Shown here piece after piece: positions 1-64,000 of a stretch of DNA of 64,000 nt. The DNA is from Salinibacterium xinjiangense. Its GTDB lineage: Bacteria > Actinomycetota > Actinomycetes > Actinomycetales > Microbacteriaceae. The first letter of the stretch is position 1. Every line of letters starts with the position of its first letter. Below the pieces are notes generated by a model. That model saw nothing but the letters and a program-made list of their open reading frames with translations, ran no database searches and was not told the origin of the DNA. The position numbers and the translations under genes were made by a program. The DNA lies in assembly GCF_014645015.1 (NCBI RefSeq), contig NZ_BMLC01000003.1, positions 59,109 to 123,108 of the forward strand, in the 5' to 3' direction.

Positions 1-104
1 CTGCACTGCGCGTCTGCACTGCGCGTCTGCACTGCGCGTCTGCACTGCGCGTCTGCACTGCGCGTCTGCACTGCGCGTCTGCACTGCGCGTCTGCACTGC
101 GCGT
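1..104. repeat. 13-bp minisatellite, 8 perfect copies
   Basis: Eight identical head-to-tail copies of CTGCACTGCGCGT run from the first base of the window, so the array may continue upstream. It ends 23 bases before the ftsY start. The unit is too short, and spacers are absent, so it is not a CRISPR array. It is probably a noncoding minisatellite in the gap before ftsY; whether it affects ftsY expression is unknown. Confidence 0.95.
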
Positions 105-127
105 CTGCCCAGCGATACCCTTGGAGC

Positions 128-997
128 ATGGCATCACCGTGGTCTCTCTCCAGCGCGCTCAAGGGCATGTTCGCGCGCCCCACCATCGACGACACCACAT
201 GGGATGACCTCGAAGACGCCCTCATCTCCGCCGACTTCGGGCCCGACATCACCGAATCGGTCATCGACGAGCTGCGCGCGAGCGTGGTGAAATACCGCAC
301 GACGGATCCCGTAGACCTCAAAAGGATGCTCCGCGAGACCCTCGAAGAACGCCTCGCGAAACTCGATCCGACGCTGCACCTCAGCAACCGTCCGGCGGTC
401 GTGCTGGTGGTCGGCGTCAACGGGGTCGGCAAGACGACGACGATCGGAAAGTTCGCGAAGTTCCTCACCAATTACGGTCGCACGGTCGTGGTCGGGGCGG
501 CGGACACCTTCAGGGCGGCCGCCGTCGAGCAGCTGGCAACGTGGGCCGAGCGTGGGGGAGCCGAGATCGTGCGCCCGCAGCAGCCGGGCCAGGATCCGGC
601 ATCCGTCGCCTTCCAGACCGTCGAGCGTGCCCAGCGGGAAGGCATCGAGATCGTGCTGATCGACACGGCGGGCCGGCTGCAGACCAAGAGTGGGCTGATG
701 GATGAGCTCGGCAAGATCCGCCGCGTCGTCGAGAAGCAGACCGAGATCGCCGAGGTACTGCTCGTGCTCGACGCCACGACCGGCCAGAACGGGCTCTCGC
801 AGGCCGAGGCGTTCATCCAGCACGCCGGAGTCACCGGGCTCGTGCTGACCAAGCTCGACGGTTCGGCCAAGGGCGGGTTCGTGCTCGCTGTGCAGGAGAA
901 GACCGGCATCCCGATCAAGCTGGTCGGCCAGGGTGAGGGAATCGGCGACCTGACGGGCTTCACGCCCCATGTCTTCGTGCAGGGGCTGGTCGGCTAA
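128..997 (+). CDS. ftsY: signal recognition particle receptor FtsY
   Basis: SRP receptor GTPase that docks ribosome-SRP complexes at the membrane during co-translational insertion. The 289-residue protein has the helical N domain (about residues 1-90) and the G domain: P-loop GVNGVGKTTT (96-105), DTFRAAAVEQL (126-136), DTAGRLQ (179-185), TKLD (241-244) and the closing GQGEGIGDLTGF. The long acidic A domain of enterobacterial FtsY is absent, as in short Gram-positive forms, so membrane contact must come from the N-terminal helices. Its stop codon overlaps that of the convergent carbonic anhydrase gene. The SRP partner ffh lies 0.6 kb downstream. Confidence 0.97.
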   Translation: MASPWSLSSALKGMFARPTIDDTTWDDLEDALISADFGPDITESVIDELRASVVKYRTTDPVDLKRMLRETLEERLAKLDPTLHLSNRPAVVLVVGVNGVGKTTTIGKFAKFLTNYGRTVVVGAADTFRAAAVEQLATWAERGGAEIVRPQQPGQDPASVAFQTVERAQREGIEIVLIDTAGRLQTKSGLMDELGKIRRVVEKQTEIAEVLLVLDATTGQNGLSQAEAFIQHAGVTGLVLTKLDGSAKGGFVLAVQEKTGIPIKLVGQGEGIGDLTGFTPHVFVQGLVG

Positions 998-1515
998 CCC
1001 TCCGAAGCGAGCCTGTGGCCGGCGCTGATGTCGAGGTAGTGACTCGCGTTGTCCCGGATGCTCGCCTTCTCGCCTTCGGTCAGCTCACGTCGCACCTTCG
1101 CAGGTACCCCCGCCACGAGCGACCCCGGCGGAACTACGGTGCCCTCGAGCACCACGGCACCGGCCGCCACGAGGGATCCTGTCCCGATCACTGCGCCGTT
1201 GAGCACCGTTGCGCCCATCCCGACCAGGCTGTCGTCTTCGACGGTGCAGCCGTGCAGGATCGCGCCGTGTCCGACGCTCACCCGGGCGCCCACGGAGGCC
1301 GGTTTCCCGGAATCGCAGTGAATGGTGACGTTGTCCTGGAGGTTGGTGTCGTCGCCGATCGTGATCGAGTCGACGTCGGCGCGCAGCACGGCACCGTAAA
1401 ACACGCTCGCGCGCTCGCCCAGCGTGACCCGGCCGATGAGGGTCGCATTGGGCGCGACCCACGCGGAATCTGCGATGGTGGGCGACATTCCGGCATACGC
1501 AACGATGAGAGCCAT
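994..1515 (-). CDS. gamma carbonic anhydrase family protein
   Basis: A 173-residue left-handed beta-helix protein made of hexapeptide repeats (for example NATLIGRVTLGERASV). The three histidines expected as metal ligands in gamma-class carbonic anhydrases are present: one in TIHCDSG and two in VGHGAILHGC. The family hydrates CO2 or acts as an uncharacterised acyltransferase-like trimer; actual activity cannot be read from sequence. The start follows a TAGCCT box by 6 nt, suggesting a leaderless message. The gene is convergent with ftsY and divergent from ffh. Confidence 0.88.
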   Translation of the reverse strand: MALIVAYAGMSPTIADSAWVAPNATLIGRVTLGERASVFYGAVLRADVDSITIGDDTNLQDNVTIHCDSGKPASVGARVSVGHGAILHGCTVEDDSLVGMGATVLNGAVIGTGSLVAAGAVVLEGTVVPPGSLVAGVPAKVRRELTEGEKASIRDNASHYLDISAGHRLASEG

Positions 1516-1521
1516 GGATTC

Positions 1522-1527
1522 AGGCTA
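1522..1527 (-). promoter_or_regulatory. -10 box, leaderless promoter of gamma carbonic anhydrase
   Basis: On the minus strand TAGCCT lies 6 nt before the ATG at 1515, and no Shine-Dalgarno sequence is present. This is the spacing of leaderless actinobacterial promoters, with transcription expected to begin at or next to the start codon. Confidence 0.5.
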
Positions 1528-1557
1528 GCGGGTGAGATCTCCGCGCTGGCGAGCAGT

Positions 1558-1563
1558 TAAACT
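1558..1563 (+). promoter_or_regulatory. -10 box, probable leaderless promoter of ffh
   Basis: TAAACT ends 9 nt before the ffh ATG; no ribosome-binding site lies between them. Confidence 0.45.
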
Positions 1564-1572
1564 GGCCTCACC

Positions 1573-3117
1573 ATGGCACTTTTTGGAAACCTCACTGATC
1601 GCCTCGCCGATACGTTCAAAAACCTGCGCGGCAAGGGCAAACTCAGCCCCGCAGATATCGATGGCACCGTGCGGGAGATCCGGCGCGCCCTGCTCGAGGC
1701 CGACGTGGCGCTCGAAGTCGTCAAGGACTTCACCGGGCGCGTGCGTGATCGTGCACTCGGCGATGAGGTCTCAAAGTCCCTGAACCCGGCCCAGCAGGTC
1801 GTGCAGATCGTCAACGACGAGCTCGTGGCGATCCTCGGGGGCGAGGCCCGTCGAATCCAGTTCGCCAAGACCGGGCCGACCGTCATTATGCTCGCCGGCC
1901 TCCAGGGCGCAGGTAAGACCACGCTCGCCGGCAAGCTCGCGAAGTGGCTCAAGTCAGAGGGCCACACCCCCATGCTGGTCGCGGCCGACCTCCAGCGACC
2001 CAACGCCGTCACGCAGCTTCAGGTCGTGGGTGAGCAGGCCGGGGTGGCCGTGTACGCACCCGAGCCCGGCAATGGCAAGGGCGACCCGGTGAGGGTAGCC
2101 AAAGACGCGATCAAGGAAGCTAATCGCAAGCAGTACGACGTGGTCATCGTCGACACCGCGGGTCGACTCGGTATCGACACCGAAATGATGAAGCAGGCTG
2201 CCAACATCCGCAAGGCTGTCGATCCTGACGAGGTGCTCTTCGTCATCGACGCGATGATCGGACAGGATGCCGTCACCACAGCTCGCGCCTTCCAGGACGG
2301 CGTCGATTTCACGGGTGTCGTGCTCTCCAAGCTCGACGGCGACACCAGGGGTGGAGCAGCACTCTCCGTCGCGAGTGTGACAGGACGCCCGATCCTGTTC
2401 GCGAGCACGGGTGAGTCGCTCGACGACTTCGAGCCGTTCTACCCGGATCGCATGGCGAGCCGCATCCTCGACCTCGGTGACATCCTCACCCTCATCGAGC
2501 AGGCGCAGAAGAACTTCGACGAAGAAGAGTCGCTCAAGATCGCCGAGAAGTTCGCGACAGACACTTTCACCCTCGAAGACTTTCTCGTGCAGATGCAGCA
2601 GCTCAAGAACATGGGCTCCATCAAGAACATGCTCGGCATGCTGCCGGGCGCGAAGGGCATGCGCGAGCAGCTCGAGAACTTCGACGAATCCGAGATCACG
2701 CGCACCGAGGCGATCATCCAGTCGATGACCCTGCAGGAACGGCGCGTTCCCAAGCTGCTGAATGGATCCCGTCGCGTGCGCATCGCTCGCGGGTCGGGAA
2801 CCACCGTCACCGAGGTCAACGGCCTCGTCAACCGCTTCGAGCAGGCGGCCAAGATGATGAAGACCGTGGCCCGTGGTGGAACGCCGCAGATTCCAGGCAT
2901 GGGCCCGATCCCCGGGCAGAAGTTCGGATCGTCGAAGCAGCAGCCCAAGAAGAAGGGTTCGAAGTCGGGTAACCCTGCCAAGCGAGCAGCGGAGAACGCT
3001 GCCCTGGCTGCGCCGAAGCCGACGGCTGCGGCCGGATCGGGGTTCGGTCTCGGCTCCACGCCGGGCGGCCCCTCCGAAGAAGAACTCGCCAGCCTGCAGA
3101 AGTTTCTCGGCCGCTGA
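1573..3117 (+). CDS. ffh: signal recognition particle protein Ffh (SRP54)
   Basis: GTPase and RNA-binding subunit of the signal recognition particle; it binds 4.5S RNA and signal peptides and pairs with FtsY. At 514 residues it has the N domain, the G domain (LAGLQGAGKTTLAGK near 107-121, DTAGRLGID, SKLDGDTRGGA) and a methionine-rich M domain with LVQMQQLKNMGSIKNMLGML and the RNA-binding region RRVRIARGSGT. The C-terminus is a Lys/Pro/Gly/Ala-rich tail of about 70 residues typical of actinobacteria. The 4.5S RNA gene was not found in this window. It is transcribed alone, about 0.6 kb after ftsY. Confidence 0.98.
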   Translation: MALFGNLTDRLADTFKNLRGKGKLSPADIDGTVREIRRALLEADVALEVVKDFTGRVRDRALGDEVSKSLNPAQQVVQIVNDELVAILGGEARRIQFAKTGPTVIMLAGLQGAGKTTLAGKLAKWLKSEGHTPMLVAADLQRPNAVTQLQVVGEQAGVAVYAPEPGNGKGDPVRVAKDAIKEANRKQYDVVIVDTAGRLGIDTEMMKQAANIRKAVDPDEVLFVIDAMIGQDAVTTARAFQDGVDFTGVVLSKLDGDTRGGAALSVASVTGRPILFASTGESLDDFEPFYPDRMASRILDLGDILTLIEQAQKNFDEEESLKIAEKFATDTFTLEDFLVQMQQLKNMGSIKNMLGMLPGAKGMREQLENFDESEITRTEAIIQSMTLQERRVPKLLNGSRRVRIARGSGTTVTEVNGLVNRFEQAAKMMKTVARGGTPQIPGMGPIPGQKFGSSKQQPKKKGSKSGNPAKRAAENAALAAPKPTAAAGSGFGLGSTPGGPSEEELASLQKFLGR

Positions 3118-3122
3118 TCATC

Positions 3123-3173
3123 CTGGTGTGAGGGCTGGCCTCGTGTGAGGGCCGGCCTGGTGTGAGGGCCGTC
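3123..3173. repeat. 17-bp minisatellite, 3 copies
   Basis: Three adjacent 17-bp copies of consensus CTGGTGTGAGGGCCGGC start 5 nt after the ffh stop codon, with one to three differences between copies. Noncoding; it fills most of the ffh to LLM-oxidoreductase gap. Confidence 0.85.
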
Positions 3174-3191
3174 ACAGCCTGGAGGCCGTCG

Positions 3192-3197
3192 TAGTCT
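3192..3197 (+). promoter_or_regulatory. -10 box, leaderless promoter of LLM oxidoreductase
   Basis: TAGTCT ends 6 nt before the ATG at 3204, without a Shine-Dalgarno sequence. Confidence 0.5.
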
Positions 3198-3203
3198 GAA
3201 CCT

Positions 3204-3998
3204 ATGACGACACGAACGATCAGACTGGGCGTCCAGGTCCAGCCGCAGCACGCCGATTACGCCACGATCCGCGCTGCTGTGCAGGAGCTCGAGCAGCTCG
3301 GCGTCGACATCCTGTTCAACTGGGATCACTTCTTTCCGCTCACCGGCGAACCGGACGGCCTGCATTTCGAGGCCTGGACCGAGCTGGCCTCGTGGGCCGA
3401 GCTGACCAGCCGCGTCGAGTTCGGCACCCTCGTCAACTGCAACAGCTACCGCAACGCCGACCTGCAGGCCGACATGGCCCGCACCATCGACCACATCAGC
3501 GCGGGAGCCACCGGCACCGGCCGCTTCATTTTCGGTACGGGATCGGGTTGGTTCGAGCGCGACTATGACGAGTACGGCTTCGAGTTCGGCACGGCCGGGC
3601 AGCGGCTGGATGCCCTGGCCGAGGCCCTGCCCAGGATCGAGCAGCGCTGGGCGAAGCTCAACCCCGCCCCAACCCGCACGATCCCCGTGCTCATCGGCGG
3701 TGGCGGCGAGAAGAAAACCCTCAGGATTGTGGCGCAGCACGCTGACATCTGGCACAGCTTCGCCGCCCCGGACGTCCTCGAACGCAAGCTCGCCATCCTG
3801 GCAGAGCATGGCGCCGCCGTCGGCCGCGATGTCAGCGAGATAGAGATCTCGAACGAACTCCGCGGCCGGGCCGAAGCCGATGCCGACGCACTGCTTGCGC
3901 ACGGTGTGACATTGTTCACGCTCGGGATCACCGGGCCCGACTATGACTTCTCCGAGGTCAAGCGCTGGCTCGCCTGGCGCGACGCCCAGAACGGCTGA
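3204..3998 (+). CDS. LLM class F420-dependent oxidoreductase
   Basis: A 264-residue luciferase-like monooxygenase-fold (TIM-barrel) protein. Recognisable stretches are GVQVQPQHADY at the N-terminus, the NWDHFFPL strand, FIFGTGSGWFERDY and IPVLIGGGGEKKTLRI, the last two typical of the F420-binding actinobacterial LLM group. Substrate unknown; such enzymes transfer hydride to or from coenzyme F420 in the cytoplasm. It is a single gene closed by a strong bidirectional hairpin shared with the convergent peroxiredoxin-like gene. FMN dependence cannot be fully excluded from sequence alone. Confidence 0.85.
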   Translation: MTTRTIRLGVQVQPQHADYATIRAAVQELEQLGVDILFNWDHFFPLTGEPDGLHFEAWTELASWAELTSRVEFGTLVNCNSYRNADLQADMARTIDHISAGATGTGRFIFGTGSGWFERDYDEYGFEFGTAGQRLDALAEALPRIEQRWAKLNPAPTRTIPVLIGGGGEKKTLRIVAQHADIWHSFAAPDVLERKLAILAEHGAAVGRDVSEIEISNELRGRAEADADALLAHGVTLFTLGITGPDYDFSEVKRWLAWRDAQNG

Positions 3999-4044
3999 GC
4001 CGGCCGCGAGAGCCGGTTCCGATTGCCGATCGCGAGAGTGGTTT

Positions 4045-4109
4045 ACGAGCGGCGATCACGAGCGCCAGTCGCGAGCGCCAGTCGCGAAAGCCAGTCGCGA
4101 AAGCCGATC
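4045..4109. repeat. 13-bp minisatellite, 5 degenerate copies
   Basis: Five consecutive 13-bp units of the type GCGAGCGCCAGTC (variants ACGAGCGGCGATC, GCGAAAGCCAGTC, GCGAAAGCCGATC) lie between the LLM gene and the terminator hairpin at 4112. Same unit length as, but different sequence from, the array at 1-104. Noncoding. Confidence 0.85.
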
Positions 4110-4111
4110 AG

Positions 4112-4144
4112 GAGATGCTGCCCGGGAGTCCCGGGCAGCATCTC
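4112..4144. terminator. bidirectional hairpin terminator
   Basis: Perfect inverted repeat with 15-bp arms GAGATGCTGCCCGGG / CCCGGGCAGCATCTC and a 3-nt loop, placed between the convergent LLM oxidoreductase and peroxiredoxin-like genes. There is no clear U-tract, as often seen in actinobacteria. Confidence 0.85.
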
Positions 4145-4148
4145 TCCG

Positions 4149-4817
4149 TTAGAGCGCCTCGACGGCTTCCAGGATGACCGGCACCTCGGTGCGCCTCGTG
4201 TAGTCGACGTGGACGTCGGCGAAGGTGACGACTCCGTCGGCCCCGATGACGAGCACCGTCGGGAAGGGGATGGCAGCCGTGGCGTCAGCGTTGCTGTCTG
4301 CGACGGCGAAACCGAGCTGCCCGTGAGCATCCTGGGCTCCGGCACTGGGTGCCGTGACGATGCCGAATGTGCTGGCGAGGGCATTGCCAGGATCGGAGAA
4401 CACGCTGAAGGAAAGGTCGTCCTTGAGGATCGCGGCTTCGGTTCCGGCGGGCGTCTGCGGGCTGATGGCGATGAGTCGGACGCCGCGCCCGGCGAGCACC
4501 GGTGCGAGGTTCTCGTTGTAGTGCTTGAGGGTGATGTTGCAGTAGGGGCACCACGCGCCCCGGTAGAAGACCAGGACGGCGGGGGAACCGGCGAGCTCGT
4601 CCGACAGGCTGACGGTGGTTCCGTCGGCACGCAGCAGGGTTGCCTCCGGAAGGGTGTCGCCGGGGGAGACGACCGTGGCCGGGAGGCCTGCAGTCACGAG
4701 GTCCTGCTGCTCGAGCGCGAACACCTCGGCCAGCGCGGGCCCCACGGCCTCGTTGAAGCCTGTGTTGAATTCGGTCACGCTCGACTGGATGCTCGTGACG
4801 CTTTGGGTGCTGCTCAT
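4149..4817 (-). CDS. peroxiredoxin-like AhpC/TSA family protein
   Basis: A 222-residue thioredoxin-fold protein with the redox motif FYRGAWCPYCNITL, i.e. a CxxC-type (WCPYC) peroxiredoxin-like subgroup rather than a classical 2-Cys AhpC (which has TxxC). A helical N-terminal extension of about 55 residues precedes the fold. It probably reduces peroxides or acts as a thiol oxidoreductase in the cytoplasm; no signal peptide is seen. Start ATG has a good ribosome-binding site (GAGGAGG). It stands alone. Confidence 0.85.
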   Translation of the reverse strand: MSSTQSVTSIQSSVTEFNTGFNEAVGPALAEVFALEQQDLVTAGLPATVVSPGDTLPEATLLRADGTTVSLSDELAGSPAVLVFYRGAWCPYCNITLKHYNENLAPVLAGRGVRLIAISPQTPAGTEAAILKDDLSFSVFSDPGNALASTFGIVTAPSAGAQDAHGQLGFAVADSNADATAAIPFPTVLVIGADGVVTFADVHVDYTRRTEVPVILEAVEAL

Positions 4818-4985
4818 GGCGGTGCCTCCTCGGTATGGTGTGCTCTGAACTTATGCACTTTCCCCGAGAGGATGGCTGGGAGCGCGTAACGAAGCGTCAT
4901 AGTGAAAATTGCGCAGACTTCGTCGACTTCCCGCCATCCTCTCGCCATCCTCCCGCCGGTCGCGTTCGAGGCCGGTCGTGGTCGT

Positions 4986-4991
4986 TAGCCT
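4986..4991 (+). promoter_or_regulatory. -10 box, leaderless promoter of EamA exporter
   Basis: TAGCCT ends 6 nt before the GTG start at 4998, with no ribosome-binding site between. Confidence 0.45.
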
Positions 4992-4997
4992 GTCGAG

Positions 4998-5939
4998 GTG
5001 AGCATCGATAGCATCGCCGAGGGTCCCGGTCGCCGCGTGGTTCTGGCCATGGTGGTGACGGTGCTCGCCTGGGCCAGCGCGTTCATCGTGATCAGGGGCA
5101 CCGGCGAGTTCATCTCCGGCGGTGCGCTTGCGCTCGGACGACTCGTGGTTGGGGCCATCGTGCTCGGCATCATCGCGCTCGCGGGCGGTGCATGGGTGCG
5201 GCCGACGAGTCGCGAATGGCTGCTGATGGCTGGATTCGGTGTGCTGTGGTTCGGCGGATACAACGTCGCCCTCAATATCGCCGAGCAAACCCTCGACGCT
5301 GGCACCACGGCGATGATCGTCGGCATCGGGCCCGTGCTGATGGCGCTCGGCGCTGGCGTCTTCCTGGGGGAGGGCATCCCGAAGTGGCTGGCCGTCGGAG
5401 CCGGTGTCGCCCTGTTCGGCGTCATCCTGATCGGCATCGGTTCTGGCGCATCGCGTGTCGGTGACGGCAGCGGCATCATCTGGTGCCTCGCCGCAGCGCT
5501 GGCGTACACGGTCGGAGTGCTGCTGCAAAAGCCCGCACTGAGGCGACTTCCCCACACCCAGGTCACGTGGCTGGGGTGCGTGATCGGCATGGTGGCCTGC
5601 CTGCCGTTCTCCGCAGACTTGCTTCGTGAGGCGATGGATGCCCCGGCCAGCGCCATCCTCGGCGTGATCTATCTCGGTGCCGTGCCGACCGCGCTTGCAT
5701 TCACGACCTGGGCCTACGCACTCTCGAGGATGCCCGCCGGCCAACTGGGAATTACCACCTACCTCGTGCCCCCGATCGTGATCGTGCTCGGCCTGGTCGT
5801 GCTGGGCGAGGTGCCGGCGGCACTCGCGGTGGTGGGCGGGGCTGTCTGTCTCGTGGGGGTCGCGTTGTCCCGCCGGCGCCCGCGTACACCGCCTGCTGTA
5901 CTGCTCGGTACCGGTCCGGGCAAAACCGTGGCAGAATAG
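4998..5939 (+). CDS. EamA/DMT family transporter
   Basis: A 313-residue membrane protein with about ten hydrophobic helices arranged as two EamA repeats, for example VVLAMVVTVLAWASAFIVIR at the N-terminus and PTALAFTTWAYALSRM in the second repeat. Drug/metabolite transporter superfamily members export amino acids or small metabolites; the substrate is not predictable. GTG start, probably leaderless. It is followed by a 146-nt gap to rpsP, so it is likely a separate unit. A second, unrelated EamA gene lies at 55045. Confidence 0.9.
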   Translation: MSIDSIAEGPGRRVVLAMVVTVLAWASAFIVIRGTGEFISGGALALGRLVVGAIVLGIIALAGGAWVRPTSREWLLMAGFGVLWFGGYNVALNIAEQTLDAGTTAMIVGIGPVLMALGAGVFLGEGIPKWLAVGAGVALFGVILIGIGSGASRVGDGSGIIWCLAAALAYTVGVLLQKPALRRLPHTQVTWLGCVIGMVACLPFSADLLREAMDAPASAILGVIYLGAVPTALAFTTWAYALSRMPAGQLGITTYLVPPIVIVLGLVVLGEVPAALAVVGGAVCLVGVALSRRRPRTPPAVLLGTGPGKTVAE

Positions 5940-6085
5940 CGAGTCGAGTCCTTCGCAGCCCGACCCTCTAATCAGGCGCGAGTGGAATCCATCAGAGCTT
6001 TTGTGCCGAGTGTGCCCCCACGCTCACGGCTAGCGGTTCGCCACCAAAACCAACTCTTCAAGAGTTACACACCAACAGGAGCATT

Positions 6086-6547
6086 GTGGCCGTCAAAATT
6101 CGTCTCAAGCGCATGGGTAAGATCCGCGCGCCGTACTACCGCATCGTCGTCGCCGACTCACGCAACAAGCGCGACGGTCGCTCGATCGAGGAGATCGGCA
6201 AGTATCACCCCACCGAGGAGCCGTCGTTCATCGAGGTCAACTCAGAGCGCGCCCAGTACTGGTTGGGTGTCGGCGCACAGCCGAGCCCGCAGGTCGAGGC
6301 CATCCTGAAGCTCACCGGCGACTGGGGAATCTTCAAGGGCGACAAGAACGCCGTCAGCACCGTGAAGACCAAGGAAGCCAAAGAAGCTTTCCAGGCCGAC
6401 GAGAAGAAGAAGCCGGTCCTCAAGCCCAAGGCCGAGAAGCCTGCTGAAAAGCCCGCCGAGGCTCCCGTCGACGCTGACGCGTCCGCTGCCGTGGCCACCG
6501 AGGCGCCCGCCGCCGAGGAAGCCGCAGCAAACGCCGACAAGGCGTAG
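6086..6547 (+). CDS. rpsP: 30S ribosomal protein S16
   Basis: Small-subunit ribosomal protein. The conserved core [20 protein letters not shown] and [16 protein letters not shown] is followed by an extended Lys/Ala/Glu/Pro-rich tail (about residues 100-153) common in actinobacteria; typical S16 is about 80-90 residues. GTG start with upstream CAGGAG. A short palindrome at 6052-6066 (AACTCTT C AAGAGTT) precedes the ribosome-binding site. First gene of the rpsP-khpA-rimM-trmD operon. Confidence 0.98.
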
Positions 6548-6550
6548 CCC

Positions 6551-6787
6551 ATGCTCGCGCCTGCTCTCGAACACCTGGTCAAGGGGATCGTCGATCACCC
6601 CGACCAGGTCCAGGTCGTCGCAAAAAGCTCGCAGCGCGGTGATGTCCTCGAGGTGCGCGTGCACCCCGAAGACCTCGGCCGTGTCATCGGGCGCGCAGGC
6701 CGTACCGCGAAGGCGCTACGCACCCTGATCTCGGCTCTCGCCGATGGCCAGCGCGTGCGCGTCGACGTGGTCGACACCGACGCTTAG
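6551..6787 (+). CDS. khpA: KH-domain RNA-binding protein KhpA
   Basis: A 78-residue single KH domain protein. The GxxG loop is in RVIGRAGRTAKALRTL. In other bacteria KhpA binds RNA, often with KhpB, and affects cell division and envelope homeostasis. It starts 3 nt after the rpsP stop, and the order rpsP-khpA-rimM-trmD is the classic Gram-positive arrangement. Confidence 0.95.
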   Translation: MLAPALEHLVKGIVDHPDQVQVVAKSSQRGDVLEVRVHPEDLGRVIGRAGRTAKALRTLISALADGQRVRVDVVDTDA

Positions 6788-6796
6788 ACAGTCACG

Positions 6797-7459
6797 GTGT
6801 CAGAGCACAAGGTCGCCCCAGCGAAATCCACGACGTCGAAAGACGGCGAGGTGCAGGGTTCGGGTGCCGAACAGGCGATCCCGAAGCCGAGCAAATCGCA
6901 ATTGAGGGTGGGGCGCCTGACCAAGGCGCACGGCCTCAAAGGCGCCATCAAGGTCGAGCTCTACACGGATGCCCCGGAACGACGTTTCGTTCCGGGCGCC
7001 GTGTTCTCCCTGCAGGTGCCGACCAGTTCAGACTGGCACGGCAAAACTCTCGAGCTCATCGAGCTCAAGTTCTATAACGCCCAGCCCGTCGCTTTCTTCG
7101 CTGGCGTGCTCGACCGTTCGACGGCCGAGACTCTCATCAAGGCCATCCTCTGGATCGAACACGATCCGGCAGAGAAATCCGACGAAGAGGATGCGTGGTT
7201 CGACCACCAGCTCATCGGGCTCGCCGTGATGCGAGATGGCGCAAAGGTCGGCACGATCTCACAGATCGACCACTTCCCGGCCCAGGACCTGATCACCGTC
7301 GACACTCCGACCGGCGATGTGCTCGTCCCGTTCGTCAAGGCGATTGTCGCCTCGGTCGACATCGAGGCTGGCACCATGACCGTCACGCCTCCACTGGGGT
7401 TGTTCGAGGAGATCGCGGACGACGTGCCCGATGAGGCCGAGTCCACCACCGGAAACTAG
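6797..7459 (+). CDS. rimM: ribosome maturation factor RimM
   Basis: Assists late maturation of the 30S head, binding S19. The conserved start [20 protein letters not shown] begins at about residue 36, so the GTG at 6797 gives an unusual polar N-terminal extension of about 35 residues. The PRC-barrel C-terminal part includes [14 protein letters not shown] and [11 protein letters not shown]. The gene starts 9 nt after khpA and ends 2 nt before trmD. The true start could be downstream, but no better start with a ribosome-binding site was seen. Confidence 0.93.
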
Positions 7460-7461
7460 CC

Positions 7462-8139
7462 GTGAAGATCGACATCGTCACGATCTTCCCGGAATTCTTC
7501 GGGGTACTCGATGTCTCCCTGCTCGGCAGGGCACGCCAGTCCGGGCTGATCGACGTCGACGTGCACAACCTGCGTGACTTCACCCACGACAGGCATCGCA
7601 CGGTGGATGACACACCCTACGGCGGGGGCGCCGGCATGGTGATGCGACCCGAGCCGTGGGGGGAGGCGCTCGATTCCGTCGTGGTCGAGTCATCCGTCGT
7701 CATCTTCCCCTCACCAGCAGGCGAGGTGTTCACCCAGGCCACGGCGCGTCAGCTCGCCCTGGAGCCCAGGCTGGTGTTCGGCTGCGGCCGGTACGAAGGA
7801 ATCGACCAGCGAGTGATCGACTCCACGAGGTCGAGAGCTCGCGTCCGTGAGATCAGCCTCGGTGACTACGTGTTGAACGGCGGTGAGGTAGCCGTCATGG
7901 CGATGATCGAGGCCGTCGGTCGACTCGTGCCCGGGGTGATCGGCAACGCCGCGAGCCTCGACGAGGAGAGCCACGAGGGTGGGCTCCTCGAATACCCGAG
8001 CTACACGAAGCCCGCGCGGTGGCGCGACCTCGATGTGCCGCCGGTGCTTCTCAGCGGCAACCACGGGGCGATCGCAGCATGGCGGCTCGAGCAGCAACTC
8101 GAGAGAACCCGTCGGGTTAGACCAGACCTGCTGTCGTAG
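7462..8139 (+). CDS. trmD: tRNA (guanine(37)-N1)-methyltransferase TrmD
   Basis: SPOUT-class methyltransferase making m1G37 in tRNAs and preventing +1 frameshifts. Recognised by [13 protein letters not shown], the trefoil-knot motifs [29 protein letters not shown] and [15 protein letters not shown], and the closing [13 protein letters not shown]. Size 225 residues is normal. Last gene of the rpsP operon; convergent with map. Confidence 0.98.
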
Positions 8140-8153
8140 CCGTCCAGCTGTCG

Positions 8154-8921
8154 CTAGCGGCGCGCGGTCAGCACGATGGGGCCGTTCTCGGTGATCGCGA
8201 CGGTGTGCTCGGCGTGTGCGGCGCGGGATCCGTCTTCGCTGCGAAGGGTCCAGCCATCCGGATCGGTGAAGATCCGGTCTGTGCCGATCATGAGCCACGG
8301 TTCGATCGCGAACACGAGCCCGGCGCGCAGGGGGAGACCCCGGCCCGGCCTGCCATCGTTCGGGATATGCGGGTCACCGTGCATCGTGCGACCCACGCCG
8401 TGGCCACCGAAGTCGACGTTGACGCTGTAGCCGTCCGCGTGCGCGACGGCGCCGATCGCGGCCGAGATGTCGCCCACCCTGTTGCCGACAGTCGCCGCCG
8501 CGATTCCTGCATCGAGCGCGCGAGAGGTGGTATCGATGAGAGCCGTATCTTCCGGGGCGGCAGTACCCACAACGAAGCTGATGGCCGAGTCAGCGACCCA
8601 TCCGTTCACGGACGCAGCGAAGTCGAGCGAGACCAGGTCGCCGTCACGCAGGGTGTAGTCGTGCGGGAGCCCGTGAAGTGCCGCGTCGTTGACCGAGGTG
8701 CACAGCACTTTTCCGAAGGGCGACGCGCCGAACGATGGGTGGTAGTCGATGTAGCAGCTTTCGGCGCCGGCCTTGCGAATCATGTCATGGGCCAGCTTGT
8801 CGAGAGCTATCAGGTTCTTGCCGACAATGGATGCCGCGGCCGTGGCCTCCAGTACACTCGCCACGAATCTTCCGGCGGCGCGCATCTGCTCGATCTCGGC
8901 GAGGGTGCGTAGTTCTATCAC
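8154..8921 (-). CDS. map: type I methionine aminopeptidase
   Basis: Removes N-terminal methionine from nascent proteins; cytosolic two-metal enzyme. Conserved sites are the histidine in ALHGLPHDYTL, aspartates in SLDFAA and VADSA, GGHGVGRTMHGDPHIPN, FAIEPWLMIG and HAEHTVAIT. The open frame extends upstream, but GTG at 8921 is chosen because VIELRTLAEIEQMRAAGR is the usual type I N-terminus and a TACTAT box lies 7 nt upstream. That gives 255 residues, the usual size. It stands apart from the ribosomal protein and adk cluster where map often sits. Confidence 0.95.
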   Translation of the reverse strand: MIELRTLAEIEQMRAAGRFVASVLEATAAASIVGKNLIALDKLAHDMIRKAGAESCYIDYHPSFGASPFGKVLCTSVNDAALHGLPHDYTLRDGDLVSLDFAASVNGWVADSAISFVVGTAAPEDTALIDTTSRALDAGIAAATVGNRVGDISAAIGAVAHADGYSVNVDFGGHGVGRTMHGDPHIPNDGRPGRGLPLRAGLVFAIEPWLMIGTDRIFTDPDGWTLRSEDGSRAAHAEHTVAITENGPIVLTARR

Positions 8922-8928
8922 TCGTCCG

Positions 8929-8934
8929 ATAGTA
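8929..8934 (-). promoter_or_regulatory. -10 box, leaderless promoter of map
   Basis: TACTAT on the minus strand, 7 nt before the GTG at 8921. It supports the shorter map start over upstream in-frame codons. Confidence 0.5.
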
Positions 8935-9137
8935 CGGCGTGCCCGGTTGCGGCCTCGCGAGATGGCCCACGAAGTAGCCGTAGGTGTGCCAGATGTGCGA
9001 GAATGAACGCTTGTGCCCACATCCGGCTCTGCCACAGGGGTTTCGGTTGGTCTCTTCGGAGATTCACCGGGCACACACTCCATTTTTTCTACTGAACACG
9101 CGTTCGGCCTGTGGCGGGCGCAGAGAGCGAAAACTCC

Positions 9138-9485
9138 ATGCATATTCTCGACGCAGTCGATGCACCGTCACTGAAAGACAACATCCCGGACTTCCGCGCC
9201 GGTGACAACGTCAAGGTGCACGTCAACATCATCGAAGGCACGCGCGCACGTATCCAGGTATTCCAGGGTGTCGTTATCGGCCGTTCCGGCGAGGGCGTCC
9301 GCGAGACGTTCTGTGTTCGCAAGGTCAGCTTCCAGATCGGCGTCGAGCGTACCTTCCCGGTTCACTCCCCGGTCATCGACCACATCGAGATCGTCACCCG
9401 CGGTGATGTTCGACGCGCCAAGCTGTACTACCTCCGTGCTCTTCGCGGCAAGAAGGCGAAGATCAAAGAGAAGCGCGACTTCTAA
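9138..9485 (+). CDS. rplS: 50S ribosomal protein L19
   Basis: Large-subunit protein at the 30S-50S interface. It contains [54 protein letters not shown] and [21 protein letters not shown]. The open frame begins earlier, but the ATG at 9138 gives the standard 115-residue protein starting [12 protein letters not shown]. It is separated from the rpsP-trmD operon by the inverted map gene, whereas in many bacteria rplS directly follows trmD. A hairpin follows the gene. Confidence 0.97.
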
Positions 9486-9534
9486 GTCTGCGCATCGCCT
9501 GTCGGCCCCATTGTCGACGGCGTTGTGAGCATTT

Positions 9535-9573
9535 CCTGAGCTCCCGGCAACATATGCTTGCTGGGAGCTCAGG
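9535..9573 (+). terminator. hairpin between rplS and lepB
   Basis: Inverted repeat with arms CCTGAGCTCCCGGCAA / TTGCTGGGAGCTCAGG (16 bp, one G-U pair) and a 7-nt loop, ending 6 nt before the lepB ATG. Likely rplS terminator; because it abuts the lepB start it would also hide that start in a read-through transcript. Confidence 0.75.
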
Positions 9574-9579
9574 GGTTTA

Positions 9580-10332
9580 ATGACAAGTGAAGTGCAGCCT
9601 GCCGTTGCCGATGGCGCTGGTGCGACTCGACCGCGTAACGGTCGCGGATGGAGGATCTTTCTCCGTGACATCCTGTTGATCTTCCTGGCAGCGTTGTTGA
9701 TCTCGTTTCTGATCAAGACCTTCCTGATCCGCTCGTTCTACATCCCGTCAGACTCGATGAACAGCACCCTCATCCAGCAGGACCGCATCATCGTCAACCA
9801 GCTCGAGCCCGGACTCATCCCCATCGCGCATGGCGATGTCGTGGTTTTCCGTGATCCGGGCAACTGGCTTCCCCCGAGGGTCGACGTGCCGGTGAACGGT
9901 TTCGTCGGCGCGGTGGATGCCGTGCTCGGCTTCGTGGGTCTCAGTGCGCCCGACAGCAACGACCACCTGATCAAACGTGTCATCGGGCTGCCGGGTGACA
10001 CGATCAAGTGCTGCAATGACTTCGGCCAGATCACGGTCAACGGAATCCCGCTCGAGGAGCCCTACATCCTGCTGCCGGATGGCGTCACCAAGGCGACGCG
10101 TGATGACTTCGAGGTGACCGTCCCGGAAGACAAGCTCTGGGTGATGGGGGACAACCGTTACAACTCGGCGGACTCCGCGTATCACCGCGACGACCCGACG
10201 GGCGGTTTCGTGCCGATGAGCAATATCGTCGGGCGCGCCCTGCTCATCAGCTGGCCCGTCGACCGCTGGACCTGGCTCGACAACTATCCGGTGACGTTCC
10301 GCGATGTCGGCAGCGGCACCTCCGGGCAGTAA
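9580..10332 (+). CDS. lepB: signal peptidase I
   Basis: Membrane serine protease that removes Sec and Tat signal peptides. One N-terminal transmembrane segment (IFLRDILLIFLAALLISF) precedes the nucleophile serine in FYIPSDSMNSTL, the general-base lysine in DHLIKRVIGLPGD and the box VMGDNRYNSADS. This is the canonical Ser/Lys enzyme, unlike the Ser/His signal peptidase at 39760. The stop overlaps the rnhB start by one base. Confidence 0.97.
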   Translation: MTSEVQPAVADGAGATRPRNGRGWRIFLRDILLIFLAALLISFLIKTFLIRSFYIPSDSMNSTLIQQDRIIVNQLEPGLIPIAHGDVVVFRDPGNWLPPRVDVPVNGFVGAVDAVLGFVGLSAPDSNDHLIKRVIGLPGDTIKCCNDFGQITVNGIPLEEPYILLPDGVTKATRDDFEVTVPEDKLWVMGDNRYNSADSAYHRDDPTGGFVPMSNIVGRALLISWPVDRWTWLDNYPVTFRDVGSGTSGQ

Positions 10333-11000
10333 TGCCTGTCGCTGATCCCACACTCGATCTCGAGCGCCAGCTTCACGGTGACGGCGCCAGGTTCGTCATC
10401 GGCTGCGACGAGGTCGGGCGCGGAGCGATAGCGGGCCCGGTCGCTGTGGGGATGTCGGTGGTCGGCCCCGGGGTGGGCGCACAACCGACGGGCCTGAGGG
10501 ATTCGAAGATGCTCAGTGAGAAGCGGCGCGAAAGCCTGGCGCCGCTCGCACAGGAGTGGTCGTTGCACTCCGCAGTGGGCCTCGCAACGGCGGCAGAGGT
10601 CGACACGTTCGGCATTATGGTGGCACTGGGGCTCGCGGGCAAGCGCGCCCTGGCCTCCCTGCATGAGTCGGGGGCATCCATCATGAACTGTGTCGTGCTG
10701 CTGGACGGATCGTTCGACTGGCTGACTCCGGCGCTCTCGAGCCCGCCGCGCGTTCGCACGCAGGTCAAAGCCGACCGGGACTGCGCGTCGGTGGCTGCGG
10801 CATCCGTCATCTCGAAGGTGCATCGCGACCGCTTGATGATCGCGGCAGACGACTCCCTGCCCGGCTACGGATGGAAGGGCAATAAGGGATATGGATCCGC
10901 GGAGCATTTCGCAGCCATCGCGAGTCTCGGTGCGACCGAGCTTCACCGGCATACGTGGCTGCGCTCGCGCGGCCGCAACGGTGACTTCGTGAAGGATTAG
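10332..11000 (+). CDS. rnhB: ribonuclease HII
   Basis: Endonuclease that cleaves the RNA strand of RNA-DNA hybrids and misincorporated ribonucleotides. Acidic active-site residues lie in IGCDEVGRGAIAGPVAVG, LLDGSFDWL and VKADRDCASVAAASVISKV. The 222-residue length is normal. It overlaps lepB by one base (TAATG), showing translational coupling. Its stop codon is part of the probable -10 box of the next gene. Confidence 0.97.
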   Translation: MPVADPTLDLERQLHGDGARFVIGCDEVGRGAIAGPVAVGMSVVGPGVGAQPTGLRDSKMLSEKRRESLAPLAQEWSLHSAVGLATAAEVDTFGIMVALGLAGKRALASLHESGASIMNCVVLLDGSFDWLTPALSSPPRVRTQVKADRDCASVAAASVISKVHRDRLMIAADDSLPGYGWKGNKGYGSAEHFAAIASLGATELHRHTWLRSRGRNGDFVKD

Positions 11001-11003
11001 ACT
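10998..11003 (+). promoter_or_regulatory. -10 box overlapping the rnhB stop codon
   Basis: TAGACT begins with the TAG stop of rnhB and ends 9 nt before the ATG at 11013; it could give a separate leaderless message for the DUF2469 gene. Confidence 0.35.
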
Positions 11004-11012
11004 CGACTCAGC

Positions 11013-11336
11013 ATGGATGAAGACGAGTTCGAAGACTACGACCGCGAGGTCGAGCTTGCGCTGTACCGCGAATACCGCGACGTCGTGAGCCAGTTCCGAT
11101 ATGTGGTCGAGACCGAGCGCAGGTTCTATCTTGCTAACGAGGTCGAGCTCGTTCGCCAGGACACGGAGCACGACTTCTACTTCGAGCTCACGATGAATGA
11201 CGTGTGGGTGTGGGATGTCTACCGCTCAGACCGTTTCGTGAAGAGCGTCAGGGTGCTGACGTTCAAGGACGTCAACGTCGAGGAGCTCTCGGCGAAAGAA
11301 CTCGAGCTGCCCAAGGAACTCGCACTCGACGAATAG
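11013..11336 (+). CDS. DUF2469 family protein
   Basis: A 107-residue acidic protein (MDEDEFEDYDREVELALYRE at the start) of a family nearly confined to actinobacteria and typically next to rnhB. No catalytic motif is visible, and the C-terminus is rich in Glu and Leu. Function unknown. It lies 12 nt after rnhB. No signal peptide or membrane helix. Confidence 0.88.
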   Translation: MDEDEFEDYDREVELALYREYRDVVSQFRYVVETERRFYLANEVELVRQDTEHDFYFELTMNDVWVWDVYRSDRFVKSVRVLTFKDVNVEELSAKELELPKELALDE

Positions 11337-11435
11337 CACCTTGTCTACCGCCGCTGCCGGTCTCGGGCTGGAGCGCTCTCTCATCGTCGCCATCGTCTTT
11401 TGCCCACTCCGTCGTGCGGGGCAGCTTAATGCCGA

Positions 11436-11487
11436 CAGGCCCCGTTGATGCCGGATCCGAGGGCGGATCTGGGCTCAACAGGGCCTG
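11436..11487. terminator. long-arm inverted repeat after DUF2469 gene
   Basis: Arms CAGGCCCCGTTGA / TCAACAGGGCCTG (13 bp, one mismatch position) flank a 26-nt loop that carries a smaller GGATC/GATC inverted element. It lies between convergent genes and may terminate either one. Confidence 0.55.
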
Positions 11488-11520
11488 CACCCAGCGCGAC
11501 GCCAGCTCTTGGCGGAATCC

Positions 11521-12195
11521 TTAGCGCAGGACTCCACAGGCGGCTGGGTCGGTCGCTTCAGCCGGCAGGTTCGGGTCAAGCTCGCTTGCACCGCTGCTGA
11601 AATCGTACGTGCCGTTACCGTTGTAGTCGACGCCGTGGATCACCACGACGCCTTCGCCCGCGCGGATGCCGTCGGCAATTTCTTTAGCCGTGCCCGTTCC
11701 CGCCACCTTGGTGATCCGAATGCCGTCGCGGCTGTAGTCGTAGCTGCCGTTCTCAGAAACCGGGAAACGGCTTACGTCGAGGAAGCTGGCTGGCGTCGTG
11801 TCGCCCGTCGTATTCAGCGACACTACGACCGGCCCGTAAGCCGGGGTTCCTTCCGCGGTGTCGAGGCGACCGTCACCGTTGACGTCGAGTGCCGCAGCGG
11901 GGCACTCGTGCAATGCTGTCGCGCCATAGTGGATGTGCTGCGCGTGCGGGGCGTTTGGTGTGAGCCCCGAAGCGTGCACCTCGATGTGTTGGATCTTCTG
12001 GTTACGAACTACCGCGGTTGCAACGGCGGATGCCCCGGAGTCGTTTAGCTCGGTGAGGTTGGCAGTCAATGTGACCGTCTTGTCAGAACCGTTGGATTGA
12101 GGACTATGAGCCTGAGCTGCGCCTACTCCGAGCACTCCCGCAGCGAGTAGCGCAACGGTGGAAGCCCCAAAAATCCCCTTAAAGTACCGTTTCAC
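11521..12195 (-). CDS. secreted CHRD-domain-like protein
   Basis: A 224-residue exported protein: Sec signal peptide (VKRYFKGIFGASTVALLAAG, cleavage near AQA-H), then a CHRD-like beta domain with HVEVHASGL-type and HAQHIH sequence. Two Asp-rich loops, DVNGDGRLDTAEG and DYNGNGTYDFSSG, look like calcium-binding or dockerin-type loops. The GTG at 12195 is chosen because AAGGAG lies 6 nt upstream. Role unknown; probably a small surface or matrix protein. It is single and flanked by noncoding DNA on both sides. Confidence 0.72.
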   Translation of the reverse strand: MKRYFKGIFGASTVALLAAGVLGVGAAQAHSPQSNGSDKTVTLTANLTELNDSGASAVATAVVRNQKIQHIEVHASGLTPNAPHAQHIHYGATALHECPAAALDVNGDGRLDTAEGTPAYGPVVVSLNTTGDTTPASFLDVSRFPVSENGSYDYSRDGIRITKVAGTGTAKEIADGIRAGEGVVVIHGVDYNGNGTYDFSSGASELDPNLPAEATDPAACGVLR

Positions 12196-12661
12196 GATTG
12201 TCTCCTTGATCAATGTCCAACGAGAAGGTCACGTCGGACGGAAGGCCATCGGCAGCATCACCACTCCTAGGACGTTTGCGTTGCCGTAGTCGATGGGTTC
12301 ATGCTCTTACGCTAGGCAGAGACATCTACGTTGGCGACCCGGTTGACAGCGCGGTCGAAATAGGTAGGAGCACAGGTCGGTCTATCCACAGGAGAACAGG
12401 GCGATCGCATCCATCACTGGTGAAGATGTCGAATACCCAACGCGTTGGTCTCCTGCTGAAGCCCGTACTCGGCACCCTTCTTCCGATCAACGATTTCCAG
12501 GACTGGCCGGTGCTGACCGGTGCTGACCTTCCACGCGATGCGCACCCTCCGATGGTGGGATGAGGCACACCACTAGTTCCCCACAGCGGCCTGCCCGGGT
12601 CGAAGGGCACTGGTTTGGCGCCCGAGACCCCGGTGGCCGCACGCTCGGCCACTCTCGAGGC
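12196..12661. other. 466-bp gap between CHRD gene and yraN
   Basis: It holds the AAGGAG ribosome-binding site of the CHRD gene at its left end and a short direct repeat CCGGTGCTGA x2 near 12508-12527. No convincing gene, RNA or terminator was seen. The yraN frame remains open back to 12560, but without conserved sequence. Confidence 0.5.
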
Positions 12662-13018
12662 ATGGCAGCAAAAGATGCACTGGGTGTTCGCGGTGAGGCG
12701 GTCGCCGCGAGATACCTCGAACTCGCGGGGCTGTGCATCGTCGACCGCAACTGGCGGTGCCCCCAGGGCGAGATCGATCTCGTGGCACAAGACGGCCACG
12801 AACTCGTCTTCGTCGAAGTGAAGACCCGGTCGAGCGTCGCATTCGGGCATCCCCTCGAAGCAATCACGGCCAGCAAGCTCGCGAGGCTCCGGCGGCTCGC
12901 GGCCGCCTGGTGCGAAGCCCACCCCGGCAGTCATAACAGCATCAGAATCGACGCGGTCGGCATCATCATGCCTGCCGTCGGTGAGGTCGAAGTCGAGCAT
13001 CTCGAGCGGGTGTTCTGA
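12662..13018 (+). CDS. YraN family endonuclease-like protein
   Basis: A 118-residue restriction-endonuclease-like fold protein. The family core is visible: GVRGEAVAARYLELAGL, DRNWRCPQGEIDLVAQDG and ELVFVEVKTRSS, giving the E-x(n)-D-x(n)-ExK nuclease-type residues. ATG at 12662 preferred over the longer frame because family similarity starts there. Function unknown; the neighbours comM and dprA suggest a link to DNA uptake or recombination, an association seen in many bacteria. Confidence 0.9.
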   Translation: MAAKDALGVRGEAVAARYLELAGLCIVDRNWRCPQGEIDLVAQDGHELVFVEVKTRSSVAFGHPLEAITASKLARLRRLAAAWCEAHPGSHNSIRIDAVGIIMPAVGEVEVEHLERVF

Positions 13019-13034
13019 TGTTCTGGAGACACCG

Positions 13035-14570
13035 ATGACGATCGGTCGCACCTGGTCGGTGTCGCTGCTCGGTCTGCGCGGGGCCGTGGTCGAGATCGAG
13101 GCAGACATCTCGAGCAACCTCCCGGCCTTCGTGCTGATCGGCCTGCCGGATGCGGCGCTCGGCGAAGCAAAAGATCGCGTACGCGCAGCGGCGACCAATT
13201 CAGGATGCGGGCTGCCCAACCGCAAGATCACCGTCAACCTCTCGCCTGCCGCACTTCCGAAGCACGGCTCAGGCTTCGACCTCGCGATCGCTCTCGCTGC
13301 ACTCGCAGCAGCGGGCACGGTCAGGGTGGAGTCGATTGACAGCGTGCTGCATCTCGGCGAACTGGGTCTCGACGGGCGACTGCGGCCGATCGACGGCATC
13401 CTGCCGTGTGTGCTGGCGGCATCGCGCGCGGGATTCACCACGGTGATGGTCGCGACCGGCAACGCAGACGAAGCCTCCCTCGTGCCAGGCGTCAGGATCG
13501 TTCCCGTCGCATCGCTGAGGGACGCCGCGATCTGGCACGGCGGCGAGTTCCAGCCCGAGCCGGTCGACGCGATCCTGCGCCCGGTGGTGCCTGACCGCAG
13601 CGACGACGCAGGAGACCTGGCGGATGTCGCGGGCAACACCGACGCGGTCGAAGCCATGATCGTCGCTGCCGCCGGCGGCCACCACGTTTTCCTCCTCGGC
13701 CCACCTGGAGCAGGCAAGACGATGCTCGCTTCGCGGCTGCCGGGGCTTTTGCCCGATCTCGACTCCGAGGCGGCGCTGGAGGTGAGCTCGATCCGCTCGC
13801 TGTGTGGGCTGCCGGTCGGCGGGTCGCTATCCCGCAGGCCGCCGCTCGAGAGTCCACACCACACGGCGACCGCGGCAGCCCTCGTGGGTGGCGGCAGCGG
13901 GCAGATCCGCCCGGGAGCCGCGGCGCGGGCATCCCACGGCGTGCTTTTTCTCGATGAAGCGCCCGAGTTTTCTCCGTCGGTGCTTGACGCGTTGCGCCAG
14001 CCGCTCGAATCCGGAGTAATCAGCATCCATCGTGCCAACGCAGTGGCCCATTTCCCCGGTCGTTTCCAGCTCGTCATGGCGGCAAACCCCTGTCCTTGCG
14101 GCCAGTATGGGGCTCGGGACTCGGAGTGCACCTGCCCGCCCAACTCCCGCCGGAAGTATGTCGGCCGGCTTTCCGGTCCGCTGCTCGACCGTATCGACAT
14201 CCAGTTCAGGGTGCAGCGCATCACGGCTGCACAGTTGAGGGTGTCTGCCGATGGCTCGCACACGTCGAGTGCCGAAGCCCGAGCGAGGGTCGTGGATGCC
14301 CGGGCGGTCGCCGCTGATCGGCTGGTTCGCACACCGTGGTCGTTGAACTCGGAGGTTCCGGGAACGTGGCTTCGCGGTCCGTCGACACGGCTCGGGCTCT
14401 CTACGACGACATCGATCGACCGCGCGCTCGAACGCGGCGGAATCACCATGCGTGGGTATGACCGCATTCTGCGGCTCGCGTGGACCATCTGCGACCTCGA
14501 CGGCGCGACGGCACCTACCGCCGCGCACGTCGGACAGGCGCTGTTCCTGAGGAGGGCGATCTCGAGTTGA
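13035..14570 (+). CDS. comM: YifB/ComM family Mg-chelatase-like AAA ATPase
   Basis: A 511-residue AAA+ protein with a Lon-like N-terminal domain (IEADISSNLPAFVLIGLPDA; LHLGELGLDGRLRPI), Walker A LLGPPGAGKTMLAS, Walker B GVLFLDEAPEF and the Mg-chelatase C-terminal part with a Cys cluster NPCPCGQYGARDSECTCP. ComM acts as a helicase promoting branch migration during natural transformation in Haemophilus and Vibrio. ATG at 13035 has GGAG upstream. It lies between yraN and dprA with near-zero spacing. Confidence 0.95.
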   Translation: MTIGRTWSVSLLGLRGAVVEIEADISSNLPAFVLIGLPDAALGEAKDRVRAAATNSGCGLPNRKITVNLSPAALPKHGSGFDLAIALAALAAAGTVRVESIDSVLHLGELGLDGRLRPIDGILPCVLAASRAGFTTVMVATGNADEASLVPGVRIVPVASLRDAAIWHGGEFQPEPVDAILRPVVPDRSDDAGDLADVAGNTDAVEAMIVAAAGGHHVFLLGPPGAGKTMLASRLPGLLPDLDSEAALEVSSIRSLCGLPVGGSLSRRPPLESPHHTATAAALVGGGSGQIRPGAAARASHGVLFLDEAPEFSPSVLDALRQPLESGVISIHRANAVAHFPGRFQLVMAANPCPCGQYGARDSECTCPPNSRRKYVGRLSGPLLDRIDIQFRVQRITAAQLRVSADGSHTSSAEARARVVDARAVAADRLVRTPWSLNSEVPGTWLRGPSTRLGLSTTTSIDRALERGGITMRGYDRILRLAWTICDLDGATAPTAAHVGQALFLRRAISS

Positions 14571-14572
14571 AC

Positions 14573-15853
14573 ATGTTCGGTTTGAAAGAAGCGGAGGTCG
14601 CCGAGCTGGTGAGGACTGTGGCGGGCTCCGACCTCGACCGCAGCGAGATCGAGGAGAGATTCGCCCGAGCGGCCTGGAGCGGAATCTCAGAGCCCGGAGA
14701 CGGCGTCGCAGGGGAGGTCGTCGCGATGCTGGGCGCGCCGACGGCCCTGACTGCGGTCATCGACCGGTGGACTCCCGAGGTATTCCTCGACAGGCTCAGG
14801 TCGACCAACATCATGGCCGATGACATCGAGAAGGCGCTGGCGCGATGGATGCCTCGGCTCGAGTCCGGCCCCACCATCGTGGCCCTTCGCCAGGCCGCAC
14901 GCTTCGGCGCCCGACTTCGAGTACCCAGCGACGAGTCCTGGCCCACCTCGCTCGACGATCTCGGGCATTTCGCCCCGCTTGCACTGTGGACCAGGGGCAC
15001 CGAGCACGCCCTCGAGACCTTTCATCGATCGATTTCGCTCGTGGGTGCGAGGGCTGCCACAGGATATGGGGAACACGTCACGATGGAGGCGGCGGCCGGG
15101 CTCGTGGATCGAGGGTATGCGATCGTCTCAGGCGCTGCCTATGGAATCGACGGGATGGCCCACCGGGCGGCGCTGGCCAGCCACGGCATGACCGTGGCAT
15201 TCCTCGCCGGCGGGGTAGACCGCTTCTATCCCAGCGGCCATGACGCGCTGTTGGGCAGGATCGTCGACCACGGGATGGTGATCTCCGAACTACCGTGCGG
15301 ATCACAGCCCACCCGCTGGAGATTCCTGCAGCGCAACAGGCTGATCGCCGCCGCAAGCCTCGCCACGATCGTCATCGAAGCAGGCTGGCGTTCAGGATCG
15401 CTCAATACCGCACACCACGCCCTCAGCCTGTCGAGACCCGTGGGCGCCGTACCGGGTCCGGTCACCAGTGCGGCTTCGGACGGGTGTCACAAGCTGATTC
15501 GCGAGTCTCTGGTGACCTGCGTCACCTCCGCAGACGAGATGGCCGAACTCGCCCCACTCAGCGGCCAGTCCCGGATGCCAGCCGAACAGCCCGCCGAACA
15601 GCCCGTCGATGCTCGAGATGACACCGACTCGGCCAGCAGCAACCCCACCACCGCACGGGTTGTCGATGCACTCAGCGCCCGATCCCCACGCGAAGCGGGT
15701 GACATCGCGACGAGATCAGGGCTCTCGATCGGGGACGTGCGCGCGGAGCTCGGTCGGATGCTTCTCGACGGGGCCGTGCGTGAGGCAGAGCGGGGGTGGA
15801 CCAAACGCGCCGAACCCGCACAGAAACCACGGCAGTCACGCGCATCGGGTTAG
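14573..15853 (+). CDS. dprA: DNA-processing protein DprA
   Basis: Binds incoming single-stranded DNA and loads RecA during transformation. The Rossmann-like core is clear: LVGARAATGYGEH, YAIVSGAAYGIDGMAHRAAL, VAFLAGGVDRFYPSGH, ISELPCGSQPTRWRFLQRNR and VIEAGWRSGSLNTA. A C-terminal winged-helix (DprA_WH) domain covers about the last 60 residues. Start uncertain: ATG at 14573, or TTG at 14567 overlapping the comM stop, which lies better behind GGAGG. Cotranscribed with yraN and comM. Confidence 0.95.
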   Translation: MFGLKEAEVAELVRTVAGSDLDRSEIEERFARAAWSGISEPGDGVAGEVVAMLGAPTALTAVIDRWTPEVFLDRLRSTNIMADDIEKALARWMPRLESGPTIVALRQAARFGARLRVPSDESWPTSLDDLGHFAPLALWTRGTEHALETFHRSISLVGARAATGYGEHVTMEAAAGLVDRGYAIVSGAAYGIDGMAHRAALASHGMTVAFLAGGVDRFYPSGHDALLGRIVDHGMVISELPCGSQPTRWRFLQRNRLIAAASLATIVIEAGWRSGSLNTAHHALSLSRPVGAVPGPVTSAASDGCHKLIRESLVTCVTSADEMAELAPLSGQSRMPAEQPAEQPVDARDDTDSASSNPTTARVVDALSARSPREAGDIATRSGLSIGDVRAELGRMLLDGAVREAERGWTKRAEPAQKPRQSRASG

Positions 15854-15882
15854 ACCGGCGCTGGAATCGACCCCTGTCAGAA

Positions 15883-15888
15883 TAGTCT
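15883..15888 (+). promoter_or_regulatory. -10 box, leaderless promoter of metallophosphoesterase
   Basis: TAGTCT ends 6 nt before the GTG at 15895, without a ribosome-binding site. Confidence 0.5.
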
Positions 15889-15894
15889 GGGCGG

Positions 15895-16830
15895 GTGATC
15901 CAACTCGGTCAGTATCCTGTCGCATCCCATGTCATCGCGCACGTCAGCGATACCCACCTCCTCGGCGGCGGGCGTCCGCTGTACGGCCAGGTCGACACCA
16001 TCGAACACCTCGCGCAAGCGATGGCCCAGCTCGAACGATCGAGCGCCAAACCCCAGGCCATCGTGTTCACCGGCGACCTCGCCGACCTGGGAGAGCCGGA
16101 CGCTTACGAGCGTTTGAGAGAGATCGTTGAACCGGCTGCTGCCCGCATGGGCGCGCAACTGATCTGGGTCATGGGCAACCACGACGAACGCATCGAATAC
16201 TCGCGACAACTGTTCGATGAAGAATCCGAGGCGCCGCAGGACCGCGTGTACGACGTCAACGGGCTCCGCATCATCTCCTTCGACACCACGGTCCCGGGAT
16301 ACCACCACGGGGAGATCACCGACGACCAGCTCGACTGGTTGGCTGACGTGCTGGCGAGCCCCGCGAAGCACGGCAGCATTCTCGCCATCCATCACCCGCC
16401 GATCCCCACGCCGATGCTCGAAGCGATGGGCATGCTCGAGCTGCGTGACCAGCCACGGCTCGCCGAGGTGCTCAGGGGATCCGATGTTCGAGCGATCCTC
16501 GCCGGGCATCTGCACTACTCCACCCACAGCACGTTCGCCGGAATCCCCGTGTCCGTCGCCTCCGCGACCTGCTACACCCTCGACCTCAGCGCCGAAGACA
16601 GCCTGCTCTCCGGGGTCGACTTCGGCCAGTCCGTCAACGTGGTGCATGTCTATGACGAGCAAATCGTGCATTCCATCATCCCCGTCGGTGACACGCCAGA
16701 GGTCTCCGGTTTCCCGGCCTCCGCATTGGCGCAGCTCGAGGCCATGACGGCCGAGGAGCGCCTCGAGGCGTTCTCCTCGAAGAACTCGACCTTCAACGTG
16801 GCCGAAGAGGAGAGTTCGGGACAGGCATGA
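15895..16830 (+). CDS. calcineurin-like phosphodiesterase, CpdA/Rv0805-like
   Basis: A 311-residue cytosolic dimetal phosphoesterase. Metal-site motifs occur in family order: HVSDTHLL, VFTGDLADLG, VMGNHDERIEY, ILAIHHPP and ILAGHLHYSTH. Similar proteins hydrolyse 3',5'- or 2',3'-cyclic nucleotides (class III phosphodiesterases); the true substrate is uncertain. The terminal 60 residues form a tail after the domain. The stop overlaps the xerC start (ATGA), so the two are translationally coupled although functionally unrelated. Confidence 0.88.
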   Translation: MIQLGQYPVASHVIAHVSDTHLLGGGRPLYGQVDTIEHLAQAMAQLERSSAKPQAIVFTGDLADLGEPDAYERLREIVEPAAARMGAQLIWVMGNHDERIEYSRQLFDEESEAPQDRVYDVNGLRIISFDTTVPGYHHGEITDDQLDWLADVLASPAKHGSILAIHHPPIPTPMLEAMGMLELRDQPRLAEVLRGSDVRAILAGHLHYSTHSTFAGIPVSVASATCYTLDLSAEDSLLSGVDFGQSVNVVHVYDEQIVHSIIPVGDTPEVSGFPASALAQLEAMTAEERLEAFSSKNSTFNVAEEESSGQA

Positions 16831-17750
16831 CCCTCGCACTCACCGTCGAGAAGTTCATCGAACACCTGGCCGTCGATCGCGGATTCAGTGAACACACCGT
16901 GCGGTCATACCGGTCAGACCTCGTGCAGCTCACGGCATTCGCCGCGGAACGCGGTGCCATCGACGGTGATGACCTCGACCTCGACCTGCTGCGCGACTGG
17001 CTCTGGCGGTCAGCACAGGATGGGCTGTCCCGCGCGACCCTCGCCAGGCGGGCCGCATCAGCTCGAAGCCTCACCGCCTGGCTGGCGCGCACCGATGCCG
17101 TCGCGTCGGATGCCGCAGCACGACTGAAGGCGCCCAAGTCCGACCACCACCTGCCCAGAGTGCTCAATCGTGACCAGATGGATTCGATCCTCGGTACGGT
17201 CGCACATCGCGCCCGCTCCGACGATCCGGCGGCGCTTCGCGACCTCGCGATTATCGAGCTGTTATATGCATCGGCTCTCCGCGTCAGCGAACTAACCGGG
17301 CTCGCGATCGGGGATGTGGACCAGGGGCGGCTCACCGTCCGGGTTCTCGGAAAGGGCTCGAAGGAACGGGTTGTGCCGTTCGGCGTGCCGGCGCGCGACG
17401 CGATCCAGGCCTACCTGCGACTCGGCAGGCCCGCGCTCGTAGTGGGAGGGCTGGCAGTGGATGCCTCGGCATCCGCCGCACTGTTCGTCGGCGCCCGCGG
17501 TGGACGACTGGGTAACCGCAGTGTGTACGGTCTGGTGTCGGCCCTGCTCGAGTCGGTTCCCGGATCCGGTCCCGCCGGGCCGCACACCCTGCGCCATACG
17601 GCTGCCACCCATCTTCTCGATGGGGGAGCAGATCTCAGGGCCGTGCAGGAGATGCTTGGGCACACCAGTCTCGGCACGACGCAGCTGTATACCCACGTGT
17701 CGACCGAGCGGCTCAAGGAGAGTTACCGCATCGCTCATCCCCGCGCCTGA
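16827..17750 (+). CDS. xerC: tyrosine recombinase XerC
   Basis: Site-specific recombinase resolving chromosome dimers at dif. The N-terminal SAM-like DNA-binding domain (EKFIEHLAVDRGFSEHTVRS) is followed by the catalytic domain with Arg in ASALRVSELTGL, Lys in GKGSKERVVPF, HTLRHTAATHLLDGG, LGHTSLGTTQLYTHV and the Tyr nucleophile in that last motif. At 307 residues it is a normal Xer protein, not a phage integrase. XerC rather than XerD is inferred from location near dprA and rpsB. A small hairpin spans the stop. Confidence 0.92.
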   Translation: MTLALTVEKFIEHLAVDRGFSEHTVRSYRSDLVQLTAFAAERGAIDGDDLDLDLLRDWLWRSAQDGLSRATLARRAASARSLTAWLARTDAVASDAAARLKAPKSDHHLPRVLNRDQMDSILGTVAHRARSDDPAALRDLAIIELLYASALRVSELTGLAIGDVDQGRLTVRVLGKGSKERVVPFGVPARDAIQAYLRLGRPALVVGGLAVDASASAALFVGARGGRLGNRSVYGLVSALLESVPGSGPAGPHTLRHTAATHLLDGGADLRAVQEMLGHTSLGTTQLYTHVSTERLKESYRIAHPRA

Positions 17751-17758
17751 GGCGGGGC
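17740..17758 (+). terminator. short GC hairpin at the xerC stop
   Basis: CCCCGC / GCGGGG arms (6 bp) with a 7-nt loop that contains the xerC stop codon. Weak terminator candidate. Confidence 0.35.
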
Positions 17759-17797
17759 GCTCGGAAAGCGGAGGAGGCTGTCGAATACGGCAGGAGA

Positions 17798-17970
17798 GTG
17801 GGAATGATCCGTGCCCTGCCCCTGATCACCCTCACTGAGATCGGGATCATCGTAGGTATCGGCACGCTTTTGGACAGTCCGCCGGTCAGGACGGTCAGCG
17901 TGCCAACGCTCGCCGTTATCGCCGACGCGGGGTTCTGGTGGCCGAGTCGCCCGGCACGCTGGCACACTCA
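17798..17970 (+). pseudogene. remnant of an MMPL/RND family transporter C-terminus
   Basis: Translation of the short frame gives LPLITLTEIGIIVGIG, then LLDSPPVRTVSVPTLAVI and FWWPSRPARW. This is the usual end of actinobacterial MMPL lipid transporters (general form: LPLVTLTQIGIIVGFGVLLDT, VRTVLVPA, FWWPSR). Only about 50 residues remain of a protein normally over 700, with no start region, and a Pro-Pro within the last helix. It is a decayed fragment between xerC and the M23 gene. Confidence 0.65.
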
Positions 17971-18459
17971 CCGCCTCGTCGGGAGCAGCACTGAGGGTTC
18001 GATCCCGCCGAGGTAGAGCAGCGGAGACACGTACTCGCCGTCTCGCCGGACTCCGAAGTGCAGGCAGGCATGGGAGCAGTGGCCGGGCAGCGCCGGGTCA
18101 GTAGGCACCGTGCCGATGACGTCACCTCGAGCGACGGTGGCGCCCTTGTGCAGTGTGGTCTCGACCGGTTCGTAGCTCGAGATAAGGCCGCCGGTGTGCC
18201 TGATCGACAGCACGGGGCGGTCGACGACCACACCGGCGAAGTGCACGACACCATCGGCCGGTGCGTAGACACTGCCACTTGCCGTGGCGAGGTCGACTCC
18301 CCGATGTCCGCTGGAATAGGCGGTCATCGGCGCGATGAACTGGCGCACCAGCACCCTGGGCGGGTCTACCGGCCAGTCCCAGCTTGGTCTGGGTGCGGCG
18401 GGAGCCGCAGACGCCGGCACGAGTAGCATGAGCGCGATGGCGACGATGGATCGGAGCAT
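17968..18459 (-). CDS. secreted M23-family peptidase-like protein
   Basis: A 163-residue exported protein with signal peptide MLRSIVAIALMLLVPASAA and one LytM/M23 domain. Zinc-ligand candidates are His52 and Asp56 in GHRGVDL and His134 in CLHFGVR. The usual first His of the HxH pair is Cys132 (HACLHFG), so it may be weakly active or a non-catalytic regulator of wall hydrolysis; the CLHxG form recurs in actinobacterial homologues. ATG at 18459 begins the signal peptide; the longer frame is ignored. It is divergent from rpsB, a common actinobacterial arrangement. Confidence 0.85.
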   Translation of the reverse strand: MLRSIVAIALMLLVPASAAPAAPRPSWDWPVDPPRVLVRQFIAPMTAYSSGHRGVDLATASGSVYAPADGVVHFAGVVVDRPVLSIRHTGGLISSYEPVETTLHKGATVARGDVIGTVPTDPALPGHCSHACLHFGVRRDGEYVSPLLYLGGIEPSVLLPTRR

Positions 18460-18767
18460 CCGCCCATCATTGTCGCGGTGGAACGTTCCCGATCGTTCGT
18501 CGTCGCATCCGTGAGGAGAACGCTGTAGCGCGCACGGTGGGGGAGCGGTGCTATCCTTTTCGAAGCACTCGGCGCAACCCGAGTGACTACGCGTGCCCGT
18601 GTTCGCCCGGTAAACGGAACAGAACACCTTCGGCAAACACATCCATTCAGTCCTGGAAACAGGCGGGTGTGTGCCCGGGCACCAGGTTCCGCACCGACCG
18701 GTAGCGGGAAAAACTGAGAAATGGCACGAGGCTGCTGAAAAGTGGCGTGCCGAGAAGGAGCACGGTC
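18460..18767 (+). promoter_or_regulatory. rpsB promoter and leader region
   Basis: 308-bp divergent gap between the M23 gene and rpsB. TATCCT at 18552-18557 is a candidate -10, followed by a hairpin CACTCGG / CCGAGTG (18566-18585) and roughly 200 nt of untranslated leader. Long structured leaders of rpsB are sites of S2 autoregulation in other bacteria; that role here is inference. AAGGAG precedes the rpsB ATG by 8 nt. Confidence 0.4.
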
Positions 18768-19832
18768 ATGGCCGTTGTCACCATTCGCCAGCTGCTCGAC
18801 AGCGGCGTTCACTTTGGACACCAGACCCGTCGGTGGAACCCGAAGATGAAGCGCTTCATCCTGACCGAGCGTTCGGGAAGCCACATCATCGACCTCCAGC
18901 AGTCGCTGAAGCACATCGATGCGACCTACGACTACGTCAAGGAAACCGTCGCCCACGGCGGCACCATCCTTTTCGTCGGTACCAAGAAGCAGGCCCAGGG
19001 CTCCATCGCCGAGCAGGCACAGCGTGTCGGCCAGCCCTACGTCAACCAGCGCTGGCTCGGTGGGCTCCTCACCAACTTCCAGACGGTCTCCAAGCGCCTT
19101 GCACGCATGAAGGAGCTCGAAGAGGTCGACTTCGACGACACCACGCGTGGTTTCACGAAAAAAGAGCTGCTCATCCAGAAGCGCGAGCTCATCAAGCTCC
19201 AGAAGAGCCTCGGTGGTATCCGCAACCTGACGAAGACCCCATCGGCTGTCTGGATCGTCGACACCAAGAAGGAGCACCTCGCGATCGACGAGGCGCACAA
19301 GCTCAACATCCCCGTCATCGCCATTCTGGACACCAACTGCGACCCGGATGACGTCCAGTACCCGATCCCGGGCAACGATGACGCCATCCGCTCGGTCGGC
19401 CTGCTGACCCGCATCATTGCGGATGCAGCCGCTGAGGGGCTCATCCAGCGCCACCAGAAGCCCGAAGACGGCGCTGAGGTCGAGCCGCTGGCCGCCTGGG
19501 AAGCTGAACTGCTCGCGTCGTCGGAGACCCCGTCCACCGAGGCCGAGAAGATCGAGGCCGCTGATGGTCGCGTCGAGTCGACCAGCGCAGACTCCGAAGC
19601 GGTCGCCGAGGTTGTCGCCGCTGCGGTTCCAGTCGAGGAGAACGACGCTGACGCTGTCGCTGCTGAGCACGAGGCCGTCGCTGACGAGACCATCGTTGCC
19701 GAGCACCACGTCGAGTCCGATGAGGTAACCGAGGCGAAGATCGAAGCCGAGGCGACCGACGCCGAGAAGGCCCCCGCTGACGAGAAGACGGCAGCCAAGG
19801 CCGCTCCCCGGAAGCCCGCAGCCGCAAAGTAA
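18768..19832 (+). CDS. rpsB: 30S ribosomal protein S2
   Basis: Small-subunit protein needed for S1 recruitment and 30S initiation. Core motifs: [57 protein letters not shown] at 18768 chosen for [10 protein letters not shown] and AAGGAG upstream. The 354-residue length includes an Ala/Glu/Asp-rich acidic tail of about 110 residues after the S2 domain; this extension is common in Microbacteriaceae-type actinobacteria. First gene of rpsB-tsf. Confidence 0.97.
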
Positions 19833-19837
19833 TCTTC

Positions 19838-19862
19838 GGCGCTGTCGATTATCGACAGCGCC
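19838..19862 (+). terminator. rpsB-tsf intercistronic hairpin (attenuator)
   Basis: Perfect 11-bp inverted repeat GGCGCTGTCGA / TCGACAGCGCC with a TTA loop, 5 nt after the rpsB stop and 24 nt before the tsf start. Partial termination here would lower tsf relative to rpsB. Confidence 0.7.
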
Positions 19863-19885
19863 AGACCAACAAGTGAGGAAGAACA

Positions 19886-20713
19886 ATGGCAGACGTTAGT
19901 CTCGCTGACATCAAAGCCCTGCGCGAGCGACTCGGCACCGGCATGGTCGACACTAAGAACGCTCTCGTCGAAGCCGAGGGTGACTTCGAAAAGGCTGTCG
20001 AGATCCTGCGACTCAAGGGTGCGAAGGGCAACGCGAAGCGTGCAGATCGTTCCACGAGCGAAGGCCTCATCGCTGCCGTCGAGAGTGCAACCGCGACGAC
20101 CATGATCGAGCTCGCCTGCGAGACCGACTTCGTCGCCAAGAGCGACAAGTTCGTTGCGCTGGGCAACGTCGTGCTCCAGGCTCTCGCCGACTCTGGTGCT
20201 GAGACCCTCGAGGCTGCTCTGGCCGTCCACTCCGATGGTAAGAGCCTCGCGGCAGTTATCGACGACGAGGCCGCCATCCTGGGCGAGAAGGTTGAACTGC
20301 GTCGTGTCGTTCGTATTCCGGGCGATAAGTTCTCGGTGTACCTGCACCGTACGAACAAAGACCTGCCTCCGCAGGTCGGCGTCGTGCTGTCGTACACCGG
20401 CGACGATGCGGAGACCGCCCGCAGTATCGCGCAGCACATCTCGTTCGCAGACCCGCAGTACCTGACCCGCGACGACATCCCGGCTGCTGACGTCGAGAAC
20501 GAGCGTCGCATCGTCGAGGAGATCAGCCGCGGCGAGGGTAAGCCAGAGGCCGCACTTCCGAAGATCGTCGAGGGTCGCGTGAACGCCTACCTCAAGCAGG
20601 TCGCCCTGCTCGAACAGGACTATGCGCGTGACAACAAGCTCACGATCAGCAGGGTTCTCACCGACGCGAAGATCGGCGTGACAGGCTTCGCCCGATTCAA
20701 GGTCGGCGCCTAG
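19886..20713 (+). CDS. tsf: elongation factor Ts
   Basis: Guanine-nucleotide exchange factor for EF-Tu. The 275-residue protein has the UBA-like N-terminus (ADIKALRERLGTGMVDTKNAL), the TDFVAKSDKF motif in ELACETDFVAKSDKF, and two dimerisation-type subdomains ending KIGVTGFARFKVG. Ribosome-binding site GAGGAAGAAC precedes the ATG. Cotranscribed with rpsB. Confidence 0.98.
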   Translation: MADVSLADIKALRERLGTGMVDTKNALVEAEGDFEKAVEILRLKGAKGNAKRADRSTSEGLIAAVESATATTMIELACETDFVAKSDKFVALGNVVLQALADSGAETLEAALAVHSDGKSLAAVIDDEAAILGEKVELRRVVRIPGDKFSVYLHRTNKDLPPQVGVVLSYTGDDAETARSIAQHISFADPQYLTRDDIPAADVENERRIVEEISRGEGKPEAALPKIVEGRVNAYLKQVALLEQDYARDNKLTISRVLTDAKIGVTGFARFKVGA

Positions 20714-20742
20714 ATACCCACGACCGCGATTCCCGTATCTCC

Positions 20743-20787
20743 GAGCCTGTCCCGCGTCGCCCATCCGGCGGTCGTCGGGGCAGGCTC
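20743..20787 (+). terminator. tsf terminator hairpin
   Basis: Arms GAGCCTGTCCCG / CGGGGCAGGCTC (12 bp, one G-U pair) separated by a 21-nt loop, 30 nt after the tsf stop. It splits rpsB-tsf from pyrH. Confidence 0.65.
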
Positions 20788-20880
20788 GAGATCTGTCCGG
20801 GCGCAGGCCGGTCGGGATAACCTGTATGAACCCGCTCCCGAGTCAACGCCGCCTCATCGAACCCCCCACGAAGGAGAACC

Positions 20881-21594
20881 ATGACCGACGGTCGCAAGCG
20901 CCGAATACTTCTCAAGCTATCGGGCGAGGCCTTCGGCGGTGGTTCCCTCGGGGTCAACCCTGACGTGGTCTCCTCCCTCGCGAAAGAGATCGCCGCGGCG
21001 TCATCCGATGTCGAGATCGCGATCGTGGTCGGTGGTGGAAATTTCTTCCGAGGGGCCGAACTCAGCCAGCGGGGAATGGATCGCGGCCGCGCTGACTACA
21101 TGGGCATGCTCGGCACGGTGATGAACGCCCTCGCACTCCAGGACTTCCTGGAGCAGGCCGGCGCTGCCACCCGCGTGCAGTCGGCCATCTCGATGACGCA
21201 GGTCGCAGAGCCGTACATCCCGCGCAGGGCCGAGCGGCACCTCGAAAAGGGTCGGGTAGTCATTTTCGGTGCCGGTGCGGGCCTTCCTTATTTCTCCACT
21301 GACACCGTTGCCGCCCAGCGTGCTCTTGAGATCGATGCGAAGGTCGTACTTGTCGCGAAGAACGGAGTCGACGGTGTCTACGACTCCGACCCCCGCAGTA
21401 ATCCGCAAGCCAGGCGAATCGACGAGCTCACTTACCAGCAGGCACTCGTGCAGGGTCTCAAGGTCGTCGATTCCACAGCCTTCAGTCTTTGCATGGACAA
21501 TTCGATGCCGATGGTCGTGTTCGGCATGGAGCCAGCTGGCAACCTGACGAAGGCGATCCGAGGCGATCGCATCGGTACCCTCGTCTCCAATTAG
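20881..21594 (+). CDS. pyrH: UMP kinase
   Basis: Phosphorylates UMP to UDP in pyrimidine nucleotide synthesis; hexameric cytosolic enzyme. Motifs: [13 protein letters not shown] (N-terminal phosphate loop), [81 protein letters not shown]. Strong site GAAGGAG 7 nt before the ATG. Followed by frr after 82 nt, the usual order. Confidence 0.98.
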
Positions 21595-21676
21595 TCCATC
21601 ACCCGTGCCGGCCAACCGGCTGGCAGGCCCAGGGGTGCTCTCCCTCTAAACTTGAGCGAGACGCAAAGGAGTTGCC

Positions 21677-22228
21677 GTGATCAGCGACGTTTTGGCAGAA
21701 GCCAAAGAGAAGATGCAAAAGGCTCTTGAAGCCGCAAAAGACGACTTCGGCACCGTGCGAACGGGTCGGGCGAATCCGGCGCTGTTCCAAAGGGTGCTTG
21801 TCGACTACTACGGCACGCCGACGCCTCTCGCGCAGCTGGCCTCGATGGTCAACCAGGAGGCTCGCACGCTCCTCATCACCCCGTACGACAAGAGTGCGCT
21901 CAAAGACATCGAGAGGGCCATTGTCGGCGCATCCAACCTCGGTGCCAGTGTCGGCAACGATGGCAACGTCATCCGAGCGACCCTGCCCGAGCTCAACGAG
22001 GAGCGTCGGCGTGAGTTCGTCAAGATCGTGCGAGATAAGGCCGAGCAGGCTCGAGTGAGCCTCCGAAACATCCGGCGCAAGGCGAAGGATGACCTCGATA
22101 ATCTCAAGGAGGTCGGTGACGACGAGATCGCTCGCGCCGAGAAAGAGCTCGAAGCCGCCACCAAGCAGCATGTCGACGCGATCGACGACGCACTCAAGCG
22201 CAAGGAAGCTGAGCTGCTCGAGGTCTGA
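21677..22228 (+). CDS. frr: ribosome recycling factor
   Basis: Works with EF-G to split post-termination ribosomes. 183 residues with the characteristic [37 protein letters not shown] and the long helical bundle ending in [22 protein letters not shown] start preceded by AAAGGAG. The stop overlaps the cdsA start by one base. Confidence 0.98.
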
Positions 22229-23103
22229 TGGCGAGTGACTTCGAGGCGCAGGTTCGCGCTACCAACGACAAGATCAACGCGCGAACCGGCAGGCCGCTCG
22301 TCCGCGCGATCGTCGTTGGCCTGCTGCTCGGCCTCGCACTGCTCGCCAGTCTGCTGATCGTCAAAGAGCTTTTCATGGTCTTCGCCGGTGCGCTCGTGGG
22401 GTTCACCGCCTGGGAGCTGGCGAGCGCCCTGCGATTCGCCGGTAGGCGCGTGCCTCGGGTCCCTGCACTCATCGCGGCCCTGGCGGTCGTGCCGGCAGCC
22501 TTCTACTGGCTCGCCACGGGCCACTGGCTCGTGACCCTGGCCGGCATCGGGCTCATCGTCGCATGGCGGCTTGCTGAGCTGGCGAGGCCAGCGGCGCGTA
22601 CCTCGCCGCGCGAGGTGCTGCTCGACCTCGGCGCCGGCGTGTTCATCATGATGTACATCGCCTTCATGGCGGGATTCACCGTGCTGTTGACGGCCCAGGA
22701 TGGCGGACAGGTCTGGACACTCGCCTTCCTCATCGTGGTCGTCTCCGTCGACGTCGGGGCTTATGCGACGGGATTGACCTTCGGGAAGCATCCGATGGCG
22801 CCGACGATCAGCCCGAAGAAGACTTGGGAGGGCTTTGCGGGCTCGGTCGCCGCGGCAGTTGTCGCCGGCATCCTGACCGCCATCTTCATGCTCGACCAAC
22901 CATGGTGGGTGGGTCTCATCCTCGGAGGGGTGCTCGTCGTCACGGCGACCGGCGGTGACCTTGCGGAATCGCTGATCAAGCGCGACCTGGGCATCAAAGA
23001 CATCAGCACCTGGTTGCCCGGGCACGGTGGTTTTCTTGACCGCGTCGACTCGTCGTTGTTGTCTGGAGCTGCCGCGTACGCGCTGTTCCTGATTTTCACC
23101 TAG
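22228..23103 (+). CDS. cdsA: phosphatidate cytidylyltransferase
   Basis: Integral membrane enzyme making CDP-diacylglycerol from phosphatidate and CTP, the precursor of all phospholipids. About eight hydrophobic segments; the CdsA signature is at the C-terminus (GDLAESLIKRDLGIKDIS then GHGGFLDRVDS), preceded by ISPKKTWEGFAGS. 291 residues, usual size. Overlaps frr by one base (TGATG). Confidence 0.97.
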   Translation: MASDFEAQVRATNDKINARTGRPLVRAIVVGLLLGLALLASLLIVKELFMVFAGALVGFTAWELASALRFAGRRVPRVPALIAALAVVPAAFYWLATGHWLVTLAGIGLIVAWRLAELARPAARTSPREVLLDLGAGVFIMMYIAFMAGFTVLLTAQDGGQVWTLAFLIVVVSVDVGAYATGLTFGKHPMAPTISPKKTWEGFAGSVAAAVVAGILTAIFMLDQPWWVGLILGGVLVVTATGGDLAESLIKRDLGIKDISTWLPGHGGFLDRVDSSLLSGAAAYALFLIFT

Positions 23104-23136
23104 GTCTGTCGTCAGGTGTAGCGGAAGCTTCTCCGG

Positions 23137-23142
23137 CACAAT
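23137..23142 (+). promoter_or_regulatory. -10-like box of the DivIVA-repeat gene
   Basis: CACAAT, one base from TANNNT, ends 6 nt before the GTG at 23149, the spacing seen at other leaderless genes in this window. Confidence 0.3.
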
Positions 23143-23148
23143 GTAGGG

Positions 23149-23700
23149 GTGAGCACAACATTTCCCCGGATCCGTAAGTCAAAACTCGGATACAACGTCG
23201 ACCAGGTCGAAGACTTTCTCGAGGAGGCGCGGCGCGCATATACGGCTGCAGTTGACCAGCCGAACGTGCTGGGCGCAGATAACATCCGGATCATGGCATT
23301 CGCGATGCAGAAAGGTGGATACTCGACCACCCATGTCGATGCAGCGCTGGAGCGATTGGAGGAAGCGTTCGCGTCACGCGAGAGGGAGCGGGTCGTTGCC
23401 AGCGAAGGTGACGCCGCCTGGTACGCCAAGGCACGAAGCTCGGCCCAGACCATCCTCGACAGGCTCGCGCGAGAAGATGGACATAAGTTCTCGAGAGTAG
23501 GTCCGTTCACCAGCGGCTACCACCCCGTCGACGTAGATGCGTTCGCTGAACGCATGGTCGGCTACTTCCAGCACGGCAAGACTCTCAGCGTCGAACACGT
23601 CCGTACCGTGGTCTTCCGGACGGTCAAAAGAGGGTACAACGAGCAGCAGGTCGACCTCCTGCTGGATTCCGTCATCGACGTCATGCTGGCGGTCAAGTGA
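23149..23700 (+). CDS. DivIVA-domain repeat protein
   Basis: 183 residues with four copies of the membrane-binding DivIVA-type motif GYxxxxVDxxL, at residues 14 (KLGYNVDQVEDFL), 57 (GGYSTTHVDAAL), 123 (SGYHPVDVDAF) and 162 (RGYNEQQVDLLL). The first two and last two align as a duplicated unit of about 100 residues (compare IRIMAFAMQKGGY with VRTVVFRTVKRGY). No long coiled coil follows, unlike real DivIVA/Wag31. Probably a polar or division-site membrane-associated protein; its precise role is unknown. It follows cdsA by 45 nt. Confidence 0.8.
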   Translation: MSTTFPRIRKSKLGYNVDQVEDFLEEARRAYTAAVDQPNVLGADNIRIMAFAMQKGGYSTTHVDAALERLEEAFASRERERVVASEGDAAWYAKARSSAQTILDRLAREDGHKFSRVGPFTSGYHPVDVDAFAERMVGYFQHGKTLSVEHVRTVVFRTVKRGYNEQQVDLLLDSVIDVMLAVK

Positions 23701-23730
23701 CCCCGAGTACGACTTCCCAGCTTTTTGGGC

Positions 23731-23736
23731 TAAAAT
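23731..23736 (+). promoter_or_regulatory. -10 box of the lytic transglycosylase-like gene
   Basis: TAAAAT lies 9 nt before the GTG at 23746, and TACGAC at 23708-23713 is a possible -35 at 17-nt spacing. No Shine-Dalgarno sequence is present, so transcription is probably leaderless. Confidence 0.5.
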
Positions 23737-23745
23737 CCTGTAATC

Positions 23746-24426
23746 GTGAGTAGACATTCTCGAGTTGACGAACTCCGCGCACAGTTGAAGAGCGCTGGCG
23801 GAGACGTCTCAGGACGGCACAGGCGGGCTGCCTGGTCGCTTCCCATCTTCGCGACGCTCGCCAGTTTCGCGTTCATCGCCGTCAGTCTCGCCCCGCCGTC
23901 TGTGTCATCGGCCGCCGCTGCGTCGGGTGTCGAATTCGGTTCGATCGTCGCTCCTGCGGACGTGCGCGTCGCCCAGTCCCAGTCGGTGACTGCGGCTGCG
24001 GTGGCGGTGTCGGTGGCAGGTCGCGACGCATTCTCGATCACCGATCCCGTCGTCGTCGTCGCGCCCCCGGTCGTGGTCGAAGCGGCCTCGGCATCCGCCG
24101 CTCCAGCAGCGGGCGTGCCCGACCCGGGCAGTGCGCAGGCCATCGCGCAGGGCATCCTCGCCTCGATGGGCATGGGCGACGACCAGTACAGCTGCCTCGT
24201 GGCACTCTGGAACCGCGAATCAGGCTGGAACGTCTATGCGTTCAATGAGTCGAGTGGTGCGTACGGGATCCCGCAGTCGCTTCCTGGTGACAAGATGGCG
24301 TCGGCCGGTGCCGACTGGGCCACCAACCCCGCGACCCAGATCTCATGGGGCCTCAGCTACATCACGAGTCGCTACAGCACTCCCTGTGGTGCCTGGGAAC
24401 ACTCCGAGATCAACGGGTGGTACTAA
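23746..24426 (+). CDS. membrane-anchored or secreted lytic transglycosylase-like protein
   Basis: 226 residues: basic N-terminus, hydrophobic segment (LPIFATLASFAFIAVSLA, about residues 32-50), Ala/Val/Pro-rich linker, then a C-terminal lysozyme-like domain. The catalytic Glu fits LVALWNRESGWNVYAFNESS, and GAYGIPQSLPGDKM and WGLSYITSRY match the SLT/RPF-like fold. Such proteins cleave peptidoglycan outside the membrane during growth. Two Cys residues (SCLVA, PCGAW) may form a disulfide. GTG start. Confidence 0.82.
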   Translation: MSRHSRVDELRAQLKSAGGDVSGRHRRAAWSLPIFATLASFAFIAVSLAPPSVSSAAAASGVEFGSIVAPADVRVAQSQSVTAAAVAVSVAGRDAFSITDPVVVVAPPVVVEAASASAAPAAGVPDPGSAQAIAQGILASMGMGDDQYSCLVALWNRESGWNVYAFNESSGAYGIPQSLPGDKMASAGADWATNPATQISWGLSYITSRYSTPCGAWEHSEINGWY

Positions 24427-24479
24427 CCACCGACGGCGTGTCCGCTCTGTGCCGTGAACGACGTCACGTGGGGCTGGCA

Positions 24480-24485
24480 TACAGT
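24480..24485 (+). promoter_or_regulatory. -10 box, leaderless promoter of the 24492 gene
   Basis: TACAGT ends 6 nt before the ATG at 24492. GGAGGG lies between, but directly touches the ATG, too close for a ribosome-binding site. Confidence 0.45.
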
Positions 24486-24491
24486 GGAGGG

Positions 24492-24791
24492 ATGCCACGT
24501 TCCAATCGCCCGCGCGGTCGCCGTTCGGGTGGAGCTGACGACGAACCGGATCTCTCCCGGGCTCTCGCAGGCATGCGGCACATCCAGGACAAACGTGATG
24601 GTGCCTGGAACGTGCAGCCACTGTCTGGTGTCGGCGCCACGAAAACCTACGTGTGCCCCGGTTGCGGTTTGGAGATCGGCGTCGGCGTTGCGCACACTGT
24701 CACCTGGCGCGCCGATGGAATCATGGGCGAAGTGAACGATCTCGCCGCCCGCCGCCACTGGCACCTGCACTGCTGGAAGTTGAAGTCATGA
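24492..24791 (+). CDS. small putative zinc-binding protein, function unknown
   Basis: 99 residues. A basic N-terminus (PRSNRPRGRRSG) is followed by TYVCPGCGLEIGVGVAHTV and ends with RRHWHLHCWKLKS. The CPxC pair and the C-terminal HWHLHC residues could ligate zinc. Homologues in actinobacteria are usually annotated hypothetical or ATP/GTP-binding, but no nucleotide motif is visible. The stop overlaps the following hydrolase gene (ATGA), implying coupling. Confidence 0.7.
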   Translation: MPRSNRPRGRRSGGADDEPDLSRALAGMRHIQDKRDGAWNVQPLSGVGATKTYVCPGCGLEIGVGVAHTVTWRADGIMGEVNDLAARRHWHLHCWKLKS

Positions 24792-25537
24792 GCGACGAGA
24801 TGGTGCGGGCTGGGAATCCTGACCCGGTCAAAATCCGCGGTGGCATCGAGCTTCCTGCGCACCGCGAGGATGTGGAGCTGCACACGAGCGACGGCCTCAC
24901 GCTGGTGGGGGAGTTGGCGCTGCCGCTGCACGCCGAGCCCGTCGCCACGCTCGTGACGCTGCATCCGCTTCCCACGGCTGGCGGCTTCATGGACTCGCAC
25001 ATTCTGCGCAAGGCTGCAGCTCGCCTCCCAGCGCTGGCCGATATCGCCGTGCTCAGGTTCAACTTCCGCGGGGTCACGTCACCGCGGGGAACGTCCGACG
25101 GTGAGTTCGGCCAGGGCGTGGATGAGGGCCTGGACCTCAAGGCGGCCATGGCCTTTATCACCGCGCGCGGGCTGCCGAATCCGTGGCTGCTCGGGTGGTC
25201 ATTCGGCACGGATGTCGTGCTTGCGCACGGTCGCGACTATCCGGTGATCGGGGTCATCCTGCTGTCGCCGCCTCTGCGCACCACGACCCCGGCCGAACTC
25301 GCAGCATGGGCGGGGTCGAGCGCGACGATGGTCGCACTCATCCCGGAGTTCGATGACTTTCTACGGCCGGCCGAGGCTGCCGTCGCTTTCGCGGCAATCC
25401 CCGAACTGGAACTCGTCAACGTCGACGGAGGAAGGCACCTGTGGGTCGGGGAAGAACAGACCAGCCGTGTTCTGTCGGAGATCGTCGCGAGGCTGAACCC
25501 CGGAGTGCTTCCGCTGCCGATGACCTGGAACTTGTAG
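24788..25537 (+). CDS. alpha/beta hydrolase
   Basis: 249 residues. Nucleophile elbow GWSFG (LLGWSFGTDVVLAHG), preceding strand-turn LHPLPTAGGFMDSH and FNFRGVTSPRGTSDGEFGQG are as in the dienelactone-hydrolase-like alpha/beta family; the catalytic His fits GGRHLWVG. Cytosolic, no signal peptide; substrate unknown. ATG at 24788 overlaps the previous stop; the longer frame is discarded. Convergent with the AI-2E family gene. Confidence 0.85.
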   Translation: MSDEMVRAGNPDPVKIRGGIELPAHREDVELHTSDGLTLVGELALPLHAEPVATLVTLHPLPTAGGFMDSHILRKAAARLPALADIAVLRFNFRGVTSPRGTSDGEFGQGVDEGLDLKAAMAFITARGLPNPWLLGWSFGTDVVLAHGRDYPVIGVILLSPPLRTTTPAELAAWAGSSATMVALIPEFDDFLRPAEAAVAFAAIPELELVNVDGGRHLWVGEEQTSRVLSEIVARLNPGVLPLPMTWNL

Positions 25538-25544
25538 ATCCCGG

Positions 25545-26606
25545 TCAGAGGTCGTTCTGCCGCGGTACGAAGACCTGGTTGATCACCAGCATGATCGCTG
25601 CCGCGACAGGGATGGCGATGAGCGCACCGAGAATACCCAGTAGCGTCCCACCCGCAAGTGCAGCAATCACGACGATAGCCCCGGGGATCCTGACTGCCTG
25701 GGCCATGATCCGCGGATTGAGCACGTATGCCTCGACCTGCATATAGACCACATAATAGATGCCGACGGCGATTACGCTCGGCGGACCATTGAACAGCAGC
25801 ACCAGAAGGGTGATGATCACCGAACTCGAAACGGTGCCGACCAGGGGGATGAGCGACCCGAGGAACGCAATGAAGGCCAGCAACGCCGAATACTTCACCG
25901 GCAGCCCGAAGGCGGGGTAGATCAGCGTCAACACAATGAACGAGAGCGCACCGTTGACGAGGGCAAGCGAACCCTGGCCGATGACGAACCGGCCGACCGC
26001 CGCGGAGACCTGCTCGGCCAGGTCGATGAATCCGGGCCTTCTAGAGGCAGGAACCAGCTGGTACAGGCCACGCTTGAGGCTGGTGAGCGACGACACGAAA
26101 TAGATCGTCAGGATCAGCACGATGATCGTTCCTGTCACCCCTGTCGCGATGCCGATTCCGACGCTGAGGACACCACCGCCGATGGAGGTGAAATCCAGCG
26201 TCCCGAGCCAGCCCTGAAGTCCGTCGAGAGCTCCCTGCACGTCGAACCACGGCACAGCCTTCTCGATGTTGTCGCGCAGTGTGCCATCGATGAACGCGTT
26301 GATGAGGCCGGGGGTGGCCCTGATCGCGGTCTGGACCTGTTCAGTGACGACAGGGATGATCGCGAACACAAGCCCGGTGAAGACGCCCAGCACGGCTACC
26401 AGAACCGTGGCTATCGCGATCGGACGCGGGAATTTCTTCTTCTCGAGCCAGGTGACGAGCGGATCGAGACCCAGTGCGAGGAAGAGAGCCGCTCCGATAT
26501 AGGTCAGGATCGTCGCAAGTGAACCGATTGTTGCGCCGATGGCGATCGCGACGAGCACACCGAGTCCACCGAGTAAGCCGAAAAGGAATGGGTTATGGAT
26601 CTTCAC
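25545..26606 (-). CDS. AI-2E family transporter
   Basis: 353-residue polytopic membrane protein of the AI-2E/PerM exporter family: PFLFGLLGGLGVLVAIAIG near the N-terminus, about eight helices, family-typical LGSLIPLVGTVSSSVI and LNPRIMAQAVRIPG near the C-terminus. The family includes proton antiporters and proposed exporters; AI-2 itself is unproven as substrate. GTG start with GAGGA upstream. It is downstream of the coiled-coil gene on the same strand with a 47-nt gap, possibly cotranscribed. Confidence 0.9.
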   Translation of the reverse strand: MKIHNPFLFGLLGGLGVLVAIAIGATIGSLATILTYIGAALFLALGLDPLVTWLEKKKFPRPIAIATVLVAVLGVFTGLVFAIIPVVTEQVQTAIRATPGLINAFIDGTLRDNIEKAVPWFDVQGALDGLQGWLGTLDFTSIGGGVLSVGIGIATGVTGTIIVLILTIYFVSSLTSLKRGLYQLVPASRRPGFIDLAEQVSAAVGRFVIGQGSLALVNGALSFIVLTLIYPAFGLPVKYSALLAFIAFLGSLIPLVGTVSSSVIITLLVLLFNGPPSVIAVGIYYVVYMQVEAYVLNPRIMAQAVRIPGAIVVIAALAGGTLLGILGALIAIPVAAAIMLVINQVFVPRQNDL

Positions 26607-26653
26607 GGCGGTCCTCAGTGTTCGGCGACGAGTCTGCTGTCGTAGGTCGAGAC

Positions 26654-28570
26654 TTAGTTGGCAGACATCTTCTCTGCCTGCTGCAGCACACCGCGCAGGT
26701 TCTCGAGGTAACCGGCAACCGTGTCACGCTCGAGCATAATCTTGGCGAGTCGCTCTTCTGCTTCAGACACCAGTTGCGAGCTGCGTTTTTCGGCGTCGTC
26801 CATCATGGCCGCTGCGCGTGCCTCGGCATTCTCGAGCACGTCCCTGGCACTGGCCGCTGCGGCGTCCCGCGTCTTCTTGGCGGTGGCCTTCGAGGTCGAG
26901 TCGAGAGAGCTGGCCTGCTGGCGCTTCGTGTCGGTTTGCCGGATGAGGTCGGCGAGTTGGGCCTGCGCCTCGTCGAGATACTTCTGGGTCTGGCTGCTGG
27001 CCTCCTGGTGCTTCTGCAGGAACTCTTTCTCAGCCAGATCGCGACGTGCGGTCATGTCGAGCTCGTGGTCGATGCGCGCCTGCTCAGTCTCGGTGGCGAG
27101 CGTCGACCTGGCCTCGTCTGTCTCGTGGGCAAGGGCTGCGCTCGTCGACTCGGCCTCGCTCGCAAGTTCGGCACGCTGGCGTTCGATATCGCGCGCGACA
27201 TCGGTCCGCTGCTTCTCGATGTCGTGCTTGAGCGACGCGCGGGCTCCGGAGATCTCCGCTTCGAGGGCTGCGCGTTGTTCGACGATCTCGGCAGTCAGGC
27301 TCGCCAATTTCTCCGCGGTGTCGGCCTCAAGGGTTGTGTGTGCGGTCGCCGTATTCTTCACCAGTGTGTTCTGGGCGGCCCTGTTTTCGGCTTCGAAGCT
27401 CACCCGTGCCGACGCAGTGTCAGCGTCGAGGGCACCGCGAGCGGCCGTAGTATCAGCCTCGAGAGCAGCCCAGGCCGTGGATGTCTCGGTCTCCAGCGCA
27501 GCACGAGCCGTCGCTGTCTCCGCCTCGAGTGTGGCGCGAGTGTTCGCGGTGTCGGTTTCCAGCGCGGCACGGGCCATCTCGGTTTCCGTGGCAAGCGCCG
27601 ACTGCGCTGCCTCCGTCTCGGCGGTGAGAAATGCACGGGCGGCTTCGGTCTCTGCCTCCAACTCGGCCCGCGTTGCTTCGGCGTCGATGCGCAACTGGTC
27701 CTGGGCGCGGGCCGTGTCGTTCGCCAGCTTTTCGTGCTGCGCGCTTGACTCGTTCTCGAAGGCTTCGTGCGCTGTCGCAATCTCTGTCGCGAGCCCGGTG
27801 CGGCCGGTGTCGAGTTCGCGTGCGAGATCCGTCCGTCCATGTTCGATATCGCGAGAGAGGTCGGCGCGCAGCGTGGCGTTCTCGTTTTCGAAGGTGGCGC
27901 GCCCCAGTTCGGAATCACGCGTGAGCTGGTCTGCGATCTCCCGCGCTTCGGCGGCGTCCCTGCTGGCCGTGGCCTTCAGCTCCGCTGCCTCGTGTTCGGC
28001 CTGGGCGCGAAGCGCTGCCGCTTCACGCTTGGACATGGTTCGGAGTTCGGCGGCTTCGGTGGCGACAGCGCCGCGGATGGCTCCGGCTTCGCGCATGGCA
28101 TCCTGCGTCATCGCGTCGGCATCGACCCGGGCGCTGGAGAGCACGGCGTCAGCTTCAGCGCGTGCCTCCTCGAGCAGCGTCTTCGCGGCCTCGGATGCGA
28201 CTTCTGTCGACCTTGTGTTCTCGAGCTGCGCGTCTGCCTTGAGCTTGGCTACTTCGACTGCTGTCGTGGTGCGCAGCTTCTCGGCGTCGATGTCGGCCTG
28301 GCTGATGAGGCGTGTCGACTGCTCCTCGGCGACCCTCAGTGTGTTCTCGAGTTTGGTTCCCAGACCGGCATAGGTGGGGCTCCCGCTTTCGTCGAGTTCG
28401 GCCTGCAGGTCTTCATTGACCGCAAGAAGCCGTTTTACCTCTTTCGCTGAGTCGTTTCGACCCGTGTTCGCCCTGATGAGTTCGGTGCGGAGTTGCTGGA
28501 GGGTCCTGTCGACCTCTTCCTTCTTGTATCCGCGCATTTCGGTGCCGAAAGTGGTGTCGTCAGCAGCCAT
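26654..28570 (-). CDS. long hendecad-repeat coiled-coil protein, DivIVA/Scy-like
   Basis: 638 residues, almost all helical. Residues 10-30 (TEMRGYKKEEVDRTLQQL) resemble the DivIVA N-terminal motif GYxxxxVDxxL. Residues 218-514 consist of 27 consecutive 11-residue repeats of form x[D/E]xxxxRxxLx (for example AETATARAALE, ADTTAARGALD) with no insertion or deletion; related 11-mers extend back to about residue 150. A charged C-terminal coiled coil follows. It resembles Streptomyces Scy/FilP polar scaffold proteins in design. Likely a cytoskeletal or polar-growth scaffold; exact role unproven. AAGGAG precedes the ATG. Confidence 0.8.
   Translation of the reverse strand: MAADDTTFGTEMRGYKKEEVDRTLQQLRTELIRANTGRNDSAKEVKRLLAVNEDLQAELDESGSPTYAGLGTKLENTLRVAEEQSTRLISQADIDAEKLRTTTAVEVAKLKADAQLENTRSTEVASEAAKTLLEEARAEADAVLSSARVDADAMTQDAMREAGAIRGAVATEAAELRTMSKREAAALRAQAEHEAAELKATASRDAAEAREIADQLTRDSELGRATFENENATLRADLSRDIEHGRTDLARELDTGRTGLATEIATAHEAFENESSAQHEKLANDTARAQDQLRIDAEATRAELEAETEAARAFLTAETEAAQSALATETEMARAALETDTANTRATLEAETATARAALETETSTAWAALEADTTAARGALDADTASARVSFEAENRAAQNTLVKNTATAHTTLEADTAEKLASLTAEIVEQRAALEAEISGARASLKHDIEKQRTDVARDIERQRAELASEAESTSAALAHETDEARSTLATETEQARIDHELDMTARRDLAEKEFLQKHQEASSQTQKYLDEAQAQLADLIRQTDTKRQQASSLDSTSKATAKKTRDAAAASARDVLENAEARAAAMMDDAEKRSSQLVSEAEERLAKIMLERDTVAGYLENLRGVLQQAEKMSAN
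27029..27919 (-). repeat. 33-bp periodic coding tract (27 hendecads)
   Basis: DNA encoding residues 218-514 of the coiled-coil protein. The 33-bp units have diverged in bases, but the 11-residue register never slips, so length appears constrained. Confidence 0.85.
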
Positions 28571-28869
28571 GACATCTCCTTGGAAGGTGTGGGGAACGCT
28601 GCGAGTTTAGCGTGCTGGTAATCACGGAACTCGACGGGGCTGGACGCTCGAAATTCGATGCTGACGTATTGTCGCGTCGGAAACATGCAGCATATTCCCA
28701 GACGAACGGTTAGTCCTCCCCGGATCGATCCGCTAATCTTGAAAGTCTTTGTTGCTACTATTCCCCGAAACCGGGGGCCCCTCCTCTCGTCCTGAGTGTG
28801 AGCATCCGCTTCCCGTGGCGGAGGGTGTCACGACTGTTGTCTGGCTGAGTAGTGCGAAAGGAGTAAGTC
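28571..28869. promoter_or_regulatory. divergent promoter region
   Basis: 299-bp gap between the coiled-coil gene and the 585-aa membrane-protein gene. On the minus strand TAAACT (28609-28604) is a good -10 with a leader of about 26 nt carrying AAGGAG. On the plus strand TACTAT (28756-28761) is a candidate -10, and CGAAAGGAG precedes the GTG at 28870. No gene seen in it. Confidence 0.4.
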
Positions 28870-30627
28870 GTGCGATTTGTACTCGCCATCATCAGTTTTG
28901 TGCTCGCTGCCGTCATGATCGGCGCGGGCATCGCACAGCGCACTATCTTCGCCGAGCCTGACCAGGCGGTGTTGTCGACCTCGGTGTCGACCGACTCTGC
29001 CGTCACAGTCGTCGATGGAACCGCACTCAACGCCTACGCGGGCAACCAGTCGTTGACTATCTCTGGCGCAGACACGATCTTTGCAGCGTACGGTCGCACG
29101 ACCGATGTCGTCGCGTGGGTCGGAGATGCGACCCACAACGAGATCGGCTTCGACCCGGAATCGATGGAACTGACGGACACGCTCGTTCGAGGTACCGATT
29201 CTGAGGTGCCTGACCCCACCGGTTCCGACCTCTGGCTCAACGAGTACTCGAGTCAGCAGCAGCTCGCCCTCCGCGTGAGCGTCCCCTCCGATTTCTCCTT
29301 CGTGGTCGTGTCCGATGGCATCGAACCAGCCGCGGGCACCGTGAGCGTCGCGTGGCCGCTCGACAACGCGACACCGTTCTCCGGGCCGCTGATCGTGGGT
29401 GGTGCCCTCGCGCTGCTGCTCGGTCTCGCCTTCCTCCTTTGGGCGATCACCCACATGCGCAAGCTGCGTGGCCCGCGACGCAAACCACTGAAAATGCCAA
29501 AACTTCCACGCAAGCCTCGCTACAAACTGCCCCGCAGGTCCATCGCCAAGCCCGCCGTCGGGCGTCGAGCGATCGGCCGGGGCATGGTTGCGGCACCGGT
29601 GATGCTCATCGGCGCACTGGTGCTGAGCGGATGCACTTCCGGGCCCTTCTCCGCGGGCGTCGCGACCAGCCGGCCGACTCCTAGTGCGTCAGCGACGACC
29701 GGCGGAGCCGAAGCCGCAGTAGCCGACCCGCCAGCCATCACGGTGTCGCAGGCCGAGCGCATCATCGCTGACGTCTCGAAGGTCGTGGCGGCGGCGGACA
29801 AGGCGAAAGACCCAGCGCTACTGGCGACGCGGTTCGCTGGCGCCGCCCTCGAGATCCGCACAGCGAATTACGCGATCACGACCGCCGACCCCACGCTGGC
29901 CGCTTTGCCGGTGATTCCCGCCGGTCCGGTGAAGCTGACCCTGCCACAGCGGACCGATACCTGGCCGCGAACAGTCTTCGCCGTAATCCAGGATGATACT
30001 GACGACACTGTGCCGTCGATCGCCCTCTTCCTCGAGCAGGATGACGCGCGCGACCCGTACAAGGTCAAGTACGCCGTCACTCTCGAGCCGTCGCAGAAGA
30101 TTCCGGATGTCGCCCAGGCAGACGTCGGGGCAGACCGCCTGTTGCCCGACAACCCCGTGCTCAGGTTGACCCCCACCGAGATTGCTCTCGCGTACGCCGA
30201 CATCCTGGACAAGGATGTCAACAGCGAGGCGTACCTCGACTTCGACCCGCAGGGCGACAGCCTCCGCACCGCGGTTGGTCCGGCTTATAAGGCATCGGTG
30301 CGCGCTGCGCTACCCACCACCGCAAGCGTCACTTTCGGCAGCGGCATCGGCGAGGCCGAGGCGATCTCGCTCGGTACGAATGACGCTGGTGCTTTGATCG
30401 CCGTGAATCTGAACGAGACCACGACCGTTGCTCCGATCGAGGAGGGCGCGGCGGTGAACACCTCGGGCCAGGTGAAGGCGCTTTCGGGCCTCGCCGTCAG
30501 TTCCAAGGGAGTGGTCGCCACGTATGGCGACCAGTTGCTGTTCTACGTCCCACCGGCCGGCAGCGGCGGCAAGATCGTGCTGCTCGGATATACGCAGGGG
30601 CTCGTCAAGGCTGGGGAGATCCAATGA
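28870..30627 (+). CDS. membrane protein with internal lipoprotein-like signal, function unknown
   Basis: 585 residues in two halves. Residues 1-200: N-terminal helix (FVLAIISFVLAAVMIGAGIA), an extracytoplasmic domain, a second helix (LIVGGALALLLGLAFLLWAI) and a very basic linker. Residues 239-585: begins MVAAPVMLIGALVLSGCTSG, which is a lipoprotein signal with lipobox LSGC (Cys255), then an exported domain. It looks like a membrane protein fused to a lipoprotein, or one polypeptide with a third membrane segment. Function unknown. GTG start with AAAGGAG. Overlaps the next gene (ATGA). Confidence 0.75.
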   Translation: MRFVLAIISFVLAAVMIGAGIAQRTIFAEPDQAVLSTSVSTDSAVTVVDGTALNAYAGNQSLTISGADTIFAAYGRTTDVVAWVGDATHNEIGFDPESMELTDTLVRGTDSEVPDPTGSDLWLNEYSSQQQLALRVSVPSDFSFVVVSDGIEPAAGTVSVAWPLDNATPFSGPLIVGGALALLLGLAFLLWAITHMRKLRGPRRKPLKMPKLPRKPRYKLPRRSIAKPAVGRRAIGRGMVAAPVMLIGALVLSGCTSGPFSAGVATSRPTPSASATTGGAEAAVADPPAITVSQAERIIADVSKVVAAADKAKDPALLATRFAGAALEIRTANYAITTADPTLAALPVIPAGPVKLTLPQRTDTWPRTVFAVIQDDTDDTVPSIALFLEQDDARDPYKVKYAVTLEPSQKIPDVAQADVGADRLLPDNPVLRLTPTEIALAYADILDKDVNSEAYLDFDPQGDSLRTAVGPAYKASVRAALPTTASVTFGSGIGEAEAISLGTNDAGALIAVNLNETTTVAPIEEGAAVNTSGQVKALSGLAVSSKGVVATYGDQLLFYVPPAGSGGKIVLLGYTQGLVKAGEIQ

Positions 30628-31541
30628 CCAACACACCTATAAGCGGAGCCAACATCCGGGGAGCTGTCGACCTCTCGTCGCTCGTAAGACCTGCGGCCAC
30701 TGCCCCGGGAGCAGCCGGATCGCCGGCTCCCACCGGTGGGGGCGTGGTGAGGTCGTCGACCGACTCGACGTTCACGCAAGTGCTGGAACTTTCCTCAACC
30801 GTTCCCGTGATCGTAGAGTTCTATGGCCAGGGTGTCGAGGCCGCGCTGACCACGTTCGTGCCGCAATACGGCGGTCGCCTGGTGCTGGTGACTGTGGATG
30901 CGACGACCAACCCCCAGCTCGCGCAGGCGTTTCAGGTGCAGCAGGTTCCCACCGTCGCGGCGGTCGTCGGCGGTCGCCCGGTGCAACTGTTCACCGGCAC
31001 GCTGACGGATCCTGAGTTGCGCGAGGTCATGGACCAGGTTTTGCAGCTTGCGGCGCAGAACAACGTCACGGGGTCGATTCCGGTCGATACCGACGCCGGT
31101 GTCGATGCCGAGCCGGTCGAAGAGCCGCTGCCTCCCCACCACCAGGAGGCCTACGATGCGATCGCCATCGGTGATTTCGCGACGGCGATCAGGGAATACG
31201 AGACGGCTATCGTGCAGAATCCGCGCGACAGCCTCGCGGTGGCCGGCCTTGCACAGGTATCGCTGCTGGCGCGGCTGGACAGCACTATCGCCGATACGGT
31301 GCGCGCTGCCGCGGCTGCTGCTCCGGATGACGTCGATGCGCAACTGGCTGTGGCCGACCTCGACGTCTCCGGCGGTCATCTGGAGGACGCGTTCGCGAGG
31401 CTGCTCGACCTCTTCCCGAGCCTCGATGCCGCTGGCAAGAACCGGGTGCGCGCCCGGATCCTGGACTTCTTCGAGATTGCTGGTCCCGATGATGAGCGCG
31501 TCGGCGCTGCTCGCCGGCGACTGACCCTGCTGCTGTACTGA
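30624..31541 (+). CDS. thioredoxin-like/TPR co-chaperone protein (CnoX/YbbN-like), no CxxC
   Basis: 305 residues. After a low-complexity N-terminus, residues about 45-145 form a thioredoxin fold (VPVIVEFYGQGVEAALTTFV, LVLVTVDATTNPQLAQAFQV, QQVPTVAAVVGGRPVQLFTG). The usual WCxxC is replaced by YGQGVE, so it cannot do dithiol chemistry. The C-terminal half is TPR-like (AIAIGDFATAIREYETAIVQ). This matches the YbbN/CnoX holdase family. ATGA overlap with the membrane-protein gene suggests it serves that protein or pathway. Confidence 0.85.
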   Translation: MTNTPISGANIRGAVDLSSLVRPAATAPGAAGSPAPTGGGVVRSSTDSTFTQVLELSSTVPVIVEFYGQGVEAALTTFVPQYGGRLVLVTVDATTNPQLAQAFQVQQVPTVAAVVGGRPVQLFTGTLTDPELREVMDQVLQLAAQNNVTGSIPVDTDAGVDAEPVEEPLPPHHQEAYDAIAIGDFATAIREYETAIVQNPRDSLAVAGLAQVSLLARLDSTIADTVRAAAAAAPDDVDAQLAVADLDVSGGHLEDAFARLLDLFPSLDAAGKNRVRARILDFFEIAGPDDERVGAARRRLTLLLY

Positions 31542-31545
31542 TCCT

Positions 31546-32010
31546 GTGACCGGAAATCTCGTGTCTGCGGGTCGCTGGGAGCTGCGGCGCCGGCTCGTGC
31601 TGCTCGTCGCCCTCGCGGCCTTGATCCTGGTTCTCGTCCTTGGTGCATCGAGGGTGCTCACCGGCCAACTGCTCGGCGTGGTCACGGTCATCATCGTGAT
31701 CGCCACCACAGCGGTGCTATGGCATGTAGGGCGCAACCAGACGGCCTCGGTCGCCGCGGAGAAAGCCGCCGGATTCTCGACCCTGTACGACTTCGACGGA
31801 GTCGAGTTGCGTGATTATCGCACGGACGAGGTGATCCGGGAGAGAGACATTTCGCCGGGTAACGGAATCCGTCGCTCCCTGATCAGCGGAATGTTGATCG
31901 TGCCCGCAGGCTCGCAGTTGGCGCGCCGCCTGGCCGACGAGGCTGACGCACGCGACCAGCCACGTCATGATCAGCCCGGCGCCGCCGGACCGGGCGACGG
32001 CCAGCGCTGA
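31546..32010 (+). CDS. small two-helix membrane protein, function unknown
   Basis: 154 residues: GTG start 4 nt after the previous stop, two adjacent membrane helices (LVLLVALAALILVLVLG and LLGVVTVIIVIATTAVLWHV, about residues 18-60) and a hydrophilic, charged C-terminal tail ending in Asp/Arg/Gly/Pro-rich sequence. No family recognised. The third gene of a tight operon with the 585-aa protein and the thioredoxin-TPR protein. Ends 1 nt before the convergent glgB stop. Confidence 0.7.
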   Translation: MTGNLVSAGRWELRRRLVLLVALAALILVLVLGASRVLTGQLLGVVTVIIVIATTAVLWHVGRNQTASVAAEKAAGFSTLYDFDGVELRDYRTDEVIRERDISPGNGIRRSLISGMLIVPAGSQLARRLADEADARDQPRHDQPGAAGPGDGQR

Positions 32011-32011
32011 G

Positions 32012-34189
32012 CTAGCGGCGTGGCTTCAGCCAGAGGCCGCCGAGGGGCGGAATGGTGAGTTCGACCGAGGCCGGTCGCCCCTGGAACGGCTCATCGAGGG
32101 CCTGCACCGAGCCGAAGTTGCCGACACCTGATCCACCGAAATCCTCGGCATCGGTGTTGATGACCTCGTCCCACGTTCCGGAGAACGGCAGCCCTATGCG
32201 GTACGGGCCGACGGGATTGCCGCCGAAGTTGAAGATCGCGACGAGCGGCTCGCCCGAGCGTGACCAGCGCACGAACGCGACCACGTTCTGTAGCGAGTTG
32301 CCGCCGTCGAGCCACTCGAACCCGGCGGCGTCATTGTCCTGTTCCCAGAGCGCCGGGCTCGCGGTGTACGTGTGGTTAAGGCCGGCGACCAGCTTCTGCA
32401 TCCCCTGGTGCATCGGCTGGTCGAGGATCCACCAGTCGAGACCGCGCTCCTCGCTCCATTCCGACGGCTGCCCGAACTCGCTGCCCATGAACAGCAGCTG
32501 CTTGCCGGGATGCGCCCACATGAACGCGAGGTAGACGCGCAGGTTGGCGAGTTTCTGCCAGTGGTCGCCGGGCATCTTGTGAAGCAGCGATCCCTTGCCA
32601 TGCACGACCTCGTCGTGGCTGATCGGCAGCAGGAAGCTCTCGCTGAACGCGTAGACGAGCCCGAAGGTCAGCAGATTGTGGTGGTACGAGCGGTTGATCG
32701 GGTCTTCCTGCATGTACCGCAGGGTGTCGTTCATCCACCCCATGTTCCATTTCATGCCATAACCGAGACCGGATGAGGTGGTCGGCTTCGTGACGCCGGG
32801 CCACGATGTCGACTCCTCGGCGATCATGATGATGCCGGGGTTGCGCTTGTAGGCCGTGGCGTTGACCTCCTGCAGGAATGCGATCGCCTCGAGGTTCTCA
32901 CGGCCGCCGTACTGGTTCGGCAACCACTGGCCTTCTTCGCGGGAGTAGTCGAGATAGAGCATGGATGCGACCGCATCGACCCGCAGGCCGTCGATGTGGA
33001 ACTCTTCGAGCCAGTACAGGGCGTTGGCGACCAGGAAATTGCGCACCTGCGAGTCGCCGAAGTTGAAGATCAGCGTGCCCCAGTCCATCTGCTCACCGCG
33101 GCGGGGGTCGCTGTGCTCATACAGGGATTCGCCGTCGAATTTCGCGAGCGCCCACTCGTCTTTCGGGAAGTGGCCGGGGACCCAGTCCATGATCACGCCG
33201 ATGCCGGCCTGGTGCAGGCAGTCGATGAGGTACTTCAGGTCGTCAGGATGCCCGAACCTGCTGGTGGGCGCGTAGTAGCCGGTCACCTGGTAACCCCAGG
33301 ATCCGCCGAATGGATGCTCCGCCAGCGGCATGAATTCGACGTGGGTGAAACCGAGCTGGGTCACGTAGTCGATGAGCTCGATGGCGAGGCTGCGATAGTC
33401 GAGCCCCGGACGCCACGATCCCACGTGCAGCTCGTACACGCTCATGGGAGCGTTCTGCGTGTCGGTGGACGCGCGTCGTGACATCCACGAGTCGTCTGCC
33501 CATTCGAACCGGCTCTGGCCGACCTTCGAGCCGGTGGCGGGCGACACCTCGGTGTAACGTGCCATCGGGTCGGCCCGGGTGACCCACTCTCCCTGCTGGG
33601 TCAGCAGCTCGAACTTATAGGTGTTTCCGGGCTGCAGGGCTGGGACGAATATCTCCCATACGCCGTTGTCGTCGAGACGGCGCATGGAGTGCCCGACACC
33701 GTTCCAGGAGTTGAAGTCACCGACCACGCGGACCGCCTTCGCGTGGGGAGCCCACACTGAGAAGCTCGTTCCGTCCACGCCTTCATGCGGGCGGAAATGG
33801 GCACCCAATACCTGCCACAGCTGCTCGTGTCGACCTTCGGCCCAGAGATACAGGTCCATCTCGCCGACCGACGAGACGAAACGGTATGGGTCGTCAGCTG
33901 ACCAGGCCGGTGCACCGTCATAGCTTGCTTCGACGTGGTACGCCAGTCCGGCTCCCGCAGCGTAACCCTGCCAGAGCCCATCGGCGACGTGGTCGAGCTC
34001 GACTCGCGATCCGTCACCACGCACCGCAGCGACAGTGGAGGCGAGCGGGCGCAGGGCGCGGATCACAAATCCATCCCCCACGGCGTGCTGGCCCAGGGTG
34101 TCGTGAGGCTGCGGGTGGCTTCCGCTGGCGATCGAGGCGATGAGTCCGGGGTGAAGCTCGGGAAGAGCGGGACTGGTGGTGTCAGCCAT
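32012..34189 (-). CDS. glgB: 1,4-alpha-glucan branching enzyme GlgB
   Basis: GH13 enzyme forming alpha-1,6 branches in glycogen. 725 residues: N-terminal CBM48-type domains (FSVWAPHAKAVRVVGDFNSW), (beta/alpha)8 barrel with VIMDWVPGHFPKD, nucleophile Asp in GLRVDAVASMLYLDYSR, acid Glu in IMIAEESTSWPGV and PISHDEVVHGKGSL, then a C-terminal beta domain. Its start overlaps the glgE stop (TAATG), so the maltosyltransferase and branching enzyme are coupled, as expected in the GlgE pathway. Confidence 0.97.
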   Translation of the reverse strand: MADTTSPALPELHPGLIASIASGSHPQPHDTLGQHAVGDGFVIRALRPLASTVAAVRGDGSRVELDHVADGLWQGYAAGAGLAYHVEASYDGAPAWSADDPYRFVSSVGEMDLYLWAEGRHEQLWQVLGAHFRPHEGVDGTSFSVWAPHAKAVRVVGDFNSWNGVGHSMRRLDDNGVWEIFVPALQPGNTYKFELLTQQGEWVTRADPMARYTEVSPATGSKVGQSRFEWADDSWMSRRASTDTQNAPMSVYELHVGSWRPGLDYRSLAIELIDYVTQLGFTHVEFMPLAEHPFGGSWGYQVTGYYAPTSRFGHPDDLKYLIDCLHQAGIGVIMDWVPGHFPKDEWALAKFDGESLYEHSDPRRGEQMDWGTLIFNFGDSQVRNFLVANALYWLEEFHIDGLRVDAVASMLYLDYSREEGQWLPNQYGGRENLEAIAFLQEVNATAYKRNPGIIMIAEESTSWPGVTKPTTSSGLGYGMKWNMGWMNDTLRYMQEDPINRSYHHNLLTFGLVYAFSESFLLPISHDEVVHGKGSLLHKMPGDHWQKLANLRVYLAFMWAHPGKQLLFMGSEFGQPSEWSEERGLDWWILDQPMHQGMQKLVAGLNHTYTASPALWEQDNDAAGFEWLDGGNSLQNVVAFVRWSRSGEPLVAIFNFGGNPVGPYRIGLPFSGTWDEVINTDAEDFGGSGVGNFGSVQALDEPFQGRPASVELTIPPLGGLWLKPRR

Positions 34190-36213
34190 TAGTTTCCTTT
34201 CGGGTACACGACGCGCAGGATATGCACAGGCTGGGTGAATGGATCGAGGCGCACGTAGTTGTCGCGGCCCCAGGTGAAGGTGTCGCCGGTGATGAGGTCG
34301 ACGACGTGGATGCGATCATCCGGTGCGAGGCCGAGGCGGGTCAGGTCAAGGTGCACCACGGTCTCCCGCACGGCGTGGGAATCGAGGTTGGCGACGATGA
34401 TCAGCCCGTCAGGGGAGCCGGAACCGGTGAACCTGGCGGGCAGGAACTTCGAGTACGCGATGATCGACTCATCGTCTGTCCACTGCACATCGAGGTTGCG
34501 CAGCTGCCTGAGTGACGGATGCGCCGCCCTGATCAGGTTGAGCCGGGTGAGGTAGGGCGCCAGGGTCGTGCCTGTCGCGTCGGCGGCAGCCCAGTCGCGC
34601 TGCTTGTACTCGTACTTCTCGTTATCGAGGTTCTCTTCGCTGCCGGGTCGAGCCACGTTCTCGACGAGTTCGTAACCCGCGTATACGCCCCAGGATGGTG
34701 ATGCGGTCGCCGCCAGCGCCGCACGCACCTTGTAGGCGCCTCGACCGCCGAACTGGAGGTATTCGGTGAGGATGTCGGGAGTATTGACAAAGAGGTTGGG
34801 GCGGAAGTAGTCCGCGGATTCCCGTGACAGCTCCTCGAAGTATTCCTCCAGCTCGACTTTCGTGTTGCGCCACGTGAAGTAGGTGTACGACTGCTGGAAA
34901 CCGGCACCGGCCAGGCCGCGCATCATGGCCGGACGAGTGAACGCCTCGGCGAGGAAGACGACCTCGGGGTGACGGTCGTAGATGACGCCCAGCAGCCATT
35001 CCCAGAACGCCAGCGGTTTCGTGTGCGGATTGTCGACGCGGAAGATGTGCACGCCGAGCGAGATCCAGTATTCGACGATGCGGAGTACCTCGACTCGGAT
35101 ACCTTCCGGATCGTTGTCGAAGTTCACGGGATAAATGTCCTGGTACTTCTTCGGAGGGTTCTCGGCGTACGCGATCGTGCCGTCGGGGAGGGTCGTGAAC
35201 CACTCGGGATGCTCGGTGACCCAGGGGTGGTCAGGTGAGCACTGGAGCGCGAGGTCGATCCCTACCTCGAGTCCGACCTTCCTCGCGGCGCCCAGGAAGA
35301 ACGTGAAGTCCTTGACGGTTCCCAGGTCGGGGTGGATGGCGTCGTGCCCCCCTGAGGTAGCGCCGATCGCCCAGGGCGAGCCGGGATCTTCGGGCCCGGC
35401 GTCGAGCGTGTTGTTCGGGCCCTTGCGGTTGGTGACACCGATGGGGTGGATGGGCGGCAGGTAGAGCACGTCGAAGCCCATGGCCGCCACCCCCGGCAGT
35501 CGCTTCGCGGCGGTGCGAAAAGTACCAGACACCCACGAGCCATTCTTTGCCTTCTTTGCGCCCTCGCTGCGGGGAAAGAACTCGTACCAGCTGCCGACCG
35601 CGGCCCTGGCACGCTCCACCCGGAGGGAAAGCACCTCGCTCACAGTGTCGAGGCTGGTCAGCGGCTTCGCGTTGATGGCTGTCACGATGGCGGGATCGGT
35701 GACGGCAGCGAGTCGGCCCTCGGGGGAGAGGGTGCTGTTTTTCAGCGACTGGCGAGCGTTGGTGAAGATTCTCTTCGATCCCGCGCGGGCGAGCAGCCGG
35801 TCCGCCATGGTGAACATGAGGTCAACATCCACTCCCGCCGGGATCTTCAGCTCGGCATTGTGTTGCCAGGTCTGCCAGTCGTCGGTGAACGCTCGGATGC
35901 GCCACGTCCATGTTCCGGGAGAAGTGAGCTGGGCATCCACTGTCCAGCCATCGGTGCCTGCTGCCATCGGAGCCATGCGGTGTACATGCTCGAGGCCGGT
36001 CGGATCCGTCAGCAGCAGCTGCACCCCGATCAGGTCGTGACCCTCGCGGAACACTGTCGCCGTGAAGGGCACCACCTCGCCGACGAAACTTTTCGCGGCC
36101 CAGCGGTTCTCGGGTTGTTGCGGTGAGAGATTGCGAATAGGGATGCGGCCGATGGCCGGCGTGCGGATGTCTGTGGCCGGCGAGACCACGCTGTCAGATT
36201 TTGTCTTTGCCAC
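34189..36213 (-). CDS. glgE: alpha-1,4-glucan:maltose-1-phosphate maltosyltransferase GlgE
   Basis: GH13_3 enzyme that extends alpha-1,4-glucan using maltose 1-phosphate. 674 residues: N-terminal beta domain, barrel with VLYLPPIHPIGVTNRKGPNN, EVGIDLALQCSPDHPW, nucleophile Asp in HIFRVDNPHTKPLAFWEW and acid Glu in VFLAEAFTRPAMM. GTG start with a TAACTT box 6 nt before it. The treS and pep2 genes that make maltose 1-phosphate are not in the window. Divergent from the SipW operon. Confidence 0.96.
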   Translation of the reverse strand: MAKTKSDSVVSPATDIRTPAIGRIPIRNLSPQQPENRWAAKSFVGEVVPFTATVFREGHDLIGVQLLLTDPTGLEHVHRMAPMAAGTDGWTVDAQLTSPGTWTWRIRAFTDDWQTWQHNAELKIPAGVDVDLMFTMADRLLARAGSKRIFTNARQSLKNSTLSPEGRLAAVTDPAIVTAINAKPLTSLDTVSEVLSLRVERARAAVGSWYEFFPRSEGAKKAKNGSWVSGTFRTAAKRLPGVAAMGFDVLYLPPIHPIGVTNRKGPNNTLDAGPEDPGSPWAIGATSGGHDAIHPDLGTVKDFTFFLGAARKVGLEVGIDLALQCSPDHPWVTEHPEWFTTLPDGTIAYAENPPKKYQDIYPVNFDNDPEGIRVEVLRIVEYWISLGVHIFRVDNPHTKPLAFWEWLLGVIYDRHPEVVFLAEAFTRPAMMRGLAGAGFQQSYTYFTWRNTKVELEEYFEELSRESADYFRPNLFVNTPDILTEYLQFGGRGAYKVRAALAATASPSWGVYAGYELVENVARPGSEENLDNEKYEYKQRDWAAADATGTTLAPYLTRLNLIRAAHPSLRQLRNLDVQWTDDESIIAYSKFLPARFTGSGSPDGLIIVANLDSHAVRETVVHLDLTRLGLAPDDRIHVVDLITGDTFTWGRDNYVRLDPFTQPVHILRVVYPKGN

Positions 36214-36219
36214 CTTTCG

Positions 36220-36225
36220 AAGTTA
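36220..36225 (-). promoter_or_regulatory. -10 box, leaderless promoter of glgE-glgB
   Basis: TAACTT on the minus strand, 6 nt before the GTG at 36213. Confidence 0.45.
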
Positions 36226-36311
36226 GCGCACACGCTCGAATAGTCGTCAGTCCCTGGCAAATACGGCAGGCAAGCGGCAACGCAACACCGGCCCATTTCG
36301 GTGGGTCATAG

Positions 36312-36332
36312 GGGGGACACGATTTGTCCCCC
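36312..36332. promoter_or_regulatory. palindromic operator candidate 1
   Basis: Perfect 7-bp arms GGGGGAC / GTCCCCC around a 7-bp centre (ACGATTT). Aligned base by base with operator 2, it begins exactly 30 bp upstream, about three helical turns, so two dimers would sit on one DNA face. Confidence 0.65.
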
Positions 36333-36341
36333 GTTTTGGGT

Positions 36342-36362
36342 GGGGTACAAAGCTTGTCCCCC
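36342..36362. promoter_or_regulatory. palindromic operator candidate 2, over the -35 box
   Basis: GGGGTACAA AGC TTGTCCCCC: 9-bp arms with one mismatch. Same 21-bp length as operator 1, with GGGG, ACA and TTGTCCCCC kept. Its right half contains the -35 hexamer of the SipW-operon promoter. Confidence 0.65.
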
Positions 36363-36383
36363 CTAGTGCCCACCCGATATATT
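36354..36383 (+). promoter_or_regulatory. promoter of the SipW/TasA-like operon
   Basis: -35 TTGTCC (36354-36359), 18-bp spacer, -10 TATATT (36378-36383). A run TTGTGGGGGG follows at about 36386-36394. The -35 lies inside operator 2, so the binding protein could block or replace sigma contacts. Confidence 0.55.
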
Positions 36384-36547
36384 TCTTGTGGGGGGAAGAG
36401 AGCTCAGTGTTTTGGGGCAACATTCTCGGCCTGACTCAGAGCAGGCAATTCATCGGATATCAACCAACCCGCCGCATACCAGGAACCTGGTGCGCGATCT
36501 CACACCAACACCTGGTGCCGTTTGTGGCGCCCTCGAAAGGAAACACA

Positions 36548-37153
36548 ATGAACAAGCTCGTCAAGGGTGCAGTGGCAACGGCCGCTGGTGTTGCACTGCT
36601 CATGGGTGGCGCCGGTACCTTCGCGTACTGGAACGACTCGGTCGGCATCACCGGTGGCACGATCACCGCCGGCAACCTGGTCGTCACCGACGCCACACCC
36701 ACGAGCGGCGTGTGGACGGTGTTGAAGAACGGTGTGGGAACCGCAACCACCATTACCAACATCGCGACCTTCGTGGCGTCACCCGGCGACAAGTTCACCT
36801 ACACGAAGAGCGTCACGATCACCGCGACCGGCGACAACCTGACCGCGACGCTCGCACTCGGCGCCGGATCGATTACTGCCGCTGGCACCGTTCCGACCGC
36901 AGCCAGCACGGCGCTCGCCGCCTACCTGACCAAGACGGCTGGCATCACCGCCATCGGCACGGGCGTCACCGCTGGTGCGGTTGCCGGCACTTACATCATC
37001 ACCCCCGGCACCGCAGGCGTGACCGCCCGCACCGTCGTTGTCTCCGTCGTGATCGAGTTCCCCAAGAACGCATTGGCGACCACCGTCGAGAACACCACGA
37101 AGCTCGGCTCCGTGACCCTCTCCGGCCTGAACGTCACGCTCGACCAGCAGTAG
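36548..37153 (+). CDS. SipW-dependent exported protein, TasA/camelysin-like
   Basis: 201 residues with an alternate-type signal peptide: MNKLVKGAVATAAGVALLMG then GAGTFAYWNDS and GGTITAGNLVV, the pattern of SipW-cleaved TasA-like proteins. The mature part is Thr/Ala/Gly-rich beta sequence with few charges, suitable for fibre assembly. ATG at 36548 has AAAGGAAA upstream; the longer frame from 36386 is discarded. First gene of the operon, 134 nt before the next, so probably the most expressed and the major subunit candidate. Extracellular. Confidence 0.82.
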   Translation: MNKLVKGAVATAAGVALLMGGAGTFAYWNDSVGITGGTITAGNLVVTDATPTSGVWTVLKNGVGTATTITNIATFVASPGDKFTYTKSVTITATGDNLTATLALGAGSITAAGTVPTAASTALAAYLTKTAGITAIGTGVTAGAVAGTYIITPGTAGVTARTVVVSVVIEFPKNALATTVENTTKLGSVTLSGLNVTLDQQ

Positions 37154-37287
37154 CCGCTCAGCTGTGGGCGTGCCGAACCCGAACCTCGGCACGCCCACGC
37201 TGACACCAGCACGAACACTCGTCATGATCCGGCCGACACGGCCCCTCCCAGCCTTCTGACCATCGGCTATCGAAAGCAGAGACCGCC

Positions 37288-37875
37288 ATGCCTCGAATCG
37301 CACAGACGCCCAGCGTCACTGCGTCGAGGCGTCGTCGGTCTCTTTTCAGTTTCTCGAACATCCTCAAGTCGATGGTCACCGTCACCGTCGCGATCTCGCT
37401 CTCGGTTTTCGCGGCGGGTGGCACGTACGCCTACCTCAACTCGAGCCGTCCCATCAGCGTCGGAACATCGGGGGGAACATCCGCCACGATCAACAGCGGA
37501 ACCTCCGGTCTCGTGGCCAGCACCAACACCATCGCATTCGCTGGCCTGTATCCCGGCGTCACCCAGACCGCCGATTTCAGCGCATCTGCATCAGGATCCG
37601 CTGACCTGATCCTGAGCGTCACGTCCATCACGGGCCAGGGTGCCAACGGGCTCACCATCACAGTCGCACCGGGTACGTGTGCAGCCCCCGGAACTGCCAT
37701 TGTCGTCGGATCGCTCGGCGTCAAGGCCGTCGCCGCGACGACCTACGACGCCGTAATCACGCCGGCCTCTACGGTGCAGTTGTGTCTCGTCGTCAGCATG
37801 CTGGCAAACGCACCCGCCAGCGCCGCCGGAACCACCACTGCGATTCTGGTCAACCTCCAGGGAGACCAGCCGTGA
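37288..37875 (+). CDS. SipW-dependent-type exported protein 2
   Basis: 195 residues. A basic N-terminus (SRRRRSLFSFSNILK), hydrophobic helix and FAAGGTYAYLNSS give the SipW-type signal, like the preceding protein. The mature part is Gly/Thr/Ala/Ser-rich beta sequence with two Cys (GTCAAPG, VQLCLVV) that may form a disulfide. Probably a minor structural subunit of the same surface assembly. Its stop overlaps the next start by one base. Confidence 0.75.
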   Translation: MPRIAQTPSVTASRRRRSLFSFSNILKSMVTVTVAISLSVFAAGGTYAYLNSSRPISVGTSGGTSATINSGTSGLVASTNTIAFAGLYPGVTQTADFSASASGSADLILSVTSITGQGANGLTITVAPGTCAAPGTAIVVGSLGVKAVAATTYDAVITPASTVQLCLVVSMLANAPASAAGTTTAILVNLQGDQP

Positions 37876-38591
37876 TGCGCCAGCGGCTGGCCATCGCGAT
37901 CGTCGTGGCCGCAGGCGCCATACTCGGGGCAGGAATACCTGTCGCCGCGACGGCTGCCGCGCCCACCGTCGAATACAGCCGTGATGGTGGGCTGACGTGG
38001 TCGGCGGCTCCGCCGTCGTTCCTGTTCTCGTCGTCAATGCGGCTCGTTCCCGGTGACGCCATGACCGAGAACGTGCTCATCCGATCACTGCGTGCTGACC
38101 CGACGCTCATGCAGTTATCGCTCGCCAATGCGACAACCGCCAGCGCGCTTCTCGAATCGGCGCTCACAGTCGAGGGAGCCGATGCCGCCGGCGCAGGGCT
38201 CACACCGACAACGCTGGACGCGTTGACCACGTGCCAGACCGTCGTACCCGACCGTGTGCTGGCCCAGGGCGAGATCGTGTCTGTCTCCCTGACGATGCGC
38301 GTATCGTCTTCGCTCACGGGGCAGGAGGCGCAGGACTCGATAGGTTATTTCGACCTGGCGCTGGCCATGTCTGATCCCGGCACGGCGATCGCTCCCAACG
38401 GTTGTGCGGTGAACGCCGTGCTCATTCCGGGCACGGGTGAAGGGCAGGACACCCCGCGCTCTATCCCAGCGGGCCTTGCGTACACCGGGACGACCCTGGC
38501 ATATCCTGCAATCATCACCACCCTGGTTAGCCTCGGCGTCGGAGGGTTGTTCGTGCTGATAGGTCGGCGGCGAGGGAGGGAAAGCGAATGA
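37875..38591 (+). CDS. exported protein with LAYTG sortase-type anchor
   Basis: 238 residues. Conventional Sec signal (MRQRLAIAIVVAAGAILGAG, cleavage near ATA-AA). The C-terminus is LAYTG at 201-205, a hydrophobic stretch (PAIITTLVSLGVGGLFVLIG) and RRRGRE, the layout of a cell-wall sorting signal; LAxTG is the motif known for class E sortases of high-G+C Gram-positives. Two Cys (TTCQT, NGCAV). It may fix the fibre to peptidoglycan, a role TapA has in Bacillus; this is inference. Overlaps both neighbours, so tightly coupled. Confidence 0.75.
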   Translation: MRQRLAIAIVVAAGAILGAGIPVAATAAAPTVEYSRDGGLTWSAAPPSFLFSSSMRLVPGDAMTENVLIRSLRADPTLMQLSLANATTASALLESALTVEGADAAGAGLTPTTLDALTTCQTVVPDRVLAQGEIVSVSLTMRVSSSLTGQEAQDSIGYFDLALAMSDPGTAIAPNGCAVNAVLIPGTGEGQDTPRSIPAGLAYTGTTLAYPAIITTLVSLGVGGLFVLIGRRRGRESE

Positions 38592-39688
38592 CGTCACGAA
38601 AGCCGGCGCGGTCACGCAACCTCGGACGTTTATCGCGCCTTCCCGGATGGCGCCCCGCGGCGGTCATCGGGCTGGCGATATTCCTCATCGCAACCGGGAC
38701 CCTGGCCGGGAATGCATACTGGTCTGCTGTCGTCTCGAGGTCGGCGACGGTCACCGCAGCGACGCCCGCAACCACAACTTCCGGTATCGATGGGCTTACC
38801 GCCACGTATAAGCAGGGGCTCACCTTAGGCGGCTCCGTGGTGATCTCTGCTCCGTTGCTTGCCGACACGGCGCCGATCACGATCACAAATACCGGCTCTA
38901 CCCCGCTGAATTACTCGGTGTCGGTGTCTGGCGGTGACGCCGCGGTGACTCTCCTGCTCTGGAAGCGGGGTGCGACCTGCGACGCTGGCACCGTTCCGGC
39001 GGCCGGGGCGACCACGGGGACGTTGTTGGCACCACCGGTGATGCCGGCAGATGCCACCTCGGCCGCTGCAGGCGTAAGCCTTCTGCTGTGTGCGCGCACG
39101 ATCCTGACCAGTACCTTCGCTGATGCCGCCGGCGTCACGATCACACCGACAATGACCTTTACCGGCAGGGTCGGTGACAACTGGAGTGTAGGGAGTGGAA
39201 CCGCATTCACCCAGACCGCGACGCATAGCTGGTTCAGGATCAAGCACAGCTTCAGCGGGAAATGTTTCGATGCCAATGGCGCACCTCTCGTGCTGGGTAC
39301 GACGATGGTCCTGTTCCCCTGCAAGTTGCCCGACAAGACAGATAACCAATCGTTCAGGTTCGAACCCGTAGGCAGCCAGTTCCGCATCTACATCGGCAAT
39401 GGAACCGGCATCGGGCCGGTCGTAGCACCCACCGTCGATACCCAGAACGCGCAGGTGCAACTCGTCGCGAAGACGACGACGACCGGAGCTCTGTTGAACC
39501 GACAACTGTGGAATGTGGTGGCGAACGGCGCGGCCGGTGACTACCGACTGGTCAACCAGCAGACCGGCCTATGCCTGACCATGAACAATTCGAATGATCT
39601 CACGGTGTTTGTGATGACGACATGCTCCTCGAATTCCGGCACTAACGAATACCGCGCAGAGCACTACAGCTTTGTCGAAATACCCTGA
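38588..39688 (+). CDS. SipW-type exported protein with ricin-B-like lectin domain
   Basis: 366 residues. Basic N-terminus, hydrophobic helix AAVIGLAIFLIATGTLAG and NAYWSAVVSRSATVTA give a SipW-type signal. Residues about 60-210 are TasA-like beta sequence. The last 150 residues fit a beta-trefoil: FRIKHSFSGKCFDANG, FRFEPVG and YRLVNQQTGLCLTMNN, i.e. repeated (I/L)xNxxSGxCL units with QxW-like positions. A sugar-binding tip adhesin is plausible. ATGA overlap with the LAYTG gene. Confidence 0.75.
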   Translation: MTSRKPARSRNLGRLSRLPGWRPAAVIGLAIFLIATGTLAGNAYWSAVVSRSATVTAATPATTTSGIDGLTATYKQGLTLGGSVVISAPLLADTAPITITNTGSTPLNYSVSVSGGDAAVTLLLWKRGATCDAGTVPAAGATTGTLLAPPVMPADATSAAAGVSLLLCARTILTSTFADAAGVTITPTMTFTGRVGDNWSVGSGTAFTQTATHSWFRIKHSFSGKCFDANGAPLVLGTTMVLFPCKLPDKTDNQSFRFEPVGSQFRIYIGNGTGIGPVVAPTVDTQNAQVQLVAKTTTTGALLNRQLWNVVANGAAGDYRLVNQQTGLCLTMNNSNDLTVFVMTTCSSNSGTNEYRAEHYSFVEIP

Positions 39689-39759
39689 TTCGTTGGGATA
39701 CCCGATGGTGATGATCGTGCAATATCATTCAACCGGAGTGGCTGATCCGGGGGAGTCGT

Positions 39760-40548
39760 ATGGCACCGCCTAGGCACAGGGCCGCAGCAGGTCGCACCGG
39801 CATGCGCCCCGCCGGCACGGGCTTCGGCAGCAGGGCTGCCGGCAGAGGCTCGGGGGAGATCGGGATTCCGAAGGAGAAGGGGCTACTCCAGTATCTAGGC
39901 CTCGCGCTCAGCGGCGCCTTTCTGGTGTTGGTGCTGGCTGTAGCGGTTCTCGTTATCGCGCTCCCGCTGATCTCCGGCGGTGCCGCGCTGACCGTTCTCA
40001 CTAATTCGATGGCACCGAAGTTCCCGCCCGGCACGCTCATCATCATCAAGCCGACCCCGATCGCCGACATCAGGGTCGGCGATGTGCTGACCTACCAGAT
40101 CACCTCTGGTGACCCTGCCGTGATCTCCCACCGGGTCATCACTCGCAGTGTGAGTCTCGAGGGCGAGACGACGTTCATCACGAAGGGCGACAATAACGAT
40201 CTGGCCGATCCGAAGCCCATCAGTGAATTGCGGGTGAAGGGCACCCTCTGGTACGCGATCCCGTACCTCGGCTTCGTCAACAATGCCGTGAACGGCGAGG
40301 CCCGCCTGCTGGTGACCCCGATCATCGCCGGGCTCCTGTTCGCATATGCGGTATACACGGTGATCTCGAGTATCGCGGGTCGCCGGAAGAAGCTCGCGGC
40401 GGCGGCGGCGGCAGCGGCGGCGGCGGCAGCCGACGCAGGCGGGCCTGATGCGCAGCTGCCGGCAGCACTGGTCGAGGCGCGAGCTCCGGGTCGGAGCAGC
40501 TCCGAACAACACGAACCCGAACAGCTCGACCCCGACCTCTCCCACTGA
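39760..40548 (+). CDS. sipW: signal peptidase I, SipW (ER/archaeal) type
   Basis: 262-residue membrane protease. Nucleophile Ser in LTVLTNSMAPKFPPG and His in AVISHRVITRS replaces the Lys of normal LepB, the hallmark of ER-type/SipW signal peptidases; ITKGDNNDLADP is the third box. N-terminal helix FLVLVLAVAVLVIALPLI and a second helix near 190-205. The C-terminus holds an Ala tract encoded by (GCG/GCA)n at 40397-40432. It closes the operon whose three other products have SipW-type signals, so they are probably its substrates. Confidence 0.9.
   Translation: MAPPRHRAAAGRTGMRPAGTGFGSRAAGRGSGEIGIPKEKGLLQYLGLALSGAFLVLVLAVAVLVIALPLISGGAALTVLTNSMAPKFPPGTLIIIKPTPIADIRVGDVLTYQITSGDPAVISHRVITRSVSLEGETTFITKGDNNDLADPKPISELRVKGTLWYAIPYLGFVNNAVNGEARLLVTPIIAGLLFAYAVYTVISSIAGRRKKLAAAAAAAAAAAADAGGPDAQLPAALVEARAPGRSSSEQHEPEQLDPDLSH
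40397..40432 (+). repeat. GCG/GCA trinucleotide repeat (poly-Ala)
   Basis: About eleven Ala codons in a row inside the cytoplasmic tail of the SipW-type peptidase. In-frame and length-variable repeats of this kind are tolerated. Confidence 0.8.
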
Positions 40549-40598
40549 CCCGGACGGGTCGCAACGGCGTAGCTCACCTGACAGCTGCCCTCCTGCCG

Positions 40599-40604
40599 TA
40601 GGCT
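40599..40604 (+). promoter_or_regulatory. -10 box, leaderless promoter of glgP
   Basis: TAGGCT ends 6 nt before the GTG at 40611. Its own promoter separates glgP from the SipW operon. Confidence 0.5.
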
Positions 40605-40610
40605 TGCCGA

Positions 40611-43166
40611 GTGAAGGCAATCAGACGGTTTACGGTTCGCACGGTTCTCCCGCAAGCGCTTGCGGGCCTGGAGGAGCTTGCGTCCAATCTGCGATGGTCG
40701 TGGCACGAGCCGACCCGCCAGTTCTTTCGAGCGATCGACCCGGTGCTGTGGGATGAGACGGGGCACGATCCGATCCGGATGCTCGGAGCCGTCGAACCCA
40801 CCAGGCTGCACGAGCTCGCGGTCGACGAGGATTTCGTGGGCACCGCGACCTTTCTGTTAGACGGGTTGCACCAGTACCTGCGCGAGCCGCGCTGGTACCA
40901 GCAGCTCGAGGGAGCGCCTGCATCCATCGCCTATTTCTCACCCGAATACGGGATTGCCGCAGCGCTACCGCAGTACTCCGGTGGGCTCGGTATTCTTGCC
41001 GGCGACCACCTGAAGAGCGCCTCAGACCTCGGTGTACCGATCATCGGTGTCGGGCTCTTCTATCGCGCGGGGTACTTCCGCCAAGGCATCTCGCGTGAGG
41101 GTTGGCAGCAGGAGAGCTATCCGGTGCTCGACCCCGACGGCCTCCCCTTGCGGGTGCTCAGGCAGCCGGACGGCCAGCCAGCCAGGGTGACCCTCGCGCT
41201 ACCGGACGGCCAGGGTCTCTCGGCGATCGTCTGGGTGGCGCAGGTCGGACGCATCCCGCTGCTGCTGCTTGATACCGACATCGCTGAGAACAGCGACGAC
41301 CTGCGCTCTGTCACCGATCGCCTCTATGGCGGAGGGGGTGAGCACCGGCTCCTACAGGAGTTGCTGCTCGGCATCGGCGGCGTTCGCGCCATCGGCCTCT
41401 ACACCGAACTCACCGGTACGCCGCTGCCCGAAGTGTTCCACACCAACGAGGGTCACGCCGGTTTTCAGGCGCTCGAGCGCATCAGCGACCTGATCGGTGA
41501 GGGTCTTGGTTTCGCGGATGCCCTGCAGGCCGTTCGCGCCGGAACCGTCTTCACCACCCACACGCCGGTTCCCGCTGGCATCGACCGTTTCCCCGTCGAC
41601 ATGATCGACAGGTACTTCTCGACCGACCTGCTTCCCGGCGTCGCCTCGGCGGATGTGCTCGCCCTCGGCACTGAGAACTTCGATGGCGGTGATCAGGGAA
41701 TGTTCAACATGGCCGTAATGGGTCTCAGGCTCGCACAACGCGCCAACGGGGTCTCAAAGCTGCACGGCGAGGTGTCGCGCGGAATGTTCGGTGCCCTGTG
41801 GCCCGGATTTGACAACGCAGACGTGCCGATCACCTCCGTCACCAACGGTGTGCATGCGCCGACGTGGACGGATCCGCAGATGCTGGAGCTCGCCCAGAAG
41901 AGGTTCGGCACCGTCGACACGACAGCTGTCGACTGGTCGTCACAGGCCGTCACCGACAGTGACCTGTGGGAGGTGCGGGGCCGGATGCGCGCGCAGCTGG
42001 TCGCGGACGCGCGCCGACGCACCGCCGAGGCCTGGCACGAGCAGAACCCCGGTGTGGGCGCCCCTGCATGGTTCTCGGGGCTGCTCGATCCGTCAGTGCT
42101 GACGATCGGATTTGCGCGCCGCGTTCCGACCTACAAGCGCCTCACCCTGATGCTGCACGATCCTGAGCGGCTGCGCGCGCTTCTGCTCCACCCAGAGCGA
42201 CCTGTGCAACTCGTGATCGCCGGCAAGTCGCATCCGGCAGACGATGAAGGCAAGCGACTCATCCAGAAGCTCGTCGAGTTCAGCCAGGACCCCGAGGTCC
42301 GCCAGCGCATCGTGTTCCTTCCGAACTACGACATCGCGATGGCGAAGCTGCTGTACCCGGGAACCGATATTTGGCTAAACAACCCGTTGCGCCCCCTGGA
42401 AGCGTGCGGCACATCCGGCATGAAGGCAGCCCTGAACGGGTCTCTCAACCTGTCGATTCTCGATGGCTGGTGGGCTGAGTTCTACGACGAAGAGAATGGC
42501 TGGGCGATCCCCTCCGCTGACTCCGCAGGCGACGGTGCTGAGCGCGACGAGGTGGAGGCGAACAGCATGTACGACCTCATCGAGCACCAGATCGCTCCCA
42601 GGTTCTACGACCGCCGGGCCGACGGAGTGCCCTCCCGCTGGGTGGACGGGATACGCCACACCCTCGCCACGCTGTCGCCCGCGCTGTCGGCCGACCGCAT
42701 GGTGCGTGAATACGTCGAGCGGCTCTACGTTCCGGCGGCGGACGCAGCCCGCGTAATCAGCGCAAACGCCTACCAGCCGGCCAGGGAGCTCGCGGCCTGG
42801 AAATCGCGGGTCATTGCGGCGTGGCCGAAGGTGCATGTCACCCACGTCGAATCAGGCGGAGTCGACACTGTGCCCCAGGTCGGTGACGAGCTGCACCTGC
42901 GTGCCACCGTCGACATCGACGGGCTGGATGCCAGTGACCTCAGCGTCGACGTCGTCTACGGCCGCGCTCGCGACGGTGACATGCTCGAGAACGTCGAGCA
43001 GGCGCCACTCGAACTGATGCCGTCGTCGCCCGGTCAGCCGAAGGTATTCGGCGGGACTGTTCCGCTGTCGCGTGCCGGAAGTTTCGGCTACACCGTCCGG
43101 GTCGTGCCGCGGCATCCGCTGCTGGCGTCGCCATCTGAGCTGGGGCTGATCGCGGTAGCCGAATAG
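40611..43166 (+). CDS. glgP: alpha-glucan (glycogen/maltodextrin) phosphorylase
   Basis: 851 residues. Releases glucose 1-phosphate from alpha-glucan ends. Belongs to the shorter GT35 group with N-terminus RTVLPQALAGLEELASNLRW. Markers: IAYFSPEYGIAAALPQYSGG, EVFHTNEGHAGFQALERI, FTTHTPVPAGIDRFP and the pyridoxal-phosphate Lys region CGTSGMKAALNG. A C-terminal beta extension follows. Leaderless GTG start. Convergent with ybaK. Confidence 0.95.
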   Translation: MKAIRRFTVRTVLPQALAGLEELASNLRWSWHEPTRQFFRAIDPVLWDETGHDPIRMLGAVEPTRLHELAVDEDFVGTATFLLDGLHQYLREPRWYQQLEGAPASIAYFSPEYGIAAALPQYSGGLGILAGDHLKSASDLGVPIIGVGLFYRAGYFRQGISREGWQQESYPVLDPDGLPLRVLRQPDGQPARVTLALPDGQGLSAIVWVAQVGRIPLLLLDTDIAENSDDLRSVTDRLYGGGGEHRLLQELLLGIGGVRAIGLYTELTGTPLPEVFHTNEGHAGFQALERISDLIGEGLGFADALQAVRAGTVFTTHTPVPAGIDRFPVDMIDRYFSTDLLPGVASADVLALGTENFDGGDQGMFNMAVMGLRLAQRANGVSKLHGEVSRGMFGALWPGFDNADVPITSVTNGVHAPTWTDPQMLELAQKRFGTVDTTAVDWSSQAVTDSDLWEVRGRMRAQLVADARRRTAEAWHEQNPGVGAPAWFSGLLDPSVLTIGFARRVPTYKRLTLMLHDPERLRALLLHPERPVQLVIAGKSHPADDEGKRLIQKLVEFSQDPEVRQRIVFLPNYDIAMAKLLYPGTDIWLNNPLRPLEACGTSGMKAALNGSLNLSILDGWWAEFYDEENGWAIPSADSAGDGAERDEVEANSMYDLIEHQIAPRFYDRRADGVPSRWVDGIRHTLATLSPALSADRMVREYVERLYVPAADAARVISANAYQPARELAAWKSRVIAAWPKVHVTHVESGGVDTVPQVGDELHLRATVDIDGLDASDLSVDVVYGRARDGDMLENVEQAPLELMPSSPGQPKVFGGTVPLSRAGSFGYTVRVVPRHPLLASPSELGLIAVAE

Positions 43167-43203
43167 CCAACTAGCGGATCGTTGTCGGCCGAAACCGCAG
43201 GAT

Positions 43204-43677
43204 CTATGAGCGACCGATGGCTGCCACCACCGCACCGGTGGCAGCCCGAAGGTCGTGCGGTGTGAGCTCGATGTCGAAGCCGCGGCGCCCACCAGAGACG
43301 AATACCGTGTCATAGAGTTCGGCGGTCTCGTCGAGCACCGTAGGGTTCACGGTCTTCTGCCCGATCGGGCTGATCCCGCCGACCACGTACCCGGTCCGTC
43401 GTTCGGCGAGCCTCGGGTCGGCCATACTCGCCTTCCTGCCAGCGACCGCGGCGGCAAGGGCCTTCAGATCGAGCGTGCCCGAAACCGGGACGATCGCCAC
43501 GACCAGCCGGCCGTCGACATCCGCCACCAGCGTCTTGAACACCTGCCCGGGATCGAGCCCGAGCACGGTTGCAGCCTCCAGTCCGAAATTGGTATTGCCC
43601 GGGTCGTGATCGTATTCGTACTCCACGAACGGGATACCCGCCGCGGTGAGCGCGACAGTTGCCGGCGTACCGCCCAT
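43204..43677 (-). CDS. ybaK: Cys-tRNA(Pro)/Cys-tRNA(Cys) deacylase YbaK
   Basis: 157-residue editing hydrolase that clears Cys mischarged on tRNA(Pro). Family sequence: FGLEAATVLGLDPGQVFKTL, LVVAIVPVSGTLDLKALA, YVVGGISPIGQK and FVSGGRRGFDIELTP. 3 nt after the glgX stop on the same strand, so cotranscribed with it although the functions differ. Confidence 0.93.
   Translation of the reverse strand: MGGTPATVALTAAGIPFVEYEYDHDPGNTNFGLEAATVLGLDPGQVFKTLVADVDGRLVVAIVPVSGTLDLKALAAAVAGRKASMADPRLAERRTGYVVGGISPIGQKTVNPTVLDETAELYDTVFVSGGRRGFDIELTPHDLRAATGAVVAAIGRS
43219..43246. terminator. hairpin at the 3' end of ybaK, downstream of glgP
   Basis: Perfect 10-bp arms GGCTGCCACC / GGTGGCAGCC with an 8-nt loop, 53 nt after the glgP stop but inside the last ybaK codons. 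Could end glgP transcripts. Confidence 0.4.
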
Positions 43678-43680
43678 CGT

Positions 43681-45729
43681 TCAGTGTGCCCTGAACAGCT
43701 GCATCGAGGTGCCAGCGACGATCAGATCATCACCCGGCACGTGCTCTGTCATCCACTCCGTCGCATCCTCGACCGCGGAATCCCACAGCAGTGTGTACCC
43801 GCTGACGCCGGCGTGATCCGGCAGCGTGACAGTCACATCGTCTTCGAGGCCGTGCACGATGAGCAGGATTCGATTGAGCTCCTCGAATTCGGGCGTCGAC
43901 GCGGCGAGGTACTGCAGGGTGCGTTCGGCGGGGGAATCCCAGTCCTTCTCAGACATCGACAGGCCCTCCTTGTTGTACCAGTCCATCTGGGTTGCCGACG
44001 GGATGGTTTCACCCGCGATCCCGTAGCGTCCGGGTCGGAGTGCCGGATTGTCGCGGCGGAACTCGATGAGCTGTCGAGCCACCTCGAGCAGATCGTCCTG
44101 CCAGCCCTCACGCTCCCACGGCAACCAGGTCAGCTCGCTGTCCTGGTTGTAGGCGTTGTTGTTGCCGCGCTGGGTGCGGCCGAATTCGTCGCCAGCGGTG
44201 AGCATCGGGATGCCGGCCGACAGCAGCAGGGTGCCGAGCAGGTTGCGCATGGCTTTGTACCGTGCATCCCGGATCTCGTCGTCGTCGGTGGTTCCTTCTG
44301 CGCCGTAGTTGAACGAGTGGTTGTTGTCTGTGCCGTCCCGGTTCTTCTCGCCGTTGCCGAGGTTGTGCTTCTCGTTGTAGGCGGTGAGGTCGGCCATGGT
44401 GAATCCGTCGTGAGCCGTGATGAAGTTGACCGACGCCATGGGCCCGCGGTCGAGTGCAAACACGTGCGCTGAGCCCGCCAGGCGGCGTGCGAGCGAGCCG
44501 ATGCCGTTCGGGGCAGAACCCGTGGCCCGCGCGGTGCCGATGTCTGTCAGCCAGAAGTCCCGCATACGGTCGCGATAGCCGTCGTTCCACTCGCTCCACC
44601 CAGCGGGGAACCTTCCGACCTGCCAGCCGCCCATTCCCACATCCCAGGGCTCGGAGATGATCTTGACCCCGGCAAGCTGCGGGTCGTCCCGGATGGCGAG
44701 CAGCAGCGGATGCTCCGGGTCGAATTCGTTTCCCTCGTCGCGACCGAGAGTGGCGGCAAGGTCGAAGCGAAATCCGTCGATCTGCACGTCATTGGCCCAG
44801 TAGCGCAGCGAATCGAGGATGAGGCGCTGGGCGGCGGGCGTCGCGGTGTTGACCGAGTTACCACAGCCCGTCACATCCACATAGGTGCCATCGGTCGTCT
44901 GCCGGTAGTAGTTCCTGTTGTCGAGGCCACGAAGGCTCGTCGTCGGGCCCGTGCGGCCTTCCTCGGCCGTGTGGTTGTAGACCACGTCGAGCACGACCTC
45001 GAGCCCGGCCTCGTGCAGGAGCTTGACCATGCCTTTGAACTCTCGCAGCACGGCGCCGGTTCCTCCGTGCTGCGCCTCGCGGCTTGCGTATGCCGCGTGG
45101 GGGGTGAAGAAGTTGAGAGTGTTGTAGCCCCAGTAGTTGGTGAGCCCCTGCTTGATCAGGCGCTGCTCACTCACGAACTGCTGCACGGGCAGCAACTCGA
45201 TGGTCGTGACGCCAAGATCCTTCAGGTACGCGATCGTCGACTCGTGTGCGAGCCCCGCGTAGGTTCCGCGGAGGTGCTCCGGAACATGGGGATTCAGTTT
45301 CGAGATGCCTTTGGCGTGTGCCTCGTACATCACCGTGTGGTCCATGCCGATCTGCGGCTTGGTCGACTGTCCCCAGTCGAAGGTGTCTGGTTCCTGGACG
45401 TATCCGCGCCAGTCGCCGCTCTTCGTGCGATCGAGCCCGCGTGCGTAAGGATCGATCAGGTGCAGGTCGGGATCGAACGCGTGCCCGGCGCTGGTGGGGC
45501 CGGTAGCCCGCACCGAGTAGCGCACACCCGGTCTCAGATCGGTGGATGATACTGACCACACGTCGGCGTCGTCGCGGTGCAGCGGTAGCCGTTTTGCGAT
45601 CCAGTTGGCGTCCCGTTCATCGAAGAGACACAGCTCCATAGCGGTGGCACTCGCGGACCAGATTCGCAGCTCGCCGCCCTTTGGGCTAAGGGTGACGCCG
45701 AGGTCGGCAAGGAAATCGGCTTCGGGCAT
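43681..45729 (-). CDS. glgX: glycogen debranching enzyme GlgX
   Basis: GH13_11 isoamylase-type enzyme cutting alpha-1,6 branches. 682 residues: CBM48-type N-terminus (ELRIWSASATAMELCLFDE), barrel with LDVVYNHTAEEGRTGPT, nucleophile region VQIDGFRFDLAATLGR, acid Glu in KIISEPWDVGMGGWQVG and FITAHDGFTMADL. A TACTCT box 7 nt before the ATG suggests a leaderless message. Works with glgP on the same polymer. Confidence 0.96.
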   Translation of the reverse strand: MPEADFLADLGVTLSPKGGELRIWSASATAMELCLFDERDANWIAKRLPLHRDDADVWSVSSTDLRPGVRYSVRATGPTSAGHAFDPDLHLIDPYARGLDRTKSGDWRGYVQEPDTFDWGQSTKPQIGMDHTVMYEAHAKGISKLNPHVPEHLRGTYAGLAHESTIAYLKDLGVTTIELLPVQQFVSEQRLIKQGLTNYWGYNTLNFFTPHAAYASREAQHGGTGAVLREFKGMVKLLHEAGLEVVLDVVYNHTAEEGRTGPTTSLRGLDNRNYYRQTTDGTYVDVTGCGNSVNTATPAAQRLILDSLRYWANDVQIDGFRFDLAATLGRDEGNEFDPEHPLLLAIRDDPQLAGVKIISEPWDVGMGGWQVGRFPAGWSEWNDGYRDRMRDFWLTDIGTARATGSAPNGIGSLARRLAGSAHVFALDRGPMASVNFITAHDGFTMADLTAYNEKHNLGNGEKNRDGTDNNHSFNYGAEGTTDDDEIRDARYKAMRNLLGTLLLSAGIPMLTAGDEFGRTQRGNNNAYNQDSELTWLPWEREGWQDDLLEVARQLIEFRRDNPALRPGRYGIAGETIPSATQMDWYNKEGLSMSEKDWDSPAERTLQYLAASTPEFEELNRILLIVHGLEDDVTVTLPDHAGVSGYTLLWDSAVEDATEWMTEHVPGDDLIVAGTSMQLFRAH

Positions 45730-45736
45730 GCGTTCT

Positions 45737-45742
45737 AGAGTA
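45737..45742 (-). promoter_or_regulatory. -10 box, leaderless promoter of glgX-ybaK
   Basis: TACTCT on the minus strand, 7 nt before the ATG at 45729. Confidence 0.45.
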
Positions 45743-45805
45743 ATGAATGGCTGAGTCGTCTATGTCCAACGCGAAGCCCTGTGAGGTAGGGGAAGGGAAT
45801 GGGCC

Positions 45806-46963
45806 ATGGCCATCTATCTGGATCACGCTGCCACCACGCCGATGTCGACTGCGGTCATCAGCTCATACGCTGACGCTCTCGGGCTGGTCGGAAACCCCTC
45901 GTCGATTCATTCGCAGGGCCAGAACGCGAAGCGGATGCTGGAGGAGGCCCGCGAGAGCGTCGCAGCCTCCGTGGGTGCCGATTCGGTCGAGGTGACTTTC
46001 ACCTCCGGCGGGACCGAGGCCGTCAACCTTGCTATCAAGGGGCTCTACTGGGCGCGACAGGGTGATATCCCGCGACCCCGCATCCTGTCGACCAGGGCCG
46101 AACACCATGCCACCATCGACGCTCTCGAGTGGCTGGAGCAGCACGAGGGCGCGGTGATCGACTGGGTACCGGTCTCGCCGGCGGGCCGCATCGACCTCAA
46201 ATACCTCGAGGCTGCGCTCGCCGACGATGTGGCGCTCGTCACCACCCTCTGGGCGAATAACGAAGTGGGAACAATCCAGCCGATCGACTCGATCGTGGCT
46301 CTTGCGGCTGCTCACGGCGTCCCGGTGCATTCAGACGCGGTGTCGGCGTACGGCTACCTCGGTATCGACTTCCACGCATCGAAGCTGGCCGCGATGAGCA
46401 TCTCGGCGCACAAGATCGGTGGGCCCGTGGGCATCGGCGCACTCGTGATCGCGCGCTCGGCCACCGTCACGCCGCTTATTCACGGAGGCAACCAGCAACG
46501 CGCTCGCTCGGGGACCATGGACTCGGCGGGAGCCGTCGCGTTCGGCGTCGCAGCGGGCCTCATCGAGTTCGACCGGGTGCGCGGCATGCGCGACCGGCTC
46601 GTCGACGCGGTTCACGCCGCGATTCCCGAGGCGATCCTGCGAGGCGATCCCGTCGACAGGTTGCCGGGCAACGCGCACTTCACGTTCCCAGGCTGCGAAG
46701 GTGACTCGCTGCTCTTCCTGCTGGATGTCGCCGGCTTCAGCGTCTCAACCGGCTCAGCTTGCCAGGCCGGTGTTCCGGAGGCATCCCATGTGCTGCTGGC
46801 GATGGGCCTCGACGAACCGACAGCGCGCGGAGCGCTGCGCATCACGCTCGGGCACCAGACAACTGCCGCCGAGGTCGATGCCTTCGTGGACGCGCTGCCG
46901 GCCGCCGTTTCCCGGGCCCGCTCCGCAGGCTACGCGGACCGCGATACGCAACTGGGGCACTGA
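45806..46963 (+). CDS. cysteine desulfurase (NifS/IscS family)
   Basis: 385-residue PLP enzyme mobilising sulfur from cysteine. Motifs: [52 protein letters not shown] lysine in [16 protein letters not shown], catalytic Cys in [17 protein letters not shown]. Ribosome-binding site GGGAAGGGA before the ATG. Lies 46 nt upstream of mnmA and probably supplies its sulfur for tRNA thiolation (IscS-like role). Confidence 0.95.
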
Positions 46964-46996
46964 CCCGGCATCCAGCCTCCACGCTTCGTCGACGTT

Positions 46997-47002
46997 TACA
47001 CT
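46997..47002 (+). promoter_or_regulatory. -10 box, leaderless promoter of mnmA
   Basis: TACACT ends 7 nt before the mnmA ATG at 47010, with no ribosome-binding site. Confidence 0.45.
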
Positions 47003-47009
47003 GGAACCC

Positions 47010-48149
47010 ATGAAGGTTCTGGCGGCGATGAGTGGTGGGGTCGATTCGGCCGTTGCCGCGGCCCGGGCCGTCGACGCTGGTCACGAAGTGGTGGGCGTGC
47101 ACCTCGCACTCAGCCGCCAGCCCGGCACGCTCCGCACCGGTGCCCGTGGCTGCTGCACGATCGAAGATTCGATGGATGCCCAGCGTGCGGCCAATATCAT
47201 CGGCATCCCGTATTACGTCTGGGACTTCTCGGAGCGATTCAAGCTCGACGTCGTCGACGACTTCATCGCCGAGTACGCCGCCGGTCGCACTCCCAATCCC
47301 TGCATGCGCTGCAACGAGCGCATCAAGTTCGCCGCGCTGCTCGAGAAGGCCATCGCCCTCGGATTCGACGCCGTCGTCACCGGCCATTACGCGAACATCG
47401 TCATTGACGCCGACGGTAACCGGGAACTTCATCGTGCGAGCGACTGGGCCAAGGACCAGTCCTATGTGCTCGGTGTGCTGACGACGGAGCAACTCGCCCA
47501 CAGCATGTTCCCGCTGGGCTCCACCCCATCCAAGGCCGAGGTCCGCGCCGAGGCTGCGGCCCGCGGTTTCAGCGTCGCGACCAAGCCTGACTCCCACGAC
47601 ATCTGCTTCATCCCCGATGGCAATACCCGCGGCTGGCTCGCCGATAAAGTCGGTGCCGAGCAGGGCGAGATCCTGGATCGCAGCGGCGACGTGATCGGGA
47701 AGCACGATGGTGCGCTCGCCTTCACGATCGGACAGCGCAAGGGCCTGAACGTCGGTTTCCCGACGGACGACGGCAAGCCCCGTTTCGTGCTCGAGATCCG
47801 GCCGAAGACAAATGAGGTCGTCGTCGGCCCGCGTGAGGCGCTCGCCCTGGGCGAGCTTGCCGGATCGAAGTTCAGCTGGGCCGGGCTGGATCCCGTCGCA
47901 TCCGGCATCATCGCCGTCGCCGATGATTCTTTCGAGTGCCACGTGCAGATCCGTGCGCACGCCGACCCCGTACCGGCCGTCGCACGACTGGTTGCGGATG
48001 CGGCCGGCGTGAACGAACTGGTGATCAACCCGGCGGATCCGATCATCGGGGTCTCCCCGGGCCAGACCGCGGTGCTGTACGTCGGCACCCGGGTTCTCGG
48101 GCAGTGCACGATCGCCCGCACAGTGAGTGCCGCACCCGCGATTGTCTAG
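47010..48149 (+). CDS. mnmA: tRNA-specific 2-thiouridylase MnmA
   Basis: Makes 2-thiouridine at position 34 of Glu, Gln and Lys tRNAs. 379 residues: PP-loop [13 protein letters not shown] at the N-terminus, catalytic Cys in [14 protein letters not shown] and second Cys in [11 protein letters not shown], plus GQRKGLNVG. The open frame extends into the desulfurase gene, but [10 protein letters not shown] is the standard start and fits the TACACT box. Confidence 0.97.
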
Positions 48150-48175
48150 CCGTCACGAGTGTCGCCGCGCGATCA

Positions 48176-50590
<2,415 letters not shown>

Positions 50591-50593
<3 letters not shown>

Positions 50594-50667
50594 ACGGCGC
50601 AGTACTGAACGGCGCAGTACTGGATCGCGCAGGACTGCGAGCGCGCAGGACTGTGAGCGCGGCTGAC
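50591..50667. repeat. 15/16-bp minisatellite at the ligA stop
   Basis: Five tandem units of type TGAACGGCGCAGTAC; the first two are identical, the next three degenerate. The first unit includes the ligA stop codon, and the second repeats that TGA in a different phase-free position. Noncoding after the stop. Confidence 0.85.
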
Positions 50668-50946
50668 TGCAGCGACCGATATCTGTGCCAACGTCTCGTA
50701 CAGCCGGCCTCGTACAGCCGTCTCCTACTGCCGTCTCGTCCTGGTGGCCTGCTATAGGCGGTCGCGGTTGGCGATGATTTTGCGCGCACGCCGCGAGTTG
50801 CGGGCGGATGGTCGAAGGTGAGCCGCGTGCACGAGCGAAATTATGATCTTTTCTACAGAGCGGTCTAGCCCCTACTATTGGGGGTGCGATGCAGCGCTTC
50901 AAGGGGGAGTGGTGCTGCAGACGCAGACTGAGGGGGAAACCCGACT
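50594..50946. other. 353-bp gap between ligA and the DUF1023 gene
   Basis: It holds two minisatellites (50591-50667 and 50693-50733) and then a plausible promoter: TACTAT -10 at 50873-50878, with about 60 nt of leader before the GTG at 50947. No gene supported; short open frames starting at 50889 lack any family signal. Confidence 0.5.
50693..50733. repeat. 14-bp minisatellite, about 3 copies
   Basis: GTCTCGTACAGCCG, GCCTCGTACAGCCG and TCTCCTACTGCCG in tandem. A second, unrelated repeat array in the same intergenic gap. Confidence 0.7.
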
Positions 50947-52545
50947 GTGCTGGTAGACGTTGCGGCCTTGACCTCGGTGGCACTGGGACCTGTCGCCGAG
51001 GCGTTCGAGGTGCACGAAATCTCGCGGTACTCGACAGTGCAGTCGTCGGTGACGATGCGGATCGACATCCTCCCGGCCGAACGCTCGGGCTCCGGTCGAA
51101 CTGGGGAGTCCCTGGTGTCGCGGCCGATCGACGCATCGACCCTGGCCATCGTTCCGGCTGTCCAGCCAGGCCCGGTCATCGGGCCGCAACCCGGCACGCA
51201 GCCGCACAGGCAGGTGCAGAGCATGCGTACGCTCAAAGAACTCACGCTCCTCAGCGGCCCCGACATCTCGCGGTTTGTCGCGGCCCATCCCCATGCCGTC
51301 AGCTCCCTGCTCGCCAGCCCGCCGCCGCCTCGTGATGTCACTCTCTGGTGGTCGACGCTCGGCGCGCGAGCCAGGTCGACCCTCGGAAGCTCCGCTCCTC
51401 AACTGATCGGCAATCTCGAGGGCATCCCCTTGTCGGTGAGGGATGGCGCCAACCGCACCATGCTCCACTCGACCATCGATTCTCTTGATCGACTCGTCTC
51501 CAGCGGCGCTGGCCGGTCGGTCATCGAGAACGCAAAGCAGCAATTGAAGATGCTCCGGTCGATTTCTGATGCGCTGGATGGCGTCGAGGCGGCGGACCTG
51601 TCGACCGTTACCTCGGTGGCCACGCAGACCTGTGACCTCGGCGAGGCCACTCGCACCCTGCTCACTCTCGACGTGGCCGGCCAGGGCCGCGCCGCGATTG
51701 TGCTCGGTGATCTCACTACGGCCGACTACGTCTCGTTCCTGGTGCCCGGCATGTTCTTCACCATCGAGAACCAGATGGGGGCGTGGGCAGAAGCGGCCGA
51801 CGAGCTTTATGAGCAGCAGCTCGACTGGTTGGACTACTTCGACTCGAAGTCCGGGGCGTCGCGAGTCCAGGCGGCCTCAGACCAGTCCGTGCCCGAGCAG
51901 AAGACCGTGCCCGAGCAGAAGACCGTGCCGGGGCAGAAGACCGTGCCCGAGCAGAAGTCCGTGCCGGAGCAGAAGACCGTGGCCACGGTGGCGTGGATCG
52001 GCTACCACACGCCCAACCTCACGAACGTGGGCGGCATCCAGAATGCCGATGAGGGCAGGGATGCGCTCGCCTCCGCGATCAAGGGACTTCAGGCGCTGCG
52101 CACTTCTGACGAGCCATACGTAACGGTGATCGCGCACTCTTATGGGTCGACCGCTGCGCTGATGGCCCTCACGGAATACGACTTCGAGGTGGATGCCCTC
52201 GCGCTGGTGGGATCACCGGGAAGCCCGGCCAGGTCGGTAGACGAACTGCACGTGCGTAGCGGCAACGTCTACGTGGGCGAGGGCGCGTGGGATCCGATTC
52301 CCAACAGCTCCTACTTCGGCAGCGACCCGGGCGCCGCGAGCTACGGTGCGAAGCAGATGAGTGTCGCCGGCGGGAATGATTCGATCACGGGGGGCCCGCT
52401 GCTCGCGTCCAATGGTCACAATGAGTACTTCAGCCCGGGGACAGAGTCGATGCGCAATTTCGCTCTGATCTCGATCGGCAAGGGACAGTTCGTCAGCGGA
52501 GGCAGCCCGGTCGTCCTGGCGAAGGCATCCGGTCCCTCCAAATAG
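50947..52545 (+). CDS. DUF1023 alpha/beta hydrolase
   Basis: 532 residues with a C-terminal alpha/beta hydrolase domain of the actinobacterial DUF1023 family: VAWIGYHTPNL, VTVIAHSYGSTAALMAL (nucleophile Ser in HSYGS), ALALVGSPGSPA, and His candidate in SNGHNEYFSPG. The N-terminal 300 residues are helical and of unknown role. Just before the hydrolase domain is a 5-copy VPEQKT repeat. No clear signal peptide. GTG start, weakly supported; a downstream start is possible. Substrate unknown. Confidence 0.78.
   Translation: MLVDVAALTSVALGPVAEAFEVHEISRYSTVQSSVTMRIDILPAERSGSGRTGESLVSRPIDASTLAIVPAVQPGPVIGPQPGTQPHRQVQSMRTLKELTLLSGPDISRFVAAHPHAVSSLLASPPPPRDVTLWWSTLGARARSTLGSSAPQLIGNLEGIPLSVRDGANRTMLHSTIDSLDRLVSSGAGRSVIENAKQQLKMLRSISDALDGVEAADLSTVTSVATQTCDLGEATRTLLTLDVAGQGRAAIVLGDLTTADYVSFLVPGMFFTIENQMGAWAEAADELYEQQLDWLDYFDSKSGASRVQAASDQSVPEQKTVPEQKTVPGQKTVPEQKSVPEQKTVATVAWIGYHTPNLTNVGGIQNADEGRDALASAIKGLQALRTSDEPYVTVIAHSYGSTAALMALTEYDFEVDALALVGSPGSPARSVDELHVRSGNVYVGEGAWDPIPNSSYFGSDPGAASYGAKQMSVAGGNDSITGGPLLASNGHNEYFSPGTESMRNFALISIGKGQFVSGGSPVVLAKASGPSK
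51889..51978 (+). repeat. 18-bp in-frame tandem repeat, 5 copies (VPEQKT)
   Basis: Five units GTGCCCGAGCAGAAGACC with few base changes encode VPEQKT, VPEQKT, VPGQKT, VPEQKS, VPEQKT. Near identity at DNA level means recent expansion; it forms a hydrophilic linker ahead of the hydrolase domain. Confidence 0.95.
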
Positions 52546-52548
52546 ACT
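52543..52548 (+). promoter_or_regulatory. candidate -10 of gatC at the DUF1023 stop codon
   Basis: TAGACT begins with the TAG stop of the DUF1023 gene, 32 nt before the gatC ATG; a short conventional leader would follow. Confidence 0.3.
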
Positions 52549-52580
52549 GGGGGAATCCCCGAAACTGTTTACGGAGCCGC

Positions 52581-52907
52581 ATGTCTGAAACCCCCCTTGG
52601 CGCTTACGGCGCCGCGATCACAACCGACGTGGTGTCGCATCTCGCGAACCTCGCGCGAATCGCACTGACCCCTGACGAGATCGTCAAACTCACCGGCGAG
52701 CTCGGCGCGATTGTCGACGCCGTGGCGAAGGTCAGCGAGGTGGCGACACCGGATGTCCCACCCACCAGCCACCCGATCCCACTGGTCAACGTGTTCAGGC
52801 CTGACATTCCCGGCGTCACGCTCACGACCGCCGAAGCCCTCGCGGGAGCGCCGGAGCACGACGGCAGCCGCTTCAAGGTCAGCGCGATCCTGGGGGAGGA
52901 GCAGTGA
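52581..52907 (+). CDS. gatC: Asp-tRNA(Asn)/Glu-tRNA(Gln) amidotransferase subunit GatC
   Basis: 108-residue stabilising subunit of the GatCAB amidotransferase. Conserved: [18 protein letters not shown] and [20 protein letters not shown] followed by [10 protein letters not shown]. Overlaps gatA by 4 nt (GTGA). Confidence 0.95.
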
Positions 52908-54400
52908 GCTCGTTGATCCACCTCACCGCTTCAGCCCTTGCCGAGAAGCTCTCGACGGGCGAAGTGAGCTCGGTCGAGGCCACACAGGCTCACCTCGACC
53001 GTATCGCCGCGGTCGACGGGGACATCCATGCGTTCCTGCACGTCAACGCCGAGGCGATCGCGGCGGCGACAGACATCGACGCCCGTCGCGCGGCCGGTGA
53101 GAAGCTCGGCCCCCTCGCCGGAGTGCCGGTGGCCATCAAGGACGTGCTGTGCACGATCGGTATGCCGTCTACGGCAGGCTCGAAGATCCTCGAGGGATGG
53201 ATCCCGCCGTATGACGCCACGCCCGTTGCGAAGCTGAAGGCGGCCGGGCTCATCGCCCTCGGCAAGACCAACATGGACGAATTCGCCATGGGTTCGTCGA
53301 CCGAGCACTCGGCCTACGGCCCCACGAGGAACCCCTGGGACCTCTCCCGCATCCCCGGCGGCTCCGGCGGCGGTTCGGCCGCAGCTGTCGCGGCCTTCGA
53401 GGCGCCCCTCGCGCTGGGTTCAGACACTGGCGGCTCCATCCGTCAGCCCGCGGCGGTGACCGGTTCCGTCGGAGTCAAACCCACGTATGGCGGGGTCTCG
53501 CGCTATGGCGCGATCGCGCTCGCCTCGTCGCTCGACCAGGTCGGTCCTGTGGCCCGCACGGTGTTGGATGCCGCGATGCTGCACGACGTGATCGGCGGCC
53601 ACGACCCGCGCGACAGCACCTCGCTCACCGACGTGTGGCCGTCGTTTGCCGCGGCCGCCCGCGAGGGCGCGAGAGCCGAGAACCTCAAGGGCCTGCGCGT
53701 GGGTGTCGTGAAGGAACTCGACAGCCCCGGCTTCCAGCCGGGCGTGTCACAGCGGTTCCACGAGGCACTGGAGCTGCTGACGGCAGCCGGTGCCGAGATT
53801 GTCGAGGTGTCGGCACCCCACTTCGAGTACGCCGTGGCGGCGTATTACGTGATCCTGCCGGCCGAGGCATCCAGCAACCTCGCCAAATTCGACTCGGTCA
53901 GATTCGGCATGCGCTCGAAGGTCAGCGGCACCGTCGAGGACGTCATGGCGGCGACCCGCGAGGCCGGCTTCGGCCCGGAGGTGAAGAGGCGCATCATCCT
54001 CGGCACCTACGCACTGTCTGCCGGATACTATGACGCCTATTACGGGAGCGCGCAGAAGGTGCGCACCCTAATCCAGCGTGACTTCGCGTCCGCTTTCGAG
54101 AAGGCGGATGTGCTCGTCTCGCCGTCTGCGCCGACGACGGCATTCACGTTCGGCGAGAAGATCGATGACCCGCTGGCCATGTACCTGAACGACGTGACCA
54201 CGATTCCGGCGAACCTGGCAGGTGTGCCCGGAATGGGACTTCCCATCGGGCTCGCACCGGAAGACGGGTTGCCGGTCGGCTTCCAGATCATGGCTCCAGC
54301 GCGAGAGGATGCCCGGTTGTACAAGCTCGGAGCGACCCTCGAGCGGTTGCTCGAAGACGGCTGGGGTCGCACGCTGCTGAGCCAGGCACCCACGCTGTAG
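52904..54400 (+). CDS. gatA: Asp-tRNA(Asn)/Glu-tRNA(Gln) amidotransferase subunit GatA
   Basis: Amidase subunit that releases ammonia from glutamine for transamidation of misacylated tRNA. 498 residues with the Ser-cis-Ser-Lys triad: Lys in [11 protein letters not shown], and the Ser/Gly-rich signature [20 protein letters not shown] with [20 protein letters not shown] start overlapping gatC. The partner gatB is 1.7 kb away, past an inserted regulator-exporter pair. Confidence 0.97.
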
Positions 54401-54433
54401 GTCGTTCGCGGTCGGGCGCGGTCACGGGTGGGC

Positions 54434-54976
54434 TCACGTCCGTTCGCGGAATGCCAGTTGGTTCATCCTGTTTCCGCAGCGCACGCTGCAAAAACGCTTG
54501 GATCCGTTGCGCGAGAGATCGAGCATCAGGCCTGAGCAATCCGGAGCCGCGCACACGCGAAGGCGACTGGTCTCGCCCGACCTGATCACATCGACGATCG
54601 CGAGTGACACCTCCACCCTGATGCGCTCGGCGAGTGGGGCACCCGGCTCCGTCGCATGCAGGTGCCAGTCGAACGGCTCATGGCGCACCAGGAAAGGCAG
54701 GGCGCCGGCGTCGCGCAGCATGCGGTTGACCTCGGCCACCGCCTCATCGCGCGGCAGGCTCCAGACCCGCCGGAGCAGGGCGCGCGTGTCTACGACCGAC
54801 GCCAGTTCGGCTTCGTCGCGGTCGAACCGCCCCGAGTAGCTGTGCGCCTCGAGAAGCGCTGTCAGCTCGGCGATCGTCGCGATCTCATCGAGGCCGCTTT
54901 TGGAGGCTCCGGCGTCGGTGTTCGCGAGCGCGACCGTAAAGAGGAGCGTGTCTTCTGTGTCAGGGGCAAAATGCAA
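54434..54976 (-). CDS. CGNR zinc-finger (ABATE-domain) regulator
   Basis: 180 residues: N-terminal stress-sensing ABATE-type domain (LANTDAGASKSGLDEIATIA, ALLRRVWSLPRDEAVAEVN) and C-terminal CGNR zinc finger (RVCAAPDCSGLMLDLSRN, KRFCSVRCGNRMNQLAFR), with four Cys as zinc ligands. TTG start preceded by AAGGAG. Divergent from the EamA gene 68 bp away; the natural guess is that it regulates that exporter. Confidence 0.88.
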   Translation of the reverse strand: MHFAPDTEDTLLFTVALANTDAGASKSGLDEIATIAELTALLEAHSYSGRFDRDEAELASVVDTRALLRRVWSLPRDEAVAEVNRMLRDAGALPFLVRHEPFDWHLHATEPGAPLAERIRVEVSLAIVDVIRSGETSRLRVCAAPDCSGLMLDLSRNGSKRFCSVRCGNRMNQLAFRERT

Positions 54977-55044
54977 TTTGACTCCTTATTCTCGGCCAGA
55001 GTACCGTCAACTTCATTAGCCGCAGAACCCCGGAGACAGGCAAT

Positions 55045-56103
55045 ATGAAAGCACTCATCATCGGCCTCACCGCGTCGCTTGCCTTTGGTGTTTCCGGGGC
55101 CTTCATCAAGCCGCTGCTGGAGAATGGATGGAGCCCCGCGGCGGCCGTCGCGATGCGCACCGTCGTCGCCGGTCTCGTGTTGCTGCCGTTCGCGATCGGG
55201 TCACTCCACCGCAACTGGGGAAGCGTCTGGCGAGGTCGCGGCCGTATCCTCGCCATGGCGTTGGTGGGGGTCGCGGGTACACAGCTCACCTACTTCATCG
55301 CCGTGCAGCGCATCCCGGTTGGTACCGCGATACTGATCGAATACCTGGCACCGATCCTGCTGGTGCTGTTCGCGTGGGCGACAACCAGGGTGATTCCGAG
55401 AAGAGTCGTTCTGCTCGGTTCTGCCGTTGCGATCGTCGGGCTCGTGCTCGTCGTCGGGCCCGGAAGTATCGCCGGGGATCTGATCGGGGTTTCAGCCGCA
55501 TTTCTCGCCGCTATTGGCGCTGCCACCTACTACCTGATCGCCGCGCGCCCCTCCGAAGGGCTGCCACCGGTCGCGCTGGCGGCCTCGGGGCTACTCCTCG
55601 GGTCGTTCGCGCTCTCCATTCTCGGGTTAGCTGGTGTGCTGCCCTTCACCGCCGCATTCACTGACATGCCCTTCCTCGGCGCAACAGCACCGTGGTGGGT
55701 GCTGCTCGGTATCGTCGCGGTCGTGGGCACCGCCATCGCCTACGCGACGAGCATCATCGCCACCGGAATGCTCGGCTCCCGCATCATGTCGTTCGTCGGC
55801 CTCCTGGAAGTGGTGTTTGCCGCCATGTTCGCGTGGCTGCTGCTCGGCGAGAACCTGGGCATCGTGCAGTTGCTGGGCGGGCTCCTCATTCTCGCTGGCA
55901 TCGCCTTCGTCCACTCGGAGCGACCTGCACCTCTTGAGGTCGTGACAGTTGTGACCGATGACGAAGCCGAGTTGCTCGTGACCGACGGCGAGACCGGACT
56001 GCTCGTGACCGACGGCGAGACCGCACTGCCTGTGACCGACGACGGCGCCGGACTGCCTGTGACCGACGACGACCGGGAGTCTGCGGCATCCACCCCCGGT
56101 TAG
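55045..56103 (+). CDS. EamA/DMT family transporter with repeat tail
   Basis: 352 residues: ten-helix EamA exporter (ALIIGLTASLAFGVSGAFIK; LIEYLAPILLVLFAW; MSFVGLLEVVFAAMFAWLLL) plus a hydrophilic acidic C-terminal tail built of VTDGETGLL-type repeats. ATG preceded by GGAGACAGG. Substrate unknown; the CGNR gene next door may sense it. Ends 9 nt before gatB, but the gatB promoter box overlaps the stop. Confidence 0.88.
   Translation: MKALIIGLTASLAFGVSGAFIKPLLENGWSPAAAVAMRTVVAGLVLLPFAIGSLHRNWGSVWRGRGRILAMALVGVAGTQLTYFIAVQRIPVGTAILIEYLAPILLVLFAWATTRVIPRRVVLLGSAVAIVGLVLVVGPGSIAGDLIGVSAAFLAAIGAATYYLIAARPSEGLPPVALAASGLLLGSFALSILGLAGVLPFTAAFTDMPFLGATAPWWVLLGIVAVVGTAIAYATSIIATGMLGSRIMSFVGLLEVVFAAMFAWLLLGENLGIVQLLGGLLILAGIAFVHSERPAPLEVVTVVTDDEAELLVTDGETGLLVTDGETALPVTDDGAGLPVTDDDRESAASTPG
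55951..56070 (+). repeat. 27-bp in-frame tandem repeat, 4.5 copies (VTDGETGLL)
   Basis: Units encode VTDDEAELL, VTDGETGLL, VTDGETALP, VTDDGAGLP and a partial VTDD at the end of the EamA exporter. Unit 2 and 3 are nearly identical in DNA, so the expansion is recent. Confidence 0.9.
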
Positions 56104-56106
56104 ACT
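56101..56106 (+). promoter_or_regulatory. -10 box, leaderless promoter of gatB
   Basis: TAGACT starts with the TAG stop of the EamA gene and ends 6 nt before the gatB GTG at 56113. Confidence 0.45.
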
Positions 56107-56112
56107 CGTTTC

Positions 56113-57627
56113 GTGGCTAAAGCTGAACTGATGGACTACGACCGTGCCCTCGAACTTTTCGAGCCTGTCCTGGGTTTCGAGGTGCATGTCGAGCTGAACA
56201 CCCAGTCGAAGATGTTCTCGGATGCCCCCAACCCGGCCGCGCTGGGTAACGTGCCGCACGAGCCGAACACGACCATCACGCCCGTCGATCTCGGTCTGCC
56301 GGGGTCGCTGCCCGTGGTCAACGAGCAGGCGATCAAGTACTCCATCAGCCTCGGTCTCGCCCTCGGCTGCGAGATCGCGCCGTCGAGCCGCTTCGCCCGC
56401 AAAAACTACTTCTATCCCGACCTCGCGAAGAACTACCAGATCAGCCAGTTCGACGAGCCGATCGCGTTCGACGGCCAGGTCGAGGTGGAGCTCGCGAACG
56501 GCAAGAAGTTCACGATCGACATCGAGCGCGCCCACATGGAGGAAGACGCCGGCAAGCTCACGCACGTCGGCGGAGCGACCGGCCGCATCCAGGGCGCGGA
56601 ATATTCGCTCGTCGACTACAACCGCGCGGGCGTCCCGCTGGTCGAGATCGTTACGCGCATGATCACCGGTGCCGAGGCGGACGCCCCCGAACTTGCAAAG
56701 GCCTACGTGTCGGCGATCCGCGACATCGTCGTGTCGCTGGGTATCTCCGAGGCCAAGATGGAACGCGGAAATCTCCGCTGCGATGCGAACATCTCACTGT
56801 CCCCTCGTGGTTCAGGAAAGCTCGGCACCCGCACCGAGACGAAGAACGTGAACAGCCTGCGGTCGGTCGAGCGCGCGATCCGATACGAGATCCAGCGCCA
56901 GGCCGCGATTCTCGATGGCGGCGGCACCATCATCCAGGAAACTCGTCACTGGCACGAGGACACGGGTGTCACCTCCGCGGGCCGCCCCAAAAGCGACGCT
57001 GACGACTACCGCTACTTCCCTGAGCCCGACCTCCTTCCTGTGGAGCCGTCGCTGGAACTTATCGAAGAGTTGCGGGCGGCCCTTCCGGAGGCTCCGTCTC
57101 TGCGCAAGAAGCGACTGCAGGGGGAGTGGGGCTTTACCGACCTGGAGTTCCAGGATGTGGTCAACTCTGGTCTGCTGGTCGAGATAGACGAGACCGTCGC
57201 CGCGGGTGCTGCACCGGCCCAGGCGCGCAAGTGGTGGACCGGTGAGATCGCCAGGCTTGCGAATGTGTCATCTGTGGATGCCTCGTCGCTGGTGTCGCCG
57301 GCGGATGTTGCCGCTCTCGTGGCTCTCGTCGACGCCGGTGAGCTGACCGACCGACTTGCTCGCCAGGTGCTCGAGGGGGTCATCGCCGGTGAAGGTTCTC
57401 CGGCACAGGTGGTGGAGTCTCGCGGCCTGAAGGTTGTCTCTGACGACGGAGCTCTCATCGCTGCGATCGACGAGGCTCTCGCGGCCCAGCCCGACGTGCT
57501 CGAGAAGATCCGCGAGGGCAAGGTGCAGGCAGCCGGCGCCGTAATCGGGGCGGTCATGAAGGCCATGAAGGGCACGGCGGACGCGGCTCGTGTGCGCGAA
57601 TTGGTGCTGGAGCGCGCGCAGCAGTAG
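56113..57627 (+). CDS. gatB: Asp-tRNA(Asn)/Glu-tRNA(Gln) amidotransferase subunit GatB
   Basis: Kinase/transamidase subunit that activates misacylated tRNA. 504 residues: [82 protein letters not shown], and helical YqeY-like tail ending in [11 protein letters not shown]. Standard size. Separated from gatCA by an inserted divergent pair. Confidence 0.97.
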
Positions 57628-57734
57628 CTGCTACTTGTTCTGTAACCCGTCCGACAGTGAGATTGTCTACCTGCCTGCCAGATCCGCTGGCCTGCCAGAC
57701 CGCCTGCCAGCCAGCCTGCGCACCATTCAGCCCG

Positions 57735-58613
57735 CTACGCCGTGTGTCGCACGCGCTCGTCGCGTTTCGAACGCAGCCGGTAGCTGAGGTTTGCCGCTGC
57801 GGCGACGATGACGGTGCCTAGAATTGCCGACCACAGCGGGGTCGCGGCCCCTGACGGACCGGCTGCGTTTGTGACCGAGTTGGCGGTGTCGCTAATCTCG
57901 TCATCGTTTGCCGTTGGTTTCACGCCGGCGCGCGTGTCCTTGCTCGGATCGAGATTTTCGCGTGTTGCGGTGCTCGGTTCGGGGGTCGCGGCCGGGGCAG
58001 GAACCGCATCGAGGGGTGTCGAATCTTCCGCGACCGGTGCGGGTTCGGCGGGTGCGGCGGGAGCTGCAACGGCGGGTGCAGGTGCCGCGGCAGGCGCTGC
58101 GGGAGTGACCGTGCCGGGATAGTTTGCGAACACCTGGACGCCCCAGGTGGTGCCCCCGGCTTCGAGGTAGGCGATGCCGATGTCGGTGAAGTTTCCGAAG
58201 ATGTTGGCCCGGTGGCCGGGTGAGTTCATCCAGCCGTCGTGCATGGCGGAGCCACCGCTGTAGCCCTGCGCTACGTTCTCACCAGCTGCTACCCAACCGC
58301 CTGGAATCTTGCTGGAGTAGTCGGGGTTGTGGGACAGCGTTCCAGCCTGTGCAAGCGCGCCGGCCCAGTTTGCCGCGACCGTATCCATCGCAGGATTCCG
58401 CACGAGACCCGGGCTTCCCTGGCTCCATCGGGCCTCGTTGACGAGCGAGTAGATGGTGTCGGTTTCACCCGCGTGTGCCACCGACGGCTTCGCTACGACC
58501 AGCCCGAGCGCCACCAGGACGGCGACGAGGAAGGCAAGGAGGAACGGGACGAGGCTAGCGTGGAGCACGTTGGTCGTGGCCCCGCGCATTCGGCCTGCCG
58601 TGCGATCCATCAT
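57735..58613 (-). CDS. secreted CAP-domain (SCP-like) protein with C-terminal membrane helix
   Basis: 292 residues from the ATG at 58613 (58610 is equally possible). N-terminal helix FLLAFLVAVLVALGLVVA with cleavage near AHA-G; CAP domain with LVNEARWSQGSPGLV, NWAGALAQAGTLSHN, GENVAQGYSG, HDGWMNSPGHRANIFG and VQVFANYPG. The CAP His/Glu set (SHN, GEN, SPGHR) is intact. A Pro/Ala-rich linker of 70 residues and a C-terminal helix (WSAILGTVIVAAAANLS) with basic tail follow, so the CAP domain sits outside, tethered. Function unknown; related bacterial proteins bind lipids or wall. Confidence 0.88.
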   Translation of the reverse strand: MMDRTAGRMRGATTNVLHASLVPFLLAFLVAVLVALGLVVAKPSVAHAGETDTIYSLVNEARWSQGSPGLVRNPAMDTVAANWAGALAQAGTLSHNPDYSSKIPGGWVAAGENVAQGYSGGSAMHDGWMNSPGHRANIFGNFTDIGIAYLEAGGTTWGVQVFANYPGTVTPAAPAAAPAPAVAAPAAPAEPAPVAEDSTPLDAVPAPAATPEPSTATRENLDPSKDTRAGVKPTANDDEISDTANSVTNAAGPSGAATPLWSAILGTVIVAAAANLSYRLRSKRDERVRHTA

Positions 58614-58743
58614 CACCCATCCGCGCTGGCCCGACGCCAACGCTGTGCTCCAGGGCGACCGTTTCCCCCCGCATCCTGCTCGAAGACACGATACGTGACG
58701 CTCCTGGCGTAAGCACGTCGGTTGTGCCAAAGTCGCACCTTCT

Positions 58744-60228
58744 CTACGCAGGCTGGAGGCTCTTGTGATCGTGGACATCACGGCGCGCTGGTGCCGCACC
58801 CAGCAGATCACGCAACGCCGAACTCTTGCTTGGCATGGCGCGGGGAGTCTGTGTGGGGTCGATAGCGATAGGCGGGATCAGCTGGAATCCGCTGCCGTCA
58901 TTCATGACCTCCCAACCGTTGTTGTGCGCGAGCATGTGGTGATGTCGGCACAGCAGCACACCGCGGTCGACGTCTGTTCGACCGTGATCGCGGTGCCAGT
59001 GGTCGATGTGGTGAGCCTCGGTCCAGCTGGGCGGCCTGTCGCAGCCGGGGAAGAGGCATCCTCCATCCCGGGCGGCGAGCACAACGCGCTGTCGTGGACT
59101 GAAGAGCCTTTGCTCGCGACCCAGGTCGAGCGGTTTTCCATCCGCGTCGAACGTCACCTCGACTGTTCCGTGGGCGCAGGCGATGCGCTCGACGGTAGCC
59201 AGTGACACCGGTGTGGACATACCTTCGATGCGGCCGACCCCTTGACCTGATGTGAGAGCGACCGCGCTGACCAGAACCCGCACGGCCGGTTGACGAGATC
59301 CGATGAGTAGTCGGGTGGTGGGTGAATCGTTGCCGACGGCCAGCCGAAGGAGGTCGATGATCGTATCGTGCACGTACTGGTCGGTGGTGCGGCTGTCACG
59401 ACTGACGGCGTCAGCCCAGGCGCGGTCCTCATCTGACTGGAACGTCACGGAGCCTCGCCGCGGCGAGGTGGCGCGGTCGTACAGGTCGTCGAGAAACGCT
59501 GCGGTTTCGATATCGGGGTCGATGACATATCGGCTGAGCCCATTCGGTCGACGGTAGCGGCGGATGCTGCGCTCGTCGCGTAGCTGCTGCTCCCGCTGTG
59601 CCACGCCAGCGACGTCGAGCTCGTCGCGTAGCTGACGGGCACGAACGAGGAGCGCGTCAACATGAAGGCCCGGAGCTTCGGCGAGCAGCGTGAGCACCGC
59701 GCCTCCCAGTTGCGCGGCACTGACCCCGCTGGCACTGACCCCGCTGGCATCGCCCGGGCGACCGAGCCCCGTGCGGATGGCCTGCGCAGCATCCACGCCC
59801 ATGGCGCCGGATGCCACGGCTCGGCCGACGGCGAGAAGCCAGGGCTCGCGCGCCTCGGAACCATCGCCCCCACCGTTGTGGGAGGTGGCCGCTTCGGCAT
59901 CGTGGATGAGCGCTCCGACGGTCACGAGCGCAGTGGCATCCCGAGCGGTTGACCCCGTCGTGTGTTGAACGAGCTTCTCGGGAGTGCGGAAGCCCTGTCG
60001 CTGTGCGAGCCCGCTGTAGCCGAGTTCGGGTCGCGACCTGTGATGGATCTCGCCGGCGATCATGGAAGCCGAGGTCTCGAGAGCGCGGCGCGCGTCAGCG
60101 ATGGTGCGCTGAGCGTTCACCAGCTGGTGGTCGTCGAGGGCCCGGACTAGGCCGGCGGTCGCCAGGGCACACGTTGCCGCTCGAACCGCCGCAAGCGATT
60201 CGGCGAATACGTCTTCTAATCTAGCCAT
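58744..60228 (-). CDS. DUF222/HNH endonuclease-like protein
   Basis: 494 residues of the actinobacterial 13E12-type family: N-terminal helical DUF222 domain and C-terminal HNH nuclease domain (CLFPGCDRPPSWTEAHHIDH, then VLLCRHHHMLAHNNGWEV) with zinc-type Cys. These genes occur in many copies in actinobacterial genomes and are sometimes associated with mobile DNA, but no transposase or intron flanks this one. Function unknown. Upstream lies the tetranucleotide tract. Confidence 0.9.
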   Translation of the reverse strand: MARLEDVFAESLAAVRAATCALATAGLVRALDDHQLVNAQRTIADARRALETSASMIAGEIHHRSRPELGYSGLAQRQGFRTPEKLVQHTTGSTARDATALVTVGALIHDAEAATSHNGGGDGSEAREPWLLAVGRAVASGAMGVDAAQAIRTGLGRPGDASGVSASGVSAAQLGGAVLTLLAEAPGLHVDALLVRARQLRDELDVAGVAQREQQLRDERSIRRYRRPNGLSRYVIDPDIETAAFLDDLYDRATSPRRGSVTFQSDEDRAWADAVSRDSRTTDQYVHDTIIDLLRLAVGNDSPTTRLLIGSRQPAVRVLVSAVALTSGQGVGRIEGMSTPVSLATVERIACAHGTVEVTFDADGKPLDLGREQRLFSPRQRVVLAARDGGCLFPGCDRPPSWTEAHHIDHWHRDHGRTDVDRGVLLCRHHHMLAHNNGWEVMNDGSGFQLIPPIAIDPTQTPRAMPSKSSALRDLLGAAPARRDVHDHKSLQPA

Positions 60229-60705
60229 GAGGCAATTCTGTCAGATTAGAACATCAATCTGAATAGTGCTCAGATAGTGGTGGAAAAGTCGTGGACAGGT
60301 CGCCTGTGAAGGAGAAGGCGGCCACTGGGCAGCCTGACCCGTATGACCAGCAAAGGGATCCTCGCACCAGCCAGCCAGCCAGCCAGCCAGCCAGCAATCA
60401 ACCAACCCGGCAGCCAGCCAGCAATCAACCCGGCAGCCAGCCAGCCAGCCAGCAAGCAACCAACCCGGCCGCCAGCCAACCGACCCGGCAGCCAACCGAC
60501 CAGCCATCCAGCCAACCCGGCAACCAACCAACCCGGCAACCGGGACCAACCAACCAACCAACCAACCCGGCAACCGGGACCAACCAGCCAACCAACCAGC
60601 CAGCCAACCAGCCAGCCAGCCAGCCAACCAACCCAGCCAACGTTGATGAGTCCCGGTGCTGGAGCACCACCGCGAAGTCGCGCGCGCCAGCGGGTTAGCC
60701 CGGCG
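60229..60705. other. 477-bp gap holding the tetranucleotide repeat
   Basis: Between the DUF222 start and the ABC permease stop, both on the minus strand. Apart from the repeat tract it has a possible DUF222 promoter (TAATCT on the minus strand near 60247). No conserved gene: several frames are open only because of the repeat. Confidence 0.55.
60363..60641. repeat. imperfect 4-bp repeat tract (CCAG/CCAA)n
   Basis: About 280 bp of CAGC/CAAC tetranucleotides broken by CCGG, CGGGAC and similar pieces. With period 4, translation repeats every 12 nt, so several frames stay open: plus strand reads SQPASQPANQPT, minus strand reads GWLAGWLVGWLA. Looks like a slipped-strand-generated microsatellite, not coding. 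Confidence 0.9.
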
Positions 60706-61758
60706 TCAGGCGATGCGGCTGCCCCGGCTGAGCCGCGACGCGGGAGTTCTCGTGCGTGCCCACGCCCCGGTGAGGGCACCAGCGGCCAGCAGCAGGTGGA
60801 TGACGAGCCCCACGAACCAGCCGGGCGTGGTGGTGTCGATCACTTCCCTGGCTGTCGGTGAGGATTCGGGCGGACCATCCGCGCACTCGTCATACTCGAC
60901 TTCGGTCTCAGGTGTGATCTGCGCCGAACGAATCCCGAACTTCACCTGCCCGAAAAGGTCGGTCGGGTAGCCGTTGCTGTCATAGGTCGACGGCACCGCG
61001 TCGGCGAGTACCACGTAGGGGTTGGCCGCGAGCACGCCCCAGAAAAGGTCGAACCGTGGGGTCGGATATCTGGTGGTCTGGCGCGGAGAACAGGAGATGG
61101 CCTCGCCAGAGTCGTTATAACTCACGCCGTAGCTCGAAGTGTTCGTGACCTCGCTCTGCACGGCCAGGCCGCCGAGCGTGAAGGCGATGAGCGTCCCGAT
61201 GCTGAGGGCGGCCACCGCAAGATAGCTGAGCACCACCGAGAACAGCGGTCGAGAGACGAGCCCGGACAGCCCGACACCGATTGCCGCCACCACTCCTAGC
61301 TCGACCGCGAGAATGAGAAGCGACACCGCGATGGCGCCACCGCCCAGTCGACCGACTATCGAAGCGTAAATCAGGAACGGCACAGCGGCGGCGAGGAAGG
61401 CGAGCGCGGTGACCCAGGCCGCGAGGAACTTACCGATGATGAGTTCCCAGGTGGTGATCAGGGTGACCTGGGTGGTGGCGAGGGTTCCGGCATCCCGATC
61501 GCCATTGATGGCGTTGCCGCTGAGGGCCGGCGCCACCAGGGTTCCGAGTAAGAGGACGAAATAGATGATGGTGGAGTAGACCCCGGCTCCACCGGAATTG
61601 TCTACCTCGAAGCCTCGCAGGGCGACAGAGAGCACGATTGTGACGATGGCGATGAGGCCGATGAAGACACCGATGAGCACGTACCAACTGACGGTGCGCA
61701 CGCGCTGTCTGAGCTCAAGAGTGAGGATGACCCAAACTCCGGTGAAAAACGCACTCAT
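60706..61758 (-). CDS. ABC transporter permease
   Basis: 350 residues with about six helices. N-terminal WVILTLELRQRVRTVSWYVL and a large extracytoplasmic loop before the last helix match ABC-2-type permeases. The start overlaps the ATPase stop by 4 nt (ATGA). Together they form a simple two-gene exporter; the substrate is unknown. Confidence 0.88.
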   Translation of the reverse strand: MSAFFTGVWVILTLELRQRVRTVSWYVLIGVFIGLIAIVTIVLSVALRGFEVDNSGGAGVYSTIIYFVLLLGTLVAPALSGNAINGDRDAGTLATTQVTLITTWELIIGKFLAAWVTALAFLAAAVPFLIYASIVGRLGGGAIAVSLLILAVELGVVAAIGVGLSGLVSRPLFSVVLSYLAVAALSIGTLIAFTLGGLAVQSEVTNTSSYGVSYNDSGEAISCSPRQTTRYPTPRFDLFWGVLAANPYVVLADAVPSTYDSNGYPTDLFGQVKFGIRSAQITPETEVEYDECADGPPESSPTAREVIDTTTPGWFVGLVIHLLLAAGALTGAWARTRTPASRLSRGSRIA

Positions 61759-62699
61759 GTCAGGTCTCCGCTGCTGCTGAGGTCGAGGAAGGTGTGTTCT
61801 AGGTCACCGACCGCTGGCGCGAACGCGCTGATCACGACCCCGGAACGGATGAGTGACACCAGGAGTGTCGCCGCGGCATCCTCACCACTGAGCGGAACGA
61901 GCAGGTCTTTGCGGTCTGTCGTGATCTCGGCATCCGTGATTCCTACCGAGATGAGGCTGGCACGCAGGGCCTCGATATTCGATGACCGGATCCGCCAGGG
62001 GCGCGCGCTCGCACGGCTGCGCGCGACGACGTCAGCGGATGCCGTCACCCCGCCATCGATGTAGACGACCCCGTCGGCCATCTCGTCGAGTTCGGCGAGC
62101 ACATGGCTCGAGACCAGGATCGTCTTGCCCTCTGCGGCCAGCCGACGCACGAGAACCCGCAGGTGAGTGCGAGCTCCAGGGTCGAGTCCGGATGCCGGCT
62201 CATCGAGCAGCAGTACTTCCGGGTTGTGCACGAGGGCTCGCGCCAGGCTCAGTCGCTGCTTCTGCCCGCGCGACAGCACCCGGGTGGGGCTCGAGGCGAG
62301 TTCGGCAAGGTCGACGATACTGACGAGTTCGCCTGCGCGGGCCGACGCCGCGGGGAGGTCCATCCCGTACATTCTCGCGGTGTATTCGAGGGTGCTCCGT
62401 ACGCTCAGGTTGGCCCACGAGCCGAGCACATCGGGCATCCAGCCCATGCGCGAGCGCACCTCCGCCGTGGCATCCATGGGGTCGAATCCTGCGATCCGGA
62501 TGCTGCCACCTTCCGGCTGCAGCAGTGACGCCAGCATGAGCATGAGCGTCGTCTTGCCCGAGCCGTTGGGGCCGATCAGGCCGGTCACGGTGCCGGGCAT
62601 GGCGGTGAAGCTCGCGTCCCTGACCGCGTGGACGCTGCCGAATGACCTGCGGACGTGGTCGACGACAATGCCGCCAGACACTAGTTGAGCAACCGTCAT
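61755..62699 (-). CDS. ABC transporter ATP-binding protein
   Basis: 314 residues. Walker A GLIGPNGSGKTTLMLMLA, signature VLSRGQKQRLSLARAL, Walker B EVLLLDEPASGLDPG and switch His in ILVSSHVLAELDEM. C-terminal regulatory extension as in ABC-2 exporters. The ATG at 62699 is chosen since a TAAGCT box lies 7 nt upstream and MTVAQLVSGGIVV fits the family; an earlier in-frame ATG exists at 62750. Confidence 0.92.
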   Translation of the reverse strand: MTVAQLVSGGIVVDHVRRSFGSVHAVRDASFTAMPGTVTGLIGPNGSGKTTLMLMLASLLQPEGGSIRIAGFDPMDATAEVRSRMGWMPDVLGSWANLSVRSTLEYTARMYGMDLPAASARAGELVSIVDLAELASSPTRVLSRGQKQRLSLARALVHNPEVLLLDEPASGLDPGARTHLRVLVRRLAAEGKTILVSSHVLAELDEMADGVVYIDGGVTASADVVARSRASARPWRIRSSNIEALRASLISVGITDAEITTDRKDLLVPLSGEDAAATLLVSLIRSGVVISAFAPAVGDLEHTFLDLSSSGDLT

Positions 62700-62706
62700 G
62701 GCGCCG

Positions 62707-62712
62707 AGCTTA
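62707..62712 (-). promoter_or_regulatory. -10 box, leaderless promoter of the ABC operon
   Basis: TAAGCT on the minus strand, 7 nt before the ATG at 62699. Supports that start. Confidence 0.45.
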
Positions 62713-62759
62713 GTGGAGCGTGGCGGCTTCACGGGAGCCAGGTTCCGCACGCCCGTCGC

Positions 62760-63377
62760 TCACGCCCGGCTGATGAATTCCCGGATGCCCGGGGTGGCAA
62801 TGATCGCGAAAACCAGCAGATTGAGCGCCACCGATCCCCAGAACGCCCGGCGGAAGCTTGCCTTCCTGGTCTTATGGCGAAAAAGTTGCTGCGCGATGAT
62901 CGCCCCCGGCCAGCCGCCGATAAAACCCATCACGAGCAGTGTGGCTTCGGAGACTCGCCACCGGCCCGATCGGGCGCGCAGCTTGTCGACTCCGTATGCG
63001 ATGAAGGTCACCGCGCTCATCACCGCATAGACAGTGATCATTCCGATGTGTAGTGCAGCGACGGAGTTCGAGAGGATGATCGCGCCGACGAACAGCGCGA
63101 CGACGACGAACCCGAGCACGGCACCGCGGCCAGCGGGTCTGGGTGTGCTCGGCCTGACCAGCCCGGTTCCTCGGACATCCAGCGCCTGGATGCGACCGTT
63201 GCGGCCGGGACCGAGTCGGAATTCGAGCGGGTCGCCCACCTGGGGTCGCCCGTTGATGGAGGCGAAGGCCCGAATGTGCACGAATACGTTTCGTGACCCG
63301 TTCGCCGGTCGGATGAACCCGAATCCCCTGTCGTCGTTCCACGAGATGAGTGTTCCGTCGAGTCGCGCGCCAGGCAT
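62760..63377 (-). CDS. cold-shock-domain DUF1294 membrane protein
   Basis: 205 residues: residues 1-70 are a cold-shock/OB domain with both RNP-like motifs (DRGFGFIRP, NVFVHIRAFA), followed by a linker and DUF1294 with about four helices (VIGMITVYAVMSAVTF-like; FIGGWPGAIIAQQLFRHKT is the family signature). It couples a nucleic-acid-binding domain to an inner-membrane domain; function unknown. TAGTAT lies 6 nt before the ATG. Confidence 0.9.
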   Translation of the reverse strand: MPGARLDGTLISWNDDRGFGFIRPANGSRNVFVHIRAFASINGRPQVGDPLEFRLGPGRNGRIQALDVRGTGLVRPSTPRPAGRGAVLGFVVVALFVGAIILSNSVAALHIGMITVYAVMSAVTFIAYGVDKLRARSGRWRVSEATLLVMGFIGGWPGAIIAQQLFRHKTRKASFRRAFWGSVALNLLVFAIIATPGIREFISRA

Positions 63378-63383
63378 GCGCCG

Positions 63384-63389
63384 ATACTA
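63384..63389 (-). promoter_or_regulatory. -10 box, leaderless promoter of the CSD-DUF1294 gene
   Basis: TAGTAT on the minus strand, 6 nt before the ATG at 63377. Confidence 0.5.
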
Positions 63390-63606
63390 GGCGGGCCGGG
63401 CTATCGACCGGTTCGTCACCACGCCGAAACGCTGACGTCCAGCCATTCGCCGAGCGCCACGGTCCCGGCCCGCACCATCGTGTCGTCTTGCGCCACGCTG
63501 GGGAGCAACCCGTGCACCGCGTTGACCGTGAGCCTGTCGCGCTCGCAGTTTGGGCTTGCGACTCGGGCTCGCGATCTGGGGTCGCCTTCTCGGCCGGGTG
63601 ACCGGC

Positions 63607-63792
63607 AGACGGTTCCGGATGCTGTGGCTGAAAGTCAATCGCAGCACCTCCGCCGTCGCGACTCTCGCCGAAGTCGGCGTGCTGAAGCCCTACATCGACT
63701 GCGTGCTGCCGCTCACAGAGACCACGTTCGCGATGAAACGATTCGGAGCCGCCCAGCACCGAGGCAAGATCGTGATCGGCGTGGCCGAGTGA
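63607..63792 (+). pseudogene. C-terminal remnant of a zinc-type alcohol dehydrogenase/quinone reductase
   Basis: The frame reads FRMLWLKVNRSTSAVATL, then AEVGVLKPYIDCVLPL, TETTFAMKRF and HRGKIVIGVAE, the usual closing segment of medium-chain dehydrogenase/quinone oxidoreductase proteins (RPVIDRVFPLxxAxEAhxxxxxGRxxGKVVL). Only about 60 of some 320 residues are left. Sequence before it (63550-63606) has no dehydrogenase features, so the gene is truncated. Confidence 0.65.
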
Positions 63793-63802
63793 CGATCTCC
63801 AC

Positions 63803-63982
63803 ATGCACCTTCACCACTGCGCCGGTGAGACGGGGTCAATAGGCGGGAGCGCCGAGCACCCTTCGATCTTCCCGGACCCGAGAGTGGGCGCCATTGTTCT
63901 TTCGATCGGGAAGGCGGTGCGCAGTGCCAAGGGTATCGACGTCGGCAGTCACCTCGAGGTGACGGTCGAAACTGTGGAGTAG
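63803..63982 (+). pseudogene. C-terminal fragment of a DUF1905-like protein
   Basis: A 59-codon frame from ATG at 63803 ends with SIFPDPRVGAIVLSIGKAVR and SAKGIDVGSHLEVTVETVE before TAG. This fits the end of DUF1905 proteins (SxFPxxxGxYxLPVxKxVRKAxGxxxGDxVxVxL). The N-terminal half of the domain is missing, and the preceding bases do not supply it. Either a remnant or a tiny reduced gene. Confidence 0.5.
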
Positions 63983-64000
63983 GTGAGCCATCATCATGAC

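Follow-up and report, generated by a model that had tools for sequence, protein, structure and literature searches.

A recurring actinobacterial SipW/TasA-type locus with an anchored member and a divergent lectin protein, a candidate surface filament, in Salinibacterium xinjiangense

We analysed a window of 64,000 nucleotides from contig NZ_BMLC01000003.1 of Salinibacterium xinjiangense. Five genes, here called A to E, lie at 36548–40548, all on the plus strand and each open from the start given in Table 1 according to the window's open reading frames. B overlaps C by 1 nt and C overlaps D by 4 nt, with gaps of 134 nt between A and B and of 71 nt between D and E. The sequence-only reading of this DNA had proposed a surface-fibre locus of these five genes; their starts and strand were confirmed, together with the SipW-type signals of A, B and D, the LAYTG motif of C and the peptidase E. 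We take the flanks to be glgB and glgE on one side and glgP, a ybaK-like gene and glgX on the other, and relatives of the glg-labelled flanking genes adjoin part of the named loci described below. The Rfam scan of the window at gathering scores matched zero RNA elements.

Table 1. Features of the A–E locus and its surroundings (window positions; flanking labels are presumed from the sequences)
Feature	Position	Strand	Description
Upstream flanking genes	32012..36213	-	presumably glgB, glgE
Two tandem palindromes	36312..36362		GGGGGACA-N5-TGTCCCCC and GGGGTACA-N5-TGTCCCCC, starts 30 nt apart; candidate for an operator or promoter element
Sigma-70-like promoter match	36354..36383	+	9/12, consensus match only; overlaps second palindrome
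Gene A	36548..37153	+	TIGR04089 member with a SipW-type signal; main-subunit candidate
Gene B	37288..37875	+	SipW-type signal, camelysin/TasA-related, conserved Cys pair C131, C166
Gene C	37875..38591	+	ordinary Sec-type signal, Ig-like beta-sandwich domain, LAYTG, membrane helix, Arg-rich tail
Gene D	38588..39688	+	SipW-type signal, N-terminal domain resembling B, ricin-type beta-trefoil lectin at the C-terminus; candidate for an exchangeable adhesin
Gene E	39760..40548	+	SipW/archaeal-type Ser/His signal peptidase, Ala-rich tail
Downstream flanking genes	40611..45729	glgP (+), ybaK-like (-), glgX (-)	labels presumed

A is a member of the NCBIfam family TIGR04089 (exp_by_SipW_III; 123.6 bits, cut-off 60) and passes the cut-off of the SipW-signal model TIGR04088 (32.9 bits, cut-off 19), which is passed nowhere else in the genome. 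Neither model matched B or D, whose SipW-type signals were read from the orthologue alignments alone. In the alignments A26 and W28 of A are kept in 56/56 proteins, A48 of B in 46/49 (residue 50 being L, W, F or M in 47/49), and A43 and W45 of D in 72/73 and 71/73, respectively.

The TasA/camelysin-related subunits claimed earlier found support at the level of relatives. At E<=0.01 the camelysin model PF12389 matched 26 of the 49 B relatives (best 7.6e-8), 10 of the 56 A relatives and 0/44 C relatives; A and B from the window itself stay below the Pfam cut-off. B relatives were also matched by BsaA-family (11/49) and TasA (5/49) models. Searched against 177,635 PDB sequences, the B profile ranked archaeal AbpX, the top match, and TasA first with modest E-values (0.0056 to 0.019), and TasA reached only 0.084 against a smaller B alignment. 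The A profile of 56 rows had zero matches in the PDB sequences up to E 10; three weak matches seen with 13 rows were absent with 56. The TasA fibre is the first Foldseek match of the A model, a weak one (E 0.051, prob 0.51, TM 0.32), and nothing in this fold search fell under E 0.001. Profile comparison related B to the N-terminus of D (98.5%) and to C (95.3%), and its match between A and B reaches no further than the signal and the beginning of the chain. A was rejected as a relative of C, the profile comparison giving no match.

C has an ordinary signal with an AxA-type site (A25 in 37/44 and A27 in 36/44 orthologues), and its C-terminus carries LAYTG, for which the sequence-only reading had called it anchored, together with a membrane helix and an Arg-rich tail. 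Against the LAVTG-anchor model (cut-off 27) it scored 25.4 bits in the protein scan and 29.6 in the genome search. An Ig-like fold was modelled for C, and its many Foldseek matches include pilins of the donor-strand kind, a bundling pilus from an archaeon and TasA (CooA, E 4.4e-4; Pyrobaculum bundling pilus 7ueg, 7.2e-4; TasA fibre, rank 16, 1.1e-3, TM 0.32; CfaB, 1.3e-3). The top five are other proteins (AvmM, glycosidases), many more are generic Ig-like folds, and the TM to query is 0.22-0.35. The fold match to 7ueg has a modest E-value, and the C profile found no useful match in the PDB sequences.

Four sortase matches were detected in the genome, all outside the window, including a class E sortase (226.8 bits, cut-off 160). 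The three over the Pfam cut-off were typed, none of them passing the class C cut-off, and the fourth is under the Pfam cut-off. The pairing of an LAxTG motif with a genomic class E sortase resembles what is reported for chaplins, which are substrates of such sortases (PMC5148588). No sorting motif was seen ahead of the helix in 22 of the 51 C frames of the named loci (these 22 include L104, which has LPRTG by eye, and one truncated piece), and C of L073 carries LVFSG. The sortase-fixed base proposed earlier is thus partly supported: it fits the window's locus, with its LAYTG protein and class E sortase, but is not general, because 22/51 C frames show no motif and 22 of the 80 named loci show no C.

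D carries the expected lectin at about residues 213-366, its ricin-type domain being over the Pfam cut-offs of PF14200 (38.1; cut-off 25.6) and PF00652 (35.8; cut-off 29). Its divergence is unusual: identity to the nearest relative's D is 32.5%, and 62–76% for the other four genes. Elsewhere the C-terminal module of D is FN3-like or of another kind instead of the ricin-type lectin, and lectin gain or loss on the E tree needs at least 11–12 changes. From this divergence and lectin turnover, D looks like an exchanged part, swapped between strains, and is a candidate exchangeable sugar-binding adhesin.

E passes TIGR02228 (84.6 bits, cut-off 51.85) and matches only itself in the genome. Ser83 and His124, which we take to be the catalytic pair, are invariant in 11/11 E sequences. 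A fibre released by its own peptidase had been suggested; the putative role of E is better put as SipW removing the signals.

The genes keep one another's company in related genomes, contrary to the outcome that the sequence-only reading had named as counting against itself. Among 150 family genomes A and E are both present in 65, and a same-strand E lies within 7 kb (<=7 kb) of an A gene in 81 of 85 cases. In the set of 80 named loci kept around relatives of E, the gene order is A-B-D-C-E in 40 and A-B-D-E, with no C labelled, in 22, which agrees with the claim of a SipW/TasA-type locus with conserved neighbours in an actinobacterium. The same five genes do recur elsewhere, in the order A-B-D-C-E; the exact A-B-C-D-E order of the window was found in 0/80. 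Beyond the earlier claim, the locus type is widespread in related bacteria and it is the window that departs from the usual order of C and D. When A, B, C and E are compared with locus L035, over half of the differences fall on codon position 3; on this and on the joint conservation of the neighbours we regard the locus as more than chance.

The tapA-sipW-tasA operon of Bacillus subtilis is alike in its dedicated SipW beside subunits with SipW-type signals, in the camelysin/TasA models that match B relatives and in the TasA fibre as the first, weak fold match of A. The A–E locus differs in having three SipW-signal proteins, an anchored protein whose signal is ordinary and a member that bears a lectin or FN3 module, and the NCBIfam and Pfam scans of the five proteins gave no TapA match. 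The sipW-tasA/calY system of Bacillus cereus has two camelysin-type subunits, SipW and the wall-associating accessory protein CapP, and is described as sortase-independent, with CapP processed by SipW (PMC13082335), whereas the signal of C is ordinary and some of the loci give C a sorting motif. The sipW-bsaABCRSD operon of Clostridium perfringens shares SipW and a BsaA polymer, whose model matches 11/49 B relatives, but has two-component genes in the operon, SipW first and BsaA without LPXTG; the part of its description considered here has neither a lectin nor an anchored member (PMC7395162). Of the window's proteins, A belongs to TIGR04089, whose title states no function, and B, C and D are unmatched by it. 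The literature searched, judged by titles and abstract beginnings and with most subscription journals outside its coverage, held no description of the A–E locus.

Taken together, the product of the locus is rather probably a surface filament that is processed by SipW and belongs to the TasA/camelysin superfamily, with C anchored and D as an exchangeable adhesin. A, B and D would be exported with their SipW-type signals, which E would remove. The removal would free an N-terminal segment starting A-x-W/L, potentially a donor strand that completes the beta-sandwich of the neighbouring subunit in a TasA-like manner; donor-strand exchange has been reported for TasA (PMC9674648). C would be exported by its ordinary signal, lack such an A-x-W/L donor N-terminus and be held at the surface by LAYTG and the membrane helix, which would make it the base, the first acceptor or the nucleator. 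D would attach via its B-like domain and display its C-terminal module, here the ricin-type lectin; strains may exchange D as a cassette, and such exchange would alter the binding target of the filament. We infer that the subunits would polymerise into a polar fibre, possibly with a lectin tip, acting in adhesion or in the matrix. A further step, which we put forward tentatively and hold to be on the doubtful side, is a filament that would be to Gram-positive cells what chaperone-usher pili are to others, built with neither chaperone nor usher nor pilin sortase. In it, donor strands of A, B and D would be freed by SipW, the subunits would join by donor-strand exchange onto C as the anchored base, and strains would swap D as a tip or side adhesin cassette and retain the remaining filament.

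If the A–E locus makes a filament, many actinobacteria own an unstudied matrix or adhesion filament. It would also be a direct test of the idea that filaments of the SipW type may be tethered to the cell and bear variable adhesins, like Gram-negative pili.

Several results argue against a filament: A and B of the window are below the camelysin cut-off, the TasA fold match of A is weak and its profile is without a PDB sequence match, the TasA match of C is mixed with generic Ig-like folds, and C is absent from the 22 A-B-D-E loci of 80. They would suit SipW-dependent surface proteins without any fibre, A to D forming a wall coat or a small adhesin complex and SipW being needed for the odd signal only. 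We consider this unlikely, at perhaps one chance in a handful or a little better, since the models that match B relatives include those of BsaA and TasA, matrix proteins for which polymerisation is reported, and BsaA polymers are described as independent of the neighbouring sortase gene (PMC7395162).

It is improbable that the locus builds a matrix on the cell's own glucan, with the lectin of D binding a putative exported alpha-glucan in the glgB-glgE/glgP-glgX neighbourhood. Genes labelled glg stand on both sides in 22 of the 80 loci and on one side in 5, and the glg neighbourhood accompanies 13/21 lectin-type D rows against 12/45 others (66 rows, Fisher p 0.013). This coincidence was set aside because the tree test does not uphold it (median p 1 with 5 independent pairs, taken from starred branches and too few to reach 0.05); further, 53/80 loci, including all 22 A-B-D-E loci, are without glg genes in the fetched stretch. 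A SpaA-type sortase-polymerised pilus cluster, for which one LAxTG protein and the genome's class E sortase might speak, is hardly credible and was rejected, with no class C sortase in the cluster (all four sortase matches are elsewhere, and 0/3 typed ones pass the class C cut-off, the fourth being under the Pfam cut-off) and no sorting signal seen in A, B or D when looked for.

Upstream of A, the palindrome pattern matched two sites of the window on both strands, which makes 4 match rows against 0.21 expected. A similar element stood out in 19 of 75 upstream regions, including those of the window and L035; the background of this count was limited to mononucleotide shuffles and the species are relatives of one another, and a general operator is not claimed. 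At up to 1 mismatch the palindromes occur at these two sites only in the whole genome, and they are conserved in L035.

The sequence-only reading had placed five genes on one strand, and we confirmed them as described, all on the plus strand (window G000:C3:59109-123108; genome 3.02 Mb, 9 contigs): A and B, with SipW-type signals, C, with an ordinary signal and an anchor, D, with a SipW-type signal and a lectin, and E, a SipW-type Ser/His signal peptidase. The sole match in the genome search with E was E itself, and one LepB-type peptidase stood above the Pfam cut-off in the genome. An actinobacterial locus of this kind is not described in the available portions of PMC9674648, PMC13082335, PMC7395162, PMC10151520, PMC7766987, PMC5148588 and PMC10269814.

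Features of the locus and of the surrounding window (window positions)
Feature	Position	Strand	Details
Repeat at window start	1-108		13-bp unit, 8.3 perfect copies
LepB-type peptidase	~9580-10332		above Pfam cut-off
Two tandem palindromes	36312-36362		second overlaps promoter-like site
A	36548-37153	+	passes TIGR04089 and the SipW-signal model TIGR04088
C			LAYTG anchor, in the C-protein sequence
D			ricin-type lectin, above two Pfam cut-offs
E	39760-40548	+	passes TIGR02228, archaeal/SipW-type signal peptidase model
GCG-rich tract in E	40396-40430		codes the Ala-rich tail of E; not observed in the other 10 aligned E proteins
Tandem repeat	51887-51981		18 bp, 5.3 copies; unit divisible by three
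Tandem repeat	55951-56072		27 bp, 4.5 copies; unit divisible by three
Open frame at the CCAG array	60291-60698		Gln-Pro-Ala-Ser-rich repeats
CCAG/ACCAGCCA array	60366-60641		long, low complexity

Conservation of the neighbourhood was assessed in 150 family genomes (Microbacteriaceae) and in named genomes, the two sets having at least 4 of 80 loci in common. In the family genomes, TIGR04089 was above cut-off in 67/150 and E reached at least 140 bits in 65/150, with A present in all 65. Among the A genes above cut-off, 81/85 had such an E on their own strand at a distance of no more than 7 kb, and 71/74 of the E genes of at least 140 bits were near an A; these counts omit 10 below-cut-off A matches and all weaker E matches. 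The B search detected relatives in 12/150 genomes, our own included. In the other 11, A always adjoins B and E stands beside A-B in 10, being past the contig end in L020; the C label is missing in L019 and L022 and the D label in L020. A class-wide draw with the C profile gave matches in 37/296 genomes at E<=1e-5, many of them short and covering the anchor part only.

The E-alignment scan of named genomes gave 335 relatives, the best 80 of which were retained and labeled with models derived from the initial alignments, in which the window took part. The expectation of the same five-gene order in relatives held for the joint neighbourhood and failed for the exact order A-B-C-D-E, found in 0 of these best 80 loci. 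The order upstream of E was A-B-D-C-E in 40, A-B-D-E in 22 and A-B-C-E in 4 of the best 80, the rest being E alone (4), A-B-E (3) and seven single patterns; these proportions apply to the nearest relatives and not to the 335 as a whole. Of the four loci with E alone, three are situated at a contig end, and that of L049 has no other locus gene within 18 kb. Salinibacterium, Herbiconiux, Cryobacterium, Frigoribacterium, Microbacterium, Curtobacterium, Frondihabitans, Agreia, Demequina, Rarobacter, Gordonia and Williamsia are among the genera represented, and A-B-D-E is the order in 11/11 Curtobacterium and 8/10 Microbacterium loci. At L024 (G048) the full set has a tandem partner made up of A, B, C and a D-like gene, with a single E between the two. 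The Williamsia and Gordonia loci L094, L106 and L086 combine A and E with one gene resembling B or D; downstream come another B-like gene and a second, weak E-like match, and the arrangement may be a related but shorter system.

L035 (Salinibacterium sp. G-O1), the nearest relative, shows the order A-B-D-C-E, in contrast to A-B-C-D-E in the window, and protein identity to it is 71.9% for A, 72.3% for B, 62.0% for C and 76.4% for E, against 32.5% for D. In a comparison of 66 D proteins, the window D is closer in its N-terminal part to L056 (44%) and L073 (41%) than to L035 (35%). The pattern is repeated in L047/L107 and L107/L114 (E 82%, A 89-90%, D N-terminal part 30-34%, C-terminal part 22-28%), but in the counter-examples L062/L071 and L047/L114 D is as similar as its neighbours. 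Identity was lower for the D C-terminal part than for A, B, C and E in 95/122 pairs of complete loci (42 loci, E 55-95% identical), and for the N-terminal part in 59/127, the pairs sharing loci and hence not being independent. The lectin PF14200 was detected in 25/73 D proteins (24/73 by the local model) and FN3 in 12/73; a quick tree of E proteins (67 tips, lectin at 21 and none at 46) requires at least 12 changes of the lectin trait, or 11 once one very long branch is removed. We read D as exchanged as a cassette, on account of its divergence relative to its neighbours and of the repeated lectin changes on the E tree.

Orthologue alignments separate the export signals into two classes. A26 and W28 of A are conserved in 56/56 proteins, A43 and W45 of D in 72/73 and 71/73, and A48 of B in 46/49, with position 50 being L (23), W (20), F (3), M, I or S (1 each); C has an ordinary AxA-type site (A25 in 37/44, A27 in 36/44). 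The conserved residues thus assign A, B and D to one signal class and C to another. TasA, with an aromatic residue at P2', is reported to be a poor substrate of E. coli LepB (PMC10269814).

Profile comparison linked B to the D N-terminal domain (98.5%), to C (95.3%) and to A (97.6%, covering the signal and first part of the chain), with no match of A to C. Camelysin PF12389 was detected at E<=0.01 in 26/49 B, 10/56 A and 0/44 C proteins, the window's own A and B being below the cut-off. Against the PDB, the 49-row B profile matched AbpX first (E 0.0056, 0.0071), then TasA (0.016, 0.019) and sialidases (0.038), and the 13-row profile TasA first (0.084 and 0.091). AlphaFold2 models had mean pLDDT 83.9 and pTM 0.75 for A, and 85.7 and 0.71 for C. 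Residues 23-30 of the A model, around the expected cleavage site, fall below pLDDT 50, as expected of a free strand, but parts of the signal do too, and such low confidence proves nothing. The first Foldseek match of the A model was the TasA fibre (E 0.051, prob 0.51, TM 0.32), with none below 0.001. The C model gave 13 matches below 0.001, the first five being AvmM and glycosidases, followed by CooA (4.4e-4) and the Pyrobaculum bundling pilus (7.2e-4); the TasA fibre (1.1e-3) and CfaB (1.3e-3) came further on, amid Ig-like proteins of other functions. These profile and AlphaFold2/Foldseek comparisons support, short of proof, an Ig-like sandwich fold for C and, for the group, a link of TasA type.

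A sortase-fixed base had been proposed for the fibre. A terminal hydrophobic segment (mean hydropathy >1.6) followed by basic residues is present in 49 of 51 C frames from the named loci; the exceptions are L067, where the frame is a truncated piece, and L105. The motif [LIVM][APGSV]x[ST]G precedes the segment in 29/51 (12 of these LAx[ST]G) and is missing in 22/51, among them the truncated piece and L104, which shows LPRTG by eye; VSNTG in L113 is doubtful. NCBIfam anchor models match 18, 9 and 5 of 44 C proteins, in sets that may overlap. The survey therefore retains one part of the proposal, predicted surface retention of C as the rule where C exists, and not the other, sortase attachment as a rule. 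All four genome sortase matches, three above the Pfam cut-off and one below, lie outside the window. Typing of the three above it gave one class E sortase (226.8 bits vs cut-off 160), a second nearest class F and a third nearest class E, both below the class cut-offs. LAxTG signals are reported substrates of class E sortases (PMC5148588); the window C has LAYTG and its genome one class E sortase.

The genes on either side of the locus are presumably glycogen/GlgE-pathway genes, and their relatives flank 22/80 named loci on both sides and 5/80 on one side. L015 and L016, of the window's genus code, showed no glycogen-type genes around the locus and have a C without the sorting motif, so that one genus code includes two versions. 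Upstream of A, the tandem palindromes are conserved in L035, and a genome-wide scan allowing 1 mismatch gave no further copies. The GGGTACAA..TGTnC element stands out against mononucleotide shuffles in 19/75 regions upstream of A.
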